Below, one piece after another: positions 1 to 64,000 of a stretch of 64,000 nucleotides of DNA. The notes beneath the pieces were generated by a model. The model was not told where the DNA came from. It saw only the letters and a program-made list of their open reading frames with translations, and searched no databases. The DNA comes from Rhodospirillaceae bacterium (GTDB lineage Bacteria; Pseudomonadota; Alphaproteobacteria; Rhodospirillales; JABHCV01), in contig JABJHA010000002.1 of the NCBI GenBank assembly GCA_018662005.1, positions 186,001-250,000 of the forward strand. The letters run 5' to 3'. A program made the translations under genes and the position numbers. Positions within the stretch are counted from its first letter, which is position 1, and the number at the start of each line of letters is the position of its first letter.

Positions 1-699
1 TCCAAGGAGTTCGGCCAGTCGGGCCAAATCATCTGCCCCACCCCCATCGGAACCCCGAGCGCCACCACCGGCGATAATGACAGGCATTTTGGCCTCGGCA
101 AGCATGGCAGCGGCGCTGGACAATCCCGCCGGATCAAGGGTCGGTTTGGATGCCCGTGGCCCGGGCTGCCAATCCTCATCAACTTCCATGGCCACCACAT
201 CAAGCGGTATCTCTATATGTACGGGACGTGGACGAGCGCTTTCAAAGACGGTGAACGCCTTATCAATCAAACCCGGCACTTCTTCGGGCGACATAGCGGT
301 TGCCGAAAAAGCGCATAGCTGTTCGGTGACGCTGCGCTGGTCGACTATTTCATGCAAGCGGCCAAAGTTATCATCCAAATCGGCGGTTTTACGCACTGTC
401 GATATAACCAGCATGGGCACGGAATCCGAATACGCCTGACCCATGGCCGTGGCGATATTGGTGACGCCGGGTCCGGTAATAACGAAGCAGACGCCCGGAC
501 GCCCACTGATACGGGCGTATCCGTCGGCCATGAAACCGGCACCCTGCTCGTGACGCACCAACACATGTTGGATGGGACTGTTCGACAGGCCGCGGTAGAG
601 ATCCAGCGTATGAACACCGGGAATGCCAAACACAGTATCAACGCCGCGGCGCTCCAACAATCTGACCAGTGCCTCACCGCATGTTTGTTTTTGTGTCAT
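1..699 (-). CDS. TPP-dependent enzyme of the acetolactate synthase family, N-terminal part
   Basis: The gene is cut by the left window edge, so only about 233 N-terminal residues are visible, starting with MTQKQTCGEALVRLLE. The TPP-binding N-terminal domain is clear: a VFGIPG motif, then RHEQGAGFMADGYAR carrying the catalytic-type Glu, then ITGPGVTN. Acetolactate synthase, 5-guanidino-2-oxopentanoate decarboxylase (AruI-like), sulfoacetaldehyde acetyltransferase and related enzymes share this fold. The N-terminus reads more like the AruI/IlvB branch than Xsc, but the substrate cannot be set from this part. It is the last visible gene of a minus-strand catabolic operon and lies 26 bp after the flavoprotein gene. 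Confidence 0.85.
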   Translation of the reverse strand, partial: MTQKQTCGEALVRLLERRGVDTVFGIPGVHTLDLYRGLSNSPIQHVLVRHEQGAGFMADGYARISGRPGVCFVITGPGVTNIATAMGQAYSDSVPMLVISTVRKTADLDDNFGRLHEIVDQRSVTEQLCAFSATAMSPEEVPGLIDKAFTVFESARPRPVHIEIPLDVVAMEVDEDWQPGPRASKPTLDPAGLSSAAAMLAEAKMPVIIAGGGARGSDGGGADDLARLAELLG

Positions 700-725
700 G
701 ATTCATTCCAGCTTTAAGCAAAAAA

Positions 726-2705
726 TTATAAATTCAATCCCAGGGCACGGCCTTCATAGATGGCCGCGACGGCCAGCCTTGGTGACACGCAGTCGCCAAT
801 GGAATGAACCTCTAAATCACCTTCACCAAGGTCGTCAATAACTTTGCTTTCAGCGACATTGGTGGTAGCCAGAACCAGTGCATCTGCTTTGATGAATTCT
901 TCCGAACCATCGAGCAGATTTCGAACGGTGCCGCCTTCGTCTTGCCAGTCAATCAGGGCCGACTCGGTCATCCACAAAGCGCCATTCCTCTTCAATTGCT
1001 CGCGCAATGTTCCGTCTGCCGCCGTTCGCACAATCCATTTTCCGACCATAGCAGCGCCGGTGACGATGATCACCTCGTGTCCCTGCAAAGCCAGATGCAA
1101 TGCCGTACCGCCACCGCGCCAGTCGCTGGTGTCATCAACGAGCAGGACCTTTTTGCCGGGTCTTGCAGCATTTCCCATGATGTCTTCCACTGACCAGACA
1201 TTGGCTTTGTTGACACCCGGCAGCTCATCAATACCCGGAATACCGCGCTGAAAACCGGTTTCTGCTGGCAATGAACCCGTCGCGACAACCACACAATCGG
1301 CCTCGTAGCCATCGATCTCGTCTGCCTCCACATAGGTATGGTATTTGATCTGCACCTGAAGTTTCTCCAGTTGGCGTCCATACCACTGAATCAATTCGAT
1401 AATCTGTTCGCGGCGCGGCTGCATTCCGGCCAGACGGAACTGACCACCCAGTTCCCCCGATGCCTCAAGCAAGGTCACCCGGTGCCCGCGTTCTGCCGCC
1501 ACGCGTGCGCACTCAAGACCGGCAGGGCCACCGCCAACAACCAGAATGTGGCGCGGGGTATCTGCAGGTGTAAAGCGATCTCCGCCCCATTCAAATTCCC
1601 GACCTGCCGATGGATTGACCAGACAGGATATCCAGTAATCCCGGGAACGCCGCCCCCAGCACATCTGATTACACGAGATACAACCGCGAACGTCTTCATC
1701 ACGACCTTCCCTGGCCTTGTTAGCCAGATGCGGGTCGGCGATTTGTCCACGCACAAGACTGACCGTGTCGGCCTGCCCTGCGGCAATAACATAGTTGGCG
1801 TTCTCCGGGGTTCGGATATGGCTTTCGGCCTGAATGCGCGTGTGTTTAACCACCTGTTTGAGAGATTCAGCCAAAGGTACGCCAAGTTTTTCACCAAAAA
1901 AGAATGTCGGCATCAATTCGGCAAAATCGAAATAGCTGGCCGTGCCGCATGAAATATAATCGACCAGTGCCCGCTCGTCATGATAGGCAGCGATTTCCTG
2001 CAGGGCTTCGTTACTGAGGGCAATGTCTGTCTTGTGATCGGATGCCGTCGCCATACCGATGATGAAATCTTCCCCAACCCGGGCTCGAATCCTCGAGGTA
2101 ATTTCGGTCGAAAACCGCATACGATTCTCAAACGATCCGCCCCAGCGATCATCACGACGATTGTTCCATGGCAGCCAGAACTGATCAATCAGGGCGTTGT
2201 AGGCGGCGAACAATTCAACGCCATCAAACCCGGCTTCATAGGCCCGCCTCGCTGCTTCGACAAAGCTCTCGATGATTTCTTCAATTTCCGCTTCGTTCAT
2301 TTTGTGGCTGCCGTCGGCATCATGAAATGATGGCAATCCAGACGGCGACCAGTTGGGTTGAAAGGAAAGATCGTAATCACCGTGTTGGCCCACGTGATAG
2401 AGCTGGTGGATCATGACCACGCCTTCGGCCTTGCAGGCATCGGTAATTTTTCGAAAAGCAGGAATGATCGCATCGTCCCCGTGGCGAAAATTACCCCGCG
2501 TCAAAACGCCGGTGGCATGAACGGGTACAGGCTCAACGACGATCATTGCCGCCCCACCCAATGCGCGCTCAAGGTAATAACCCAAATGACGCTCTCCGGG
2601 CAGCCCCTGCGTTGCCATATTGGCTGTATGAGCACCAAAGACGATACGGTTGCGCAGAGTTTTGTGCCGTAAGTCGAGGGGCTCAAATAAGGGGAGGTGC
2701 GCCAT
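726..2705 (-). CDS. TMADH/2,4-dienoyl-CoA reductase-type FMN, Fe-S and FAD oxidoreductase
   Basis: A 660-residue flavoprotein of the old-yellow-enzyme plus Rossmann architecture (FadH, trimethylamine dehydrogenase, N-methylproline demethylase-type enzymes). Residues about 1-330 form the FMN TIM barrel. Cysteines near 342, 345, 349 and 361 (CxxCxxxC then C) fit the [4Fe-4S] site. A Rossmann motif GGGPAGLECA near 390-400 binds FAD/NAD(P). The usual OYE HGAHGY stretch is replaced by FAAYNA, so the active site differs from a normal dienoyl-CoA reductase. I chose the ATG at 2705 because AAGGA lies 8 nt upstream; a longer frame to 2765 would overlap pirin. The proline racemase-family neighbour suggests an N-methylated or cyclic amino acid substrate, which is inference. 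Confidence 0.85.
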   Translation of the reverse strand: MAHLPLFEPLDLRHKTLRNRIVFGAHTANMATQGLPGERHLGYYLERALGGAAMIVVEPVPVHATGVLTRGNFRHGDDAIIPAFRKITDACKAEGVVMIHQLYHVGQHGDYDLSFQPNWSPSGLPSFHDADGSHKMNEAEIEEIIESFVEAARRAYEAGFDGVELFAAYNALIDQFWLPWNNRRDDRWGGSFENRMRFSTEITSRIRARVGEDFIIGMATASDHKTDIALSNEALQEIAAYHDERALVDYISCGTASYFDFAELMPTFFFGEKLGVPLAESLKQVVKHTRIQAESHIRTPENANYVIAAGQADTVSLVRGQIADPHLANKAREGRDEDVRGCISCNQMCWGRRSRDYWISCLVNPSAGREFEWGGDRFTPADTPRHILVVGGGPAGLECARVAAERGHRVTLLEASGELGGQFRLAGMQPRREQIIELIQWYGRQLEKLQVQIKYHTYVEADEIDGYEADCVVVATGSLPAETGFQRGIPGIDELPGVNKANVWSVEDIMGNAARPGKKVLLVDDTSDWRGGGTALHLALQGHEVIIVTGAAMVGKWIVRTAADGTLREQLKRNGALWMTESALIDWQDEGGTVRNLLDGSEEFIKADALVLATTNVAESKVIDDLGEGDLEVHSIGDCVSPRLAVAAIYEGRALGLNL

Positions 2706-2718
2706 CAATTCCCGTCCT

Positions 2719-3546
2719 TTAAAACCGGCCATTCTGGAAATCATCAATGGCCTGGCGGATTTCATCTTTGGTGTTCATGACGAAAGGTCCATATCGGGCA
2801 ATCGGTTCACCAAACGGGCGGCCAGCCAAAAGAATAAACCGCCCACCCATGGAACTGTTGACGCTGACATGGTCTCCTTCACTTAATATCGCCAAATGGT
2901 CCGACGTCACAGGCTCTCCCGCGACGTCCACCATGCCATCAAAGACATAGATAAAAGACGTATGAGCAGCAGGCACGTCCTGTTGATAGACACCCCCACC
3001 GGGTAAGGAAACATCCACGTACAGGGGTTCAATATCGATGCCGTTGACAGGCCCTTCGACCCCGTCCACGACCCCCGCAATGATACGAATTTGCGTACCG
3101 TCTTCCCTGTTAACGGTGGGCACATCTTCAGGATCGATATCCTGATAACGCGGTTTACACATTTTTCTCGACGCCGGAAGATTAACCCACAACTGGAAGC
3201 CACTCATCTCCCCTTCGCTCTGTTCGGGCATTTCAGAATGAATGATGCCGCGCCCTGCGGTCATCCATTGAACACCGCCGGGCTTAAGCAAACCCTCCGC
3301 GCCCGTATTATCACGATGACGCATCAGCCCCTTGATCATATAAGTGACGGTCTCGAAACCGCGATGAGGATGATCGGGGAAACCGGCGATGTAATCGTCA
3401 GGGTTTTCAGTGCCAAAATTATCGAGAAGAAGAAACGGGTCGAGTTCTTCAAGCATTTGGGATCCGATTGACCGCCTGAGGGTAACTCCTGCTCCGTCGG
3501 ATGTCAGCTGGGACTTAAGAACGTTGGTAACAGTGCGTTGGCTCAT
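2719..3546 (-). CDS. Pirin family protein (cupin bicupin)
   Basis: About 275 residues with the pirin N-terminal signature: FLLLDNFG, then FPDHPHRGFETVTYMIKG, where the His residues normally bind the metal, then GGVQWMTAGRGIIHSEMP. The C-terminal cupin (PF05726-like) follows, ending in a GRPFGEPI motif typical of pirins. Bacterial pirins are metal-binding proteins, some with quercetinase activity and some modulating dehydrogenases. The role here is unknown. The start is the ATG at 3546, preceded by GGAGG at 7 nt; a GTG 15 nt further upstream lacks support. It is in the same operon as its neighbours, with a 13-bp gap to the flavoprotein gene. Confidence 0.9.
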   Translation of the reverse strand: MSQRTVTNVLKSQLTSDGAGVTLRRSIGSQMLEELDPFLLLDNFGTENPDDYIAGFPDHPHRGFETVTYMIKGLMRHRDNTGAEGLLKPGGVQWMTAGRGIIHSEMPEQSEGEMSGFQLWVNLPASRKMCKPRYQDIDPEDVPTVNREDGTQIRIIAGVVDGVEGPVNGIDIEPLYVDVSLPGGGVYQQDVPAAHTSFIYVFDGMVDVAGEPVTSDHLAILSEGDHVSVNSSMGGRFILLAGRPFGEPIARYGPFVMNTKDEIRQAIDDFQNGRF

Positions 3547-3576
3547 CGCGTTAACCTCCACAAAAAAGCAATGCCT

Positions 3577-4482
3577 TTATGCCTCGGCAAGAAGGGCCTG
3601 AATGTCTGACCTGGCAGACATTAGAACGACGCGCAGATTATCCACATCGGACTCCGGCAGGGGTTTAAGCGGCGGCCGCACCGTGCCTGCGGGAAGGTCA
3701 AAGAGTTGACAAGCGAACTTGGTGCATTGAATAAGCTGCCCGCCGCCTTCAAGAACGCTGGTTAATTCCGGCAGTGCCGCCATGATCCGCCGGGCCTTGA
3801 CAAAATCATGCTGCTTCACGCAAGCGTCATACAAGGCAACGACTTCTTCGGCGAAGAAGTTGCCCATGGGCGTGACCCAACTGGTCGCCCCCCAGACGAA
3901 GAATTCCAGAGCCTGATCTTCGGCCCCACAGCTCAGCTCAATACCGGGATAATGATTGGCCAGCAAATGAAGGCGATTGATATCGCCACTGGCTTCCTTG
4001 ATCGCCTTGATGTTGGGACTTTTTGAAACAAGATCAAGATAGTCCTCGCCCATGCTGACCCCGGTGCGGCCCGGATAATTATAAAGCATGATCGGCAGGC
4101 CTGTTGTCTTGTCGATGGCCAGACAATGGGCGGCGTTTTCCTGTTCCGTGGGTAACGAATAATAGGGTGCGGCAACAAGCAGGCCGTCGGCGCCTGCGTC
4201 ACGGGCAGCTTCTGCATAACCACAAGCGACCGCGGTACTAATGTCATTGACCCCGCAAATAAACTGCGCCCGCCCGCTGATAACGTCACTGGCAAACTGG
4301 AACTGGCGAACCCGCTCTTCGGGCGACAGTGCATAAAACTCACCGGTGGTGCCACCAACGATAATGCCATACACACCCTTGTCGAGCATGTATTCGATGA
4401 CCGTGGCAAAGCCGTCTTCATCAATGGAGTGATCGTCATGAAGCGGCGTGATCACCGGTGGTATAATGCCCTCGAATTTCAT
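3577..4482 (-). CDS. DapA/NAL-family lyase or deaminase
   Basis: A 301-residue (beta/alpha)8 Schiff-base enzyme of the dihydrodipicolinate synthase/N-acetylneuraminate lyase family. Visible landmarks are the GGTTGEFYALS oxo-acid-binding loop, YNYPGRTG with the catalytic Tyr, and IKAIKEASGD with the Schiff-base Lys. A role in lysine synthesis is unlikely given the operon. The adjacent proline racemase-family gene recalls hydroxyproline catabolism, where a DapA-family enzyme (pyrroline-4-hydroxy-2-carboxylate deaminase) acts after the epimerase. That assignment is inferred from context. An AGAGGA Shine-Dalgarno precedes the ATG, and the gene starts 3 bp after the upstream stop, suggesting translational coupling. 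Confidence 0.88.
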   Translation of the reverse strand: MKFEGIIPPVITPLHDDHSIDEDGFATVIEYMLDKGVYGIIVGGTTGEFYALSPEERVRQFQFASDVISGRAQFICGVNDISTAVACGYAEAARDAGADGLLVAAPYYSLPTEQENAAHCLAIDKTTGLPIMLYNYPGRTGVSMGEDYLDLVSKSPNIKAIKEASGDINRLHLLANHYPGIELSCGAEDQALEFFVWGATSWVTPMGNFFAEEVVALYDACVKQHDFVKARRIMAALPELTSVLEGGGQLIQCTKFACQLFDLPAGTVRPPLKPLPESDVDNLRVVLMSARSDIQALLAEA

Positions 4483-4485
4483 TGA

Positions 4486-5529
4486 TTAATCCTCTAGTTC
4501 CGCAAGTGCCGGTCCCCAAGTGTCGGACAGGGAGAAACCTTCGGGGAACGGGTCCGTCGGATCAAGCCCTATCTGCTGAAATCCGTATATCCATGCCCGT
4601 CCGGTAACCCGGGGAAGAACAACAACCTTCTCGCCCAGCGTGTCGGTGCCAAGAAGGCTGACCTCAAATTCACTGCCGATAATCGAGATTGTCTTTGTTT
4701 GATCGCCCACCGTGACCTCGCCGCGCGCGAACTGGGTCGCCAGATTTGCCGAACTGCCCGTCCCGCAGGGCGAGCGATCGACGCGACCCGGGGACATGGT
4801 CGTACAGGTACGGACGAAATCCGGCTGACCGCGATCACGAAACATAACGTAGGCGATGCCATTGATTTCAGGTGTCGTTGGATGGACCACAGGATAATCC
4901 CGGTTGCAGGCGGCTTTCAATATCATCCCGGCTTCAACCAGCTCTCGTGCATTGTCAGGGGTGATGGTCAGGCCCAACTGCTGGACATCGACGATGGCGT
5001 AGAAGACACCGCCAAAAGCCAGATCAACACTGACCTCGCCCCATTCTTCGGTGCCGATGACCTGATCAAGACTTTCCACAAATGACGGCACCATATTGAG
5101 CGAGACCTGCTGAGCGCGGCCATCCTGGCAACGAGCCGTTGCCCGAACCAGCCCTGCGGCCGTATCCAGAGTGATGATGGTTTCAGGTTCTACCATCTCA
5201 ATGGTGCCGGTTTCCAAAAGGGCCGTAACCACACAGATGGAATTACTGCCGGACATAGCATGGGCCTGATCGGGTTGCAGGACGATAAACCCGGCATCGG
5301 CGTCCGGATGTGTCGGTGGAGTCAGAATGTTGACCGATGCCTGAACGCAACCGCGGGGTTCAAAAATCAGAAACTTGCGAAGTTCCGTACCCGGCCCCGG
5401 TGCATTCAGATAGGCCAACTTGGCCGCCATGGTGTCGCCGGGAATATCGATAATCCCGGACGTTACGACCTTGCCGACCTCGCCTTCGCAATGAACATCA
5501 ACAAGCTGTACGGTTTTCTTCCAGCGCAA
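4486..5529 (-). CDS. Proline racemase/hydroxyproline epimerase-family protein, Ser/Cys type
   Basis: A 347-residue member of the proline racemase superfamily (PF05544), running from DVHCEGEVGKVV to a C-terminal GRAWIYGFQQIG. Proline racemase and most 4-hydroxyproline 2-epimerases use two catalytic cysteines. Here the first motif is MSGSNSICV, with Ser at the catalytic position, while the second, DRSPCGTGSSA, keeps its Cys. Ser/Cys members are reported to act as hydroxyproline epimerases and/or trans-3-hydroxyproline dehydratases, so both are possible. The start is TTG, 8 nt after a strong GGGAGG. The DapA-family gene immediately downstream supports a cyclic imino-acid pathway. Confidence 0.87.
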   Translation of the reverse strand: MRWKKTVQLVDVHCEGEVGKVVTSGIIDIPGDTMAAKLAYLNAPGPGTELRKFLIFEPRGCVQASVNILTPPTHPDADAGFIVLQPDQAHAMSGSNSICVVTALLETGTIEMVEPETIITLDTAAGLVRATARCQDGRAQQVSLNMVPSFVESLDQVIGTEEWGEVSVDLAFGGVFYAIVDVQQLGLTITPDNARELVEAGMILKAACNRDYPVVHPTTPEINGIAYVMFRDRGQPDFVRTCTTMSPGRVDRSPCGTGSSANLATQFARGEVTVGDQTKTISIIGSEFEVSLLGTDTLGEKVVVLPRVTGRAWIYGFQQIGLDPTDPFPEGFSLSDTWGPALAELED

Positions 5530-5544
5530 TGATCCAGCCTCCCT

Positions 5545-6279
5545 TTAGATCAACAAGGTAATACCCGAAAGCAGGATCAAGCCAATGATAATTCGTTTAA
5601 ACAGGTTATCGTTCAGATGCGGGTAAAATTTCACGCCAAACCAGGAACCGATGATAACGGCGGGTACACACCACAAAAAATCAACAAGGGTGCGTTGGGT
5701 GATCATGCCGCTGGCGGCGAACGTGGCGACCCCCAAGCCATGCATGACAATCACAAAAGGCTGGTAGGTTCCGCGTTGCAAATCTTTTGGCCAACCCCTG
5801 ATGCCGACAAACAAGGTTGGCAACAATCCGGACAACCCGGCAAAGCCACCCATGAAACCGCCACTTAAACCGACAAGGCCATCAACCGGGCGGCCGCCGG
5901 CCTCACCAACCGATGTATGTGGACGGAACAGCATCCAGATACCATAGGCGACCAGAAATGCACCGACGACGATGCGAAAAATATCCGGCCCCATATAATT
6001 TAAAGCCCAGGTGCCGATGGGAACGCCAAAGACCCCACAAACCACAAACGGCCACAGCCTCGAGAAATCCAGAGTTTTGCGCAATTTGTAAAGCGGCGTC
6101 ATATGCATCATAAACCCGCAGGCAACAACAAGGGGGATGGCCGCCACCGGTTCCATAATATGTAACCAGACCGCATTGAGGATCAGGGCGTCGGCAAAGC
6201 CAACAGCGCCAATGACAAACGCCGCGGCAAAGGCTCCCGCGATCAGCACCGGCAAATAAAGGGTCGGGTCGAGGGCCAT
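5545..6279 (-). CDS. TauE/SafE-family anion (sulfite) exporter
   Basis: A 244-residue polytopic membrane protein with about eight hydrophobic segments and the two glycine-rich repeats of the TauE/SafE (PF01925) family: AFVIGAVGFADALIL near the N-terminus, and GLSGGFMGGFAGLSG in the middle. These proteins export sulfite, sulfoacetate or other organic anions. Its ATG overlaps the TAA of the upstream PLP-enzyme gene by one base, so the two are translationally coupled. The pair resembles the CuyA/CuyZ arrangement, in which a cysteate sulfo-lyase releases sulfite and a TauE-type protein exports it. That specific role is inferred. Confidence 0.85.
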   Translation of the reverse strand: MALDPTLYLPVLIAGAFAAAFVIGAVGFADALILNAVWLHIMEPVAAIPLVVACGFMMHMTPLYKLRKTLDFSRLWPFVVCGVFGVPIGTWALNYMGPDIFRIVVGAFLVAYGIWMLFRPHTSVGEAGGRPVDGLVGLSGGFMGGFAGLSGLLPTLFVGIRGWPKDLQRGTYQPFVIVMHGLGVATFAASGMITQRTLVDFLWCVPAVIIGSWFGVKFYPHLNDNLFKRIIIGLILLSGITLLI

Positions 6280-7319
6280 TATATATTATCGCTCAATAAT
6301 GGCTCCAGATCGGCTTCGTAACCAAACACCGCAGGTTGGCCGCCCGTATGGATAAACAACAGCTTCTGCCCAGGCTCAGCTTGACGGGCGCGGCTCAGAA
6401 ATCCGGCCATGGTGCGCCCGGTATAAACCGGGTCAAGGATGATGCCTTCACAATGGGCCGTCAGTTTGATGGCTTCGAGAACGGCGTCATTCATCTTGCC
6501 ATATCCGGGAGCCAGGACATCATCATTGATATCGATGTCATGATCGGAAACCGGATTTTCAATACCTAACAATTCAGCAATTTTCTGACACAGGCCGACA
6601 ATACGTAGGCGTTGTAATTCTTCAGACCTGCGAACGCAGATGCCTTTAACGGCGACGGAGCAGCCAAGGGCACGCAGGCCAAAAAGCAATCCCGCATGGG
6701 TCGCCCCGCTACCAGAGGCAACGATGATTTCATCGAACATGGCGCCTGTCTTGTCAAATTGTTCGACCAGTTCCCGTGCCGCGTCAACATAGCCCAAAGA
6801 TCCCAATGGCGGGTGCCCCGCCCCCAGATGAATAACGTAAGGCTTTTTACCTTGCGCCCTTAAATCCTCGGCAATGTCTTCAAGGTTTTGATCAGCGCCT
6901 TCTTCATTTTCTCCTTCCGGGAAACTGTACAAGGTCGCCCCCAGAATCCTGTTGAGCAGCACATTTCCCGAGTGTCGATAAAGGGGTGACGGATTGGCGA
7001 CACGTTCTTCGAGCTGGATGTGGCATTCCATGCCAACTTTGCGGGCCGCAGCTGCGGCCATGCGAACAAAGTTTGACTGAACCGCGCCGGTAATCAGGAT
7101 GCAGTCGGCTCCTTGGGCTGCCGCCGCGCCAATATAAAACTCCATCTGGCGCGCCTTGTTGCCGCCCATGCCCAGGCCCGTACAGTCATCACGTTTGATG
7201 AACAGACCCGGACCAGCAAGGGCCGTCGTCAAATTGGGCATTTCCTCCAGCGGTGTCGGTGTGTGGCTCAACAACACACGCGGAATGTCAGCCAGCACGC
7301 CAAGGGCTGAAGACGTCAC
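6279..7319 (-). CDS. D-cysteine desulfhydrase/cysteate lyase/ACC deaminase-family PLP enzyme
   Basis: About 346 residues of the fold-type II PLP family of DcyD, L-cysteate sulfo-lyase (CuyA) and ACC deaminase. The PLP lysine is in KRDDCTGLGMGGNKARQ, the phosphate loop in VASGSGATHAGLL, and the C-terminal site in LFIHTGGQPAVFGY. The serine-containing loop reads AVQSNFVRMAAAA; the residue after QSN is Phe where DcyD has His and ACC deaminase has Gln, so specificity is uncertain. I placed the start at GTG 7319, 16 bp after the upstream stop; an ATG at 7373 is possible but overlaps the TRAP fragment. Coupling to a TauE exporter favours a sulfite-releasing reaction such as cysteate cleavage (inference). 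Confidence 0.8.
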   Translation of the reverse strand: MTSSALGVLADIPRVLLSHTPTPLEEMPNLTTALAGPGLFIKRDDCTGLGMGGNKARQMEFYIGAAAAQGADCILITGAVQSNFVRMAAAAARKVGMECHIQLEERVANPSPLYRHSGNVLLNRILGATLYSFPEGENEEGADQNLEDIAEDLRAQGKKPYVIHLGAGHPPLGSLGYVDAARELVEQFDKTGAMFDEIIVASGSGATHAGLLFGLRALGCSVAVKGICVRRSEELQRLRIVGLCQKIAELLGIENPVSDHDIDINDDVLAPGYGKMNDAVLEAIKLTAHCEGIILDPVYTGRTMAGFLSRARQAEPGQKLLFIHTGGQPAVFGYEADLEPLLSDNI

Positions 7320-7335
7320 TTTCCAAAAACCTTTC

Positions 7336-8043
7336 TTATGCCTCGGTTTTACGCCGCCGCTGGCTGATGACAATGAAGCCTAACAGGATAAGAGCCGGTA
7401 TGTAGAACAGTTCTTTAGGCATACGATCCGCTTTTTTCTGAATCGTAGACATGATCACCGGGGCGTCGCCGTAATAATCGAACAGGCTGCCGATACTTTG
7501 GAAAAACGGCGTTCCCTGCATTGGCTCCTCGATTTTAGTCAAGCCGTCTTCAACGGTTACTGACAGTCCAGCGGACCGCAAACGTTCCGCGGCTTCTAAC
7601 GGCCGCCCCAGGGGAACCATCAATGTCGTCGTTGTCTGTTCGCCGGTATCATAGTCGGGCCCGGTAACAACAACGGTCATCATTCCGTTTTCCGGAACAT
7701 CGTTGACGAATTCGTACACCTTACTTGGATTTACGGGAATAAAAGGCGATACGATCTGATCCAGCCAAAATCCGGGCCGGAACAGGGTAAAGGCAACCAG
7801 CAACAAGGCGACGGTTTCCCATATCTTGTTTCGAACAAGGAAAAATCCCTGCGTTGCCGCTGCGAACAGCATCATGGCTATGACCGCAATGACGAATACG
7901 AACACCGCCTTGATCGGCCCGACATTAATCAGCAGCAATTCGGTATTGAAGACAAACAGGAATGGCAGCAAGGCCGTACGAATGTCGTACATGAAACCCT
8001 GAATACCGGTCTTGATCGGATCGCCGCCGGAAATTGCGGCAGC
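7336..8043 (-). pseudogene. TRAP transporter fused permease, C-terminal fragment
   Basis: The open frame runs from a stop at 8044-8046. It begins mid-protein with AAAISGGDPIKTGIQGFMYD, followed by LPFLFVFNTELLLINV, which is characteristic of the last part of fused 4TM/12TM TRAP permeases. A DUF3394-like C-terminal domain with a terminal membrane helix follows. Intact members are some 800 residues or more; only about 235 remain. The 5' part is missing, with the break about 10 bp from a short repeat at 8054-8083. An internal ATG at 7992 could start a 218-residue product, but it would lack the transport core. Confidence 0.8.
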
Positions 8044-8053
8044 TCAGCCTGAT

Positions 8054-8083
8054 TTCCCTGATAAACAGGGAAAATATAGGGAA
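8054..8083 (+). repeat. Breakpoint repeat, copy 1
   Basis: It starts with a perfect 7-bp inverted repeat (TTCCCTG-ataaa-CAGGGAA) and continues with a second AGGGAA. The same 30 nt occur at 19492-19521 with two mismatches, and a diverged version lies at 9990-10023. This copy lies exactly between the truncated TRAP permease and the truncated tdh gene, so it marks a deletion or insertion scar. Confidence 0.75.
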
Positions 8084-8101
8084 TTTTTATACTTTTGGCC
8101 C

Positions 8102-8395
8102 CTAAATTGCTCCCTGACCTTCCCCCGACGCCCGTTGTCCAACCTGATACTTTTTAGCCGCAGCACCTGTCTCAACAATCTCGCCAAAGAATTCATGACC
8201 AACCACCATCGGCACAGGAATTGTCGCCTGTGCCCACGCATCCCAGTTATAAATATGCAGGTCAGTACCACAAATTGCCGTTTTTTTGACACGGATCAAA
8301 ACATCATTTGGCCCAGGTTCGGGTAGAGGCACTTGCTCCACCCATATGCCCGGTTCAGATTTTGCTTTAACCAAGGCCTTCATTAAGTTTGGCAT
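8102..8395 (-). pseudogene. tdh: L-threonine 3-dehydrogenase, N-terminal fragment
   Basis: The first about 90 residues match the zinc alcohol dehydrogenase-like Tdh family closely: a [14 protein letters not shown] start, [15 protein letters not shown] with the catalytic Zn Cys, [13 protein letters not shown], and [10 protein letters not shown] where Tdh normally has VGDRVSGEGHITCG. The reading frame then ends after GAI at a TAA. Full-length Tdh is about 340 residues, so the cofactor-binding domain is lost and the product is almost certainly inactive. It would follow kbl in the usual kbl-tdh operon, and an AGGA site precedes the ATG. Confidence 0.88.
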
Positions 8396-8408
8396 TTGGG
8401 TATCCTAT

Positions 8409-9596
8409 TTAAATAAGACCAAGCTCACGACCGACCTCAATAAACACATCAATGGCACGGCTCACATCATCACTGCTGTGTGCAGCCGACATCTGGGTGC
8501 GAATTCTGGCTTGTCCCTCGGGCACAACTGGGAAGGTAAACCCTACGACATAAATACCTTTTTCAAGCATCCGAGCAGCCATATCCTTGGCTAGGGATGC
8601 ATCGCCAATCATCACCGGAATTATTGGATGATCGGCCCCTGCGAGGGTGAACCCGGCCTTGCTCATCTCTTTCCTGAACAGATTACTATTGGCCGATAAA
8701 CGCTCACGTAAGTCATCTCCGCTTTCGATCAAATCGAAAACTTTAAGCGTCGTCGCAGCAATCATCGGGGCAAGGGTATTTGAAAAAAGATACGGACGGG
8801 AGCGTTGGCGCAGCCAATCGATGACTTCTGCTTTACCCGAAGTATATCCGCCGGAAGCACCGCCTAAAGCCTTGCCGAGGGTTCCGGTGATGATATCGAC
8901 GCGCCCATCGACGCCGCAGTATTCGACAGAGCCACATCCATTATCGCCAAGAAATCCAACAGCGTGGCTATCATCGACCATCACCATGGCATCATATTTT
9001 TCAGCCAGATCACATATCCCTTTCAGGTTGGCAATAATACCATCCATTGAAAAAACACCGTCGGTGGCAATTAGTTTAAAACGGGCTCCTTCTGCCGCAA
9101 CCAGCTGTTCTTCCAGTGCTGACATATCGTTGTTGGCGTAGCGCAGTCGTTTAGCCTTGCACAACCGGACACCATCGATGATCGATGCATGATTTAAGGC
9201 ATCTGAAATGACCGCGTCCTGCTCACCGAGCAAGGTTTCAAAAAGCCCGGTGTTTGCATCGAAGCAACTGGAATACAGAATGGTATCTTCCATGCCCAAA
9301 AATGTTGAGATTTTCGCTTCCAGCTGTTTGTGTTCTTCCTGAGTGCCGCAAATAAAGCGCACCGAAGACATGCCGTATCCATAGCGATCGAGAGCCGCCT
9401 TTCCAGCTGCAATAAGATCTTCACTGTTTGCCAAACCCAGGTAGTTATTGGCGCAAAAGTTAAGAACGTGCTGGCCGGAGTCGATCTCGATTTCGCTACC
9501 CTGCTTGGACGTAATGACGTGTTCGGATTTATAAAGGCCCGACGACTTTAAAGTCTCAAGCTCATCGCTCAGGCTGCTAATAAATGTCTTGGTCAT
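8409..9596 (-). CDS. kbl: Glycine C-acetyltransferase (2-amino-3-ketobutyrate CoA ligase)
   Basis: A 395-residue PLP enzyme of the alpha-oxoamine synthase family. It carries [11 protein letters not shown] near the N-terminus, [24 protein letters not shown] with the PLP-ring Asp/His pair, and [13 protein letters not shown] with the Schiff-base Lys. It converts glycine plus acetyl-CoA to 2-amino-3-oxobutyrate, or the reverse in threonine breakdown. Its length and motifs are those of an intact enzyme. The partner gene tdh directly downstream is truncated, so here the enzyme can no longer work with a local threonine dehydrogenase. Confidence 0.93.
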
Positions 9597-9609
9597 GACA
9601 GGTCTTCTT

Positions 9610-9989
9610 TCATTCGGCGTTTTGGGATTTTAGCCAATCAGAAAAATATGATGCATAGCTGCGTTCAATTCCGATCATCCATTTGATCGCTGTTTTCGAT
9701 GAATAATAGCAGGTATCCCGGCCATTATAGTACGGTTAGCGTGGCCTTCAGGAAGCCCCTCGTTTGCCAAAGAGATAAAACCTCCCTGACGTAAAGCATC
9801 CTCAGTAGCTTCTCCTTCAAGTGAAAGCCAGCAAAGATAATCGCTAAAGGCACTTGCGTGTATAGACCTGTCCGGGAAGTTGGCGTTTATGTTATCGAGC
9901 AACTCTGGTTCATCATCCAGCCTGCATGAAATTAGCCAGGACCGGGGCGACAACCAAACGGCGTAGCGCTCATCTGCTTGAGCCACAAG
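9610..9989 (-). pseudogene. soxG: Sarcosine oxidase gamma-subunit remnant (truncated and frameshifted)
   Basis: The frame carries AVWLSPRSWLISC, then SAFSDYLCWLSLEGEATEDALRQGG, which fit the C-terminal two-thirds of the SoxG family (T-protein-like fold). It stops after QRSNG at about 9675. A shift at a short A-run near 9690 restores the expected C-terminus, IERSYASYFSDWL, ending at the TGA at 9610-9612. The N-terminal part is absent; homology starts at about 9989, right beside a copy of the breakpoint repeat. The gene therefore seems broken at both ends. Sarcosine oxidase would supply glycine, which links it loosely to the adjacent kbl. Confidence 0.6.
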
Positions 9990-10023
9990 CCCGGATAATA
10001 AGGGGAATTTACAGGGGAATTTT
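9990..10023 (+). repeat. Breakpoint repeat, copy 2 (diverged)
   Basis: The segment reads CCCGGATAATAAGGGG, then AATTTACAGGGGAATTTT. It aligns with the 8056-8087 copy as CCC-GATAA, AGGG, AA, TA, AGGG, AATTTT, with an extra G in each AGGG block, in the same orientation. It directly abuts the truncated 5' end of the soxG remnant. Confidence 0.55.
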
Positions 10024-10277
10024 CAATAATTGAGGTCAGGAAGCCAATCTGCACATCAAGACTGGGAGATGAATGGAAAGAAATTGTGAGTACGTTAATT
10101 ATCGGCATGGATAAAAAATAGTCTGACATTGTGGATGGTTGTGGGGGCACGCAAGCACCTTTACCGAACAAGTGCGAAATGGTGGAAGAATTCGGTATAA
10201 AGTCTAATCATCGGCGGGATTATTGAATTACTTAACATACCCAATTCGCACCCCCCTCCTCGTCGCTTAATGCCCGT

Positions 10278-10343
10278 TGTTGGAGGTAAAGCGGACGTCA
10301 TTTGGAGCTGGTGTTTGAATCCGAAAATGACCCAAAACAGACC
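10278..10343. repeat. Intergenic GTCCGC/GGGTCA repeat, copy 1
   Basis: AAAGCGGACGTCATTT lies at the left and AAAATGACCCAAAACAGACC at the right, separated by about 26 bp. The same two blocks recur in 19598-19623, 20534-20555 and 31098-31121. It is a short non-coding repeat of a style common between genes in alphaproteobacteria. Confidence 0.45.
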
Positions 10344-10379
10344 TTCTGTAGGTCACGTATTTTAAGAGCTGAAACGGTT

Positions 10380-10607
10380 TTAATCCGGCGTTGATGCCTT
10401 ATGTTGAACTTTCAGGTCTTTTTCGGCGGGCGACTTTTCTGAATTGGCGAGAAGTTGTTGGGAAGTGTCTTCATCGTCGAACAGAATACGATTGGCGGCG
10501 CCTTCCATGTCCTCAAACTGACCAGATTTCAGCGACCACAGGAAGGCGGCCAAAGCGATACTGCCGAGCAACAGTGCAATCGGGATCAGGTACAAAAGGA
10601 TGTCCAT
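10380..10607 (-). CDS. ccoS: Cytochrome cbb3 oxidase maturation protein CcoS
   Basis: A 75-residue protein with one N-terminal transmembrane helix (ILLYLIPIALLLGSIALAAFLW) followed by SLKSGQFEDMEGAANRILFDDE. This is the hallmark of CcoS/FixS: GQFDDLEGPAxRIL-type sequence after the helix. CcoS is needed to load heme and copper into CcoN in the inner membrane. It is the last gene of the ccoNOQP-GHIS locus, 12 bp after ccoI. The C-terminal tail of about 25 polar residues is longer than in some homologues. Confidence 0.92.
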   Translation of the reverse strand: MDILLYLIPIALLLGSIALAAFLWSLKSGQFEDMEGAANRILFDDEDTSQQLLANSEKSPAEKDLKVQHKASTPD

Positions 10608-10619
10608 CGATCTTGTTTC

Positions 10620-12953
10620 CTATTTTCGCGCAAGCCTGAGCGCGTTGACGATCACCACCAGCGACGACGACGACATGGCGATGGCCGCCACGAGTGGCGA
10701 GACGTAGCCCAGGATCGCCAGCGGGATCGTCACTGTATTATAAAGGAAAGAGAAGACGATGTTCTGTTTAACCAGAGCATCGGCCCGGCGGGCCGTCAAC
10801 AGGGTTTCGACGACCGGTTGCAGGCACTCTCCCTGAAAAACAATGTCGGCAGCGTTCTGCGAAATATCCGCCGCCGTCGAGGGCGAAATCGAAACCCAGG
10901 CAGCGGCCAAGGCCGGTGCATCGTTAAGGCCATCGCCAACCATCAACGGGTATTGCCCCGCCGCTTTCAGCTCTTCCAGCCGGGCGACCTTATCGGCGGG
11001 CAGGGCTTCGGCGCGCCAAATGTCGATACCGGCGTTTCGGGCGACGTCGGAAACAACTGTCTCACGGTCACCCGAAAGCAGTTCCGGCTCCAGCCCCTGA
11101 TTGACCAGGCTATCGATGACTTCCGTAGCGTCCGGTCGCAATTTGTCCTGAAACTGAAAGCGATACGGCACGTCTCCGGGACGGGATAACCACAATTCGG
11201 GAAGATCGCTGCCCGTCGCGCCGCCGCCGCACCATGCCCCGCGGCCAAGACGGATCTCCCCTTCGGGGGTCGACAAACTCAGGCCGCGACCGGGAATTTC
11301 CTCAACCCCGGAAGACGGAGTAGCCGCAGGAACGGTACGGACGAGAGCCCTGGAGAGCGGATGCTTGCTATTGGCCGCCATGGACGCTGCCAATTCAAGG
11401 ACCTCGGGATCGGTCCCCTGTGACAGTAGTTCCGGCTTACCCTGTGTCAGGGTGCCGGTCTTGTCGAAGACAACCTTGTCGGCCAGGGCCAGGCGTTCAA
11501 GGGCGGCCCCCGATTTCAACAGGACGCCACGGCGGAACAGGCGACCGCTGGCGACCACCTGCACCGTTGGTACGGCCAGAGCAAGGGCGCACGGGCAGGT
11601 GATAATCAGCACCGCCACGGCATAGAGCAAAGCCTGTTGCCAGCCGATGTCGGTAAACAACATCCATCCGGCAAAGGTCAACAGGGCGAGGCCATGAACG
11701 ACCGGGGCGTACAACCTGGAAATACGGTCGGCCAGGGTGACGTAACGGGATTTCGACTGCTCGGCGTTTTCCATCAGGCGGACGATCCCTGACAGCAGGG
11801 TTTCTTCGCCGGAGGCCGTCACCCTGATTTTCAGGGGGCCTGATAAGTTGAGGGCCCCGGCCTCGACGGGGTCGCCAGGACTGACCGGGTGCGGCAAGGT
11901 TTCGCCGTTAATCAGCGATCGATCGACCTCGCTCTCGCCCTCTATGATCTCGCCATCGATAGCTATCCGTTCGCCAACACTGGTCAGCACCGTCATGCCG
12001 GGGGTAGTCTTGTCGGGGGGGATGACTTTCGTGCCACCATCCGTATCAATGACCGTCACGGCGGCTGCGGAAAGTGACAGCAGATGCTCGCCGACAGCGC
12101 GCGCCCGCCCCCTTGCACGGAGGTCGAGATAGCGTCCTACCAGCAGGAAAAAAAGCAGGGTGAGGACAGAGTCGAAATAAACGTGTTCGGTTGCCCGGAT
12201 CGTTTCGAACAGACTCATTCCGGCAGTCAGAATAAGCGCCAGCGAGATCGGGACATCCATGTTCATGCGTCCCCGGCGCAAGACGCTCAAAGCCGAACTG
12301 AAAAAATGCTGTCCTGCGTAGATTGTTGTCGGCAAGGCTATCAGGGCCGACAGCCAATGCAGCAGGCTACGGGTCGAAGGCCCCATATCGTCGCCGACCC
12401 CGGACCACACAGAAACCGACAGCAGCATGACGTTGCCGGCGGCGAAGCCGGCAACGGCCATAGCCCTGAGCAACACGTTCTGGCGCTGTGTGGTTTCATG
12501 TTCCAGCAATGCCGGATCATACGGGGCAAGGCGATAGCCAAGGGATGTAATTTTTGCAACAAGCTGATCGGCGTTGGTATCCTTACCTTTCCACGTCACA
12601 ATAAGGCGCCGTGTCGTCATGTTGAGGCGGGCTGAAATCACACCTGGATGCCTGACCAGTACATTTTCGATCAACCAGACGCAAGCCGCACAATGAAGAC
12701 CGCCAACCATTAAATGAAGGGTGAGGTTGTTATCCTTGTCCCGTTTTACGAAAGACGCATAGTTTCTTGGTGTTTCTTCATCATCCGGCTTGAGCGCAAC
12801 TTCGTCGGGATCAAGGGAACGTTGATTGTAATAACGCTCTAGTCCCAATCCACGAACCAGCTCAAAAGCAGCCTGACATCCATGACAGCAAAAATCTTCA
12901 CCACCCAGGCTACCCTTGGGAATTTCCAGCCCACAATGGTGGCAATCGGCCAT
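10620..12953 (-). CDS. ccoI: Copper-translocating P1B-type ATPase CcoI/FixI
   Basis: 777 residues. The N-terminus carries a Cys-rich heavy-metal domain (CHHCGLEIPKG, then CCHGCQAAFELV) typical of CcoI rather than CopA, then an HMA-like domain with the metal site GGLHCAACVW (Cys about 88 and 91). The membrane Cu site is TCPCALALAVP, the phosphorylation loop DKTGTLTQGKPE, the nucleotide-domain motif HPLSRALVR, and the hinge MVGDGLNDAPALAAA. It exports Cu from the cytoplasm for insertion into the binuclear centre of CcoN. The gene starts 5 bp after the ccoH stop, so the genes are co-transcribed. Confidence 0.95.
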   Translation of the reverse strand: MADCHHCGLEIPKGSLGGEDFCCHGCQAAFELVRGLGLERYYNQRSLDPDEVALKPDDEETPRNYASFVKRDKDNNLTLHLMVGGLHCAACVWLIENVLVRHPGVISARLNMTTRRLIVTWKGKDTNADQLVAKITSLGYRLAPYDPALLEHETTQRQNVLLRAMAVAGFAAGNVMLLSVSVWSGVGDDMGPSTRSLLHWLSALIALPTTIYAGQHFFSSALSVLRRGRMNMDVPISLALILTAGMSLFETIRATEHVYFDSVLTLLFFLLVGRYLDLRARGRARAVGEHLLSLSAAAVTVIDTDGGTKVIPPDKTTPGMTVLTSVGERIAIDGEIIEGESEVDRSLINGETLPHPVSPGDPVEAGALNLSGPLKIRVTASGEETLLSGIVRLMENAEQSKSRYVTLADRISRLYAPVVHGLALLTFAGWMLFTDIGWQQALLYAVAVLIITCPCALALAVPTVQVVASGRLFRRGVLLKSGAALERLALADKVVFDKTGTLTQGKPELLSQGTDPEVLELAASMAANSKHPLSRALVRTVPAATPSSGVEEIPGRGLSLSTPEGEIRLGRGAWCGGGATGSDLPELWLSRPGDVPYRFQFQDKLRPDATEVIDSLVNQGLEPELLSGDRETVVSDVARNAGIDIWRAEALPADKVARLEELKAAGQYPLMVGDGLNDAPALAAAWVSISPSTAADISQNAADIVFQGECLQPVVETLLTARRADALVKQNIVFSFLYNTVTIPLAILGYVSPLVAAIAMSSSSLVVIVNALRLARK

Positions 12954-12958
12954 AATTA

Positions 12959-13462
12959 TTAAGGGGTCACAATCCGCTCGACGCGCTGATAATCATCTTT
13001 GCCGCGTCGGGCGAGAATACGAAATTCCCATTGGCCTTTCAGGGGAAGGCTAAAGGGCACGCGATAACGACCATTACCTTCATGCAGGACGAAAAATTCC
13101 TGATCGAAGCCATCATGGGTTGGCCGGGTTGCCAGAATTTTAACCGTTAAATCCGTCAAAGGATTTCCCGCCTTGTCTGAAAATTTGACATGGGCTAGGC
13201 CCGTCACGGGGATGCTGCTTCCCGTGAACTCAATTTCCATTTCATCATGCCACTCCAGAGCCTGTTGGCGTTTGGCTGCATCAAGATTATTGTTATAAGC
13301 CAATCCCTTGGCGTAATGCTGCTCGGTCTCAAGGCCCGTCCAGGTATTGAGCGCATAATAGACCAAGAAGCCGTTGGCGATCAGGACGATGGAAAATCCT
13401 GCGATGATTATCCATAAGGGCTTTTTTGATGAGGTTACGGGGCCGGGCATTGAAAATTCCAT
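12959..13462 (-). CDS. ccoH: CcoH/FixH family protein
   Basis: About 167 residues: one N-terminal membrane helix (LWIIIAGFSIVLIANGFLVYYAL) followed by a periplasmic beta-rich domain with the FixH signature TGLETEQHYAKGLAYN and a terminal PLKGQWEFRILARRG. CcoH interacts with the cbb3 oxidase and aids its assembly. The start is uncertain: ATG at 13462 is used here, while a TTG at 13480 would overlap the ccoG stop. The gene sits between ccoG and ccoI as expected. Confidence 0.9.
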   Translation of the reverse strand: MEFSMPGPVTSSKKPLWIIIAGFSIVLIANGFLVYYALNTWTGLETEQHYAKGLAYNNNLDAAKRQQALEWHDEMEIEFTGSSIPVTGLAHVKFSDKAGNPLTDLTVKILATRPTHDGFDQEFFVLHEGNGRYRVPFSLPLKGQWEFRILARRGKDDYQRVERIVTP

Positions 13463-13476
13463 TGTTATCGGGTGCT

Positions 13477-14928
13477 TCAATCTTTGGGTCCGTAGAAGAA
13501 TGTATCCTGTTCGGCTTTATCATCGCTTTCAAGATCAATCAGTTCTAATTCCATTTCGTTTGAGGCTTCATCCAGAATATCCGCAGGTGCGCGAACAAAG
13601 ACACGGAAAGTTCCAACTCCGTCCGCCCTTACCGGTAACTCAACGGCCTCAGCACCATCTTTTTCAAAACCAATGACCGTGATCAAAGCCTGATCGATTC
13701 CACTGACCTCGAGCCTGAATACCCGTTGACGGTTTTCCATGTTGAGAATTTTCAGGGTGTAACCGTTGCGAATATCCCCGTTCGACAGGGTAACGAACAA
13801 GGGAGAACGATCGCGTTGTAAATTGATTTCCAGATTAGCGCGGGTGGCAAACGTAAACACCATCAAGGCTAAAACCAGAATCAGGGTAAATGTGTAAATA
13901 AGCGTTCGCGGGCGAATCAGATGAAAGGATGTAGGGCGTCCCGCCGCCCGGGCATTCATGTTGGCGATAGAATCATAAGCAATTAGATTGCGCGGGCGCT
14001 TAAGCTTTTCCATGATTGAATTACAGGCATCAATACAAAGCGCACAGCCAATGCATTCCATTTGCTGACCGTCACGAATATCGATTCCTGTCGGGCAAAC
14101 GTTGACGCACAAATTACAATCAATGCAATCACCTAACTGAGCCTGTTCTTTATTTTTTGATTTGCCGCGTGGTTCCCCGCGCCATTCTTCATAAGTGACG
14201 ATCAGGGAATCTTCGTCGAACATGGCACCCTGAAAACGCGGCCAGGGGCACATGTATGTACAAACCTGTTCGCGCGCCAATCCGGCCAGTACATATGTCG
14301 TTGCCGAAAACAGGCCGATAAACCCGTAAATGGTGAACGATGCACCTCCGCTAATAATTTCGCGTGTCACCGTGGGTGCATCGACGAAATACCATATCCA
14401 CGCTCCGCCTGTGGCAACCGCGATCAACAACCAGATCACATGTTTGGTGCTGCGGCGTGCCATTTTGTTCAGGCTCATGGGTGCCGCATCCAGCTTAAGG
14501 CGTTTATTGCGATCACCCTCCACCCAACGTTCGACCAGCATAAATAGGTCCGTCCAGATCGTTTGCGGACAGGTAAAACCACACCACACACGCCCGGCAA
14601 GAGCCGTTACCAGGAACAGGCCAATGGCGCCAAGGATCAAAAGCCCCGTCAGGTAATAAATTTCCTGTGGCCAAATTTCGATTTCAAAGAAAAACAGGCG
14701 TCGCCCTGTTATGTCAGCGAGGATTGCCTGATCGGGCATGCCAGCGCCACGATCCCAGCGCAACCATGGAAGGACATAATAAAGTGCGAGCAGGATGGAC
14801 AACACCACCCATTTTAAACGACGGAAAAAACCCGCTATGCGCTGCGGATGAATTTTTACCCGGCTGGCATAAAGAGGGCCGTCAAACTCGGCACCCGCGT
14901 CGTCAGGTTTGTTTACATTCATATCCAT
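13477..14928 (-). CDS. ccoG: Cytochrome c oxidase accessory protein CcoG/FixG
   Basis: 483 residues with about five membrane helices. WCGFTCPQTIWTDLF is the NapH/CcoG-type motif. Two ferredoxin-like [4Fe-4S] motifs follow (CIDCNLCVNVCPTG and CIGCALCIDAC), then a C-terminal Ig-like periplasmic FixG domain. CcoG is a cupric reductase feeding Cu(I) for cbb3 assembly. It begins the ccoGHIS half of the locus, 80 bp after ccoP; that gap contains a strong hairpin. Confidence 0.95.
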   Translation of the reverse strand: MDMNVNKPDDAGAEFDGPLYASRVKIHPQRIAGFFRRLKWVVLSILLALYYVLPWLRWDRGAGMPDQAILADITGRRLFFFEIEIWPQEIYYLTGLLILGAIGLFLVTALAGRVWCGFTCPQTIWTDLFMLVERWVEGDRNKRLKLDAAPMSLNKMARRSTKHVIWLLIAVATGGAWIWYFVDAPTVTREIISGGASFTIYGFIGLFSATTYVLAGLAREQVCTYMCPWPRFQGAMFDEDSLIVTYEEWRGEPRGKSKNKEQAQLGDCIDCNLCVNVCPTGIDIRDGQQMECIGCALCIDACNSIMEKLKRPRNLIAYDSIANMNARAAGRPTSFHLIRPRTLIYTFTLILVLALMVFTFATRANLEINLQRDRSPLFVTLSNGDIRNGYTLKILNMENRQRVFRLEVSGIDQALITVIGFEKDGAEAVELPVRADGVGTFRVFVRAPADILDEASNEMELELIDLESDDKAEQDTFFYGPKD

Positions 14929-14950
14929 CTGTATTTTTTATCAGACAAAT

Positions 14951-14980
14951 CGGGGGATACAGTGTTAACCGCATCCCCCG
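14951..14980 (-). terminator. Hairpin between ccoP and ccoG
   Basis: An 8-bp perfect stem, CGGGGGAT pairing with ATCCCCCG, encloses a 14-nt loop. On the transcribed strand it is not followed by a clean T-run, so it may be an attenuator or an RNA-processing/stability element separating ccoNOQP from ccoGHIS, rather than a full terminator. Confidence 0.5.
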
Positions 14981-15008
14981 TTGTTGATGTTTTCAGTGCA
15001 AACGGTTG

Positions 15009-15875
15009 TTATTGACCGCCGCCCAGCGAGTGAACATACAAGCTGACCTGCTTGATTTCGACGTCACTCAAACGACCAAACCATGCCGGCATGACACCAT
15101 GCTTTGGTGAGCCTATTTGAGTGCTGACTGCTTTTTCATCCTTACCAAAAAGCCAGATGCCGTCAGTCAAGTTAGGTCCGCCCATATCGGCAACGCCTTT
15201 GGCTTCTTCACCGTGACAAGAAGAGCACTCGTCTTCAAATACGGCTGCACCACGTTTTGCCGCATCCGCATTACTTGCTTCATTGGATAGGGACAAGACG
15301 TACTGGGTAACGTCGGTAATTTGCGATTTCTCAAGAACTTCGTCTGCCAGAAATTCCGGCATGGAACTATCGCGAGTGTCATCGTGGCCGGAACGGATGC
15401 CGAATGCCACAGTCGTATGAATATCTTCGCGGGTTCCACCCCAAATCCAGTCATCATCTGCCAATACCGGATAGCCTGGGGCACCCGAACCGGCGGCACC
15501 ATGACACGGCGCACAGTTTTCAGCGAAAATGAATTTCCCACCCGCCATGGCAAAGTTAAGAAGCTGCTGGTCAGCACCGATTTCATCGATGCTCATCGTG
15601 TTAAATTTTGACGACCACTGAGAACGTTCCTGTTTGAGCGATGCCAGATCCTGATCAAGGTCGGCCCGGGAAGAATACCCGCCCATGCCCTTGGTGAACC
15701 CTGAAAGGCTCGGCCAAGCAGGGTAAACAACCCAGTATCCAACGGAAAAAACAATGCAGGCGTAATAGGTGTATAGCCACCATTTAGGCATTGGCGTATT
15801 GAGTTCCTTGATGCCATCCCACTCATGGCCGGTGGTTTCCTGGCCGGATATCTCGTCTTTTTCGACATTAGCCAT
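15009..15875 (-). CDS. ccoP: Cytochrome cbb3 oxidase diheme subunit CcoP
   Basis: 288 residues. The N-terminal part has HEWDGIKELNTPMPKWW, the standard CcoP start, and a membrane helix (LYTYYACIVFSVGYWVVYPAW). Two c-type heme sites follow, CAPCH and CSSCH, with distal Met ligand regions (SMPEFL and VMPAWFG). It passes electrons to CcoO/CcoN on the periplasmic side. It lies 2 bp after ccoQ, and its length is normal for a two-heme CcoP. Confidence 0.96.
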   Translation of the reverse strand: MANVEKDEISGQETTGHEWDGIKELNTPMPKWWLYTYYACIVFSVGYWVVYPAWPSLSGFTKGMGGYSSRADLDQDLASLKQERSQWSSKFNTMSIDEIGADQQLLNFAMAGGKFIFAENCAPCHGAAGSGAPGYPVLADDDWIWGGTREDIHTTVAFGIRSGHDDTRDSSMPEFLADEVLEKSQITDVTQYVLSLSNEASNADAAKRGAAVFEDECSSCHGEEAKGVADMGGPNLTDGIWLFGKDEKAVSTQIGSPKHGVMPAWFGRLSDVEIKQVSLYVHSLGGGQ

Positions 15876-15877
15876 GA

Positions 15878-16039
15878 TTAAACTCCATTGCTTTCGTCTT
15901 TGAAGATGATTTTTGCATCGTCTTCAAAACGTTCTTTATTTCGGGGCAAAAAAGCCCACAACACGATGCCGCTAAACAGCATCACCATCCATATGACCCA
16001 GGTCGATCGGGCTAATTCATAAAGGGTTTCCAATGTCAT
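15878..16039 (-). CDS. ccoQ: Cytochrome cbb3 oxidase subunit CcoQ
   Basis: A 53-residue frame: an ATG at 16039, one membrane helix (WVIWMVMLFSGIVLWAF), then PRNKERFEDDAKIIF and a TAA at 15878-15880. This matches CcoQ in size, topology and place between ccoO and ccoP. CcoQ stabilises the cbb3 complex. A GGGGAGGAAAAC-type Shine-Dalgarno precedes the start. Confidence 0.9.
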   Translation of the reverse strand: MTLETLYELARSTWVIWMVMLFSGIVLWAFLPRNKERFEDDAKIIFKDESNGV

Positions 16040-16050
16040 GTTTTCCTCCC

Positions 16051-16770
16051 CTAACGCCGGTTCAATTCGGGTTTGTAGGTGGTGAAATCGACCATCTGGC
16101 CGAGCACCTGCAAATACGCAATCATGGCATCCAGTTCCGTAACCTTGTCGGGATTACCGTCAAAATCGCCAATGGCTGCCTTTGGATAGCGAGCAAGAAA
16201 TCCATCAACATCACTATCTTCACCATTTGCCTGGATGTTGACGTCAGCGACGGCACTTCTGATTTGCTCATCTGTATACGGATCACCAACCTGGCGAAGC
16301 GTGTACAGATGCTCATCCATATTCAGGTAGCTAAGTTGACGTTCGGCCATAAAGCCGTATCCGGGCATGATCGATTCCGGAACAACGCTTCTGGGATCAA
16401 TCATATGGGCGACATGCCAGTCATTGGAATACTTGCCGCCAACGCGGGCCAAATCGGGGCCCGTTCGTTTTGAGCCCCACTGGAAAGGATGGTCGTACAT
16501 GCTTTCAGCAGCCAGAGAATAATGGCCATAGCGTTCCGCTTCATCACGGAAAGGACGGATCATCTGGCTGTGGCACAAATAGCACCCTTCGCGCAGGTAG
16601 ATGTTACGCCCCGCCAGTTCCAGTGGAGAATAGGGCCGAACACCCTCAACTTCTTCGATTGTGCTTTCAATTGTGTACAAGGGCACAATTTGAACAAGGC
16701 CACCGACAGAAACCGTTACCAGAATGGCGACGATCAACAGGATCAGGTTTTTTTCGAGAATTTTATGCAT
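16051..16770 (-). CDS. ccoO: Cytochrome cbb3 oxidase monoheme subunit CcoO
   Basis: 239 residues from the ATG at 16770, chosen because GGAGG sits 7 nt upstream (a longer frame to 16845 overlaps ccoN). It has an N-terminal membrane anchor ([18 protein letters not shown]) and the CcoO hallmark [25 protein letters not shown] with the single CxxCH heme site. [20 protein letters not shown] also matches the family. It relays electrons from CcoP to CcoN. It lies 16 bp after the ccoN stop. Confidence 0.95.
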
Positions 16771-16786
16771 TTTATTTCCTCCGATC

Positions 16787-18262
16787 CTAATTTCCGCCAA
16801 CGGCAGCTGCCGTTGACGCACCAATCGGTGTTTCGTTACGAACATGCCCCTTGATGGTTTTGACCAGGTTGTAAACCATGATCAAAGAGCCCAGCAGGAA
16901 CAGGACGCCGCCCAGACCACGAATGACGTAGTACGGATGCATGGCTTCGACCGTTTCGATGAACGAATACTGCAGGAAGCCCAGTTCATCATACGTTCGC
17001 CACATCAAGCCCTGCATGATGCCTGATACCCACATGGACGAGATGTAAAGGACGATACCGACGGTGGCGATCCAGAAATGCGTGTTGACCAGGCGCAGCG
17101 AATACAGGCGTTTGCGACCCCACAATCTGGGCACCAGATAATAAAGCGCGCCAAAAGTAATGAAGGCATTCCAGCCCAGAGCGCCCGAATGCACATGGCC
17201 AATGGTCCAGTCCGTGTAGTGGCTTAGCGCGTTGACCGCCTTGATGGACATGAGTGGTCCTTCGAACGTGCTCATGCCGTAGAATCCGACTGACGTCACC
17301 AGGAAGCGCAGGATCGGGTCCGTACGCAGTTTGTCCCATGCCCCGGAAAGGGTCATGAAGCCGTTAATCATGCCACCCCAGGACGGCATCCACAGCATGA
17401 CAGAAAATGTCATACCCAGAGTCTGCGTCCAATCCGGAAGCGCCGTGTAATGCAGGTGATGCGGACCGGCCCAGATATAAAGGAAGGTAATCGACCAGAA
17501 GTGAACCACCGACAGGCGATATGAATAGACCGGTCGTTCGGCCTGTTTGGGGATGAAGTAATACATGATCCCCAAAAAACCAGCCGTCAGGAAAAAACCA
17601 ACAGCATTATGGCCGTACCACCACTGGGTCATGGCGTCCTGAACACCGGACCAAAGGATGTAGCTTTTGGCGCCCGTAAACGATACTGGAACAGCAAGGT
17701 TGTTGATGATGTGCAACATCGCAATGGTCAGGATAAAGGCCATGAAAAACCAGTTGGCGACGTAAATGTGCTTTTCCTTACGGGTGAAGATCGTACCGGC
17801 GAAAACGACCAGATAGATCACCCAGACAACTGTCAGCCACAGGTCAATAAACCATTCCGGCTCGGCATATTCCTTGCTTTGCGAGAAGCCGAGCACGTAG
17901 CTCAAGGCAGCCATAACAATGAATATTTGGTATCCCCAAAAAATAACATGAGCCCACTTTTCGCCACCGAAAAGCGTAACCCGGCTGGTTCGCTGAACAA
18001 CATACAGGGATGTCGCGAGCAGGATGTTTCCGCCAAAGGCGAAAATAACTGCTGATGTATGAACGGGACGTAGTCGCCCGAACGATGTCCACTCCAAATC
18101 CATGTTCAGGGCTGGAAAGGCAAGCTGAAAGGCGATAAGAACGCCGACGGTAAAGCCGACGACGCCCCAGAAAATTGTGGCAATGACAAATTTGCGAATG
18201 GCCTCGTCATTATAGACGGGGGCAGACACGGCAGATGTCATCGGACCGTTTTGGTCTATCAT
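16787..18262 (-). CDS. ccoN: Cytochrome cbb3 oxidase catalytic subunit CcoN
   Basis: 491 residues with about twelve membrane helices. Heme and copper ligand regions are recognisable: [15 protein letters not shown] (His ligand), [13 protein letters not shown] (CuB His with the crosslinked Tyr region), [13 protein letters not shown] (the CuB His pair), and HWTIGH-like [15 protein letters not shown]. It reduces O2 with high affinity and pumps protons. The ATG at 18262 has GGAG 7 nt upstream; the 16-codon N-terminal extension to 18310 was not used. It is the first gene of an eight-gene locus. I could not find a convincing FNR/FixK box upstream. Confidence 0.96.
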
Positions 18263-18463
18263 TGTTTGGCTCCGTTTAATTCTATTAATCTTTAGGGAAC
18301 ACTCTATCACGTGGGTGGCCGGGAGGGCTTCCTCAACATGCCATTAAATACAGGTTGGAAATGTACAAATGGCGACACGAGATTTCAACCTTTAAATTAG
18401 CCGTGCCTAATATTATTATGGTTGACGACGCTGAAGGTTATCTGAACACGGGCGAAAGCAAAC

Positions 18464-19234
18464 ATGGGTGAAAGCCAAGTCATGGATTTATTGGCGGCCG
18501 GCTTTTTTATATGCCGGGCCAGTGCCGTTGATAATTCCGCTACGCTGATGAGTCTGTTTCTGGCCGGCCTTGCCGGAAGCGGGGCCCATTGCATCGGCAT
18601 GTGCGGCCCGATTGTCTTGTCGCAGGTGACGTCGCGCCTTGAGGGCATTCCGGCTTCCTCCATGGTCGAGATGAACCGCCTGAGCGGTGCGGCGCTGGTT
18701 CCTTATCATTTTGGCAGAATGACCACCTACGCCGCCTTGGGCGGGATTGCCGCCTCGCTCTCCGGAGGCATTATCGCTATCAGCGGCCTTCGCTTTCTCG
18801 CCGGAGTCCTGCTTGGCTTTGCGGGATTGTTCTTTCTTGGCTATGCGGGGCGCACCCTGGGGATTGCTATGCCCGGTTTCGGTGCCAGCAGCGGCAAAAG
18901 CAAGGCGGCGGCCATGCTTGGGGGCCATATTCGCCCCTTGTTTCGGAAACCCGTCGGCTGGAGAGGCTACTTGCTCGGCGTCGCCCTGGGCTTCCTCCCA
19001 TGCGGCTTGCTGTATGGGGCGCTGGCCGCGGCGTCATCGACCGCCGATCCCATCGCCGGCGTTTTCGGCATGGTGGCGTTCGCCCTCGGAACGGTGCCCG
19101 CCCTTACCGTCGTCGGGATTAGCGGTCATATCGCGGCCGGGCGTTGGAACGCATGGATGGTTTGGGTAGCGCCGATCCTACTTTTGGTCAACGGCTTCTT
19201 CCTACTGATATTGGCAGGGGGAATGATGATATGA
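18464..19234 (+). CDS. UreH/DsbD_2-type TauE-like membrane protein linked to cbb3 oxidase
   Basis: A 256-residue polytopic membrane protein. Its core starts at MSLFLAGLAGSGAHCIGMCGPIV, the Cys-containing motif of the UreH-like transmembrane family (PF13386). A second repeat reads GYLLGVALGFLPCGLLYGAL. Members sit beside ccoGHIS in many proteobacteria and are thought to take part in copper or redox handling. It is divergent from ccoN with about 200 bp between. Starts at 18464, 18482 and 18548 are all possible; the conserved region begins near the last. Confidence 0.8.
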   Translation: MGESQVMDLLAAGFFICRASAVDNSATLMSLFLAGLAGSGAHCIGMCGPIVLSQVTSRLEGIPASSMVEMNRLSGAALVPYHFGRMTTYAALGGIAASLSGGIIAISGLRFLAGVLLGFAGLFFLGYAGRTLGIAMPGFGASSGKSKAAAMLGGHIRPLFRKPVGWRGYLLGVALGFLPCGLLYGALAAASSTADPIAGVFGMVAFALGTVPALTVVGISGHIAAGRWNAWMVWVAPILLLVNGFFLLILAGGMMI

Positions 19235-19491
19235 ACCCGTTTCAATATAATATCCGCAGCTGGCTATTATCGGACTCATTTCCAACCCATGGTTTGGATC
19301 CTGAAAGGAGTCTCCAGAGACTTTTCGATATTTCCTGCCATTTCGTCTCTTTTCCGCCGTCTCTGCACAAAACAAATGCCGCCAAGGCCCCCGCAACCGC
19401 GAGGTTTGGGGCGATTCATGGTCTGGCTGTGGGTTCGTGTGAGAAAGAGTGGTGGTGGACGCAGCCTGGAGCGAACCCGTCTCTGTTCGAA

Positions 19492-19521
19492 TTCCGTGAT
19501 AAACAGGGAAAATACAGGGAA
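19492..19521 (+). repeat. Breakpoint repeat, copy 3
   Basis: Thirty nucleotides (TTCCGTGATAAACAGGG, then AAAATACAGGGAA) match 8054-8083 with two mismatches, in the same orientation. No broken gene is recognised next to this copy, unlike the other two. Confidence 0.7.
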
Positions 19522-19597
19522 AGATAATCTTTGTTCAGGGAATGCTAACGTCCGTTTAGCAACGCATAACGGACTAACTTTATGGCTGTCATGGAAG

Positions 19598-19623
19598 TCT
19601 GCTTTTGACCCATAGCGGACGTT
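19598..19623 (-). repeat. Intergenic GTCCGC/GGGTCA repeat, copy 2
   Basis: On the minus strand it reads AACGTCCGCTATGGGTCAAA, then AGCAGAC. It matches 31098-31121 nearly base for base apart from the two or three bases between GTCCGC and GGGTCA. Confidence 0.55.
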
Positions 19624-19683
19624 CTTACTGTCAAATACCGACTGTCCGCTATCGGCCATCAACGGAAGTTTTGACATGGCAAA

Positions 19684-20043
19684 TCAATAGTAGGTGACGT
19701 CTCCGTCGTGACCACCGCTGGGAGGTGAATACACGTCGATAAAGATCACTGGTTTCTCGCCCAGTATCTCCCCGCCGTGAGACACACTGGAGGGTGCAAA
19801 CCACATGTCGCCTGGGCCGACTTCACGAACTTCGTCACCCACGGTGAGACGCATGTGACCCTGAATTACGACACTCGTCTGCTCGTAGGGGTGGGAGTGA
19901 AGCGGATAACTGCTGCCGGGTTCGAACTTGACCCAGTGGAGCTCCTGGTGCGTGCCAGCAGCTAACATGGTGTGCCAAACCTGCATTTCGGGAAAGTACT
20001 CCGCTGCTGCTTCAGCTGCGGTCAAAGGAACAATATTGGACAT
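19684..20043 (-). CDS. Single-domain cupin protein
   Basis: A 119-residue small cupin (PF07883-like). The metal-binding motif 1 is YPLHSHPYEQTSVVIQGHMRL, and motif 2 is GPGDMWFAPSSVSHGGEIL. The family binds a metal and may be an isomerase, a dioxygenase or a sensor. No substrate can be assigned. Its ATG is 42 bp from the stop of the Dabb-like gene, so the two minus-strand genes may be co-transcribed. Confidence 0.85.
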   Translation of the reverse strand: MSNIVPLTAAEAAAEYFPEMQVWHTMLAAGTHQELHWVKFEPGSSYPLHSHPYEQTSVVIQGHMRLTVGDEVREVGPGDMWFAPSSVSHGGEILGEKPVIFIDVYSPPSGGHDGDVTYY

Positions 20044-20084
20044 GATCTACCTCTAGCGGCTTTAGGACGTAATCGTTTTGTCAT

Positions 20085-20417
20085 TCAAAGCAAATCCTGC
20101 CAACAGATGAAGATAGGATCTTGCACTTTCTTGTATACGTCATTGTGCGATGATTCGCCTGGCTCGACATGCTTCTTGATATATGCGTATGCGGCGTCAA
20201 CTTGAGTTTGGTTTCTAAAGGACATGATCACAAAATACTCGTGCTGGCGCTCGTTATCAGTATCCATTGGCGTGTCCGGCTGGCGGCGGCCGATGGCACC
20301 ACTGTCTTCAACCAAATCAATGCTTTTCATGTAATCGACGAAATCAACATATGCGCTACGGAATGCGTCCATATCTTCGCCGAGTTTGAGATTAAAACAC
20401 GAGAGCATGTGGAACAT
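20085..20417 (-). CDS. Dabb-like/DUF6614-type small protein
   Basis: About 110 residues: MFHMLSCFNLKLGEDMDAFRSAY, GAIGRRQPDTPMDTD, HEYFVIMSFRNQTQVDAAYAYI, and a terminal DPIFICWQDLL. The pattern fits a ferredoxin-like alpha/beta barrel protein of the Dabb or DUF6614 type. No catalytic function is known to me. The start is placed at the second ATG (20417) because the AAGAGG at its 5' side is too close to the ATG at 20426; either is possible. Confidence 0.65.
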   Translation of the reverse strand: MFHMLSCFNLKLGEDMDAFRSAYVDFVDYMKSIDLVEDSGAIGRRQPDTPMDTDNERQHEYFVIMSFRNQTQVDAAYAYIKKHVEPGESSHNDVYKKVQDPIFICWQDLL

Positions 20418-20874
20418 TGGTTGCATTACCTCTTCATTGGCTTTTTCTTGATGGATCCAAAGTTAATATAGGTGAGATTTTGCTGTTTGCCGATTATTAC
20501 ACGCCCATGTTTGGCGTAGGTATTGATGTCGGCTTGGGACCCATTGCGGACATTCTGGTGGACTGCCCTAAAATGGTCTTTCTGAATATTTAGGCAATTT
20601 AGCAGTCAAATGGAGAACAAGTTTCGCCTATCCGTATTCGGCGTCAGTGTAACAACCTTGTGGTAATTTCTTGAAAATACTGTTTCCGAAGAGAGACAGA
20701 AATCAAAAATCACTTAATGTGATAGACCTCAACGTCTTTAGCAAAAGAACACGGGCCCGGTAATCATCGCTAAACGGGAATGAACAGGGCGCTGTAACGT
20801 GTTGCCTTTGTGCGTGTTTCAAATACACTCAAGAATTCCTTGCAACGTATAACACGGGGAAGGGCAGGAAGTTC
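20418..20874. other. Intergenic region upstream of the XRE-cupin regulator
   Basis: A divergent promoter region with no gene seen. It carries one copy of the GTCCGC/GGGTC intergenic repeat at 20534-20555. It ends with GGGAAGGGCAGGAAG before the ATG at 20875, a good ribosome binding site for the regulator. Confidence 0.5.
20534..20555 (-). repeat. Intergenic GTCCGC/GGGTC repeat, copy 3
   Basis: The minus strand reads AGAATGTCCGCAATGGGTCC. It shares ATGTCCGC and GGGTC with the copies at 19598-19623 and 31098-31121 but lacks the following AAAAGCAG. Confidence 0.45.
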
Positions 20875-21492
20875 ATGCAGCAAAATCCTCACGGATACGG
20901 GGCCTCACTTGAAAACAATCTGGAAGTTGCCATCGGCCGACAGGCCCGGGCCTTTCGCAAAAACCTGGGTATGACGGTTGTCGAAGTTTCCCGCTTGGCC
21001 AACTTATCGCCCGGGATGTTGTCTAAAATTGAACACGGGCAAACATCACCGTCCTTGTCGACGTTGCAAAATCTTGCCAAGGCCCTGAACGTTCCGGTTA
21101 CCTCCTTGTTCCGACAATTCGAGGAAGAACGTGATGCCAGTTTCGTCAAGGCCGGGGAAGGAATCGAGATTGAACGTCGCGGCACTCGTGCGGGGCATCA
21201 TTATCGCCTGCTTGGCCACACTGTCGGCGGCACGCTCAACGTCGAGCCGTATCTGATTACGTTGAGCAAGGAATCCGACGTCTTTCCGATTTTTCAACAC
21301 GCCGGGGTCGAATTTGTCCATCTTCTGGAGGGTGCGCTTGATTACCGGCACGGTGATCAGATTTATTCAATGACACCCGGTGATTCACTTTTTTTCGATG
21401 CCGATGCCCCACACGGCCCGGAAAACCTTACAAAATTACCAATTAAGTTCCTGTCCATCATCAGCTATCCAAGTGGCGAAAGCACCGACTGA
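20875..21492 (+). CDS. XRE-family regulator with C-terminal cupin
   Basis: 205 residues. Residues about 18-75 form a helix-turn-helix of the XRE/SinR type (RKNLGMTVVEVSRLANLSPGM, then LSKIEHGQTSPSLSTLQNLAKAL). Residues about 115-195 form a cupin_2 domain (EFVHLLEGALDYRHGDQIY, then PGDSLFFDADAPHGPE). Such HTH-cupin proteins regulate adjacent nitrogen or amino-acid catabolic genes, sensing a ligand through the cupin. It lies directly upstream, in the same direction, of the glutamate synthase-like cluster, which makes that cluster its likely target (inference). Confidence 0.9.
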   Translation: MQQNPHGYGASLENNLEVAIGRQARAFRKNLGMTVVEVSRLANLSPGMLSKIEHGQTSPSLSTLQNLAKALNVPVTSLFRQFEEERDASFVKAGEGIEIERRGTRAGHHYRLLGHTVGGTLNVEPYLITLSKESDVFPIFQHAGVEFVHLLEGALDYRHGDQIYSMTPGDSLFFDADAPHGPENLTKLPIKFLSIISYPSGESTD

Positions 21493-21496
21493 GCCT

Positions 21497-21521
21497 CTTA
21501 TCCATTATTTTTGTGAATAAG
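21497..21521 (+). terminator. Weak hairpin after the XRE-cupin gene
   Basis: CTTATCCA pairs with TGAATAAG across an AT-rich loop, with one internal mismatch. Only a short T-tract follows (GGAATTTTCC), so termination would be partial at best. Confidence 0.3.
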
Positions 21522-21615
21522 GTGGAATTTTCCTCCCAAGAACATTATTTTCTTAGCATTGATTTCCTGATGGTTCTTCGCTAAACCGAAGACCACCAAA
21601 ATTGAGGGCTGAAAG

Positions 21616-22527
21616 ATGTGCGGTATTGCTGGCATTATGTATAAAAACGACCTGGGCAAATCACAGGTCGGCAAGGCCCTGATTTCAATGCTGGATGGTT
21701 GCCAGCATCGCGGCCCTGATTCCACCGGTTTTGCTCTTTATCATGGACACAAGGAAGATTTGTTGCGGCTGCGCTTCTTCGTTGAAGATGGCCCTGAGGG
21801 TGAAAAAACGCTGGAGCGTATCCGCGCCAAGCTGGGCGAATTTCAGGCAGAAGTGGTTGAAGAGGAGCGCATCGGCTCGACCGGTCGCTTCGAAGTCCAT
21901 TTCAAGGGTAATCTGCAAAAGCTGTCCTACGCCCTGGAACACGTTGCCAAGGTTGTCTCGATTGGCGAAAGCCTGGATATCATCAAGGACATTGGCGGCG
22001 CCCATGATGTCGATGATGTTTATTCAGTTGAAAACTTTCAGGGCAGTCACGGCATTGGCCATGTCCGTCTGGCAACTGAATCCGACGTCGCCCCGGAAGC
22101 CTCGCACCCGTTCTGGGCCACAGGGTTCGCCGATGTTGCCATTGTTCACAATGGTCAGATCACCAATTACTGGAAAATGCGTCGGCGGCTCGAAAAACGA
22201 CGTTTTGAATTCAACACGGACAATGACAGCGAACTGATCGCTGTTTATCTGGCCGACAAACTATCCCAAGGGTACAAACTGGCCGATGCGCTGAAGACAT
22301 CGATTGACGACATGGACGGCACGTTTTCTTTTCTGGTTTCAACCAAAGGGGAAATCGGTTTCGCCAAGGACCATCTGGCGGCCAAGCCAATGGTCATGTT
22401 TGAGAGCAATGAGTTGATTGCAATCGCTTCGGAAGAAGTCTCACTTAATAAATTGTTTCCGGGCGAAGCATTAAGCACGTCGGAACCACCGCCGGGGACA
22501 TACGGTACATGGCAACGATCGATTTAG
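21616..22527 (+). CDS. Class II glutamine amidotransferase, GlxB/MgsA-like
   Basis: 303 residues beginning MCGIAGIMY, where Cys2 is the Ntn-type nucleophile. CQHRGPDSTG, HVRLATES, VAIVHNGQITNYWKMRRRLE and FNTDNDSE complete the GltB/PurF-type glutaminase site. It matches the stand-alone amidotransferase of the glxBCD (rhizobial) and mgsABC (N-methylglutamate synthase) systems. It would release ammonia from glutamine, or a methylamine equivalent, for the FMN synthase subunit. Its 3' end overlaps the next gene by 19 bp, implying coupled translation. Confidence 0.88.
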   Translation: MCGIAGIMYKNDLGKSQVGKALISMLDGCQHRGPDSTGFALYHGHKEDLLRLRFFVEDGPEGEKTLERIRAKLGEFQAEVVEEERIGSTGRFEVHFKGNLQKLSYALEHVAKVVSIGESLDIIKDIGGAHDVDDVYSVENFQGSHGIGHVRLATESDVAPEASHPFWATGFADVAIVHNGQITNYWKMRRRLEKRRFEFNTDNDSELIAVYLADKLSQGYKLADALKTSIDDMDGTFSFLVSTKGEIGFAKDHLAAKPMVMFESNELIAIASEEVSLNKLFPGEALSTSEPPPGTYGTWQRSI

Positions 22528-24467
22528 CGGCGACTTCTGTCCGCCAAGCCAACGAACAAATACGAAATTTTGGAACCCAGGGTGAAGATGTAGAAGTCAT
22601 CAACCCGGATGCCCGCCATCACATCGGGGTTGGGCTTGTCCATAACATCAAAGTCAAGATACGTGGATCGGCGGGTTATTTTTGCGCCGGGTTGACGGAT
22701 GGTTGCCGCGTTGAAATTGATAATAATGTCGGCTGGGGACTGGCCGATAACATGCTGGGTGGTTGTGCCATCGTGCGTGGAAACGCCAGTGCCATCGCCG
22801 CCGTTGCCATGCGCGGCGGTGAAGTCGTCGTTCACGGCAATATCGGCTCACGTGCCGGTCAAGTGATGAAAGAAGGCACCTTACTGGCCGCCGGCAATGC
22901 AAATTTCATGGCCGGATACATGATGTACGGCGGGCGCATAATCATCCTGGGAAATTCCGGTGAAAAACTGGGCCAGGACATGACCGGTGGTGACATTTAC
23001 GTCGGCGGCAAGATTGATTCCCTTGGCACTGACGCCCAACAGATCGATTTACCGGGTGAAGAAGAAGACTCGATCCGGGAATTTCTGGAGCACTACCAAA
23101 TACCTTTTAAAGGCGGTTTTCAGAAGGTCGTTAATGCGGGTGAGAAACTGCGCTACGACAGGACCGAACCACGGGTTCGTAATGTTCCGTTTTTTGTTGC
23201 TTCAGGAAAATCCGATTACTGGAATGAAAAAGTACAGGAAGACATTCACGTAAAATCTGTCATTGGCCGCTACCGTATTCGTGGTTACGGGACGACGCGG
23301 GCGTTGCCGCACCTTTCCGACATCGCTTTTAAAAGAGATCTTTCGACCATCAAGGCCGACGCCGATGTCGTTAGAAAGGTTAATTTGGCGACCGAAGTCG
23401 GTGGTCGAAATGGCGGCAAACCTATTTCGCTAAGCATGCCGGTGATGATCGCCCCGATGAGCTACGGCGCGCTGTCAAAATCGACAAAACTTGCCCTCGC
23501 CATAGCCTCGAAAAAATCCGGCATATCGGAAAATACCGGCGAAGGCGGCATGATTGACAAACAACGCGAGGTTGCCGATCAACTGATCTACCAGTGCCTG
23601 TCGGGAAGACTGGGTTGGAATATTCACGACATGCAGCGCGCTGACGGCCTTGAGATTTATATCTCTCAAGGGGCCAAGCCTGGCTTGGGCGGCCAATTAA
23701 TGGCCAAGAAGGTGACCAAAGAAATAGCAACTATTCGCGGCATCCCCGAAGGCATTGATTTGCGTTCGCCATCGCGTCATCCTGATGTTCTGGGGGCCGA
23801 CGATCTGGTCATTAAAATTGAGGAATTCCGCGAGGCGACTGGCTACCGGGTACCGGTGTCAGTCAAGTTGGGAGCCGGTCGCGTTCGCGACGACATTAAG
23901 ATCGCCTGGAAGGACGGTTTTGATTTTGTCGAACTGGACGGCTTGCAGGGCTCAACCGGTGCTGCCGGAAATGAAGTCCTGGAATACGTTGGCATTCCTA
24001 CTCTTTCAGCCATTCAGGAAACCATGGATTCACTGGACGAGGTCGGTGGTCGCGAGGATATGCCGATAGTCCTTATGGGTGGCGTCAAAGATGGCGTCGA
24101 TGCGGCCAAGGCGATTGCTTTGGGTGCTCATGCTGTTGCGGTTGGAACGGCGGCCATAATCGCGGGCGGCTGTATTGCCTGCCTGCAATGTCATGTCGGT
24201 CAATGTGTGGTTGGTATTGCCACACAGGACCCGGAACACGAAAAACGCTACGATACCGATGCTGAGGCTGAGCACATTCACAAGTTCCTGGAATCAGTGC
24301 GCTGGCAAATAGCGGCTATCGCTGATGCCCATGGCTACAAGGAGATTCACCAGTTAGGCCGTGATGATCTGGTTGCCCTAACACCGGAAGCGGCTGAAAT
24401 CACCCGCCTTCCTTACGCCCCTGAATATCGCCAAAACGACAAAAACATGCGTAAGGATGCGCTCTAG
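22509..24467 (+). CDS. Fused GXGXG-domain and FMN glutamate synthase subunit (GlxC-GlxD/MgsB-MgsC fusion)
   Basis: 652 residues. Residues about 1-200 are the GltB C-terminal GXGXG beta-helix (GWGLADNMLGGCAIVRG, VVVHGNIGSRAGQ, GGDIYVGG). Residues about 240-640 are the GltS FMN barrel (MPVMIAPMSYGALS, ENTGEGGM, ISQGAKPGLGGQL, VSVKLGAGR, VLMGGVKDG) with the 3Fe-4S cysteines in GGCIACLQCHVGQCVVG. In the described glx and mgs systems these are two proteins; here they are fused, in the order opposite to classic GltB, where the FMN domain precedes GXGXG. The product is probably glutamate or an N-alkylglutamate. Confidence 0.88.
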   Translation: MATIDLAATSVRQANEQIRNFGTQGEDVEVINPDARHHIGVGLVHNIKVKIRGSAGYFCAGLTDGCRVEIDNNVGWGLADNMLGGCAIVRGNASAIAAVAMRGGEVVVHGNIGSRAGQVMKEGTLLAAGNANFMAGYMMYGGRIIILGNSGEKLGQDMTGGDIYVGGKIDSLGTDAQQIDLPGEEEDSIREFLEHYQIPFKGGFQKVVNAGEKLRYDRTEPRVRNVPFFVASGKSDYWNEKVQEDIHVKSVIGRYRIRGYGTTRALPHLSDIAFKRDLSTIKADADVVRKVNLATEVGGRNGGKPISLSMPVMIAPMSYGALSKSTKLALAIASKKSGISENTGEGGMIDKQREVADQLIYQCLSGRLGWNIHDMQRADGLEIYISQGAKPGLGGQLMAKKVTKEIATIRGIPEGIDLRSPSRHPDVLGADDLVIKIEEFREATGYRVPVSVKLGAGRVRDDIKIAWKDGFDFVELDGLQGSTGAAGNEVLEYVGIPTLSAIQETMDSLDEVGGREDMPIVLMGGVKDGVDAAKAIALGAHAVAVGTAAIIAGGCIACLQCHVGQCVVGIATQDPEHEKRYDTDAEAEHIHKFLESVRWQIAAIADAHGYKEIHQLGRDDLVALTPEAAEITRLPYAPEYRQNDKNMRKDAL

Positions 24468-27002
24468 ATGGATAACGTATACAACCTTGATCGCATTAAT
24501 CCGCCATGCGCGCCAGCTGGTTCCGAAGACGATACCGGTGACCCTCATTTTGTACCCGCGCCCTGCCAGGTAGCCTGTCCGGTCGGCACCGATGCGCCGT
24601 CCTACATCGCCCATATCTGGGACGGCAAAATAGAACAGGCTTTTGAAGCCATCACAGCGACAAATCCTTTCAGTTCTATCTGCGGGCGTGTCTGCGACGC
24701 ACCTTGTGAACCGGCATGCCGTCGTGCCGACAGCGACGGGCCGATCGCCATCCGAAACCTGAAGCGATACGTTATGGAAAAACTGGGCCGCGATCACCAT
24801 TTGCCACCGCTCAAGGTCTCTCGCAGTGAGAGTATCGCCATCGTCGGAGGCGGTCCGGCAGGATTAACGGCGGCTCAGGATTTGGCCGAGGCAGGGTTCG
24901 CGGTTCATATTTATGAAATGACCGACCGTTTGGGCGGCATGATGGTCTGGGGTATACCCGCCTTCCGGCTGCCGCCCGGCACCGTAGAGGAGGATCTGGA
25001 GCGCATGCTCAAGCGCTGTCCGGGGATCGAAGTTCATTTGAAAACCGGGCTGGGTGAAGGCGGCGTGACGCTGGACGAATTAAAAGACAAACACGATGCC
25101 GTGTTGCTGACGATTGGTGCCTGGTGGGGCAAGTCCATGGACATACCGGGTGCCGAAAACGAGCGGGTTATTGATGGCGTGGAATTCTTACGTCGCATCA
25201 ATAGTGGTGAGCGACCTGAACTGCCGGATACTGTATTAGTGATCGGCGGTGGGGACGTTGCCATGGATGCCTGCCGCGCCGCCAAGCGCCTGAACGGTGG
25301 TAAGACCGTCAAGGTTCTTTACCGGCGTGGGCCGGATGAAATTCCCGCCCGCAAGGAAGAACTTGAAGACGCCATCAGGGAAGGTGTCGAAATTATCTAC
25401 AACCGGCAACCGGTTGGTGTCGTTGAAGCTGAAGACGGTTTCGCCCTGAGCTGTGTCGAAACCAGTCTTGGCGCGCCCGATGAAGATGGTCGCAGACGTC
25501 CTGAAAACATCGCCGGAAGTGAAAGCGATTTTGCTTGCGGTCTTGTTGTCCTTGCCATCGGCCAATCTGCAGAAAGCGTGGAGCTGGACCGATTAGGCCT
25601 GATGAACAAGGACCGTATAAATACCGATTGGCAGACCATGACCACCGATGATCCTCGGGTATTCGCCGCCGGTGATGGCGCTTTTGGTGGTTCGACCATT
25701 GTCATGGCCATGCAGCATGGCCACCGGGCGGCCTATTACATACGCGCGTTTCTGGATGGTATTTCTGATCCGATGCCCTACCACACACCGTTCAAGACAC
25801 GGCGGGTGGCGGTTTCGCAGGATCCCAATTGGGAAGTCTTCCCACGAATTGAACAACCTTTTCACGGCCTTGGCGACAAACCGGCGGCATTTCCGGAAAT
25901 TATGTCCACTTACACCGACGAGGAGGCCCTTAAAGAAGCCGCTCGATGTTATCGCTGTGATGCCGAAACCGGGTCATCCGATTACACGGTTAAATCCCGC
26001 GAAGATATTTTCGTCATGGCCCGCACCGAACCCGATGATGCGGTCACGCAACGGGCGATCCTTGAAAAAAGGCTTGCACTGAGAGACGATCCTTTTGGTA
26101 AGGATGTGCCAGCTTCATTTGATGATTTGGTGTTTCTGCCAGCAAACCTGTCACGGCTTGTGATTGATCCGTACCGCGACCCCTGCAACGTCTCGACACT
26201 TTTATGCGAAACCCTGAACATCGATTCCCCGTTCATTGTCAGCGGCTTTGATGACGCCCCTGATGAGGTCAAGGCGGCCCTTGCTGAAGGATTGCGACAA
26301 GGGGGGTCAGCCTATGTGGGGCAGGTTGCGTTGGCCGATGACGTCCCCTGGCTACAGTTGATCGCCGAAGGCGACAAAGCCGATGATCGCGCCGCCGTTC
26401 AAATCCATTGCCCTGACGCGGGCAAAGTGACGCGCGTGCGCAAGGCGACCGGCGTTCCTCAAGGGTTAGCGGTGGGCCTAGCCGATCTGGAAACGGCCAT
26501 TGAGTACGCACTTGAAAACGAATTTGATCTGCTGATGCTTCTTGGCAATGGCCCCATCACCTCGCAATGGCCTGAACTGGCTGGCGGGCCTGATTTAAAG
26601 GTCATTCGCGACACACTTGCCACCCTGCGCCGAATGAACCGGGAGGAAGATATCAAAATCGCCTTTTTTGGCGGCATTCGCACCGGCACGGATGGTGCAA
26701 AATTGATCAGCCTGGGAGCCAACGTGATGATTGTTGGCCTCGCCATGGCTTTCGCCATGGGGGGCAATCTGGAAGATGGCAGCATCGTCTTCCATTCCAA
26801 TTACACACCAGAAGACAGGACAGAGGCCGCCACCCTGTTCCTGAAAGCGCTTTCCGGAGAGGCCGCTATTATGGCGCGCTGTACCGGGAAGACCGACGTT
26901 CACAACCTGGAGCCGGAAGATTTGCGATCCATCACCTTGCAGACATCAAAATCCACAGGCATTCCGCTTGCCGGTGCCCGGCCAAAAGCGGTGAGCGAAT
27001 AG
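24468..27002 (+). CDS. GltD-like Fe-S/FAD oxidoreductase fused to a degenerate FMN-barrel domain
   Basis: 844 residues. The N-terminus has the Fer4_20/GltD cysteine set (CQVACPVGTDAPSY, then CGRVCDAPCEPACRR). Residues about 120-445 hold two Rossmann folds (AIVGGGPAGLTAAQDLAEAG and VLVIGGGDVAMDACRAA) and ending in DPRVFAAGDGAFGGSTIV. A Cys pair CYRCD lies near 495. The last roughly 300 residues resemble the second half of a GltS-type barrel (IAFFGGIRTGTDGAKLISLG, then MIVGLAMAFAMGG) but lack the 3Fe-4S cysteines, so this domain may be structural. It starts directly after the preceding stop and probably feeds NAD(P)H electrons to the synthase. Confidence 0.85.
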   Translation: MDNVYNLDRINPPCAPAGSEDDTGDPHFVPAPCQVACPVGTDAPSYIAHIWDGKIEQAFEAITATNPFSSICGRVCDAPCEPACRRADSDGPIAIRNLKRYVMEKLGRDHHLPPLKVSRSESIAIVGGGPAGLTAAQDLAEAGFAVHIYEMTDRLGGMMVWGIPAFRLPPGTVEEDLERMLKRCPGIEVHLKTGLGEGGVTLDELKDKHDAVLLTIGAWWGKSMDIPGAENERVIDGVEFLRRINSGERPELPDTVLVIGGGDVAMDACRAAKRLNGGKTVKVLYRRGPDEIPARKEELEDAIREGVEIIYNRQPVGVVEAEDGFALSCVETSLGAPDEDGRRRPENIAGSESDFACGLVVLAIGQSAESVELDRLGLMNKDRINTDWQTMTTDDPRVFAAGDGAFGGSTIVMAMQHGHRAAYYIRAFLDGISDPMPYHTPFKTRRVAVSQDPNWEVFPRIEQPFHGLGDKPAAFPEIMSTYTDEEALKEAARCYRCDAETGSSDYTVKSREDIFVMARTEPDDAVTQRAILEKRLALRDDPFGKDVPASFDDLVFLPANLSRLVIDPYRDPCNVSTLLCETLNIDSPFIVSGFDDAPDEVKAALAEGLRQGGSAYVGQVALADDVPWLQLIAEGDKADDRAAVQIHCPDAGKVTRVRKATGVPQGLAVGLADLETAIEYALENEFDLLMLLGNGPITSQWPELAGGPDLKVIRDTLATLRRMNREEDIKIAFFGGIRTGTDGAKLISLGANVMIVGLAMAFAMGGNLEDGSIVFHSNYTPEDRTEAATLFLKALSGEAAIMARCTGKTDVHNLEPEDLRSITLQTSKSTGIPLAGARPKAVSE

Positions 27003-27102
27003 GACTTTGGATCTGTTCGGTAACGGGAGAATCCGGTGTCCAGTAAGAACGACAAAGTGTATAAAAAACGACGTCAAATAATTCAGTTTAGGGGAGGTTA
27101 TA

Positions 27103-28410
27103 ATGGCTAAAAATCTGGCCGAAATTGCAAAAAAACGGAAGATCAAATATTTCCTGATAAGTTTTGTCGATCTTTTCGGGGTGCTTCGGGCCAAACTGGT
27201 GCCGGCCCGTGCTATCGCCGGCATGCAAAAGGATGGTGCTGGCTTCGCCGGCTTTGCAGCCTGGCTCGACATGACCCCGGCGCATCCGGACATGTTTGCC
27301 ATTCCTGATCCTGACAGCCTGATCCAACTTCCCTGGAAACCCGAGGTTGCCTGGTTGGCCAGTGACCTGTGGATGGACGGTAAGCCGGTTGCGGCCTCAC
27401 CCCGCGTCATGCTGAAAAATCAATTAGCGAAAGCCAGCAAGAAGGGCTATCGCATGAAGGCTGGCGTCGAGTGCGAGTATTTCCTGACCAACCCGGACGG
27501 TTCCGCCATTTCCGATGGTTTGGATACTCAGGAAAAACCCTGTTACGACCAAAGCGCCTTAATGCGGCGTTATGACGTGGTTTCCGAAATTTGCGACTGC
27601 ATGTTGAAACTCGGCTGGAATCCTTATCAAAACGATCATGAAGACGGCAACGGTCAGTTCGAAATGAACTGGGACTATGACGATGCCCTGAAGACAGCCG
27701 ACAAGCACACCTTCTTCAAATACATGACACGGACAATTGCCGAAAATCATGGTTTTCGTGCGACTTTCATGCCCAAACCGTTCACCAACCTGACCGGCAA
27801 CGGCTGTCACTCTCACGTTTCGGTTTGGGACAAAGCGGGCAAGAAAAACCTGTTTCTGGACAACAAGGATGAAAACGGCCTGTCAAAGGTGTCCTATAAT
27901 TTTCTCGGTGGCATCCTTCACAGTGCCACGGCCTTGTGTGCGGTCTTCAATCCGACGGTCAACAGCTACAAGCGTATCAATGCGCCACGCACCATGTCGG
28001 GCGCGACTTGGGCACCGAACACCGTAACGTGGACCGGCAATAACCGAACTCACATGATCCGGGTGCCTGAGGCCGGGCGCTTCGAGTTGCGCCTGATGGA
28101 CGGGGCCACCAACCCCTATTTGGCGCAGGCCTTTATCCTTGCGGCGGGGCTTGACGGTATTGCCAACAAGCGCGATCACGGCAAACGCAGCGATCACAAT
28201 ATGTATGCCGAAGGTTATAAGGTGAAGGATGCCCAAAAACTGCCTCTGAACCTGCTGGATGCGCTACGCCTGACGGAAAAGAGCAAAGTCCTGAAGGACG
28301 CATTTGGCGCCGATGTCATTGACAGTTATGTCAAACTGAAGATGGACGAATGGTTAAGTTACTGCAGTTATTTGACTGCCTGGGAACGTCAATACACACT
28401 CGATTGTTAG
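27103..28410 (+). CDS. GlnT/GmaS-type glutamine synthetase-family ligase
   Basis: 435 residues of the GlnA superfamily. FLISFVDLFGVLRAKLVPA opens the beta-grasp domain. The catalytic part has AGVECEYFL with metal-binding Glu, HEDGNGQFEMNW, GNGCHSHVSVWD, INAPRTMSGATWAPNTVTW and RVPEAGRFELRLMDGATNPYL. It is closer to GlnT and gamma-glutamylmethylamide synthetase (GmaS) than to GlnA type I. Next to the Glx/Mgs-like genes it could make glutamine, or a gamma-glutamyl amide, as their substrate. AGGGGAGG lies 7 nt before the ATG. Confidence 0.88.
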   Translation: MAKNLAEIAKKRKIKYFLISFVDLFGVLRAKLVPARAIAGMQKDGAGFAGFAAWLDMTPAHPDMFAIPDPDSLIQLPWKPEVAWLASDLWMDGKPVAASPRVMLKNQLAKASKKGYRMKAGVECEYFLTNPDGSAISDGLDTQEKPCYDQSALMRRYDVVSEICDCMLKLGWNPYQNDHEDGNGQFEMNWDYDDALKTADKHTFFKYMTRTIAENHGFRATFMPKPFTNLTGNGCHSHVSVWDKAGKKNLFLDNKDENGLSKVSYNFLGGILHSATALCAVFNPTVNSYKRINAPRTMSGATWAPNTVTWTGNNRTHMIRVPEAGRFELRLMDGATNPYLAQAFILAAGLDGIANKRDHGKRSDHNMYAEGYKVKDAQKLPLNLLDALRLTEKSKVLKDAFGADVIDSYVKLKMDEWLSYCSYLTAWERQYTLDC

Positions 28411-28463
28411 GCTTGGAAACTAAATCGTCATGATCCGTTTTTCCGCATGGAACGTTTTCCTTA

Positions 28464-28703
28464 ATGGCCCTACCGGCCAGCGGAGAAGAGACCATCAATG
28501 GGGCTAATAGATCATTACTACGCATCGAGCCCCTGATATTCTGGATAGTCGGCCGTGAGGCTCTGGCTTTGTCGCCAGACGAAGGGGCCGTGCTGGATAT
28601 TTCCCATTCCAGAACCCATATCCGGATTTCCGGTCCCCAGCTCGCGGATTTGTCTTATCTCTGTGGGAAGTACTGTTGGAGGGGGGCGGTTACAGGATCC
28701 TAA
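28464..28703 (+). pseudogene. Possible sarcosine oxidase gamma-subunit N-terminal remnant
   Basis: A 79-codon frame holds LSPDEGAVLDISHSRTHIRISGPQLADLS. This resembles the SoxG N-terminal region, where a DLSH-x-R-x-x-IRISGP stretch is typical. No C-terminal part and no neighbouring sox genes are present. If real it is a remnant and does not encode a working subunit. The similarity is short, so the call is tentative. Confidence 0.35.
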
Positions 28704-28785
28704 CCGGAAGTTCGTGAAGCTTTCCAGATGACCTACTAGCAAATTGAAAACCTGTCACTTTCAATTTGGCTTTAATTTCTACTGT

Positions 28786-28799
28786 ATGACATAGATCAA
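28786..28799 (+). promoter_or_regulatory. Candidate FNR/DNR-type binding site
   Basis: The sequence ATGAC-ATAG-ATCAA has one perfect half site (ATCAA) and one half with two departures from TTGAT, with the correct 4-bp spacer. It sits 100 bp upstream of the cytochrome c start at 28899, and a Crp/Fnr-family gene follows at 29806. It is inferred from consensus only. Confidence 0.4.
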
Positions 28800-28898
28800 C
28801 GAAACGGTTCATAAAGGTCCATAGGCTTCTGTCACAATTATAAGAGGGGAAAACCCCCTATTTTTGGCACCTTTTAATATCTGACAGAGGAAAAAATC

Positions 28899-29648
28899 AT
28901 GCTCACAGTTCGATTGCTGATTTCGGGATTAATTATTATGGCTTTTGGAATCGTGACGATGCCAATTGCAAAATCAGATGAATTGACGATCAACACCTCC
29001 AATCTTACGGACATCCTTGACGGTGGTATGTTGTACGATAACTGGATCTCCGTTCTGGAGGCTGATAAGCCGGGCGCAACACACGCCTTGTGGCCAGCTT
29101 CCAACACCAAGAAAAAAGGCGGCACCACATGGCGCTGCAAGTCTTGTCACGGATGGGACTTCATGGGCAAGGACGGCGCCTATGCCAGCGGTTCCTACAA
29201 AACGGGAATTAAAGGCATCCGCGCCTCGGCTGGCAAAGCCCCGGCGGAAGTGGCGAAAATGCTCCGCGGTCCGAAACATGGGTACACAGCGGCTATGATA
29301 CCCGACGCTGCTCTCAATAAAGTCGCCCTTTTCGTCGCCAAAGGGCAATACAGTCTTGATGTATATATCGACCGTGCTAGTAAAAAAGCCAAGGGTAACG
29401 TTGCAATAGGCAAGGTCTTTTACGACACCAGTTGCAACCGCTGCCATGGCGACGATGGCAGAGAAATGAACTTTAAGACTCCAGACAAACCCGAATATTT
29501 AGGCACCCTTTCCAACGGGAATCCGTGGGAAACCATCAATAAAATAAGGCACGGTCAACCGGACTCGCAAATGCCGGCACTTGGCGCTTTGGGTCTTCAG
29601 ACCATGGCCGACATTTTGGCCTATCTTCAAACCTTGCCGCTTAAATAG
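28899..29648 (+). CDS. Periplasmic diheme cytochrome c
   Basis: 249 residues. An N-terminal signal peptide (LLISGLIIMAFGIVTMPIA, then KSDE) is followed by a first heme site CKSCHGWDF near residue 82 and a second CNRCHGDDG near residue 185. A Met ligand candidate is in DSQMPALGAL. The two-domain layout resembles electron-transfer cytochromes such as the thiosulfate dehydrogenase/NirC-like groups, but I cannot name the partner. Its upstream FNR-like box and downstream Crp/Fnr gene suggest expression at low oxygen or with nitrogen oxides. Confidence 0.85.
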   Translation: MLTVRLLISGLIIMAFGIVTMPIAKSDELTINTSNLTDILDGGMLYDNWISVLEADKPGATHALWPASNTKKKGGTTWRCKSCHGWDFMGKDGAYASGSYKTGIKGIRASAGKAPAEVAKMLRGPKHGYTAAMIPDAALNKVALFVAKGQYSLDVYIDRASKKAKGNVAIGKVFYDTSCNRCHGDDGREMNFKTPDKPEYLGTLSNGNPWETINKIRHGQPDSQMPALGALGLQTMADILAYLQTLPLK

Positions 29649-29682
29649 CCGTTCCGTTCTCACATTAGCTTAAACTAGGTAT

Positions 29683-29702
29683 CCGGTCCCTTCGGGGGCC
29701 GG
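29683..29702 (+). terminator. Terminator-like hairpin with TTCG loop
   Basis: CCGGTCCC-TTCG-GGGGCCGG forms an 8-bp stem (one G-T pair) closed by a TTCG tetraloop, 35 bp after the cytochrome stop codon. No T-run follows, so it may stabilise the mRNA end or act with Rho. Confidence 0.55.
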
Positions 29703-29805
29703 TTAGGGAGCGTGATCTATGTCAATGCAAGTGGCAGAAAGAAATGGTTGTTAGGGCGCGCCATAGGCATACCCTTCTCGGCAAGGTGAGCAGGAAAGCT
29801 AGTTA

Positions 29806-30537
29806 ATGAAAACCATCAACATTATAGGCAAAGCAGCCTGCCTAACCGGTAGAATGGCTCAAGGCACGGAATGGTCGGTCCTGACGCGGGAAGAAATTGA
29901 AATCTTCAATGAGAATGTTATTTGCAGAATCTATGACGCGGGCGAAACCATTTTCTACGAGAGGGATGACTGCAAAGGCCTCTATCTCGTTGAAGATGGG
30001 CTGGTCGGGGTCAGGAAAATCGATATAGAGGGGGGGCAGGTTCTCATCCGACTGGCCAATCCTGGAGACACCCTTGGCTATCGCCCTTTGCTGGCCGGAG
30101 AGAAACACCGGGCGGGGGCGGATGTCATTCAGCGGGCAAGGATATGTTTCCTGCCGAAAACGATCACGAATCGCTTATTCATCAGCAACCCGGAACTGGG
30201 TGCCGGATTCCTTCAACGTACCGCGCAAGCGCTTGGCGCAGCTGATGAGCGATTTTTTGAAACCGTCACCCTGCCAGCCCGGGTTCGCTTCATTCACTTG
30301 CTAATGTTAATGAGAAAGAACTACGGCTCAATCATCGAAGACGGGAGTCTTTCTTTGGAACTGCCATTAACGCGCCGGGACATAGCTTCAATGCTGGGAA
30401 TAAAGGCTGAGTCATTATCGCGTGTTGTCCGTGATATTGAGTCTGAAGGCCTCGCCCATTTTTCCGGCAAACGGATAAAAGTTGCTAATCCAAATTTGCT
30501 TCTTGAGGAATTGGATGCCGGTCTTTGCTTGTTGTAG
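29806..30537 (+). CDS. Crp/Fnr-family transcriptional regulator
   Basis: 243 residues. A cyclic-nucleotide-binding-like beta-roll spans about residues 40-130 (FYERDDCKGLYLVEDGLVGV, then LANPGDTLGYRPLL). A dimer helix follows, then a winged HTH (LPLTRRDIASMLGIKAESLS, then RVVRDIESEGL). The Ser-Arg recognition helix (ESLSRV) is like FNR, DNR and FixK, which recognise TTGAT-N4-ATCAA. The FNR N-terminal Cys cluster is absent, so it is not an oxygen-sensing FNR of the Fe-S type; NO-sensing DNR-like or other control is possible. It lies downstream of the cytochrome gene. Confidence 0.9.
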   Translation: MKTINIIGKAACLTGRMAQGTEWSVLTREEIEIFNENVICRIYDAGETIFYERDDCKGLYLVEDGLVGVRKIDIEGGQVLIRLANPGDTLGYRPLLAGEKHRAGADVIQRARICFLPKTITNRLFISNPELGAGFLQRTAQALGAADERFFETVTLPARVRFIHLLMLMRKNYGSIIEDGSLSLELPLTRRDIASMLGIKAESLSRVVRDIESEGLAHFSGKRIKVANPNLLLEELDAGLCLL

Positions 30538-30691
30538 CGTCTGAATCGGACAACGCAATTTCCACCACGCTCTCTAACAATTATTCAATGCCTGCATAGC
30601 ACCGGAAAACTGCCATTATCTATGAATGACTGATTTTATATTCCAATTTTAATAATCAGGACGAGGATCAGTTTACCTGAATTTTTTTATA

Positions 30692-30829
30692 TTAGAGATT
30701 ATATAAAATGAAAAAGGGTACGAGAATTATTACTAATATCCACACAAAGGCCAGCCATTTCTCCTTCCAAAAAAGCCATATTTGGGAAATGTCGTATCGT
30801 GGCCCCGAATCGGAATCAACATGTTTCAT
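30692..30829 (-). CDS. Small single-helix membrane protein
   Basis: A 45-residue frame, MKHVDSDSGPRYDISQIWLF then WKEKWLAFVWILVIILVPFF and ILYNL, with a soluble acidic N-terminus and a C-terminal hydrophobic helix. A GGAGCGG Shine-Dalgarno-like sequence precedes the ATG at 30829; an in-frame ATG at 30838 would add three residues. I do not recognise the family. The codon pattern and ribosome binding site make expression plausible, but short frames occur by chance. Confidence 0.4.
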   Translation of the reverse strand: MKHVDSDSGPRYDISQIWLFWKEKWLAFVWILVIILVPFFILYNL

Positions 30830-31133
30830 CCGCTCCATCCCTTGTTTAAATTTAGTGACCTAATACTTCTGTAATGTCGAAATTTCCATTTACGTCACAA
30901 CGCCTGATAACGAATAGGTGAATTTTTTGGATATCCGCCCCTGCCTATGCCAAGCTCATTGCTTGTTTAATTGATTTTTGTAGTCAATAACCGGTAAAAT
31001 TAGCAGAGACCAAACCGCCAACAATTGATCTATGTTATGATCCTTTTCATTTTGCTGTCGGCGGCTTGCCAACCACTGTTTTCCTATCGACGTCACAATG
31101 TCCGCTTCGGGTCAAAAGCAGCCCTAATTATCA
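30830..31133. other. AT-rich intergenic stretch
   Basis: No gene is seen. The right end holds one copy of the GTCCGC/GGGTCA intergenic repeat (31098-31121), 12 bp before the left inverted repeat of the IS6-derived element. Confidence 0.45.
31098..31121 (+). repeat. Intergenic GTCCGC/GGGTCA repeat, copy 4
   Basis: The sequence reads ATGTCCGCTTCGGGTCAAAA, then GCAG. It is the clearest copy of the family also found at 10278-10343, 19598-19623 and 20534-20555. Confidence 0.55.
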
Positions 31134-31536
31134 GGCATTGTCACATTAACTGGCTGCGATCACAGAGAATCACCACCACCAATTTTCATGTAGCGGCACT
31201 CGCGCTTTTCCATACATCTATAGCCTCTGCCCGAAATTGCTTGAAAGTGGTTCTATTGAGAAGATGGCGTTGGACGTAGAAGGTGTTGTATGTGGCGGAT
31301 TGAATATTGAGAAATTTCTGAAACCACCGCCGAACCGTTTTGCATGAAATATCCAGCCCACGTTCAGCAGGTAAATCCTCAATATCTCGATAACTCAAAG
31401 TGAATCGAGCATATAGGCAAATGGCATGACGGATGGCAGTGGGTGGGAAACGGTGACGCTTGAAGGAAATGTTCTGCATCCCAATATGCTACTTTGGTGC
31501 AGCACTCAGACGCCAGCCAGTTAAAGTGACAATGCC
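31134..31536. mobile_element. IR-bounded, internally deleted IS6-family element
   Basis: The ends are inverted repeats: GGCATTGTCACATTAACTGG at 31134 onward and, read on the minus strand from 31536, GGCATTGTCACTTTAACTGG; both continue CTG, so 22 of 23 bases match. The 403 bp between hold only a shortened transposase frame. I see no 8-bp target duplication (AATTATCA on the left, ATTTTAGA on the right). It therefore looks like an old non-autonomous derivative. Confidence 0.7.
31186..31479 (-). pseudogene. IS6-family transposase with the catalytic middle deleted
   Basis: Residues 1-56 match the IS6/IS26 transposase N-terminus: FKRHRFPPTAIRHAICLYAR, LSYRDIEDLPAERGLDIS and TVRRWFQKF. The frame then jumps to QRHLLNRTTFKQFRAEAIDVW, which resembles the transposase C-terminus. 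The DDE catalytic region (about 130-150 residues) is missing, giving 97 residues instead of about 235. The frame remains open across the join, suggesting a clean internal deletion. Confidence 0.75.
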
Positions 31537-31564
31537 ATTTTAGATGACGTGCCGTATTGTTACA

Positions 31565-31978
31565 TCAGCTAAAATGGGCGCGAATGTTATCGGGGACGGT
31601 TTGGGCACGGAAACCACTTGGATGATTATCGTCTGGAACCACCCAGGCTCGGACTTCATGGCCCAAAACGGCTTCAACATCTCCATTGTAAATTTTGTGG
31701 CTGACTTTGAACGAGGTATTTCCCCATCTTTCGATACCGCTTTCAACAGTGATGACATCACGGAACCTGGACGGATGCACAAATTTTGAATGAGCGTCGA
31801 GTATTGGAATGCCGAGTATACCGCAATCGTCAAACATATGGGACCAATCCAATCCTACAGAAGCAAAAAGTTCTGACGTTCCATTGTCAAACCAGCGGAA
31901 AAAATTAGGGTAATAAACAATTTCGCCGGGATCGCAATCGCCAAATTGAACGGTCATTTTAAAGCGGTTTGTTTTCAT
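31565..31978 (-). CDS. Hotdog-fold acyl-CoA thioesterase (YbgC/4-hydroxybenzoyl-CoA type)
   Basis: A 137-residue hotdog protein. VQFGDCDPGEIVYYPNFFRW contains the catalytic Asp of the YbgC/4HBT family, followed by a typical VGLDWSHMF and LDAHSKFVHPSRFRD. It hydrolyses acyl-CoA thioesters; the substrate is unknown. It lies 60 bp downstream of the ABC transporter ATPase gene on the same strand and may belong to that operon. Confidence 0.88.
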   Translation of the reverse strand: MKTNRFKMTVQFGDCDPGEIVYYPNFFRWFDNGTSELFASVGLDWSHMFDDCGILGIPILDAHSKFVHPSRFRDVITVESGIERWGNTSFKVSHKIYNGDVEAVLGHEVRAWVVPDDNHPSGFRAQTVPDNIRAHFS

Positions 31979-32038
31979 GTTTTACTCGATCCAATTGTTT
32001 TCCACTGAAATATCATCGAGGTTTTTCCTGAGTAGCGT

Positions 32039-33667
32039 TCATTGAGTTTCAGATGCTGCGGCTTTTCGGGACTGCCTCAGATCATCCAGCCAGTCGGGAT
32101 CCATTTCCGGTACCGAGGAAAGCAAAAGTTCTGTGTAGGAGGCATGGGGCGGCGAGAGAATATCAGCCTTAGGACCTTGTTCGACGACGGAACCCTGATA
32201 CATCACCACGATTTCATCGGCAATCGACTTCACCGTCGCCAGATCGTGTGTAATGAACAGGTATGAAACACCTAGTTCCTGTTGAAGGTTGAGCAATAAA
32301 TCCAGAATTTCTTCTGCGACCAGTTGGTCGAGTGCCGAGGTAACTTCATCGCAAATAATAATTTCCGGTTCAGCGGCCAACGCCCGGGCGATACAAACAC
32401 GTTGCTTTTCACCGCCCGAAAGTTGCGCCGGGTAGCGCTCGGCATAATCTTCTGGAAGTTCAATATGACGTATTAATTCGAGAACCTTTTCGTCACGCTG
32501 CTTGCCTTTCATTCCAAGATAGAACTCCAGCGGACGACCAATAATATCCTTGATTTTATGACGTGGGTTCATGGCCACATCGGCCATCTGATAAATCATC
32601 TGAACTGATTTCAGATCCTTCTTGGGACGGGATTTTAGATCAGGCGTCAAGGCGCGACCATGGAATTTCACAGAACCCTGAGACGGCGGCAGCAAGCCGG
32701 TAATAACACGCGCCAGGGTACTCTTTCCGCTGCCGGATTCACCGACGACAGCCACCGTTTTACCTTTTTTTATCGTTATGTTTATGTCTTCCAGGATATT
32801 GAACATCAACCCCGGATACGTCGCCGTGATATTGTCAATGTGAAGTTGGAGATCCTGATCATCGTAGTCGGGTAACGCATCGCGGACGGCTCGAACATTG
32901 AGTAGCTTCCTTGTGTATTCTTCTTTTGGGTTGGCCAACATTTCCCGGGCATTTCCAAATTCGACAATATTTCCGTAGCGCAAGACCATGATCTGGTCCG
33001 CCATTTGCGCGACAACCGCCAGGTCATGGGTGATGTAAATGGCAGCGACATTGCGTGCCTTTACGGCCTCCTTGATGGCACCCAGAACCTCGATTTGTGT
33101 AGTCACATCCAGTGCCGTTGTCGGTTCATCAAAAATAACCAGATCCGGATCTGAACCCAGGGCCATAGCCGTCATGGCACGCTGCAATTGCCCGCCCGAT
33201 ACCTGGTGTGGGTAACGATCAAGAATGGTTTCCGGATCAGGTAAATCGAGTTGACGGAACAGATCGATACAGCGCTCACGCGCTTCGGTCAAATTGGATT
33301 TTCCGTGCTGTACCAGTGATTCGGCGAACTGTTCGAACAAGGTGTGGGCAGGGTTAAACGAGGCAGCCGCACTTTGGGCAACATAGGTCACCTTGTTGCC
33401 GCGAATATTGCGCAGATCTGCTTCGGATGCCCCTACCAATTCATCCCCATCAAGCTTGATCGACCCTGATACGACACGGCAGCCGGGTTTGGTGTATCCT
33501 AGCGCGGTCAGGCCGAAGGTTGATTTGCCGGCCCCGGATTCGCCAATAAAGCCGATAATTTCACCACGCTCCAGGGACATCGACAGGCCGTGAACAATAG
33601 GTGTCCATTTGTCATCGACGTCCGCTTCGATCACCAGGTCCTTAATTTCGAGCAGTTTTTCAGCCAT
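32039..33667 (-). CDS. Dipeptide/oligopeptide ABC transporter ATP-binding protein, two fused domains
   Basis: 542 residues made of two ABC domains (DppD-DppF type). Domain 1 has Walker [12 protein letters not shown], signature [10 protein letters not shown] and Walker [11 protein letters not shown]. Domain 2 has Walker [12 protein letters not shown], signature LSGGEKQRV and Walker [10 protein letters not shown]. Each domain ends with the oligopeptide-transporter C-terminal segment. The protein drives uptake with the two permeases upstream. It begins 12 bp after the DppC-like stop. Confidence 0.93.
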
Positions 33668-33679
33668 GGAAAATAACCT

Positions 33680-34510
33680 CTATTGATCGTCGCGCAGACC
33701 GCTTGCCTTATGCACCCAGCGATCGACCAGAAAGTTGATACCAACCGTCAGGGCCGCTATACAGGCGGCCGGCATCAGCGGATGGTAATATCCCCAGGCT
33801 ATGCCGTCGGCGTTGCCGCGCACCATTGCGCCCCAGTCCGCCAGGGGTGGTTGCAGGCCGAGGCCAAGGAAACTCAAACTGGCGATTAGCAGGAAGACAA
33901 AGCAGAAGCGTACACCGAATTCAGCAGCAAGTGGTGTCATCGAATTGGGCAAAATTTCCTTGCTCATGATCCACCACATACCTTCGCCACGAAGCCTAGC
34001 CGCTTCGACATAGTCCATGACTTCAATATCCATGGCCACGGCTCGCGCAATTCGGAATACAGGCATGGAATAAATAATGCCAATGACCAACACCAGTGTA
34101 GGGGTGGCTGTTCCAACAGCTGACAGGACGATCAAGGAGGCAATCAGGGTGGGAATTGAAATAATAATATCGACGATGCGGCTTAAAACCTGATCAACGG
34201 CACCGCCCATCGTGGCGGCGATAAAACCGAACAAAGCGCCCGTCGTAAAGGAAACCGTTGTCGAAACCATCGCCAGCGTCATTGTGTTGCGCGCACCGTA
34301 AATCAGGCGGGTCAGGATATCGCGGCCAATCTGATCGGTGCCGAGAATGAACGTTCCTCCAATCGGTTCCCAGACATCGCCGACAAGCTCACTTTCACCG
34401 TACGGCGCCAGCCACGGGGCGAAAATTGCACAAAACGAGAAGAACAAAACGATAAACAGGCCAACGCGGGCGCTTGCGTTAAGGGCATTCCAAATGTTGA
34501 TGATAAACAT
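33680..34510 (-). CDS. ABC transporter permease, DppC/OppC type
   Basis: 276 residues with about six membrane helices. It opens with the OppC_N segment and carries GTDQIGRDILTRLIYGARNT, the hallmark of DppC permeases. The cytoplasmic EAA-like loop is EAARLRGEGMWWIMSKEILP. It pairs with the DppB-like permease 6 bp upstream. Confidence 0.92.
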   Translation of the reverse strand: MFIINIWNALNASARVGLFIVLFFSFCAIFAPWLAPYGESELVGDVWEPIGGTFILGTDQIGRDILTRLIYGARNTMTLAMVSTTVSFTTGALFGFIAATMGGAVDQVLSRIVDIIISIPTLIASLIVLSAVGTATPTLVLVIGIIYSMPVFRIARAVAMDIEVMDYVEAARLRGEGMWWIMSKEILPNSMTPLAAEFGVRFCFVFLLIASLSFLGLGLQPPLADWGAMVRGNADGIAWGYYHPLMPAACIAALTVGINFLVDRWVHKASGLRDDQ

Positions 34511-34516
34511 GCCGGA

Positions 34517-35476
34517 TTACCGCCTGTGCCGCATGCGCGGGTTGGCCAACATCGACAAAACATCGGCCAGCAAAAATAAAAGAACATATACGGTGGCAAA
34601 TACCATCGCCGTCCCCTGGATAACGGGTAAATCCCGGTTTAACACAGCATCGACGATGAGCGCCCCCAAGCCGGGATAGACAAAAACCACTTCGATCACA
34701 ACGACACCGACGATCATGTAGGCGAGGTTCAGCACCACCACCTGAATAATCGGTGACCAAGCGTTTGGCAGGGCGTGCTTGACGATAATCCGACTGGGCT
34801 TCAACCCCTTGAGTTTGGCCATTTCAATGTACGGACTGGCCATCAGGCTAACAATTGAAGCCCTTGTCATACGCATCATATGCGCGACAGTCACCAGCAT
34901 GAGCGTGATGACAGGCAATGCAGACGCCTCAAGCCGAGCCCAGAATCCCATGGAATTGTCGATATTTGAAATCGCCGGGAACCAGCCCAAATTGACGGCA
35001 AAAACCGCCATTAGAATGTAGCCGACAAAAAATTCAGGCGACGAAATGGTCGTCAGAGTACTTGTGGAAATCAGGTGGTCGATAAAGCTGTTGCGGTACA
35101 GGGCGGCAATAACGCCCAGCAGAATCCCGATAGGAACGGCAAATATAGCCGTCGTGCCCGCTAGGTAGAGGGTATTGCCAAGTCGTGGGATCAGTTGTTC
35201 CAAAACATCGCGCCTGCTGGCCAGTGAAAAGCCGAAATCACCCTGCACGATGTTGAAAAGCCATTCCACATAACGAAGGTGCATGGGGCGATCAAGACCA
35301 AGTTCCGTACGACAAGCCTGGACCGTTGCCGGTTCAGCCGCCTGACCAAGAACGGCCTGGCAAACGTCTCCGGACAATCCTTCAATTCCAAGCGTGATCA
35401 GGACGGAAACCCCGAACAGGATGAAGACGCCCGCTGCGAGGCGTTTAAGAACCATGGCCAATAGAAAATTGTTCAT
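34517..35476 (-). CDS. ABC transporter permease, DppB/OppB type
   Basis: 319 residues with about six helices. The N-terminal FILFGVSVLITLGIEGLSGD fits the DppB family, and MTRASIVSLMASPYIEMAKL plus KGLKPSRIIVKHALPNA forms the EAA loop. It is the first permease gene after the substrate-binding protein gene, from which it is separated by a terminator-like hairpin. Confidence 0.92.
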   Translation of the reverse strand: MNNFLLAMVLKRLAAGVFILFGVSVLITLGIEGLSGDVCQAVLGQAAEPATVQACRTELGLDRPMHLRYVEWLFNIVQGDFGFSLASRRDVLEQLIPRLGNTLYLAGTTAIFAVPIGILLGVIAALYRNSFIDHLISTSTLTTISSPEFFVGYILMAVFAVNLGWFPAISNIDNSMGFWARLEASALPVITLMLVTVAHMMRMTRASIVSLMASPYIEMAKLKGLKPSRIIVKHALPNAWSPIIQVVVLNLAYMIVGVVVIEVVFVYPGLGALIVDAVLNRDLPVIQGTAMVFATVYVLLFLLADVLSMLANPRMRHRR

Positions 35477-35504
35477 ATTGAATGGACCGACACGCCAAAT
35501 ATTA

Positions 35505-35543
35505 CAAAAAAGGGTGATCAGGTTTTTTTGACCTGACCACCCT
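35505..35543 (-). terminator. Rho-independent terminator/attenuator after the substrate-binding protein gene
   Basis: On the minus strand AGGGTGGTCAGG pairs with CCTGATCACCCT (one G-T pair) around an A-rich loop and is followed by TTTTTT. It lies between the substrate-binding protein gene and the permease genes. Partial termination here would raise binding protein over permease, as is common in such operons. Confidence 0.75.
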
Positions 35544-35580
35544 ATCTTTTAATTACAACAAGTTCAAATTCGGACTGGTT

Positions 35581-37224
35581 TTACTTAAACCACCAACGCG
35601 CTGCGCTGCGTCCTCCATCCAACTCGTAATTTCCGGCCAGCTTGCTAGGCATGCCTAACTTATCAGACGCTGCATCGACATTATTGGCGAAGCACGGAAT
35701 GACGGCGCCACCCTCGTCGCGACAAATGCTTTGCATTTCCTGATAGATTTCGCTGCGTTTGGCCTCGTTTAACTCGGCTCGGCCGGCAACCAGCAATTTC
35801 TCGAACTTGGCATTGTCCCAGAAGGTTTCGGTCCAGTTGCCACCGGCGGCATAGCCAATGGTGAACATCCAGTCAGCGGTCGGGCGACCACTCCAATAAC
35901 TGGAGCTCCACGGAACTTTCATCCAGGTGTTGGACCAGTATCCGTCCGGCGACGCACGCTTAACGGTCAGATTGATGCCGGCCGCTTTCAGGGACTCGGC
36001 GTAAAGTTGGGTCGCATCAACGGCTCCTGCGAAGGCTGCGTCAGACGCAGACATTTCCACATCCAGGCCACTCATGCCGGCTTGCTTCAAGTGCCACTTG
36101 GCTTTTTCGGGGTCATATTTGCGTTGCGGAAGATTTCCGGCATGGTAGTTCTGCGAGGTGCTGATCGGATGATCGTTACCCAGAGAGCCATAGCCGCGCA
36201 ACACGGTTTTGACAAACGTTTCACGGTCAATACCAAGTTTCAGGGCCATACGCACATCGTTGTTATCGAACGGAGCTGAGCGTACATCCATGGGATACGT
36301 GTAGTGCTTGGTGCCTGCTGCCTGCATAACATTTACGCCGGGTTTCTTGCCGAGCAGGGGAGCCGTTTTCAGATCACAACGGGCGATGGCATCAACCTGT
36401 CCCGTCGCCATCGCATTCATGCGTGAGGCCGCGTCGTTAATCGCGGTCATCCTGACCTCGTCAAAATTACCTTCATCGGGCTTAAAGTAACTCTTGTTAC
36501 GCATCAGGTGAGCACGCACACCGGGCTCAAATTCCTTGATGCTGTAAGGGCCGGTACCGTCGCCGGCAAGCCAATCGACTTTTCCGTCTTTAGCTGCGCC
36601 GATCGTAATGTGGTAGTCGCTGAGCAGGAAGGGGAAGTCGGCATTGCCACTTTCCAGTTCAAATATCAGTGTGTCTGGGCCGTCCTTCTTAATATTGCCC
36701 ATGGATTCGGCAACTGATTTAGCCGCTGACTTTGCTTCTTCACCCCGGTGATGGGCGATTGACGCCATGATGTCGTCTGCGTCCAGGGTTTTGCCGCTGT
36801 GGAATGTAACGCCCTTGCGCACCTTGACCACCCAGGTCTTGGCGTCCGATGAAGGTTCAAGGCTTGAGGCCAGTTCTGGAATGGCCTGACCGTTGGCATC
36901 CACTTCAACGACGCAGTTACGAACGGTACCCTGAGCCATATTGATCATAAAGACGTCACTGTTGGTGCCGGTGTCCATATTATCGCCGGTGTTGGCGGAA
37001 CCCAGCCCGACCCGATAAACACCGCCTTTTTTGGGCGTCGCCGCCAAAGCATTCGAGGCTGATGTTATAATTGATCCCGCAGCGGTAAGTGAAACACCCC
37101 CTGCCACAAGCCAATTTGTGACCTGGCGGCGAGTGACGCCACGGCGCAACCCGGTCGAAATGATATCCCGGTCTGCCGCAGACAAGCTGTTATATGTTGG
37201 TTGATTCCTGTCGTCCTTTTTCAT
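35581..37224 (-). CDS. Periplasmic substrate-binding protein of a peptide-type ABC transporter (SBP_bac_5)
   Basis: 547 residues. The N-terminus (RRGVTRRQVTNWLVAGGVSL) looks like a Tat-type signal with a twin Arg and hydrophobic core. The mature protein has the family-5 fold: LASSLEPSSDAKTWVVKVRK, GVTFHSGKTLDADDI, GTGPYSIKEFEPG and a C-terminal IYQEMQSICRDEGGAVIPCF. It captures a peptide, opine or amide ligand. The divergent amidase and AbgB-like amidohydrolase genes suggest the ligand carries an amide bond. GGGAG lies 8 nt before the ATG. Confidence 0.92.
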   Translation of the reverse strand: MKKDDRNQPTYNSLSAADRDIISTGLRRGVTRRQVTNWLVAGGVSLTAAGSIITSASNALAATPKKGGVYRVGLGSANTGDNMDTGTNSDVFMINMAQGTVRNCVVEVDANGQAIPELASSLEPSSDAKTWVVKVRKGVTFHSGKTLDADDIMASIAHHRGEEAKSAAKSVAESMGNIKKDGPDTLIFELESGNADFPFLLSDYHITIGAAKDGKVDWLAGDGTGPYSIKEFEPGVRAHLMRNKSYFKPDEGNFDEVRMTAINDAASRMNAMATGQVDAIARCDLKTAPLLGKKPGVNVMQAAGTKHYTYPMDVRSAPFDNNDVRMALKLGIDRETFVKTVLRGYGSLGNDHPISTSQNYHAGNLPQRKYDPEKAKWHLKQAGMSGLDVEMSASDAAFAGAVDATQLYAESLKAAGINLTVKRASPDGYWSNTWMKVPWSSSYWSGRPTADWMFTIGYAAGGNWTETFWDNAKFEKLLVAGRAELNEAKRSEIYQEMQSICRDEGGAVIPCFANNVDAASDKLGMPSKLAGNYELDGGRSAARWWFK

Positions 37225-37618
37225 GAAAGTATCTCCCTGTTTTTTTGAGCCTGAGGCTCATTTTTTCAACAACAAAGGAACATTTATTGTCCCCATATTG
37301 ACAATGATGACATTTTTAAATCGTTGTTAGCTACTCGTAACCTGAGCCTTTTTTTAGGCTTTTTTAAGGCACGTCCCCCCAATGGATTATTACGAACAGT
37401 TTCCAGAATTAGTAAATAATGGGGAGACAAAGTCCGTAAACCGATAAAAAACTGGCATAGCGTAACATTTTCATCACACGAAAGGGAATTTTTATCACTT
37501 TTGTTCAATTTGCCATCGCCGCCAGAAAAGGCCAGAAATTGGGCAAATTATTTCCCGTTTTTCCTCATTTAATCGTACACTTTCTTCTGATCAAACTTTT
37601 TTCCCGGAGCCTGAATTA
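37225..37618. promoter_or_regulatory. Divergent promoter region between the ABC and amidase operons
   Basis: No gene is seen. It contains a short perfect hairpin TGAGCC-TGA-GGCTCA (37246-37260) flanked by T-runs, which lies in the leader of the substrate-binding protein mRNA. A second AGCCT...AGGCT hairpin with a T-run lies at 37345-37366. The right end is AT-rich and ends with CCCGGAG, 10 nt before the amidase ATG. Confidence 0.5.
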
Positions 37619-39046
37619 ATGGATGAACTTGCTTTTCTTGACGCCACGGCGCAATCCGATCTGGTGCGCCGCCGGGAGGTTACAGCGGGCGAACTGGTAG
37701 ATGGGGCAATCAGCCGGATCGAGCGCCTTAATCCACAATTGAATGCGGTTATTTTCCCCCTGTTCGAGCAAGCCCGGGCCGCTGCCAGGACGGTCCCAGA
37801 GGATGCGCCATTTGCGGGCGTTCCGTTCCTGCTTAAGGATTTGGTCGCCGAACTTGCAGGTGTGCCACTATCCGATGGCTCCGCCTTTCTGGCAAATCAT
37901 AATATCCCGACTGAGGATAGTGAACTTGTGCGCCGTTTCAAAAAGGCGGGCTTTATCATTCTTGCCAAAACTAATTCGTCGGAATTCGGACTTATGCCGA
38001 CGACCGAACCCGAACACTTCGGTCCGACACGAAATCCATGGGATACAAACCGCGGCACGGGCGGGTCAAGCGGCGGCTCGGCGGCCGCCGTGGCATCGGG
38101 CATGGTCTCTGTAGCGCACGCCAATGATGGCGGTGGATCGATCAGAATTCCGGCGTCCTGCTGCGGTCTGGTCGGCCTGAAACCGACACGAGGCAGGAAC
38201 TCCTTAGCGCCGTCCTATGGCGACATTGCCAGTGGCATCATTCACGAACACGTTGTCAGCCGTTCGCTCAGGGACAGCGCCGCCATTCTGGATGCCACAT
38301 CGGGCCCCATGCCCGGCGATCCCTACATCCCCCCCACCCCGGAACGTCCCTACGCTCAGGAAGTCGGGCGGGAACCGGGACGGCTGCGCATAGGTTTTGG
38401 AACAATGCCACTGACCGGCGCACCGGCTCATGCGGACTGTATCACCGGGGCGAAGGCCGCAGCCCGCCTATGCGAGCAGTTGGGGCACGACGTGGATGAC
38501 GCGTCGCCGAGTGTTGATGGTGGTATGTTGTTCAAGTCGTTTGGGGCTTTAATGACGGGCTATCTGCGCTGGGTCATTGATGATTCTGCTCGCCGCACCG
38601 CCCGCACCCCGACAGAAGATGATTTTGAACAGGTGACCTGGAAAATGTACCAGAACGGCAAACGCCAGAGCGGTGGAGATTACCTTCTTGCTTTGCAGGA
38701 TTTACAACGGGTGAGCCGCGATTTCGGTGAATTCTTTAACGATCACGATGTCTGGCTGACACCGACTCTGGCGCAACCGCCGGTGCCGATCGGTTACTTC
38801 GATTACTCGCCGGAAACCCGCGATCAGCATCTAGCTCACCTGGGCGATTTCACCGGCTTCACCCTGATCGCCAACGCCACCGGGCAACCGGCAATTTCCC
38901 TACCGCTGCACTGGACAGATGACGGCCTTCCCGTCGGTATTCAATTGACCGGTCGCACCGGCGACGAGGCCCTGTTGATTCGCCTTGCAGCCCAATTGGA
39001 ACAGGCACAACCCTGGTCTGACCGTCGACCGCCGATTAGCGCCTGA
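37619..39046 (+). CDS. Amidase signature-family enzyme
   Basis: 475 residues of the amidase signature family. Landmarks are [20 protein letters not shown] with the catalytic Lys, the Gly/Ser-rich [17 protein letters not shown] with the cis-Ser, and [20 protein letters not shown] with the nucleophile Ser. It hydrolyses an amide of unknown identity. It heads a three-gene operon with a CoA-transferase (6 bp gap) and an M20 amidohydrolase, and is divergent from the transporter. Confidence 0.93.
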
Positions 39047-39052
39047 GCCGCC

Positions 39053-40324
39053 ATGACCCGATGGATTGATGCTGACCAAGTCGCCGCTCTGCTGAAACCG
39101 GGCATGACAGTCTTCATCGCCGGTGCGACCGCGGAGCCAAGAGAAATTATCGCCGCTCTATCGCGCCACGGTGAAGCCTGCGCCGGAGTCCGCTTCGTCT
39201 CGGTTTGCGTTCCCGGCATGAATGGCGGCAATTTTACGGAACTTCATGATGATGCTCAGGCGACGGCGTTCTTCGCAACACCGGAAAATCGGGAAGGAGT
39301 GGCTAACGGGCGGATCGATTTTGTGCCAATGAACTACCGCGCCATCTTCGATTATCTTGCGCAAGATGTGGATATTGATACCGCAATCCTGCAACTGCCG
39401 CCCCTTGGGGATGGAGATACTTTTAGCCTGGGGATTAGCGCCGACTTTTCGCCCACGGTGATCCAAAAAGCGGGAATGGTGATCGGTGAGATCAATGAAC
39501 GCCAACCGTCGCCTGCCGATACCCAGAGATTTCCCGTATCCGGGCTTCACTATGCGGTCGCATGCGAACGGCCCGTTCCCACTTTTCCGCCTGCCCAACT
39601 GGATGACACGGCGCGCGTTATCGGCGGGCATGTGGCTGACCTGGTCGAAGACGGGTCTTGTATTCAAATCGGTATTGGATCAATCCCCGAAGCGGTCCTT
39701 TCGGCCCTTCACGATAATAACGATTTGGGTTTGCATTCAGGCCTGATCGCCGGTGGTGTCATGAACCTGGTCAAAAACGGCAATATGACGGGACACAAAA
39801 AATCCATTGATACGGGCACACACGTTACCGGCGTGGCGCTTGGCGATGATGAACTGATCGACTGGGCGGGCAGCACACCTGAAATTTCCTTCCGCCCGGT
39901 CAGCTATACCCACGACCCAGGTGTGATCCGCCAGATCGACAATTTCGTTTCCATCAATTCAGCCCTGGAAATTGACCTTTTCGGCCAGATCAATGCGGAA
40001 ATGATTTCAGCTCGGCAAATCAGCGGTCCCGGTGGCGCGGTTGATATGATGCGCGGCGCCGCGCTGTCACGGGGCGGACGGTCCATTGTCGCCTTGAATG
40101 CGACCGCAGGGGGCGGCCGATTTTCCCGTATTGTCGCAGCCTTGCCCCCTGGTAACGCGGCGACGGCGCTGCGCACGGACGTGGATTATGTTGTCACAGA
40201 ATACGGGGCCCGAAGAATTCGCCATTTGTCGGTTCGGGATCGCGCCGAAGCCCTGATCGAAATCGCCGCCCCTGAATTCCGCGATCAGCTACGAGAGGAC
40301 TTTCGGGCTCAACACATCAGGTGA
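39053..40324 (+). CDS. Acetyl-CoA hydrolase/4-hydroxybutyrate CoA-transferase-family protein
   Basis: 423 residues of the Cat1/AbfT family. FIAGATAEPREII opens the N-terminal domain. QIGIGSIPEAVLSAL and a C-terminal GPGGAVDMMRGAALSRGGRS match the family. The stretch that in many members reads LHSEM(I/F)SDG, with the catalytic Glu near residue 230, is LHSGLIAGG here. The nucleophile may thus be absent or replaced, and activity as a classical CoA-transferase is doubtful. It may act on the acid released by the amidase. Confidence 0.85.
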   Translation: MTRWIDADQVAALLKPGMTVFIAGATAEPREIIAALSRHGEACAGVRFVSVCVPGMNGGNFTELHDDAQATAFFATPENREGVANGRIDFVPMNYRAIFDYLAQDVDIDTAILQLPPLGDGDTFSLGISADFSPTVIQKAGMVIGEINERQPSPADTQRFPVSGLHYAVACERPVPTFPPAQLDDTARVIGGHVADLVEDGSCIQIGIGSIPEAVLSALHDNNDLGLHSGLIAGGVMNLVKNGNMTGHKKSIDTGTHVTGVALGDDELIDWAGSTPEISFRPVSYTHDPGVIRQIDNFVSINSALEIDLFGQINAEMISARQISGPGGAVDMMRGAALSRGGRSIVALNATAGGGRFSRIVAALPPGNAATALRTDVDYVVTEYGARRIRHLSVRDRAEALIEIAAPEFRDQLREDFRAQHIR

Positions 40325-40356
40325 AATGTCATCTGTAAATCAAAGAAGGGTCGGTT

Positions 40357-41955
40357 ATGAAAAGGCCAGCAAAGCAAACAGCCATCCAGTGGGTCGATGA
40401 TCGCTCTGGCGACTTATCGGACTGGAACCAGACTATCTGGCATTACGGCGAAACGGCATGGCGCGAATACAAATCGGCCGCCTGGTACGTGCAGCGTTTG
40501 CGGACCGAAGGTTTCGAAGTGGAAGAAGCGAGCGGCGGCATGCCGACAGCTTTTGCCGCCACCTGGACCAACGGCGACGGCCCGACAGTGATGGCCTACG
40601 CCGAATACGACGGCCTACCCGGAAATTGCCAAAAGGCAACAACTCATCGGGCCCCCCGCAAAGGGCTTAGCCCCCACGCAGGCGGACATACGGATCCTCA
40701 TTCGGCCCTCGGCATGGGTGGATTAGGCGGCATACTTGCAGCCAAGGCGGCGATGCAGGAACTGGGCCTCGGCGGCACTCTAAAATTTATGGGTGAGCCT
40801 GCTGAAAAAGTGCGCGGCTCCAAACCCATCCACGCGGCCCACGGCTACTATGACGGCGTCGACGCCATTGTCAGCTTTCATCCCTGTTATATGTTGCCGC
40901 TTTCGAACACCACGCGCTGGGACACCCATTGCGGCCCTTGTTATGAAATTATCTATACTTTCCTGTGCGAAGAGCCGGAAACCTGGTTGACCTCGGCCAA
41001 CGACACTCCCATACCCGTCGCTCACACCACGGCTCGGGCGCCTGGCGCAAACGACGCTGTCGTCGCCATGTATACCCTGACCAAGATGAACAAGGAATCG
41101 ATGCTCGCCCATACTGGCGGCTGGTCGATAAACGAGGCCATCCTCGCATCAGGTCAGGCGACAGGTGACAACTTACCGGCCCAAATGGCCCAGATACTCT
41201 ATACCGCCCGGGCGCCGAGCCTGGAGATGCTGGACTCGATTATTCAGGTCCTCGACAACAATGCCGAGGCAGCCGCCGCTGCCTCTCATTGCACCATCGA
41301 GCGCAATTGGGTCAGTAAATCCCGTCCCGGATTGGCCAACCATGTTCTGGCCGATGTCACATATAACAATCTGGCCGAAATCGGCGCCCCTAAATTCGGC
41401 CCAAACGCCATTCAGGCGGCGCAGGAAATCCAGAAAAATCTTGGCCTGGAATCTATGGACATGCCATATCTAGAAGCTTGTGAAAATTTGATAAAACCGC
41501 AGGAAGCCGAAAAATTATTGCGCCGCGATTTACCGGAATGGCAAACGCACTCTACTTCTGATGATTATACCGACATGTGCTGGCAGGCGCCGACGGCCAG
41601 GCTCTATATTGGCCGGCCTATGATGAAAGCGCCCCCCGGTTACCGTTATCCCGATTGGGCGATGAACGCGCTCGGTGGAATTCCGGCCTGTATTGACCCC
41701 ATGATCCTGACCGCCGCCAAGACTATCGCCATGACGTTAATCGATTTCCTGACCGAGCCGGGTTTGATCATTGCTGCAAGGGAAGAATTCAACAAGCGGA
41801 CCGGGGGCGGCATTGGCGGCGATAAATGGATACCTCCCCTTTGTGACTACGAACCGCCGCTTGATTTCCCATGGCCGGAATACATCACCACGGCCCGCGG
41901 CGAGGAATGGTGGATACCAGCACGAAAATCCGGCTGCACCACTCACAGAGAGTAA
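40357..41955 (+). CDS. M20-family amidohydrolase, AbgB-like
   Basis: 532 residues. The metallopeptidase core has VMAYAEYDGLPG, HAGGHTDPHSALGMGGLGG with a metal-binding His/Asp, and FMGEPAEKVRGSKP with the catalytic Glu. SFHPCYMLPLSN and a C-terminal SDDYTDMCWQAPTARLYIG fit p-aminobenzoyl-glutamate hydrolase subunit B-like proteins. It cleaves an N-acyl amino acid or similar. It is the third gene of the amidase operon and ends 33 bp before a convergent gene. Confidence 0.9.
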   Translation: MKRPAKQTAIQWVDDRSGDLSDWNQTIWHYGETAWREYKSAAWYVQRLRTEGFEVEEASGGMPTAFAATWTNGDGPTVMAYAEYDGLPGNCQKATTHRAPRKGLSPHAGGHTDPHSALGMGGLGGILAAKAAMQELGLGGTLKFMGEPAEKVRGSKPIHAAHGYYDGVDAIVSFHPCYMLPLSNTTRWDTHCGPCYEIIYTFLCEEPETWLTSANDTPIPVAHTTARAPGANDAVVAMYTLTKMNKESMLAHTGGWSINEAILASGQATGDNLPAQMAQILYTARAPSLEMLDSIIQVLDNNAEAAAAASHCTIERNWVSKSRPGLANHVLADVTYNNLAEIGAPKFGPNAIQAAQEIQKNLGLESMDMPYLEACENLIKPQEAEKLLRRDLPEWQTHSTSDDYTDMCWQAPTARLYIGRPMMKAPPGYRYPDWAMNALGGIPACIDPMILTAAKTIAMTLIDFLTEPGLIIAAREEFNKRTGGGIGGDKWIPPLCDYEPPLDFPWPEYITTARGEEWWIPARKSGCTTHRE

Positions 41956-41987
41956 ATTGAAGTTCCTGTAGAAGCCTTCACAAGGCC

Positions 41988-43154
41988 TTAGTACGACTTC
42001 GGCAAGCCGAGGGCCTTTTCGGCAATATTACAAAGGATTAACTGCGGACTGATCGGCGCCAGTCGGTTGATCAGAACTTCCCGCATCAGCCGTTCAACAT
42101 GAAATTCTTTCGCATATCCCATGCCGCCGTGAGTCATGACAGCCCGGGTACATGCCTGGAATCCGGCTTCGCCTGCCAGGTACTTGGCGGAATTGGCCTC
42201 CAGCCCGCAGGGTTGGTCGGTGTCGTACAGATAAGCCGCTTTCATGGCCATCAGGAAGGCGGCTTCCAGTTCCATCCAGCTTTCAGCCAAAGGGTGCTGA
42301 ATAGACTGGTTTTGTCCTATCGGGCGATCAAAGACGACACGGTCCTTGGCATATTGGCTCGCTCGGGCCAGCGCATTCTGGCCAATTCCTATGGCTTCAC
42401 AGGCGATCAGGACCCGTTCGGGGTTGAGGCTGTGAAGCAGGTAATGGAAACCCTTTCCTTCCTCACCGATGCGGTCTTCTTCGGGAACCGGCAAGCCATC
42501 GATAAACGTTTCGCAGGAATCAACCGCCGCCCGCCCCATTTTCGGTATCGGCCTGACGTCACAATAATCGCGGTTCAGGTCTGTAAAGAATAAGGTCATG
42601 CCATCTGACGGCTTTTTGCATTCATCCTTCGGCGTGGTCCGGGTCAGCAGCATGATCTTGTCTGCTTCCATGGCCGTCGACGTCCATATTTTTTTACCAT
42701 TGACCACATAACCGCTGCCACTGCGTTCGGCCCGGGTTTTGATGGATGTGGTGTTCAGGCCGGCGTCGGGTTCGGTAACGCCAAAGCAGGATTTGATTTG
42801 GCCTTCAATCAGGTCGGGCAGCCAGCGCTGTTTTTGTTCTTCGTTGCCAAAGACAACAATCGGATGGGGCCCAAAAATGTTGATGTGAATGGCCGAGGCC
42901 GCCGCCATGGCGCCAGACGAATTGGCAACCGTGTGCATCATCAATGCGGCGTCGGTGACACCCAGCCCGGCACCGCCGAATTCTTCAGGCATGGCAATGC
43001 CAAGCCAGCCGCCTTCGGCCATGGCAGAGTAAAAATCATAGGGGAATTTGCCTGTGCGGTCGCGCTCCAGCCAATAGTCGTCATCGAAATTGGCACAGGT
43101 TTTGCGCACCGAATCGATAATTGCTTCCTGATCCGGTGTCAGCGAGAAATCCAT
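41988..43154 (-). CDS. Acyl-CoA dehydrogenase
   Basis: 388 residues with the full acyl-CoA dehydrogenase fold. DFSLTPDQEAIIDSVRK starts the N-terminal helical domain. CFGVTEPDAGLNTTSIKTRA is the FAD/substrate motif, and VMTHGGMGYAKEFHVERLMRE is the C-terminal signature including a Glu candidate. In this operon it could oxidise an alicyclic acyl-CoA, as cyclohexanecarboxyl-CoA dehydrogenase (AliB) does; that is inference. It is the last gene of the LLM operon, 16 bp after the CoA ligase gene. Confidence 0.93.
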   Translation of the reverse strand: MDFSLTPDQEAIIDSVRKTCANFDDDYWLERDRTGKFPYDFYSAMAEGGWLGIAMPEEFGGAGLGVTDAALMMHTVANSSGAMAAASAIHINIFGPHPIVVFGNEEQKQRWLPDLIEGQIKSCFGVTEPDAGLNTTSIKTRAERSGSGYVVNGKKIWTSTAMEADKIMLLTRTTPKDECKKPSDGMTLFFTDLNRDYCDVRPIPKMGRAAVDSCETFIDGLPVPEEDRIGEEGKGFHYLLHSLNPERVLIACEAIGIGQNALARASQYAKDRVVFDRPIGQNQSIQHPLAESWMELEAAFLMAMKAAYLYDTDQPCGLEANSAKYLAGEAGFQACTRAVMTHGGMGYAKEFHVERLMREVLINRLAPISPQLILCNIAEKALGLPKSY

Positions 43155-43170
43155 ATGTCCCTCCCCGCGT

Positions 43171-44808
43171 TCATGCTGTTATTCCCGGCGTTGCGTTGAT
43201 GTTTTTTTGCTCGATGTTTTCGCGCAAGGCGATGCGTTTCAATTTGCCCGATGATGTCATCGGCAAGGCGTCGACATACTCCAGTTTTTCTGGCCATTTG
43301 TACTTTGCCAGTCCCTGACGTTCGGCGATGTCGACAATATCGGCCAGGCCCAACTGATCGTCATTTTCGCCTGCGATGAGACAGGCGCAAACCTTTTCAC
43401 CCAGGCGATCGTCGGAAATTCCAACAATGGCCAGTTGTTTGATTCTTGGATCGCGATACAGGGCTTCCTCGATTTCCGCCGGCGAGATATTGGCCCCGCC
43501 CCGGATAATAAGTTCCTTGCGCCGACCGGTGATGTGAAGCAGCCCTTTGGCATCTAACCTTCCCATGTCGCCGGTTCGGAACCAGCCGCCGGGCATGAAC
43601 AACTCGTCATTTAATTCCGGGCGTTTGAAATATCCCATGAACATGGACGGCCCCCGCATAATGATATCGCCTTCATCCCCGACCGGGACTTCTGCGTCAT
43701 CTTCAGAAATAATTTTAAGTTCCGTACCCCAAAAGGGAACGCCGTCCGATCCTGTTATGTCTTCGTCAGGCATGTCCGGGCGGCAGGTCGTTCCAACGCC
43801 CTCTGTCATTCCCCAGATTACAGTAGTCAGGGTTTGCGGAAGTTTTTCTCTCGCCTCACGAAGCAGGTCCGAAGGTACCGATGCGCCGCCGCACAGGACG
43901 ACTTTCAGGGCAATGGAGCTGCCATACGATTGGAACTTCTGGCAATTCAGCAAATCGCGGATAAGGGTCGGTGTCGCCATTGAGAAGGTTGCCTTTTCGC
44001 GCGCCATGGTTTCCAGGGCGCGTTCCGTATCCCATTGATCCTGCAGAATTAAATGTGCGCCCAGGAAAATGGCGAGCCTGAGCCCATGACCATAACCGCC
44101 AGAGAAGCCCAGCGGCGCCGCCATGTAAATAATATCGTCTGAGGTCAATTTATAGCGGTGGGTGACGACCGTATTTAAGGTCGTGAAGCTGTTGGTGCTG
44201 TGCATGACACCTTTCGGATCACCTGTCGATCCAGACGTAAACAACAACAGGGAAAGTTCAGACGGCGACAGCAACTCGACGGGTTCGGGTTGATCGGCGG
44301 GCGCATTCGCCAACAGGGCATCGAAGGTTAACCAGCCTTCCTCATCCTTGTCATGGCCAACCGATATGCGCAGCTCCAGGCTGTCACACTTGTCAGCGAT
44401 GCTGTTTATCACCGAGACATAATTGACGCTGCGAAACTGGCCTGTCACGGCCAGTCCCTTTGCCTGGGCGGTTCTAATGACGCCGGCGTACTCATGGGCG
44501 CCGCCGACAAAAGGCATATGGACGGCAATGGCACCGATGTAATCAAGCGCCAGGGCAAAGGCCGTAACCTGATACCAGTTCGGCATAGAGACGATAAACC
44601 TGTCGCCGCGATTGATACCGTTGGCCTGCAGGGCGGCGGCCAGGCGCCCGACCTGGGCGGCCAGATCAGCATAAGTGACGTCACCGAATCGATCATCCGT
44701 AACGGCTATTTTATCAGGACTGGATTTAACGGCTCGCTCGAAATACCAGGTCAGATGACGGTCCGCCCAATAGCCCTTTTCCAGATATGTTGCTGTATTA
44801 TCTTTCAC
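43171..44808 (-). CDS. AMP-forming acyl-CoA ligase (AliA/cyclohexanecarboxylate-CoA ligase-like)
   Basis: 545 residues of the ANL superfamily. The P-loop is LLFTSGSTGDPKGVMHSTNS, the A5 region is VIWGMTEGVGTTCRP, and the hinge/C-terminal parts are GWFRTGDMGRLDAKG, RGGANISPAEIEEAL and MTSSGKLKRIALRENI. It activates a carboxylic acid to its CoA thioester. The operon partners favour a cyclic or medium-chain acid, but the substrate is not set by the sequence alone. Confidence 0.9.
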   Translation of the reverse strand: MKDNTATYLEKGYWADRHLTWYFERAVKSSPDKIAVTDDRFGDVTYADLAAQVGRLAAALQANGINRGDRFIVSMPNWYQVTAFALALDYIGAIAVHMPFVGGAHEYAGVIRTAQAKGLAVTGQFRSVNYVSVINSIADKCDSLELRISVGHDKDEEGWLTFDALLANAPADQPEPVELLSPSELSLLLFTSGSTGDPKGVMHSTNSFTTLNTVVTHRYKLTSDDIIYMAAPLGFSGGYGHGLRLAIFLGAHLILQDQWDTERALETMAREKATFSMATPTLIRDLLNCQKFQSYGSSIALKVVLCGGASVPSDLLREAREKLPQTLTTVIWGMTEGVGTTCRPDMPDEDITGSDGVPFWGTELKIISEDDAEVPVGDEGDIIMRGPSMFMGYFKRPELNDELFMPGGWFRTGDMGRLDAKGLLHITGRRKELIIRGGANISPAEIEEALYRDPRIKQLAIVGISDDRLGEKVCACLIAGENDDQLGLADIVDIAERQGLAKYKWPEKLEYVDALPMTSSGKLKRIALRENIEQKNINATPGITA

Positions 44809-44871
44809 GTTTTTCAGGCCTATCTGGTTAGCGCTTTTGTCTGCGACATAAAACGGGACAGTCCCCCATTC

Positions 44872-45672
44872 TTACATGGCATAGCCACCGCTGACACTAA
44901 TTGTCTGGCCCGTCATGTAGGATGACTGATCCGATGCCATCAGCAATACCGTCGGGACAAGGTCCTCAGGTGTGCCATGACGGCGCAAAGGATAATGGCG
45001 AACGACCTTTTTCATGGTTTCCTCGCCACTGAAAATTTTGCTCTGCGGGCTGTCTTTATGCCAAAGGCTGTTGGTCCCTGCGTCGCCTGGATCGCTTGGC
45101 AGCGTCAGGCCCGGACACACCACATTAAGATTAATGTTGTGCTTGCCGAATTCGCGGGCCAGCGCCTTGGTCAGGGTAATAACGCCACCCTTGCAGGCCC
45201 CGTAAACGGCCTCGTTGTATTCACCGACCCGTCCGGCATCGGATCCGATGGTAATGATCTTGCCGTATCTTCTTTCAATCATCGACGGCGCCATGGCCCG
45301 GATGCAATGGATCGGCCCCCAAAGATTGAGTTCGATCTCGCGTTCAAAATCGGAATAGGGCTTGTCCATGAACAGGGCGTTGGCAGTCCAACCGGCATTA
45401 TTGACCAGGATGTCGATCTGGCCGAACTTGTCCAGAACCCACTTGGTAAGGGCCTCGATTGATTCGCGTTTGCCGGCGTCGGTTTCAACAAAGAACGCGC
45501 CCTCGCGGCCACCAGCGTTCAGGTCGGCTGCGACACGCTCTCCCTGTGGTACATCCACATCCGCAATAATGACGTTGGCGCCTTCTTCAAACAGGCCGAC
45601 GGTAATCGCCTTGCCAATGTTCGACGCTCCGCCGGTTACGATGGCGATCTTGCCTTGCAGTCCTAAGTCCAT
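44872..45672 (-). CDS. Short-chain dehydrogenase/reductase, BadH-like
   Basis: 266 residues. The NAD(P) site is VTGGASNIGKAITVGLF, followed by ADVDVPQGE, which suggests NAD. The catalytic set is Ser in GSDAGRVGEY, and Tyr and Lys in AVYGACKGGVI. It ends in MTGQTISVSGGYAM. It resembles 2-hydroxycyclohexanecarboxyl-CoA dehydrogenase (BadH) and 3-hydroxyacyl-CoA-type SDRs. It would oxidise the hydroxyl formed by the neighbouring crotonase. Confidence 0.88.
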   Translation of the reverse strand: MDLGLQGKIAIVTGGASNIGKAITVGLFEEGANVIIADVDVPQGERVAADLNAGGREGAFFVETDAGKRESIEALTKWVLDKFGQIDILVNNAGWTANALFMDKPYSDFEREIELNLWGPIHCIRAMAPSMIERRYGKIITIGSDAGRVGEYNEAVYGACKGGVITLTKALAREFGKHNINLNVVCPGLTLPSDPGDAGTNSLWHKDSPQSKIFSGEETMKKVVRHYPLRRHGTPEDLVPTVLLMASDQSSYMTGQTISVSGGYAM

Positions 45673-45704
45673 AATTTTAATGCTTTCAAATTAATTCTGA
45701 TCCG

Positions 45705-46499
45705 TCAGGACTTCTTCTTTTTGCTTCGGTCCTGGAATTTTTTTATCCGTTCGTCTATTTCGTCTTTTGCCATCGATGTTGCACGTTGGAAACTTACCTG
45801 TTCAAGCCACAAAGCTTCCTGATAAGGCAGTTCGAGCCCCATTTCGGCGACTTCCTTGATAAGGCGCACAGCTGTCTGACCATTCTCACTGATAGCCTGG
45901 GCAATTTTAACAGTTTCATCCAAAAGATCGTCAGCGGGGACCACCTTCTGGACAAGACCCAGGCGCAATGCTTCCTGGGCATCAACAGGCTCACCCGTGA
46001 ACATCATCAACAAGGCGTTACTCATGCCAATGAGGCGCGGCAGGGTTTGGGTGCCGCCGCCGCCCGGTAAAGCGCCAAGCTTTGATTCCGGAAGTCCCAA
46101 CATGGCGTTGTCGGCGCAAATTCTGATATCACAGCCCAGGGCCAGTTCAAGGCCACCACCAAGAGCGTAGCCATTAATGGCGGCGATGGAGGGTTTTTTA
46201 CATCCCCAGGAATGTGGGGTCGCAAAGTACTTGTCCCGCGTTTCAGCATTCCAATGTAGATAATCCGGCGCTTTTTTTATGTCGATACCGGCTGAAAAAT
46301 GTTTTCCTTCGGCCGCATAGATCAGCACACGAAGATCGTCATCGGCTTCAAATTCCGCCAGACGTTCGCGATTTTCCAGCATGGACTCCAGTGAGAATGA
46401 ATTCATCGCCTTCGGTCGATTAAGGGTCAGGATGGCGACACCCCCGCGCTTTTCCCATTTAAGGGGTTCAACGTCATCTTGTGCTTTGTCTTCGCTCAT
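45705..46499 (-). CDS. Enoyl-CoA hydratase (crotonase family)
   Basis: 264 residues. The oxyanion hole is formed by HFSAGIDIKK and YALGGGLELALGCD. Both hydratase glutamates appear present: Glu in GGGLELA, and Glu in GLPESKLGALPGGGGTQ. It therefore fits a true hydratase, such as cyclohex-1-ene-1-carboxyl-CoA hydratase (BadK), and not the ring-cleaving BadI type. A Lys-rich tail (KKKKS) ends the protein. Confidence 0.9.
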   Translation of the reverse strand: MSEDKAQDDVEPLKWEKRGGVAILTLNRPKAMNSFSLESMLENRERLAEFEADDDLRVLIYAAEGKHFSAGIDIKKAPDYLHWNAETRDKYFATPHSWGCKKPSIAAINGYALGGGLELALGCDIRICADNAMLGLPESKLGALPGGGGTQTLPRLIGMSNALLMMFTGEPVDAQEALRLGLVQKVVPADDLLDETVKIAQAISENGQTAVRLIKEVAEMGLELPYQEALWLEQVSFQRATSMAKDEIDERIKKFQDRSKKKKS

Positions 46500-46517
46500 T
46501 ATTCGGTGCTCCTTGCG

Positions 46518-47282
46518 TCAGTGATCAAGGATGAAACGACTAACCAGATTGTTGGTCGTCTCGGTTTCTTCCCAGTGCATGCAATGGCCAGCGCCTGAGA
46601 TAATTTCAAGTTCAGACCCGGGTATGGCATCGGCAATCATTTGCGAAGCCTTTGGCGGACAATATATATCCTTGTCCCCGGCAATCACCAATGTCGGTTT
46701 ATTTATTTTACCCAGATCCTGAATGATCGGTTCCGTGCTAAGGCGCAACATGGCCCGCCCGGCATTTAAGTAACCTTCCGGGTCCCTGACGGCATTGATA
46801 CGAATATTTTGATATTCGCTAATCAATGCCTCGTCACCGTTACCAATACATCCACGACCGTCTTCCATCGCTATGGATCGAAAAACGTCAAGCCCGCCCT
46901 TTTCGACTTGTGCGATGCGGCTTTCAAAATACTCGACGCCGGGACGACCGACCACACACGAACTGGCGACGAGCACAAGGCCGGCTACCATGTCCGGGAA
47001 ATCCAGTGCGAAGCGCTGGGAAATAACGCCACCCATGGAAAAGCCGACAAGCCAGACAGGCCCCGCACCCGCGGCGCTGACTATCTGGGCCAGGTCATCG
47101 GCCATCTGATCGACGGTTCCATTTGCCGCCCCGACGGGACTGGCGCCAAAACCCCTGATGTCATAGGTAATGACATTCATTGAGTCCCTGAACGCAGGAA
47201 CCTGTCGATCCCAGACCGAGCGATCATCACAAAGCCCGTGGATCAGGACCGCGGTTTTCGGATGGATCAGATTGTCAAACAT
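46518..47282 (-). CDS. Alpha/beta hydrolase
   Basis: 254 residues. The oxyanion stretch is LIHGLCDDRSVWD, the nucleophile elbow GFSMGGVIS, the acid Asp in AGDKDIYCPP, and His in SGAGHCMHWEE. It resembles 3-oxoadipate enol-lactonase-type and C-C bond hydrolases. In this operon, which lacks a BadI-like ketohydrolase, it could open a ring or cleave a lactone or thioester; this is inference from absence. Confidence 0.88.
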   Translation of the reverse strand: MFDNLIHPKTAVLIHGLCDDRSVWDRQVPAFRDSMNVITYDIRGFGASPVGAANGTVDQMADDLAQIVSAAGAGPVWLVGFSMGGVISQRFALDFPDMVAGLVLVASSCVVGRPGVEYFESRIAQVEKGGLDVFRSIAMEDGRGCIGNGDEALISEYQNIRINAVRDPEGYLNAGRAMLRLSTEPIIQDLGKINKPTLVIAGDKDIYCPPKASQMIADAIPGSELEIISGAGHCMHWEETETTNNLVSRFILDH

Positions 47283-47293
47283 ATCGCCCTATA

Positions 47294-48295
47294 TCACTTC
47301 AGGTGTTTGATAAGCTGATCGCTGATTTGCTCCATACGGGCCAGCCTGCCCATACCACCGGCCCGGAACGCCAGGGTAACGCCGTGAAGACCCAGGGTTT
47401 CAAGTTCCTTGATGTTTTCAAGGCAATCGTCCGGTGTGCCCACTAAGGCTACCCAATCGATAAATTCCGGCGATAGAACACCTTTGTGGGTGGCGTGCGA
47501 TGACATGTGCTCCAGTTTGTCATAAGCATCGTAGGCCCGATCGAAATCCTCCTGGAAGGGGGCCATGAAATCGGGACGCACTTTCCACTTGGCGAAACTT
47601 TCGGCCTGCGACGCGGCCCAGTGCGAGACGTCATCGCGAGCCGCATCACGGTCTTCATTCATGCTGATGGCCGCCCACAGATGAAGCTGAATTTCACTGA
47701 AATCGCGGCCCACTTCGTCGGCGCCCTTGCGCACCTGGCTGATCTGCCACTCGGTAAAGTCTTTGTTGGCGCCGCCCATCAAAATGGCGCCATCGGCGAC
47801 ACGACCTACCATTTGCAGAATTTTTGGCTGATTGGCTGCAACGAAAACGGGAATGCGACCGGTTGCCGTCGTCAGGCGATACGGGTCACCATGTGGGCCT
47901 TCGACTTCCTTGCCCTCACACATGTCATGGATGTCGTTGATTGATTGCTCAAGGTCTTTAATCTTCGACGGCTTCAGGCCGACCTGATGAACAGCGGTCC
48001 AGCCTGAACCAAGGCCGATCACCGCCCGGCCATTGCTGACTTCGTTTAAAGCGGTGAATGAACAAGCTATGGTTGAAGGATGACGGGTTATTGGATTGGT
48101 CACGCCCGTCGCCAGCAAAATATCTGATGTGTTAACGGCGCATAACGGCAGGGCGGTATAACAATCCTTCATGGACATCTGAACGTCGGCTATCCAAGCG
48201 CTGTCGAAACCCAGCCTCTCGGCATTCTGGACAACCTCAACAGTGTGGGAAATAGGCTCGCGCGGACTAATCCCAAGTGATGTTCCAACCTTCAT
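47294..48295 (-). CDS. LLM-class, probably F420-dependent oxidoreductase
   Basis: 333 residues of the luciferase-like/Mer fold. DSAWIADVQMSMKDC, ATGVTNPITRHPSTIAC, NGRAVIGLGSGWTAVHQVG and PVFVAANQPKILQMVGRVAD are the Mer-like motifs found in F420-using members. Flavin-dependent LLM enzymes share the fold, so the cofactor is not proven. F420 is supported by the F420 biosynthesis genes in the same window and by a shared upstream motif. It is the first gene of the operon 48295 to 41988. Confidence 0.85.
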   Translation of the reverse strand: MKVGTSLGISPREPISHTVEVVQNAERLGFDSAWIADVQMSMKDCYTALPLCAVNTSDILLATGVTNPITRHPSTIACSFTALNEVSNGRAVIGLGSGWTAVHQVGLKPSKIKDLEQSINDIHDMCEGKEVEGPHGDPYRLTTATGRIPVFVAANQPKILQMVGRVADGAILMGGANKDFTEWQISQVRKGADEVGRDFSEIQLHLWAAISMNEDRDAARDDVSHWAASQAESFAKWKVRPDFMAPFQEDFDRAYDAYDKLEHMSSHATHKGVLSPEFIDWVALVGTPDDCLENIKELETLGLHGVTLAFRAGGMGRLARMEQISDQLIKHLK

Positions 48296-48394
48296 CTCGA
48301 TATCCTCCTATGGCAGGTCTCCGGAACTGGTGATTGATTCCGGTTTTTGCATGTTTTACAGCTTCATTAGGGAATAATGAGATGTCTTTAAGGC

Positions 48395-48427
48395 GTAAAC
48401 TTGTAAAAGGATTGCGGTCACGTAACA
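48395..48427 (-). promoter_or_regulatory. 33-bp regulon motif, copy B (LLM operon)
   Basis: On the minus strand it begins TGTTACG and ends CCTTTTACAAGTTTAC. It is 99 bp upstream of the LLM start and reads toward that gene. Its last 15 bases are identical to copy A, and 23 of 33 columns are identical in all three copies. Confidence 0.8.
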
Positions 48428-48433
48428 AATAAT

Positions 48434-49369
48434 TCATGTCACGTTGGCAGCCCTCACGACAGAAGCACCGGCAGCCACATCCTTGATAATCCAGTCGAAA
48501 AATTTCTGGACGTTCGGGGTTAACGTTTTGCCGTTGGGAACGATCAGATAAACGGCGAAACTTGTCATCCGGGCGTATTCAATGGGCCGCACAAGCAGTC
48601 CTTTCGATAATAAATTATCGATGATTTCGCTAAAACCCAGAAACACACCCTGGCCATCAAGGGCAGCCTGTATGACGCTGGCATAGCTGTCGAACCCGAA
48701 GCTGCGGATTGTTGGCGGCAATTCCAGATCAAACTCTTCCATCCACCAGGTCCAGTTTTCCTGGGCATGTTGGCCATGTAAATGCAGCAGCACTTGGTTT
48801 GTAAGATCAGCCGGTGTTTTCATGGCAGTGGCGTTTTGAATATATTCCGGCGAGCACACCGGAAACGCTTCGACGTCAAACAAATGGGTCGCTTTGAACC
48901 CCGGCCAATTGCCGTGGCCATAGCGGAAGCCAACATCAATGCCTTCGCCAAGCATATCGGGTAGGGAGTCGGATACGTGAACGCGGATTTCCAGTTCAGG
49001 ATATTTTTCATGAAAGCGGGGAAAACGGGGCGTTAACCAGAACGAGGTAATAGCGATCGTCCCGGTTATGGCAATCTTGGAGGGTTCTTTCAAATTTTGC
49101 AGGCTAACCGTTAACTGGGCGATATTCTCAAGCCCCTCGTTGACCACGAACTGGAATTCTTCTCCCGCTTTGGTCAGTTCCAGAGCCCGATACAGCCTGT
49201 TAAAAAGTTTCAGGCCCAGATAGTCCTCAAGTATGCGGATTTGCCGACTTACGGCCTCGCGGCTGATAAGCAATTCCTGACCTGCACGAGTAAAACTTAA
49301 GTGGCGGGCGGAAGCTTCAAATGCCACAAGGCTGTTCACAGGCGGCAATCTGGAGCGTAAACTTGGCAT
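48434..49369 (-). CDS. LysR-family transcriptional regulator
   Basis: 311 residues. The N-terminal winged HTH (LVAFEASARHLSFTRAGQEL, then LISREAVSRQIRILEDYLGL) is GcvA-like. The C-terminal effector-binding domain follows (IAITGTIAITSFWLTPRFPR). It lies between two operons of opposite direction. A copy of the 33-bp motif begins 9 bp upstream of its ATG and another lies just beyond its stop codon. It is the natural candidate to bind all three motif copies, including its own promoter (inference). Confidence 0.93.
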   Translation of the reverse strand: MPSLRSRLPPVNSLVAFEASARHLSFTRAGQELLISREAVSRQIRILEDYLGLKLFNRLYRALELTKAGEEFQFVVNEGLENIAQLTVSLQNLKEPSKIAITGTIAITSFWLTPRFPRFHEKYPELEIRVHVSDSLPDMLGEGIDVGFRYGHGNWPGFKATHLFDVEAFPVCSPEYIQNATAMKTPADLTNQVLLHLHGQHAQENWTWWMEEFDLELPPTIRSFGFDSYASVIQAALDGQGVFLGFSEIIDNLLSKGLLVRPIEYARMTSFAVYLIVPNGKTLTPNVQKFFDWIIKDVAAGASVVRAANVT

Positions 49370-49377
49370 GAATGTAT

Positions 49378-49410
49378 TGTTACGTAATCATAAACCTTTT
49401 ACAAGTTTAC
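49378..49410 (+). promoter_or_regulatory. 33-bp regulon motif, copy A (LysR/molybdoenzyme promoter)
   Basis: TGTTACG, seven variable bases, then AAACCTTTTACAAGTTTAC. On the other strand the second half contains GTAAAC-N9-GTTTAT, an inverted repeat as expected for LysR-type proteins. It lies 9 bp from the LysR start and 78 bp upstream of the molybdoenzyme FAD-subunit start. Confidence 0.82.
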
Positions 49411-49488
49411 TAATCTGGGGGAACAAGCAATTACTGGCTTATAAGCAATAAATTAGCCCTGTAAATTCAGCCTGGAGGTGGAATTTTT

Positions 49489-50400
49489 TTGTCAGAACCT
49501 TCTTCCGTACTTCCGGCCAGTAATTTGCCCGAGCTTGATCTGCACTGCCCGACAACTCTTGATGATGCCTTCACCGGTCTGGCCAATGGCGCTCACCCCT
49601 TGGCCGGAGGCACCGATGTCCTGTTATGGGCCTCCCAGCGAGGCGAGCCCCGGCAACTGGTATGGACGGGAGCCATCCCGGAGCTGCAAACCATAGAGGC
49701 CAACGTCGACAACTTTCGGGTAGGCGCCGCCGTGCCAATCGCCCGCCTCGTCCGTTCGTCTTCTTTTCGCACCGCCGCCCCCGCCGTGACCGAAGGGGCG
49801 CAATCAATCGGTTCCGTTCAAATTCGCAATCAGGCGACACTGATGGGGAATGTCTGCACCGCCTCGCCGGCCGGTGACACACTGCCGGGACTTCTTGTCC
49901 ACGATGGTATTGTGGAAATTGCCAGCGGCGATGGGAGCCGCCGCCAGGTCAAGCTGGTCGATTTCCTGATCGGCCCCGGCCAAACCGGCCTGAAAGCCGG
50001 TGAACTTTGCATCGCCATATCCCTGACACCACTGGCTGCGGGAGAAATCAGTTTTTATAAAAGGTTTACGGAGCGCAACGCCCTGGACCTGGCATTTGCC
50101 AGCGTCGCCGCCCGCCTTAAATTCGAGCCCGACGGTGTTACGGTCAACGCCGCCCGGCTGGCGCTTGGCGCCGTCGGGCCGGTTGTCATCGACGCCAGCG
50201 AGGCTGCGGCAATTCTTATCGGTAAACCATTGACGGTTCAGGCAATGCAAAAGTGCGCTGGAGGCGCTGCGGAAATCTGTGCACCGATCACCGATCATCG
50301 AGCCAGCGCCGATTACCGTCGTCAATTAATCAAGGTTCTGGTTGCAGATGTGATCACTGAAACGGGACTTCGGGCAAATTCAGTAACGGAGCAAACATGA
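49489..50400 (+). CDS. Molybdenum hydroxylase FAD subunit (CoxM/HcrB-like)
   Basis: 303 residues of the xanthine dehydrogenase medium-subunit family. The FAD motifs are HPLAGGTDVLLWA and SIGSVQIRNQATLMGNVCTA. The start is TTG, placed 11 nt after GGAGG. It carries electrons from the Fe-S subunit to the final acceptor. It overlaps the next gene by 4 bp, giving a coupled three-subunit operon. Confidence 0.9.
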   Translation: MSEPSSVLPASNLPELDLHCPTTLDDAFTGLANGAHPLAGGTDVLLWASQRGEPRQLVWTGAIPELQTIEANVDNFRVGAAVPIARLVRSSSFRTAAPAVTEGAQSIGSVQIRNQATLMGNVCTASPAGDTLPGLLVHDGIVEIASGDGSRRQVKLVDFLIGPGQTGLKAGELCIAISLTPLAAGEISFYKRFTERNALDLAFASVAARLKFEPDGVTVNAARLALGAVGPVVIDASEAAAILIGKPLTVQAMQKCAGGAAEICAPITDHRASADYRRQLIKVLVADVITETGLRANSVTEQT

Positions 50401-50852
50401 CAAAAAGCCAATTTCTTCATGTGAATGGCGCCCGTCATGAAATTTCTGCGGCCTGGACGGGGCGACGGCTGCTTGATTTTTTGCGTAATGAGCTGAATTT
50501 GCTGGCCACCAAGGAAGGCTGTGGCGAAGGTGATTGCGGTGCTTGCACAGTGCTTGTTGATGGCGAGCCTGTATGTTCGTGTCTGCTTTTATGCGGGGTA
50601 GTCGCCTCGAGAACCGTGACCACCCTGGAAGGCCTTCCGGATGAACTGGTGGCCAGGTTTGGTCAAGACTGCGAGGCCAAAGGGGGCGTTCAGTGCGGCT
50701 TTTGTACCGGTGGAATCGCCATGATGAACGCCTGGATTGAAGGCGGTGGGACGGAAACGGGAACGGAGCCATTGGCGAAACTTCTGGAAGGCAACATTTG
50801 CCGGTGTGGCGGATATCAGCAAATACATGATATGTTGAAAAAAAGCCCATGA
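50397..50852 (+). CDS. Molybdenum hydroxylase [2Fe-2S] subunit (CoxS/HcrC-like)
   Basis: 151 residues. A plant-type [2Fe-2S] motif (GCGEGDCGACTVLVDGEPV, then CSC) near 40-62 is followed by the C-terminal helical [2Fe-2S] site (CGFCTGGIAMMNAW, then GNICRCGGYQQI). This is the standard small subunit of molybdenum hydroxylases. It overlaps both neighbours by 4 bp. Confidence 0.93.
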   Translation: MTKSQFLHVNGARHEISAAWTGRRLLDFLRNELNLLATKEGCGEGDCGACTVLVDGEPVCSCLLLCGVVASRTVTTLEGLPDELVARFGQDCEAKGGVQCGFCTGGIAMMNAWIEGGGTETGTEPLAKLLEGNICRCGGYQQIHDMLKKSP

Positions 50853-53062
50853 ACGCTCCCCTTCCAAAATCAGCCGCGACCGTATGGGACAAGGCGACAG
50901 GAAAGTCTCGCTACACCGCCGACCTGATTCCACCCGGGACAATCGTCGCCGGAATGGCCCGCAGCCCCCATGCCTTCGCCCGGGTGACAGGTATCAATAC
51001 GGCTGAAACCCTGAAAATCCCCGGCGTCCTTGGCGTCTTCACGGCAGAAGATTTCGAAGGTATTGCCTTAGGCCATCAACAGCCCGACCAGCCCGTCTTG
51101 TCATCCGTCGCCCGCTATTATGGCGATGGCGTTGCCGCCGTTGCTGCAAGGGACCTGGAATCCCTGCGGCTGGGCCTTGAAGCGCTACACATCGACTACG
51201 AGGTTTTGCCCCATGTCTGTACCTTTGATCAGGCGCTTGCTGCCGAAATCCCGGTCCATCAATCCTGCCCGGATAATGTCGCCTTCAAGTTTGCGTCATC
51301 ACCGGGAGATTACGATGCCGCCGCTGCCCGGGTCGCGTTATGGGTCGAGGGAACTTTCGAGACCCAGGCCGTGCCCCATGCGGCCCTGGAACCCCGGGCC
51401 TGCCTGGTTCGTATCGATGGCGATGAGCTTGAACTGACAACGGCGACCCATGCGCCATCCGTCATTGTCGAACAATACCGGCAAATCGTCGAAAGCTGGG
51501 GCGCAAGGCTTGAAATCATCACCCCTGATATCGGCGGCTCATTCGGTGCCCGCTGGGAACATCCGACCCATCTTGTCTGTTTGCTGTTCGCCCACAGGCT
51601 GGGCCGGGATGTCGCCATGGTCCTGCCCCGACGCGAAGATATGATTGATGGGCGGACCCGCCTGGCCATGCGCATTCACACGCGCTTAGGCGCCACCGCA
51701 GACGGCGAATTTCTGGTCAAGGAGACGACGGTTCTGGCCGATAACGGCGCTTATTCCCTGCATGGGCCGCCAGTAACAATGGCCGCCATGATACGGGGCG
51801 ACAATATTTATCGGTTTTCCGCGATCAGGGCCGAAGCACAACTTGTTTATACCAACACCATGCCGTCGGAATGCTTCAGGGGGTTCGGCATTCCCCAATC
51901 GTCCTTTGCACTGGAACAACTGATTGATGAATTGGCGCGCCGACTGGACATGGACCCGGTGGCGTTGCGCCGCAAGAATGCCAGCCGCTCCGGCGACACC
52001 ACCATCCACGGTTGGGAAGTCGGCAGTTGCGGCATGGATGAATGCCTCGATGCCGTCGCCAGCCGAATGGATGCCCACAAACAAAGCGAAAACCCACCAG
52101 GCGATGAGCGTTTAAGAACAGGTTATGGCGTTTCAGCGGTCATGCATTGTATCAGCAACCGCGGCTATGACGCCCGCTTCGACAAGGCATATGTCTCCTT
52201 GAAACTGCGCCCGGACGGGACAATTGAAATCAGTTCCGGAGAGGTTGAAGTTGGCGCTGGCACGGTCGAGGTTCTGAAAAGCATCGTCGCGGGCGAACTT
52301 TCCATGGATCGCGAAAAATTAAATGTGGTTCTGGGCCATACGCCCAGCGGACCTTACGGGCTTGGCAGTTTTGCCAGCCGCACATCGTTTTTTGCCGGCG
52401 CCGCGGCCATTGACGCCTGCTTACAATTCAAAACCGCCTGCAACCAGATCGCCGCAGAACATGAATTAAAAGAAAATGCGTCGGTGGCGGAGGTTGTCAA
52501 TCTGGTCCAGAAACGTAGCCTGAATGAAAAAATTGATGTGACCGGTTGTTATGAACCAAAAGGTGTCGTGGTGCCCGATCAATCCGGATATGGCAACATC
52601 TCGCCCGCCTATACCTTCTCTGTTCACGGGTGTTGTGTGCAGGTCGACAAACTGACCGGCAAAGTAACCGTTCAGCAATATTGGGCGGCCCACGATTCAG
52701 GAACCATCATTAATCCCCAGGGCGCTATCGGACAGGTTATCGGCGGTGTCACTCAGGGGTTGGGTTTTGCCTTAAGTGAAGAAGCAGCCGTCGGCGAAAA
52801 TGGACAATTGCTTAACCCCGGATATTTAGACGACCGGGTCGCAACATTCCCCGACGCGGTTCCCATTGATGTTATTTTCGTCCCGACGACGGAAGAGGCC
52901 GGACCCGGTGGGGCCAAGACAATCGGCGAGCAGCCGATTATTCCGGTCGCCGGATGTGTCGCCAATGCTGTTTATGATGCTATTGGAGTCAGGCAATATA
53001 AGTTGCCCATGAAACCCGAGCGTGTCTGGCGCACGCTTCAGGACCAACAATCTAAGGAATAG
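50849..53062 (+). CDS. Molybdenum hydroxylase catalytic subunit (xanthine dehydrogenase family)
   Basis: 737 residues. The Moco-binding parts include DIGGSFGARWEHPTHLVC, ECFRGFGIPQSSFALEQLID, and near the C-terminus EAGPGGAKTIGEQPIIP, where Glu is the catalytic base. It hydroxylates a carbon next to an electron-poor position. It lacks the CODH active-site loop of CoxL form I as far as I can see, so an aromatic, N-heterocyclic or acyl-CoA substrate such as in 4-hydroxybenzoyl-CoA reductase (HcrA) is possible. The exact role is open. Confidence 0.9.
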   Translation: MNAPLPKSAATVWDKATGKSRYTADLIPPGTIVAGMARSPHAFARVTGINTAETLKIPGVLGVFTAEDFEGIALGHQQPDQPVLSSVARYYGDGVAAVAARDLESLRLGLEALHIDYEVLPHVCTFDQALAAEIPVHQSCPDNVAFKFASSPGDYDAAAARVALWVEGTFETQAVPHAALEPRACLVRIDGDELELTTATHAPSVIVEQYRQIVESWGARLEIITPDIGGSFGARWEHPTHLVCLLFAHRLGRDVAMVLPRREDMIDGRTRLAMRIHTRLGATADGEFLVKETTVLADNGAYSLHGPPVTMAAMIRGDNIYRFSAIRAEAQLVYTNTMPSECFRGFGIPQSSFALEQLIDELARRLDMDPVALRRKNASRSGDTTIHGWEVGSCGMDECLDAVASRMDAHKQSENPPGDERLRTGYGVSAVMHCISNRGYDARFDKAYVSLKLRPDGTIEISSGEVEVGAGTVEVLKSIVAGELSMDREKLNVVLGHTPSGPYGLGSFASRTSFFAGAAAIDACLQFKTACNQIAAEHELKENASVAEVVNLVQKRSLNEKIDVTGCYEPKGVVVPDQSGYGNISPAYTFSVHGCCVQVDKLTGKVTVQQYWAAHDSGTIINPQGAIGQVIGGVTQGLGFALSEEAAVGENGQLLNPGYLDDRVATFPDAVPIDVIFVPTTEEAGPGGAKTIGEQPIIPVAGCVANAVYDAIGVRQYKLPMKPERVWRTLQDQQSKE

Positions 53063-53072
53063 AGGCAAAGGC

Positions 53073-53822
53073 ATGGTTGAATTTATTGAAGTGGAGCTTA
53101 GGGACCGGGTCGTTGCCATAACCCTGAACCGGCCACAGCGCAAAAATGCCTTGTCCCTGGAATTGCTGGGCGACTTAAATGATGCCCTTGCAAACATTGT
53201 TGCTGAAGAGGTGAGCGCGGTGGTCCTGACCGGTGCCGGAGATTGCTTCAGCGCGGGCGGCGATTTCACCACCCTGACAGGGACGATTGACGATCTTGCC
53301 GTCGATGAAGGGATCGAGGCGGCGACGAGCGCAATCCGAAACTTGCCCGTTCCCGTTATTGCCGCCATCAATGGACCTTGCATGGGCGGGGCCTTTGACC
53401 TGGCCATGAGTTGCGATGTCCGGTTAGCGTCCGAGCAAGCTGTTTTTCAGGTTCCGGCAACCCGCTTAGGATTGCTCTACAATCCCCGGTCCATCGCCCG
53501 GTTGCGCCTGTTACTTGGCCGTGACGCGGTTTTTCGGATCATGATCATGGGGGAACGGCTTGACGCCCAAGCCGCCCTCAAAGACGGGATCGTCTCGCAA
53601 GTCATTGCCGGGGACGGCTGTCTCAAAGCAGCCATGGTCGTGGCCGAAAGCACGCACGCCAATGTCCCCGCCGCCGTCGCCGCCACCAAGGGTTTCCTCA
53701 ATGCCTTCGACGGAGATAATTTTGACCCTGCCCACTGGCAGAAAGTATATGAAGAGCTGCTGTCGTCACCGGCAAGAGCTGCCGCTGTCAGCAAGGCCAA
53801 AGACCGGCACGGAAAATCATAA
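53073..53822 (+). CDS. Crotonase-family protein lacking the hydratase glutamates
   Basis: 249 residues from the ATG at 53073, with GAGG upstream; a longer frame to 53022 overlaps the molybdoenzyme gene. DCFSAGGDFTTL and CMGGAFDLAMSCD form the oxyanion hole. The position of the first catalytic Glu is Asp (GGAFDLA) and the second is Ala (FQVPATRLGLL). A normal hydratase reaction is therefore unlikely; isomerase, hydrolase or dehalogenase chemistry is possible. It ends the molybdoenzyme operon and converges on cofE. Confidence 0.85.
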   Translation: MVEFIEVELRDRVVAITLNRPQRKNALSLELLGDLNDALANIVAEEVSAVVLTGAGDCFSAGGDFTTLTGTIDDLAVDEGIEAATSAIRNLPVPVIAAINGPCMGGAFDLAMSCDVRLASEQAVFQVPATRLGLLYNPRSIARLRLLLGRDAVFRIMIMGERLDAQAALKDGIVSQVIAGDGCLKAAMVVAESTHANVPAAVAATKGFLNAFDGDNFDPAHWQKVYEELLSSPARAAAVSKAKDRHGKS

Positions 53823-53841
53823 TATCCTGGCCCAGGATATT
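53821..53841. terminator. Palindrome covering two convergent stop codons
   Basis: AATATCCTGG-C-CCAGGATATT is a perfect 10-bp inverted repeat. Its left end is part of the crotonase TAA and its right end touches the cofE TAA on the other strand. It probably serves as a bidirectional terminator, although no long T-run follows on either side. Confidence 0.6.
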
Positions 53842-54611
53842 TACCTGAACAGGTCCATGTCCTTCGGGCGGACCAGTGAGCCCGCCCCGGAATCCGGTTG
53901 ATCCCAGGAAAAATCACCGCGAATAATCACCACCGGTTGTTTATCGGCCCCCTGTCCATGTAAAAGTGCTGCCGCCGAAGCCAGTTCATCGGCGATCGCC
54001 TGTTGGCTGACCTTCAGTTCGCGACCGAACAAATCCTCGTCACCGCGCAAATCCAACAAGGCCGGAATTCCGGCGACGCCAATAGCGATACCGGTTGTTC
54101 CCATGCGCCAGGGCCGGCCAAGGCTGTCGCTGATGATCACCGCCACATCGGCACCGCTAAGGTCCAACAGCCGGGCCCGGATTTCCTGACATGACTTATC
54201 AGGATCGACGGGCAGCAGAAGGACATTTTCCTGGCCCCCTTCGGAGCGAACGTTTGAGCGGTCCAGCCCGGCATTGGCCAGGATGACACCGGTGTGATGG
54301 ACGACGATCAGAATATCGGGGACGGCGCGTAGAACTTCTACTGATTCCGACAGGATCAGTTCCACCTCACGGGGGTCCTTGCCGCATTGATCGGCGACGT
54401 CCCGGGCCCTGGGCGATGGCGTCACCTGGTTTAAGTCAACGGTTCGTCCTTCGATCTTGGAGATCACCTTCTGGGCAATTACTACAATATCACCACTCGC
54501 CAGATTGCGGCCCAGTGCGGCAACGCCTTCAATGATCGGTTCTGCCAGATCGTCACCGGGTTCCATCAAGGCTAAATGGGGAACGGCATAGGATTCAAAT
54601 GAGGACGCCAT
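53841..54611 (-). CDS. cofE: Coenzyme F420-0:L-glutamate ligase
   Basis: 256 residues of the CofE/FbiB N-terminal family. GDIVVIAQKVISKIEGRTVD, ILSESVEVLR, VHHTGVILANAGLDRSNV and VIISDSLGRPWRMGTTGIAIG are family hallmarks. It adds glutamate residues to F420-0. The C-terminal nitroreductase-like domain of mycobacterial FbiB is absent. It is transcribed alone on the minus strand, divergent from the FrhB-like operon, with motif copy C 59 bp upstream. The ATG at 54611 is preferred over the TTG at 54617. Confidence 0.93.
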   Translation of the reverse strand: MASSFESYAVPHLALMEPGDDLAEPIIEGVAALGRNLASGDIVVIAQKVISKIEGRTVDLNQVTPSPRARDVADQCGKDPREVELILSESVEVLRAVPDILIVVHHTGVILANAGLDRSNVRSEGGQENVLLLPVDPDKSCQEIRARLLDLSGADVAVIISDSLGRPWRMGTTGIAIGVAGIPALLDLRGDEDLFGRELKVSQQAIADELASAAALLHGQGADKQPVVIIRGDFSWDQPDSGAGSLVRPKDMDLFR

Positions 54612-54669
54612 GGTCAAAACCTGTTTTTTGGTGGCAATTTCTTGATGAAAATAAGTGACATGAAACTTT

Positions 54670-54702
54670 TGTTACGCGGCAACAAACCTTTTTGAAGTTT
54701 AC
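54670..54702 (+). promoter_or_regulatory. 33-bp regulon motif, copy C (cofE/FrhB-like promoter)
   Basis: TGTTACG, seven variable bases, then AAACCTTTTTGAAGTTTAC, in the same spacing as copies A and B. It sits 147 bp upstream of the FrhB-like start, reading toward it, and 59 bp from the cofE start. Two bases in the central TTTTAC differ from the other copies. Confidence 0.8.
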
Positions 54703-54849
54703 AAAATATGCCAATTCAATCCTATTGGCGACAGAACGATTGATGAATTCCTAAGCACTGGTAATTGATCAATTTTTGTCATCTCCACACTCTCGCGCAG
54801 TATCATATTTGGGTGAGAGATCACAAGGAATTTTGGGAACCGGGTACCC

Positions 54850-56142
54850 ATGGTCAAAGTCCAACAACCTCCCTTACGTAGCCTGGATAAAAGAACGTCT
54901 GACGTTGAAAGCCGTTTTCTGGGGCTGATCGAAGAGGGAACCGACCCTAACGAATGGGCCTTTGCCTGGCGCACGGAATTAAACCGTGGCGGTTTCCGCG
55001 CCGTCGATTTCCTGATGAAGACAATTGTCGATCCCGGCAAGTGCGTCGGCTGCGCTTCGTGCATCAGTATTTGTCCGGTTGACGTTTTCGATTATGTCGA
55101 TGAGCGCCCCGTCGATACCCGAACCGATGCCTGCGTTTACTGTATTTTATGCGTCGAGGTTTGCCCGGTGCTGCGGCCCGTTGATCGGGACTTGCCGGAA
55201 ATTCTTGAATTTCGTGAACCCGCCACGCTCGAGAGCTACGGCACCTATTCTTACGGCGTCTATGCCCGCGCTACCGACCCGGAAATCCTCGACCATGCAC
55301 AAGACGGCGGTGTCGTATCGGCGCTTATTCTGCATGGCTTTGATAATGGCACCCTTGAAGGGGCCATTCTGGGCGATGTCTATCCCGACAATACCCAGAT
55401 CGGCTTTCAGAAACTGGCCAAAACCCGTGAACAGGTGCTGAGCTGTGCTGCATCCCGTTACACCTATTCGCCCAATACCCTGGCCCTTCAGGAAGCTATG
55501 AAGGAAAACGTCTCGCCGCTTTGTGTGGTTGGTGTTCCCTGTCAGGTCGATGGCGTGCGCCTGCAACAGCACTCGAGCATCCGCATGGAAATGAGCAATT
55601 GGTACCGGGACAATATCGCCCTGGTTATCGGGCTGTATTGTTCAGAAAGCTTCACCCATGAAAGCATAGAAAAACTGGGCGAGTTGATCGACGTTGATCC
55701 GAAAAGGATCGTTAACATCAATATTAAGGGCAAGGTCGTGGTCCGCCTCGATGATGGCGAGGTCAGGGAATACTCGCTGGCCAAGTATCAGCAATTCGCC
55801 CGCCCGGCGTGTCTTTATTGCCTTGATTACGGTGCCGAAAATGCCGATCTGAGTTGTGGTGGCATTGGCATGGATGGCTGGACTTACACCCTGATCAGAA
55901 CCGAACGAGGACATAAGGCCTTTGCAGCAGCATTGGAAGCAGGCGTCATCGAACAGCGGCCCTTGGCTGATGAACCCCGGGGCGAATACCTGATGGGAAT
56001 GTTATCGAAAAATAAAAAACTGAACCGTCCCTTGCCCGTGCAAATGCCGACCCTGGAAGAACGAACAGCCTTAGGCTATTTGAGCCCTAAAACCTTTTAC
56101 ACAAAAGGACCCGGGGCACCGCCACCGGCTGAAGAGCAATGA
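54850..56142 (+). CDS. F420-reducing FrhB/FdhB-type flavin and Fe-S subunit
   Basis: 430 residues. Residues about 60-120 hold two [4Fe-4S] motifs (CVGCASCISICPVDVFDY, then CVYCILCVEVCP). The remainder is the FrhB/FdhB fold: DGGVVSALILHGFDNG, VVGVPCQVDGVRL, GLYCSESFTHE, and a second Cys group in RPACLYCLDYGAENADLSCG. This family transfers electrons between Fe-S clusters and F420 through FAD. It overlaps the 2-oxoacid oxidoreductase alpha gene by 4 bp, so the two products probably form one complex. The ribosome binding site is weak, so the start is less certain. Confidence 0.9.
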   Translation: MVKVQQPPLRSLDKRTSDVESRFLGLIEEGTDPNEWAFAWRTELNRGGFRAVDFLMKTIVDPGKCVGCASCISICPVDVFDYVDERPVDTRTDACVYCILCVEVCPVLRPVDRDLPEILEFREPATLESYGTYSYGVYARATDPEILDHAQDGGVVSALILHGFDNGTLEGAILGDVYPDNTQIGFQKLAKTREQVLSCAASRYTYSPNTLALQEAMKENVSPLCVVGVPCQVDGVRLQQHSSIRMEMSNWYRDNIALVIGLYCSESFTHESIEKLGELIDVDPKRIVNINIKGKVVVRLDDGEVREYSLAKYQQFARPACLYCLDYGAENADLSCGGIGMDGWTYTLIRTERGHKAFAAALEAGVIEQRPLADEPRGEYLMGMLSKNKKLNRPLPVQMPTLEERTALGYLSPKTFYTKGPGAPPPAEEQ

Positions 56143-57932
56143 ACATTATCAACAATAAAATCAAATTGCCGAGCCCGGCCAAGGTTTGTAAAGATGTCAA
56201 CGTGATGGTCGCGGGGCAAGGCGGTGATGGTTCGCTGACCATCATTTCGCTGCTTTCCCAAGCCCTTCGCAATCGCGGACTCGACCTTTATCAGACCAGC
56301 AACATTGCGTCCCGCATCAAGGGCGGTCATGCGGCGGCGATTTTACGTGCCTCGCAAGTCCAGCACGGCGGCCTTGGCGATAACCTGGATGTACTTGTCG
56401 CCTTTGATGAAGAAGCCATTGTCAACGCCGGTCCAACCATGGGCCCCCAAGGCATTGTCATTTACGATTTGTCGCGCGGGCCATTGCCTGTAAATTGTCT
56501 GAACGACGATGTCGTGGTTCTTGCCGTGCCGTTCAGCCGCTTTGCGGTCAGGGATTTACGGCGCGACCTGTTCAAAAACGGCATCGGTTTCGGCCTGGTT
56601 GCCCGGGCGCTCGGCATCGACGATACCGAAGCCGCCGATTGCATGAAAAAGCGCTTCAAAAGACTTTCCAAAGACGCCCTGAACGCCAACCTTCATGCCC
56701 TGAGCTTAGGCTTTGAAGTCGCTGATGAATTCGGAATCAAAGTGGGCAAGAACCTGATCGATTTGCCCAAAGGGGAAAAATCGGAACGCCTGTCCATTAC
56801 CGGCAACCAGGCGACGGCGATGGGATTCCTGGCCGCCGGTGGGCGGTTCTTTGCCGGATATCCGATTACCCCTGCGACAGAAATCATGGAAACACTATCA
56901 AGACATTCCTCAAAGTTAGGCGCTGTGGTCATTCAGGCGGAAGACGAGTTGTCCGCCATTAATCAGGCTATCGGAGCTTCGCTTACAGGGGCGCGGGCCA
57001 TGACAGCGTCTTCATCACCAGGCATAGCCCTGATGCAGGAAAGCATCAGCCATTGCGGTTCGGCCGAAATTCCCCTGGTTGTTGTCAACTGCCAACGGGC
57101 CGGGCCGTCAACGGGCATGCCGACAAAAACCGAACAAAGCGACTTAGGCATGTTGACCCAGGGCGGCAGTGGCGATTTTCCCCGTGTCGTGCTTTACCCC
57201 GGCAATGCCCAGGAATGCTTCAACATCGCCGCCCTGGCGACGAACATTTCACAGATCGCGCAAATCCCTGTCTACATCGCCCTGGATCGGTCGCTGGCCC
57301 AAAACACCGCCACCGTTGCCCCGTTTGATCTTGACAGTGTTGAACTGGATAAAGGGAAACTTCTCGATCAGGCGGCACTTGAAAAAATTGATACCTATCA
57401 GCGCTACGCCATTACCGATGATGGCATTTCGCCGTGGGCGGTGCCGGGTATGCCTGGCGGAATGAATCTTGTCACCGGCAATGAACGCAACGAATGGGGA
57501 CAGGTATCCACCGAACCGGCCAACCGCGTTATTATGATGGACAAACGGGCCCGCAAGATCGACGCTATTTTGGACCTGCTGCCAGGGGCGGTCGAAAACG
57601 GTGACGAAAATGCGGACATCGGCCTGATTGGCACCGGCATGGAATCGGGTGTCATGTGTGAAGCTCAGGAAAAACTTGAAGAACAGGGTTTGAAAACACT
57701 GATCCACCGGCCATTAACCTTGTGGCCTGTCCTGGACGACACCATCGATTTTGTCAAAAAGTGCTCGAAAGTTTACGTCATTGAACACAACGAGAGCGGC
57801 CAGTTGGAACGGCTTCTTAAAGGAGCCGGTTGTCCGCCTGAAACCCTTCGCGGGATTCGTAAATATGACGGATTACCGTTCAGACCTTCGGAATTGGCGG
57901 ACAGAATTATCACACAAGAGGCAATGGCATGA
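56139..57932 (+). CDS. 2-oxoacid:acceptor oxidoreductase, fused gamma-alpha subunit
   Basis: 597 residues. Residues about 20-195 are the gamma (POR) domain: MVAGQGGDGSLTIISLL, then SNIASRIKGGHAAAILRAS. Residues about 220-590 are the alpha domain: GNQATAMGFLAAGGRFFAGY and PITPATEIM, EDELSAINQAIGASLTGARA, and NCQRAGPSTGMPTKTEQSDL. It resembles the KorA type. With the beta subunit it oxidatively decarboxylates a 2-oxoacid to an acyl-CoA. It overlaps both flanking genes by 4 bp. Confidence 0.93.
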   Translation: MNIINNKIKLPSPAKVCKDVNVMVAGQGGDGSLTIISLLSQALRNRGLDLYQTSNIASRIKGGHAAAILRASQVQHGGLGDNLDVLVAFDEEAIVNAGPTMGPQGIVIYDLSRGPLPVNCLNDDVVVLAVPFSRFAVRDLRRDLFKNGIGFGLVARALGIDDTEAADCMKKRFKRLSKDALNANLHALSLGFEVADEFGIKVGKNLIDLPKGEKSERLSITGNQATAMGFLAAGGRFFAGYPITPATEIMETLSRHSSKLGAVVIQAEDELSAINQAIGASLTGARAMTASSSPGIALMQESISHCGSAEIPLVVVNCQRAGPSTGMPTKTEQSDLGMLTQGGSGDFPRVVLYPGNAQECFNIAALATNISQIAQIPVYIALDRSLAQNTATVAPFDLDSVELDKGKLLDQAALEKIDTYQRYAITDDGISPWAVPGMPGGMNLVTGNERNEWGQVSTEPANRVIMMDKRARKIDAILDLLPGAVENGDENADIGLIGTGMESGVMCEAQEKLEEQGLKTLIHRPLTLWPVLDDTIDFVKKCSKVYVIEHNESGQLERLLKGAGCPPETLRGIRKYDGLPFRPSELADRIITQEAMA

Positions 57933-58792
57933 CGACAACCTTCACACCAAAAGACCCGATCTGGTGCGCCGGTTGCGGCCACTACGGCGTTCAGGGAGCA
58001 CTTGTTAACGCCTTGAAAGAACTTGAAATTCCGGCCCACGAAACTTTCGTACTGGCGGGCATTGGCTGTTCGGGTTCGATCCAGAACAATATCAATGCCT
58101 ACGGTTATCATTCCATGCACGGTCGCGTTCTGCCGACAGCCGTGGGCGCCGCCATCGCCAACCCCGAGCTTACTGTCATCGCCGCCGGTGGTGACGGCGA
58201 TGGATATGCCATCGGCATGGGCCATTTTGTCCACGCCATTCACCGCAATGCCAGTGTCCTTTATATCCTGATGAACAATGCCGCCTATGGGCTGACCAAG
58301 GGTCAGGATTCGCCGACTTCGGCGGCAGCCCGTGTCGCCGGTTACAGTGCGCCCATTGATGGCATTACGTTGGGTCTTTCGATCCCGGGTGCTACCTTTC
58401 TGGCGCGCGGTTTTACGCGCTGGTCGGACCAGCTTAACGGCTTGCTGAAACAGGGTCTGGAACATGTTCGGGCCAAGAAAGGCTTTGCCTTACTAGAAAT
58501 CCTGTCACCCTGCGTCACCTATAACGACACCTATCCCGATTGGGATACACAACTGTTTAATGTCGATGAAGACCCGGATTACTCATCCGCTGACAGGGGT
58601 GTTGCTTTCCAGGCGATTGAACGTTTGCGAGGCGAGGGAAGAATAGCTGCCGGTTTGATCCACCGGGGAGAGCAATCGGCTTTCGAAGCACAATGGCTAG
58701 AAGACGGCATCTGTCCGGCCAATTTGGAAGCCCATGATCCGCAAAAAAACCTTGAAACCCTGCGTGACATTATGACGTCCTACTCGGCATAA
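57929..58792 (+). CDS. 2-oxoacid:acceptor oxidoreductase beta subunit (TPP binding)
   Basis: 287 residues. IWCAGCGHYGVQGALVNAL and GIGCSGSIQNNINAYGYHSM, then HGRVLPTAVG, give the Fe-S and TPP sites. VIAAGGDGDGYAIGMGHFVH is the Mg-TPP motif, and MNNAAYGLTKGQDSPTS follows. It is a KorB-type catalytic partner of the alpha gene. Its start overlaps the alpha stop by 4 bp. There is no separate ferredoxin subunit; the FrhB-like protein supplies Fe-S clusters. Confidence 0.93.
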   Translation: MTTTFTPKDPIWCAGCGHYGVQGALVNALKELEIPAHETFVLAGIGCSGSIQNNINAYGYHSMHGRVLPTAVGAAIANPELTVIAAGGDGDGYAIGMGHFVHAIHRNASVLYILMNNAAYGLTKGQDSPTSAAARVAGYSAPIDGITLGLSIPGATFLARGFTRWSDQLNGLLKQGLEHVRAKKGFALLEILSPCVTYNDTYPDWDTQLFNVDEDPDYSSADRGVAFQAIERLRGEGRIAAGLIHRGEQSAFEAQWLEDGICPANLEAHDPQKNLETLRDIMTSYSA

Positions 58793-58874
58793 TTAACAAA
58801 GGTCTTAATATGGCAACTTAGGCGAAGAACGATATTGTGAAAAACAATACAAACAACCGGAGCCACCGAACACA

Positions 58875-59885
58875 ATGAGCCGGTCTCAAGATTCCATATC
58901 CACCCGACCCCGGGTTCTGGCGCTCAGCGGCGGCATTGGCGGGGCCAAACTGGCCCTTGGTCTTTACAGGATACTTGAGCCCTGGCAATTGGCCGTGGTT
59001 GTCAACACAGGCGATGATTTTGAACACTTGGGGCTTCATATTTCGCCCGATGTCGATACCCTGATGTATACCCTGTCGGGTGAAAACAATACGGAATTGG
59101 GTTGGGGCCGGGCCGGCGAGACATGGGTTTTTCTCGAGCAGTTAAAACGGCTTGGCGGCGAGACCTGGTTTCAATTGGGTGACGGCGATCTTGCCGTTCA
59201 TATAAGACGCACTGAATCCCTTAAGCAAGACCATACATTAAGCGCGATTACCGCCGATCTGTTCCTTAGGATGGGTATCGAAGCCCACGCATGGCCCATG
59301 AGTGACCAGTCGGTCAGAACCATGGTTGATACGGCGGACGGACAGGTCCTTCCTTTTCAGAATTATTTTGTCGGACAATTATGCAAGCCCGAAGTCAGTG
59401 GATTTCGTTTCACCGGTGCCCAGACGGCAAAACCCAATCAATCTTTCCTTCGCTTGCTTGGCGATCCCAAACTGGATGCGGTCATTATCTGTCCGTCAAA
59501 TCCTTTCGTCAGTGTCGATCCCATCCTTGCCATACCGGGGGTGCGCGAGGCGCTGAAGGCTTGCCCGGTACCGGTCATTGCGATCAGCCCCATTGTTGGT
59601 GGCGAGGCGGTGAAAGGACCAACGGCAAAGATGATGCGTGAATTGAAGATGGATGTTAATCCGCTTAGCGTGGCAGGGCATTACGCCGGTCTGCTCGATG
59701 GCTTCGTCCTTGACGATGCAGACGCTGGTTATAGGGACTCCCTTGAAATTTCCTCGCTTGTTACCTCGACCGTCATGCAAACTCTTGCAGATCGTGACAC
59801 TCTTGCCCGCGATGTTCTTGCCTTCGCCGAGCAGCTCAAGGCGAAGGAACTTTCGCTGCCGGTCGTCGCCAGGGGGGCTTTATAG
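58875..59885 (+). CDS. cofD: 2-phospho-L-lactate (or related) transferase CofD
   Basis: 336 residues. ALSGGIGGAKLALGLYRIL and VVNTGDDFEHLGLHISPDVD, then TLMYTLSG, are diagnostic for CofD/FbiA. SDQSVRTMVDT and ICPSNPFVSVDPILAIPG support the call. It joins FO to the activated phospho-acid to make F420-0 (or its dehydro or 3PG form). It lies 82 bp after the KorB-type gene, with no terminator seen between, and 2 bp before cofC. Confidence 0.95.
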   Translation: MSRSQDSISTRPRVLALSGGIGGAKLALGLYRILEPWQLAVVVNTGDDFEHLGLHISPDVDTLMYTLSGENNTELGWGRAGETWVFLEQLKRLGGETWFQLGDGDLAVHIRRTESLKQDHTLSAITADLFLRMGIEAHAWPMSDQSVRTMVDTADGQVLPFQNYFVGQLCKPEVSGFRFTGAQTAKPNQSFLRLLGDPKLDAVIICPSNPFVSVDPILAIPGVREALKACPVPVIAISPIVGGEAVKGPTAKMMRELKMDVNPLSVAGHYAGLLDGFVLDDADAGYRDSLEISSLVTSTVMQTLADRDTLARDVLAFAEQLKAKELSLPVVARGAL

Positions 59886-59887
59886 CC

Positions 59888-60589
59888 ATGCATCATTCCG
59901 GCTTCTGGGCCATTGTTCCGGTCAAAGACTTCAAAGGTGCCAAATCACGTCTGGCCACCGTGTTGGACGCAGGCGAGCGCCAACAGTTGTCTCGTGTCAT
60001 GCTGCGCGATGTCTTGGGCGCTATTTCTGCCGTCCCGCAATTGGCCGGCACGGTGATGGTGACGCACGATCCGGAAGCGGCGGAAATAGCTACGGCCTTT
60101 GGCGCCCGAGTCTTTTATGAGGTTGAAAACAGAGGCCCGACAGAAGCGGTGATGATGGCCGTCCGTCTGCTGGTGGCGGAGGGACAAACGGGCATGATCA
60201 GCATCCCCGGGGACGTTCCCCTGGTAAACACTGATGAAATCAGCCACCTGCTCGACTCCCATGGTTCGGCACCGGCGGTGACAATAACCCCGGCTTGGGA
60301 TGGCGGCGGCTCAAATGCCATTGTTTGCACGCCACCCGATGCTATTCCACTGAGTTATGGCGAAGGCAGCTTTTCATCACACCTTAAAACCGCAAAGCGA
60401 CATGGTATTGAAGTCAACGTCATCGAACTACCCGGCTTTGGGCTTGATCTTGATCGACCCGATGATCTGTTCACCTTTATTGAAAAATCCTCGCTTTGCC
60501 TGACGGCACAGTACTTAACAGACAGTGGCATCGCCGCCCGTTTGAACGCTCCTGCTTCTTCAAGCGCATTACTCAGGAGTCACGGATGA
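59888..60589 (+). CDS. cofC: Phospholactate/phosphoglycerate guanylyltransferase CofC
   Basis: 233 residues with the nucleotidyltransferase start WAIVPVKDFKGAKSRLATVL and ISIPGDVPLVNTDEISHL; a SNAIVCTPP stretch and LPGFGLDLDRPDDLFTFI are typical of CofC. It activates 2-phospholactate, or PEP or 3-phosphoglycerate in some bacteria, with GTP. The choice of acid sets the F420 side chain; the sequence does not let me decide. It overlaps cofGH by 4 bp. Confidence 0.93.
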   Translation: MHHSGFWAIVPVKDFKGAKSRLATVLDAGERQQLSRVMLRDVLGAISAVPQLAGTVMVTHDPEAAEIATAFGARVFYEVENRGPTEAVMMAVRLLVAEGQTGMISIPGDVPLVNTDEISHLLDSHGSAPAVTITPAWDGGGSNAIVCTPPDAIPLSYGEGSFSSHLKTAKRHGIEVNVIELPGFGLDLDRPDDLFTFIEKSSLCLTAQYLTDSGIAARLNAPASSSALLRSHG

Positions 60590-63006
60590 GCGATAATGAC
60601 CGCCTGTCAAAATCAAAGGCATTGGCACTGGCCGGGACAGGTGAGGGCGACCTCGCGGCAATGAAAAAAAGGGCCGCCAGCCTTCGCGACGAGGGCCATG
60701 GCAACATTGTCAGCTATTCGCGCAAGGTTTTCATTCCACTGACCCAGCTTTGCCGCGACGTTTGCCATTATTGCACTTTCGCCAAGACGCCGAAAAACCT
60801 TCGGCGGGCCTACATGACACGAGACGAGGTTCTCGCCATTGCCCGCGCCGGTCAGGCCGCCGGTTGCAAGGAAGCCCTGTTCACCCTGGGCGACAAGCCC
60901 GAGAAGCGCTACGACCAGGCCCGGGACGAACTGCAAGAACTGGGATTTGCAACAACTCTTGAATACGTCGCCGACATGGCCCGAATGGTTTTTGTCGAGA
61001 CCGGATTGTTGCCCCACATTAATGCCGGCGTCATGAGCGGCCCGGAAGTCGCTATGCTAAAAGGTGTCTCCCTTTCCCAGGGGCTGATGCTGGAAAGCGG
61101 CTCGTCTCGTCTTTGTCAAAAGGGTCAGGCCCATTTCGGTAGCCCTGACAAAGATCCGGCCCTGCGCCTTGAAACCCTTCGCCAGGCGGGCATTCATCAA
61201 GTCCCCATAACATCGGGCCTGCTGCTGGGAATAGGCGAGACCCGCAAAGAATATATAGAATCACTTTTGGCGTTGCGCGCCCTTCATGACCAATATGGTC
61301 ATATTCAGGAAATTATTATTCAGAATTTCCGCGCCAAACCTGACACAGTAATGGCCCAATCGCCTGAACCGTCTCCGGATTTACTGCTTTGGGCCGTCGC
61401 CGCGGCCAGGCTTGTTTTCGGGCGGACGATGAATATCCAGGCCCCGCCAAATCTGAGCCCGGGACTGATTGGCCAATTGATTGGCGCCGGGATCAACGAT
61501 TGGGGCGGCATCTCGCCGGTAACCCCCGATCACGTTAACCCGGAAGCACCATGGCCGCATCTTGATGCCATTGCAGCGGAAACGAAACTCGCCGGAAAGA
61601 CTCTGGTCGAAAGGCTGGCGGTATACCCCGACTATATTTTCAGCAACAAGGACTGGATCACGACTGACTTTCGCGCCCGGGTTCTCCATACCATTGATGC
61701 CAGCGGTTATGTGCGATCCGATTCCTGGTCGCCCGGGCAAGAAACCACGATCCCCGAAATGAAAACCGATGTACGGTCCTTTCATATTGAAGACTCCCTC
61801 AGTCGGGTTTTATCGAAAGCTACCGCAGGTGTGGAAATCAACGAGGCCGAAATCTCGACGTTGTTCGACACCCGGGGGACGGACTTTTCCAGGGTATGCC
61901 ATTCGGCTGACCAATTGCGTCGGGAGGTCAACGGCGACACCGTCACCTATATCGTCAACCGCAACATCAATTACACCAACGTCTGTTATTTCCGCTGTGG
62001 CTTCTGCGCCTTTTCCAAAGGCAAAATGTCGGAAAACCTGCGCGGTCGCCCCTATGACTTGGGGCTCGACGAAATCGTTCGCCGGACAGGCGAGGCAAGG
62101 GACCGGGGAGCGACGGAAGTCTGCCTGCAGGGTGGCATTCACCCCGCTTATACGGGCGAGACCTATCTCGGCATTGTGCAGGCCATAAAACGGGCATATC
62201 CCGAAATCCATGTCCATGCTTTCTCGGCCCTTGAAGTGTGGCACGGTGCGCAAACCCTCGGGCTTGGCATTTCAGAATTCCTGCATGAGCTTTCCCAAGC
62301 TGGCCTTGGATCCTTGCCCGGAACGGCGGCGGAAATTCTTGATGACGACATCAGAAAAGTGATCTGCCACGACAAGATTAATTCCGGGCAGTGGGTCGAC
62401 ATTATCGAGACCAGCCATCAAGCGGGCTTACAAACAACGTCGACCATCATGTTCGGACACATCGAGCGACCCCGGCACTGGGCCCGTCATCTGCTGCATT
62501 TACGGTCTTTACAAAAGCGCACCGGCGGGATCACCGAATTCGTGCCCCTGCCTTTCGTGCATCAGGAATCACCGCTTTATCTGAAGGGCAAGGCCCGAAA
62601 AGGGCCGACCTTCCGCGAGGCCGTGCTGATGCACGCCGTGGCGCGCCTGGCCCTGCATCCGCATATCACCAATATTCAGACATCCTGGACCAAGATGGGC
62701 CCGGGCGGCGTTGCGGCCTGCTTGCAGGCTGGCGTCAATGATTTGGGCGGCACGCTAATGAACGAGAGCATCAGTCGGGCAGCTGGTTCGTCTTTTGGCG
62801 AGGAGTTGCCGCCCGAACAAATGGAATCTATCATCAGGGGAATCGGTCGCGCCCCCCGACAACGAACCACTTTATATGGGGATGCGCCAGCAGCGGCCAT
62901 TGAGGCATCCTTTAACGCAGTGCCTCTGACGCCAATCACCAGTACAGAGCCGAAGCGCAATAAATCGCAAAACGAAAATCAGCCGCTGATACGGGCCGGC
63001 GAATAA
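60586..63006 (+). CDS. fbiC: FO synthase, fused CofG-CofH (FbiC-type)
   Basis: 806 residues made of two radical-SAM halves. The CofG half has CRDVCHYCTFAKTPKNLRRA near residue 45-65. The CofH half has NVCYFRCGFCAFSKGKMSEN near residue 465-485. Both carry the CxxxCxxC cluster motif. It makes the deazaflavin FO from tyrosine and the pyrimidine precursor. I use the ATG at 60586, which overlaps the cofC stop, not the longer frame at 60496. The fused form is the one found in many bacteria. Confidence 0.95.
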   Translation: MSDNDRLSKSKALALAGTGEGDLAAMKKRAASLRDEGHGNIVSYSRKVFIPLTQLCRDVCHYCTFAKTPKNLRRAYMTRDEVLAIARAGQAAGCKEALFTLGDKPEKRYDQARDELQELGFATTLEYVADMARMVFVETGLLPHINAGVMSGPEVAMLKGVSLSQGLMLESGSSRLCQKGQAHFGSPDKDPALRLETLRQAGIHQVPITSGLLLGIGETRKEYIESLLALRALHDQYGHIQEIIIQNFRAKPDTVMAQSPEPSPDLLLWAVAAARLVFGRTMNIQAPPNLSPGLIGQLIGAGINDWGGISPVTPDHVNPEAPWPHLDAIAAETKLAGKTLVERLAVYPDYIFSNKDWITTDFRARVLHTIDASGYVRSDSWSPGQETTIPEMKTDVRSFHIEDSLSRVLSKATAGVEINEAEISTLFDTRGTDFSRVCHSADQLRREVNGDTVTYIVNRNINYTNVCYFRCGFCAFSKGKMSENLRGRPYDLGLDEIVRRTGEARDRGATEVCLQGGIHPAYTGETYLGIVQAIKRAYPEIHVHAFSALEVWHGAQTLGLGISEFLHELSQAGLGSLPGTAAEILDDDIRKVICHDKINSGQWVDIIETSHQAGLQTTSTIMFGHIERPRHWARHLLHLRSLQKRTGGITEFVPLPFVHQESPLYLKGKARKGPTFREAVLMHAVARLALHPHITNIQTSWTKMGPGGVAACLQAGVNDLGGTLMNESISRAAGSSFGEELPPEQMESIIRGIGRAPRQRTTLYGDAPAAAIEASFNAVPLTPITSTEPKRNKSQNENQPLIRAGE

Positions 63007-63007
63007 A

Positions 63008-63424
63008 TCAGTTGTAATCCTTGGCCAAAGTTTTCTCTGAATTGATGACGATAAGCTTGCGTTCTATTTCGCTTTGAACAACTTCATGACTCTGAGAATA
63101 ACGCAGGCCTATTTTCTCTGCGATATCATGGAAGCGCGGGTCATTTGGTTCGACAAACCTGGCGGCACCATAAATCGTCACGGTCCGTGAATCCGGATGC
63201 TCACCGCCGACACAGAAACTGACCCGCGGATCGCGCGCGATATTCCGATGCTTTGCCGAGTTGGCATCAAATCCGATGTAAACCAGGCCTCGCTCATAGA
63301 GATACCAGACGGTGCTTAACTGAGGCGCGCCATCCTGGCGGTTGGTGGCAAGCACGGCATTTCGCACATCCGATAAGAAGGCATCAATTTGAAGCTGCGT
63401 CATGGGTGTTGAGGGATAGGTCAT
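63008..63424 (-). CDS. FDOR-B/PPOX-type flavin or F420-dependent oxidoreductase
   Basis: A 138-residue split-barrel protein of the pyridoxamine 5'-phosphate oxidase fold. NAVLATNRQDGAPQLSTVWY and IGFDANSAKHRNIARDPRVS fit the small F420-binding FDOR-B subgroup, with Lys/Arg-rich KHRNI as a likely phosphate site. It converges on fbiC with a single base between stop codons. F420 use is supported by context but is not certain. Confidence 0.8.
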   Translation of the reverse strand: MTYPSTPMTQLQIDAFLSDVRNAVLATNRQDGAPQLSTVWYLYERGLVYIGFDANSAKHRNIARDPRVSFCVGGEHPDSRTVTIYGAARFVEPNDPRFHDIAEKIGLRYSQSHEVVQSEIERKLIVINSEKTLAKDYN

Positions 63425-63453
63425 GATAAATTTTTCCAGGATTTCTATGGGGC

Positions 63454-64000
63454 TTAACCCATGCGCATTAATACGTCGACGGCGGCGACCCCATGTTCCA
63501 GGACCAGCAGCGGGTTGATATCCAGCTCGGTGAGTTCGCCTGTGTGATCTGCAGCAAATCGGCCCAGTTTCATAATGGTGTCGATCAAGGCCTCGCGGTC
63601 GCCCGGCTGTTGGCCCCGGTAGCCATTTAACATCGTTGATATTTTTAACGAATCCACGGCCGCGGATACCGTCTGCCGGTCTGTCGGCAATAACAGGGTC
63701 TTGGCGTCGCTCACCAGTTCCACAAATGTGCCGCCGGTTCCAATAATCAACGTCTGGCCGAACTGCGGGTCATTCTGGATGCCGACAACGAGCTCTGCGA
63801 CGGCGCCCATGACCATGCTCTCGACAAGAAATTCTTCACACGCAAACTCGGGAGCATAGTCGGCCACGGATTTGGTGATCTCTCTTATTGCGTCGTTAAC
63901 CTGCAAAGCGTTCTTCAATCCGATTTTGACTGCCCCTGCTTCCGTCTTGTGAGGCAACCGGGAACTGATCAATTTTACGACGACCGGAAAACCAATTTCC
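63454..64000 (-). CDS. ADP-forming acyl-CoA synthetase ATP-grasp domain, C-terminal part
   Basis: The gene runs off the right edge; about 182 C-terminal residues are visible. EIGFPVVVKLISSRLPHKTE is the ATP-grasp_5 start region with the ATP-binding Lys. FLVESMVMGAVAELVVGIQN, FGQTLIIGTGGTFVELVSD and ELTELDINPLLVLEHGVAAV complete the domain. Such enzymes interconvert acyl-CoA and acid plus ATP. The gene order suggests a link to the 2-oxoacid oxidoreductase, whose acyl-CoA product it could convert with ATP formation (inference). Confidence 0.88.
   Translation of the reverse strand, partial: EIGFPVVVKLISSRLPHKTEAGAVKIGLKNALQVNDAIREITKSVADYAPEFACEEFLVESMVMGAVAELVVGIQNDPQFGQTLIIGTGGTFVELVSDAKTLLLPTDRQTVSAAVDSLKISTMLNGYRGQQPGDREALIDTIMKLGRFAADHTGELTELDINPLLVLEHGVAAVDVLMRMG

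Follow-up and report, generated by a model that had tools for sequence, protein, structure and literature searches.

An FrhB-KorGA-KorB gene unit proposed to encode a bacterial 2-oxoacid:F420 oxidoreductase

Little is known about F420 reduction in bacteria beyond the well-studied actinobacteria; in the part of a 2021 review available to us, the only F420 reductases named for Proteobacteria, Tectomicrobia and Chloroflexi are homologues of Fno, Fgd and Adf (PMC8498797). Among the closest described systems are Fer4-FrhB subunits for which the link between CODH or Fwd and F420 has been proven (Lemaire et al. 2024, PMC11493965) and the ANME-1 FrhB6/PFOR clusters, for which F420 reduction from pyruvate was proposed (Chadwick et al. 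2022, PMC9012536). We found no report of coupling between a 2-oxoacid OFOR and F420 in bacteria in the literature searched. The preliminary description of the present locus suggested that such a bacterial route would be uncommon or undescribed; the concept itself is not wholly new, having already been proposed for ANME-1, and its CODH/Fwd analogue is proven.

The locus lies in a stretch of 64,000 nucleotides (hereafter the window), with the following features.

47294 to 48295, minus strand: LLM (luciferase-like) protein, a possible F420H2 user (cofactor use inferred)
53841 to 54617, minus strand: cofE, divergent from frhB (TIGR01916, 271 bits, cut-off 180.65; scanned as 53841-54608)
54850 to 56142, plus strand: frhB-like gene, 430 aa, Fer4 dicluster and FrhB (F420 oxidoreductase) subunit (ORF list, Pfam)
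54850 to 55020, plus strand: FrhB N-terminal extension, residues 1-57; predicted helices 14-28, 33-46 and 51-60; motifs NEWAFAW and GGFRAVDF
55042 to 55074, plus strand: first [4Fe-4S] motif, Cys65/68/71/75, invariant in 39 sequences
55132 to 55164, plus strand: second [4Fe-4S] motif, Cys95/98/101/105, invariant in 39 sequences
55300 to 55311, plus strand: QDGG (151-154), FAD pyrophosphate loop, invariant in 39 sequences; equivalent to 24QDGG of M. marburgensis FrhB (PMC3930138)
55540 to 55821, plus strand: stretch with Cys231, Cys264, Cys321 and Cys324, aligned with four conserved FrhB cysteines
56139 to 57932, plus strand: KorGA, fused gamma-alpha subunit of 2-oxoacid oxidoreductase, 597 aa
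56859 to 56873, plus strand: YPITP motif (241-245) in the KorGA alpha domain, invariant in 29 aligned sequences (role from PMC5020499)
57929 to 58792, plus strand: KorB, TPP-binding beta subunit, 287 aa; Cys13/16/47/195 and CoA-site Lys124
58875 to 59885, plus strand: cofD, 2-phospho-L-lactate transferase (TIGR01819, 273.0 bits, cut-off 257.45)
59888 to 60589, plus strand: cofC (TIGR03552, 142.7 bits, cut-off 105)
60586 to 63006, plus strand: fbiC, CofG-CofH fusion (NF006687, 1125.3 bits, cut-off 1018); the ATG at 60586 was taken as start, the mechanical ORF beginning at TTG, 60496
63008 to 63424, minus strand: FDOR/PPOX-class F420 oxidoreductase, a possible F420H2 user (TIGR03618, 83.6 bits, cut-off 79.05)

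The ORF coordinates, all on the plus strand, give overlaps of 4 bp between frhB and KorGA (56139-56142) and between KorGA and KorB (57929-57932), followed by gaps of 82 bp to cofD and 2 bp to cofC and a further 4-bp overlap between cofC and fbiC. ORFs and profile matches thus confirm the arrangement described earlier, in which an FrhB with two [4Fe-4S] motifs, a gamma-alpha subunit and a TPP beta subunit overlap at both junctions and cofD, cofC and fbiC continue on the same strand; as a correction of detail, cofE is divergent, on the minus strand, and therefore lies outside the transcript of the unit. No ferredoxin or KorD gene is present among the three unit genes or the cof genes downstream. 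Relatives of the LLM protein (38%) also occur near FrhB-Kor in loci L059 and L063. The window also carries genes read as cytochrome oxidase (from their translations) and as acyl-CoA catabolism.

In Pfam, the FrhB protein combines a Fer4 dicluster with FrhB_FdhB_N (57.4 bits, cut-off 22) and FrhB_FdhB_C (121.5 bits, cut-off 23.3), and its sequence matches methanogen FrhB (9r51_B, E 1.4e-39; 3zfs_C, E 4.6e-38). Its score against the F420 hydrogenase beta equivalog TIGR03289 is below the cut-off (176.4 against 331.5 bits); judged by that score, it is a relative and not the hydrogenase subunit itself. The predicted model (pLDDT 79.5) matches the FrhB fold of 9r51_B (E 9.9e-22, TM (target) 0.83), and the closest structures in the fold search are subunits of F420-reducing FMFDH (8rja_E, 4.1e-22) and CODH (8riu_B, 5.0e-22). 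The model also matches HCAR (5dqr, E 3.9e-16), an FrhB-fold protein using a cofactor other than F420; identity in the fold search is 33% to FrhB 9r51_B versus 21-23% to HCAR. The 12 Fe-S cysteines and QDGG do not vary in the alignment of 39 sequences, and these FAD and Fe-S motifs resemble those of F420-reducing FrhB. Cys264 aligns with the cluster ligand Cys134 of M. marburgensis FrhB (PMC3930138).

We propose that the N-terminal extension is a docking element, the docking itself being inferred. It marks the Kor-linked FrhB clade and an offshoot, the paralogue C13, with the caveat that the scan for extension-bearing FrhB itself used extension motifs; for the shorter FrhB type in the class of genome G064, most matches listed start at about residue 54.

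KorGA contains the POR (gamma) and POR_N (alpha) domains and exceeds the cut-off of TIGR03710 (545.6 against 482.75 bits). Its nearest solved gamma-alpha relative is 6n2n, annotated as pyruvate flavodoxin/ferredoxin oxidoreductase and presumably the 2-oxoglutarate enzyme of the reverse TCA cycle of Magnetococcus. KorGA retains YPITP, the Arg344 equivalent (R320, substrate carboxylate) and GPSTG, the alignment having taken in 29 of 37 sequences. KorB matches Pfam TPP_enzyme_C, with PorB_KorB as the nearest family (225 bits), and falls under the cut-off of TIGR02177 for the 2-oxoacid oxidoreductase beta subunit (261.9 bits); despite this score, the four cysteines, GDGD and CoA-site Lys124 are present, the role of the last resting on that of Lys125 (PMC5020499). 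The cysteines and the lysine are retained in the alignment of 19 unit members and one standard KorB. At the StOFOR pocket positions, D468 (its position obtained by counting in the alignment with 5b46_A) is replaced by Asn in KorGA, invariant in 29 sequences, and K49 by Ser/Thr in KorB, in the 19 unit members that were aligned with one standard KorB. The K49I and D468A variants of StOFOR1 no longer acted on 2-oxoglutarate but still acted on pyruvate; the same residues are, however, missing from H. thermophilus KorAB, an enzyme specific for 2-oxoglutarate (PMC5020499). The pocket residues give no clear pointer to 2-oxoglutarate as the substrate, and the 2-oxoacid remains unidentified.

Carriers of the unit belong to the Alpha- and Gammaproteobacteria, Acidimicrobiia, Chloroflexota and a small number of further phyla. 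The neighbourhood survey for FrhB-Kor arrangements suggested in the preliminary description placed KorGA directly after FrhB in 36 of 38 FrhB loci and the full FrhB-KorGA-KorB order in 35 of 38, all exceptions being contig ends. With automatic start choice, 34 of 36 loci show a 4-bp overlap of KorGA with KorB. For FrhB and KorGA the overlap is 4 bp in 26 of 37 loci when the window is counted, and values between +2 and -202 occur in the remaining 11, a spread that depends partly on the start chosen. Gene distances of FrhB and KorGA correlate with r = 0.88 over 35 loci, the largest value of 999 permutations being 0.24. The three-gene order is kept across several phyla, beyond chance. The flanks fetched for 19 of the 38 loci contain no F420 biosynthesis gene.

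The cofD gene is present in 38 of 39 carrier genomes versus 59 of a further 384 genomes in the window's class (Fisher p 2e-26); restricting the carriers to the window and the 20 loci whose titles name Proteobacteria or one of its groups gives 20 of 21. In G094 (locus L084), FrhB-Kor is present and cofD was not found. Within the window's genus, full-length FrhB and cofD occur together in two genomes and are both missing from two others. Fno exceeds its cut-off in 2 of 39 carriers, as against 46 of the 59 genomes of the class that have cofD but lack the unit (p 1.3e-13); for proteobacterial carriers alone the count is 1/21 (p 2.7e-9), or 2/21 with a near miss included (p 4.0e-8). Near misses for Fno among the carriers are a fragment in G096 and the match in G097 (147.4 against 149.8 bits). 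Fgd is over its cut-off of 420 in one of 39 carriers, with near misses in G093 (402.7) and G088 (400.3), while Fgd-like LLM proteins of unassigned function score 171-200 bits in ten carriers, of which nine have titles naming actinobacterial groups. The window's own genome gave no Fno match at E <= 1e-3, and its best Fgd match (E 2.7e-13) is below the cut-off. Since most of the carriers are MAGs, a missing Fno or Fgd is weak evidence for any one genome; the cofD/Fno background covers the window's class only and does not extend to carriers outside the Proteobacteria (chiefly actinobacteria, a group in which F420 is common), and the p-values treat related genomes as independent draws, which they are not. 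These counts support the earlier suggestion of an alternative to Fgd or Fno, and many carriers probably obtain F420H2 chiefly from the unit. That FrhB reduces F420 is supported indirectly by the cofD co-occurrence and the scarcity of Fno, the activity being inferred.

From the gene order, motifs, predicted FrhB fold, linkage and co-occurrence, which the analysis shows, we infer with good confidence that FrhB, KorGA and KorB form one complex, a CoA-dependent 2-oxoacid:F420 oxidoreductase; complex formation, activity, substrate, electron path and oxidative direction are all inferences. KorGA/KorB would decarboxylate the 2-oxoacid on TPP to give acyl-CoA, and electrons would pass from the KorB [4Fe-4S] cluster to the two [4Fe-4S] clusters of the FrhB ferredoxin domain, which would stand in for a soluble ferredoxin or KorD subunit, and then through FrhB's own [4Fe-4S] cluster and FAD to F420 as hydride. 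The direct transfer from 2-oxoacid to F420 suggested earlier gains support from the three-gene order, the FAD/Fe-S motifs, the cof co-occurrence and the Fno/Fgd scarcity. Counting against it are the sub-cut-off TIGR03289 score, the match to HCAR, a paralogue (C13) in the same genome without Kor beside it, and the 19 loci whose fetched flanks lack F420 biosynthesis genes.

It is hardly credible that the enzyme runs in reverse, with F420H2 driving reductive carboxylation of acyl-CoA to 2-oxoacid (CO2 fixation), even if OFORs are reversible in principle and the relative 6n2n is a reverse-TCA enzyme. F420, at about -340 to -350 mV (PMC9012536, PMC10229431), is too positive for this under standard conditions, an argument also made in PMC9012536 and our reason for assuming the oxidative direction; the unit lacks a bifurcating partner, and the cytochrome oxidase and acyl-CoA catabolism genes of the window also speak against it. 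Use by FrhB of an acceptor other than F420, with the cof link reflecting only a shared regulon, has the precedent of HCAR in the same fold family, but we regard it as very improbable given cofD in nearly all carriers, its concerted presence and absence within the genus, the higher identity to 9r51_B and the scarcity of Fno and Fgd.

A more serious, though still unlikely, alternative is that KorAB reduces ferredoxin and that FrhB is a separate, merely co-expressed ferredoxin:F420 oxidoreductase resembling FpoF, whose soluble form has reported Fd:F420 activity (PMC9012536). FrhB can indeed stand apart: the paralogue C13, in the same genome as the window, has no Kor beside it and adjoins a dimethylglycine-dehydrogenase-like flavoprotein, and for 33 of the 34 shorter Fer4-FrhBs examined from the class of G064, the stretch fetched contains no Kor gene. 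Against this are the order with short overlaps fixed across phyla, the lack of a ferredoxin or KorD gene noted above, an extension specific to the Kor-linked clade and C13 (subject to the scan caveat), and nearest structural analogues that are tightly bound subunits.

We lean only slightly towards a broader form of the 2-oxoacid:F420 oxidoreductase reading, namely a new bacterial class that serves as the main F420 reductase in many carriers in place of Fno/Fgd and ties the F420H2 pool to 2-oxoacid catabolism, with the extended FrhB as a plug-in module recruited at least once more, as C13 beside the flavoprotein. A 2-oxoacid-driven F420 reductase would explain how producers without Fno and Fgd recharge F420, could allow F420 to be regenerated with pyruvate or another cheap substrate, and would extend the swap of ferredoxin for F420 at low-potential enzymes from alkane-oxidising archaea to bacteria.

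With Fno (NADPH:F420) and Fgd (glucose-6-phosphate:F420), the unit would have in common the proposed role of F420H2 supply, the proteins being unrelated. FrhB of the F420-reducing hydrogenase FrhABG has QDGG and the Fe-S cysteines in common with the window's FrhB, but its matched chains of ~280-290 aa align only from window residue 128-131 on, without the Fer4 part, and its partner is a hydrogenase. The alpha-beta OFORs (Sulfolobus StOFOR 5b46/5b48; 6n2n) have the same gamma-alpha fusion plus beta, with YPITP, Arg344, the CoA-site Lys and the single [4Fe-4S] cysteines in common; the acceptor of StOFOR is ferredoxin (PMC5020499), unlike that proposed here. ANME-1 FrhB6/PFOR likewise encodes an FrhB paralogue with an OFOR (PMC9012536), but it is archaeal, described as a PFOR and a prediction only, whereas the bacterial unit, whose kinship with FrhB6 was not compared by sequence, consists of fused KorGA plus KorB, often with cof genes. 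The CODH and formylmethanofuran dehydrogenase complexes of Ca. Ethanoperedens (8riu, 8rja) have, like the window's unit, a Fer4 dicluster plus FrhB subunit, bound there to a low-potential carbon-oxidising enzyme; they differ in that the partner is CODH or Fwd rather than an OFOR, and in being archaeal and biochemically proven (PMC11493965).

The unit consists of three consecutive genes, all assigned with Pfam and NCBIfam models, korGA with a TIGR03710 match above the cut-off:

54850–56142, + strand: frhB, FrhB/FdhB protein with a Fer4 dicluster ahead
56139–57932, + strand: korGA, fused gamma-alpha 2-oxoacid oxidoreductase subunit
57929–58792, + strand: korB, TPP-binding beta subunit

Both junctions, frhB/korGA and korGA/korB, are 4 bp overlaps of the window's open reading frames, which confirms the three-gene unit of the preliminary description; the cofD, cofC and fbiC genes that it placed behind korB are also there, with an 82 bp gap before cofD, 2 bp between cofD and cofC and a 4-bp overlap into fbiC, and cofE is divergent from the unit. 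Scans of positions 54400–63500 gave counts close to chance for promoters (8 vs 5.8 expected from shuffled sequence) and terminators (9 vs 11.5), so they were given no weight. Two possible F420H2 users lie near the F420 cluster:

47294–48295: LLM protein
63008–63424: FDOR

The stretch flanking this cluster at 41988–53822 holds genes for an acyl-CoA dehydrogenase, a CoA ligase, crotonases, an LLM protein and a three-subunit molybdenum hydroxylase. Relatives of the window's LLM, CoA ligase and crotonase genes also lie near FrhB-Kor in two of the fetched loci (L059 and L063), and this recurrence, together with the gene content, suggests an F420H2-using degradation pathway. No archaeal-type formyltransferase (FTR) was found in a search of the window genome.

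Searching the genome_contigs collection, described as containing 84,980 species genomes, with peptide patterns inside the N-terminal extension of FrhB yielded 38 FrhB loci and left extension-less FrhBs unsampled. Their record titles name Alpha- and Gammaproteobacteria, Acidimicrobiia, other actinobacterial groups, Chloroflexi, Armatimonadetes, Thermodesulfobacteriales and Dadabacteria; these are MAG titles and some are doubtful, the Armatimonadetes genome falling in the class of an Acidimicrobiia genome (G064). One locus, L050, and genome G003 (locus L043) are probably the same genome, with FrhB positions in agreement. The arrangement seen in the window recurs throughout this survey: KorGA directly follows FrhB on the same strand at 36 of the 38 loci, with KorB next at 35, and the exceptions (L070, L087 and L072) all end at contig ends. 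With automatic starts and the window included, 4-bp overlaps occur at 26/37 FrhB/KorGA and 34/36 KorGA/KorB junctions. The pairwise distances of FrhB and KorGA are correlated: at 35 loci the coefficient is 0.88, compared with at most 0.24 in 999 permutations. Three loci at contig ends (L062, L072, L087) and two without KorGA (L070, L003) were left out. Among the 17 cofD-bearing loci, the correlation was 0.95 for FrhB-KorGA and 0.86 for FrhB-CofD.

By sequence, the closest solved relatives of the window FrhB are the FrhB subunits of F420-reducing hydrogenases (9r51_B, 1.4e-39; 3zfs_C, 4.6e-38), and the Fer4-FrhB subunits 8rja_E (3.5e-37) and 8riu_B (5.7e-35) were also matched. An AlphaFold2 model built from 39 homologues (mean pLDDT 79.5, pTM 0.84) is weak, with pLDDT under 50, at residues 1–6, 68–79 (the first Fe-S loop) and 94–96. 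A fold search with this model returned 8rja_E and 8riu_B, then FrhB chains; it also matched HCAR (3.9e-16), which we take not to be an F420 enzyme. Across all 39 aligned FrhB sequences (L087 being excluded from alignment and tree), no change is seen in the QDGG motif, in the eight cysteines of two [4Fe-4S] clusters or in another four cysteines. QDGG aligns with 24QDGG, and Cys264 with Cys134, of M. marburgensis FrhB, which are FAD and cluster elements according to the available part of PMC3930138. Residues 1–57 form the conserved extension, with three predicted helices.

KorGA aligns along its length with 6n2n_A (3.6e-93), and with StOFOR as well, and the structural matches of KorB by sequence are 5b48_B, 6n2n_B and 5b46_B. 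KorGA retains YPITP, the arginine for the substrate carboxylate and the threonine of GPSTG, and KorB retains four beta-cluster cysteines and the CoA-site lysine. The roles of these elements in OFORs are described in the accessible part of PMC5020499; the alignments cover 19 of the 36 KorB sequences plus one standard KorB, and 29 of the 37 KorGA sequences. According to the same partial source, mutants of StOFOR1 show that K49 (beta) and D468 (alpha) matter for 2-oxoglutarate. The corresponding positions are Ser/Thr in KorB (19 sequences) and an invariant Asn in KorGA (29 sequences). These pocket residues do not settle the substrate, because the H. thermophilus enzyme, as far as the available text of PMC5020499 goes, is 2-oxoglutarate-specific and also lacks both residues. 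Pyruvate or another small 2-oxoacid is our first guess.

The unit could instead be an ordinary KorAB of the ferredoxin type. We rejected this because the window genome has a separate gamma-alpha/beta pair (C12:44657); the two pairs differ, with 37% identity between their beta subunits, and by its translations the C12 pair has flavoprotein-like neighbours of its own. The second pair (L044:4553–10150) reads as an apparent operon with two genes for flavoproteins of the pyridine-nucleotide-disulfide type, one carrying added 4Fe-4S motifs, and is possibly an NAD(P)-coupled OFOR. A link of the unit with formate was also considered, since at L105:1–7040 FrhB-KorGA-KorB is preceded by a presumed fdhD and followed by a presumed mobA on the opposite strand and a presumed formate-THF ligase gene; it was dropped because none of these three genes (FdhD, MobA, Fhs) was found in the 38 other loci searched (0/38). 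The genomic evidence supports the inference of the preliminary description that a 2-oxoacid is coupled directly to F420, and we consider it likely that the unit is a direct 2-oxoacid:F420 oxidoreductase, its activity being inferred.

The fetched flanks of 19 of the 38 loci contain one or more of cofC, cofD, cofE and fbiC. Over 39 stretches (all the loci and the window, the latter taken from 42001), single-linkage BLAST clusters gave these as the only strongly recurrent neighbours (cofD 19, cofE 19, fbiC 15, cofC 12), followed by crotonase (9) and Mo-hydroxylase (8); several clusters that, by general appearance only, resemble shadow ORFs opposite genuine genes were not counted. Searching L050–L087 and L105 by tblastn for the crotonase and Mo-hydroxylase genes of the window found 6 and 7, respectively. 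At the genome level, cofD is present in 38/39 carriers (the window's genome and 37 of those of the 38 loci), 31/39 above the model cut-off, G094 being the sole carrier without cofD found. In the background, 385 genomes sampled from the window's class with its own included, 60 have cofD (58 above the cut-off), vs 20/21 for the window and the 20 loci with proteobacterial titles; the background of actinobacterial carriers is not in this comparison. FrhB of the Kor-linked type occurs in 1/385 genomes of the class, the window's own. Within the genus, FrhB and cofD are both present in G000 (the window genome) and G003 and both absent from G001 and G002; in a set of 60 relatives, cofD occurs in 9 and the full-length FrhB in 2.

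Fno above the cut-off was found in 46/385 genomes of the class, all cofD-positive (46 of the 59 cofD-positive genomes, window's own left out), and in 2/39 carriers (G092, G095), with near misses in G097 (147.4 vs 149.8) and G096 (a fragment). The window genome, 96.54% complete, gave no Fno match at E ≤ 1e-3. Fgd exceeds its cut-off in one carrier of 39 (G075) and nearly reaches it in G093 and G088; Fgd-like LLM proteins scoring 171–200 bits (cut-off 420) are present in ten carriers. Counting near misses as present, 32/39 carriers have neither enzyme. Fisher tests for Fno in carriers vs cofD-positive class genomes gave p = 1.3e-13 overall and 2.7e-9 for the 21 proteobacterial carriers, window included (4.0e-8 with the near miss); since genomes are not independent draws, these values are guides only. 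The genomic evidence points to the unit substituting for the standard enzymes Fno and Fgd, and we lean slightly towards its being the main F420 reductase in many of its carriers.

Three carriers (G079, G084, G085) each gave 70 to 86 first-look candidates in the Fgd search, 41 of them scored and matched in each, which is a large LLM-type oxidoreductase repertoire.

The window genome encodes two FrhB_FdhB_C proteins. The second, on contig C13, has the same N-terminal extension, is 65% identical to the window FrhB and has no Kor beside it:

L003:3534–5987: flanking gene
L003:6182–7501: second FrhB
L003:7732–9447: flanking gene

On one side stands a DAO-GcvT fusion (dimethylglycine/sarcosine dehydrogenase-like), on the other a gene read as formate-tetrahydrofolate ligase, with an LLM gene and one of the nitrilase family upstream. 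The locus might serve one-carbon or methylamine catabolism linked to F420. In the tree, this FrhB groups with L070, which is cut off, and the Kor-linked L073 (SH-aLRT 98, quick method), inside the Kor-linked clade, so that judging by sequence it probably descends from Kor-linked FrhBs. Its partner may be KorAB, served in trans, or a new one.

In the class of G064, at least 166 of 296 genomes have FrhB matches at E ≤ 1e-20. The full type (E ≤ 1e-230) accounts for 12 among the matches listed (11 known carriers and G743), and a weaker, separate, shorter Fer4-FrhB occurs in at least 154/296 genomes, its matches beginning mostly at about residue 54 among those listed. Of 34 such loci, picked from listed matches and not at random (L105, of the full type, is not among them), 33 show none of the Kor genes within the stretch that was fetched and only one, L099, lies directly behind KorAB, so no general Kor link is claimed for this protein. 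At L099:4007–8069 the KorAB is closer to standard enzymes (32% and 46% against the C12 pair) and the FrhB is shorter and different; an independent Kor-F420 coupling is possible.

The preliminary description had proposed an uncommon or undescribed bacterial route of F420 reduction; as far as could be seen, it is undescribed in its combination of partners and not in its principle. In the available parts of the sources, ANME-1 FrhB6 is mainly in clusters with PFOR, with oxidation of pyruvate to F420H2 proposed (Chadwick et al. 2022, PMC9012536), and F420 reduction via a bound Fer4-FrhB subunit is proven for CODH and Fwd complexes, with eightfold lower ferredoxin rates (Lemaire et al. 2024, PMC11493965). 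For bacteria, the accessible text of a 2021 F420 review (PMC8498797) names Fno, Fgd and Adf homologues; FrhB, pyruvate and oxoglutarate are absent from it as word beginnings. No report of a bacterial FrhB-OFOR was among the matches listed, most subscription journals and all preprints being outside the scope, and PMC12533140 and PMC9426454, in their available parts, have FrhB adjoining a hydrogenase or in a photosynthesis cluster, with no adjoining OFOR. As far as could be seen, FrhB-OFOR coupling is therefore new in bacteria: the bacterial unit has its principle in common with ANME-1 FrhB6-PFOR and CODH/Fwd, whereas its combination of partners is new.
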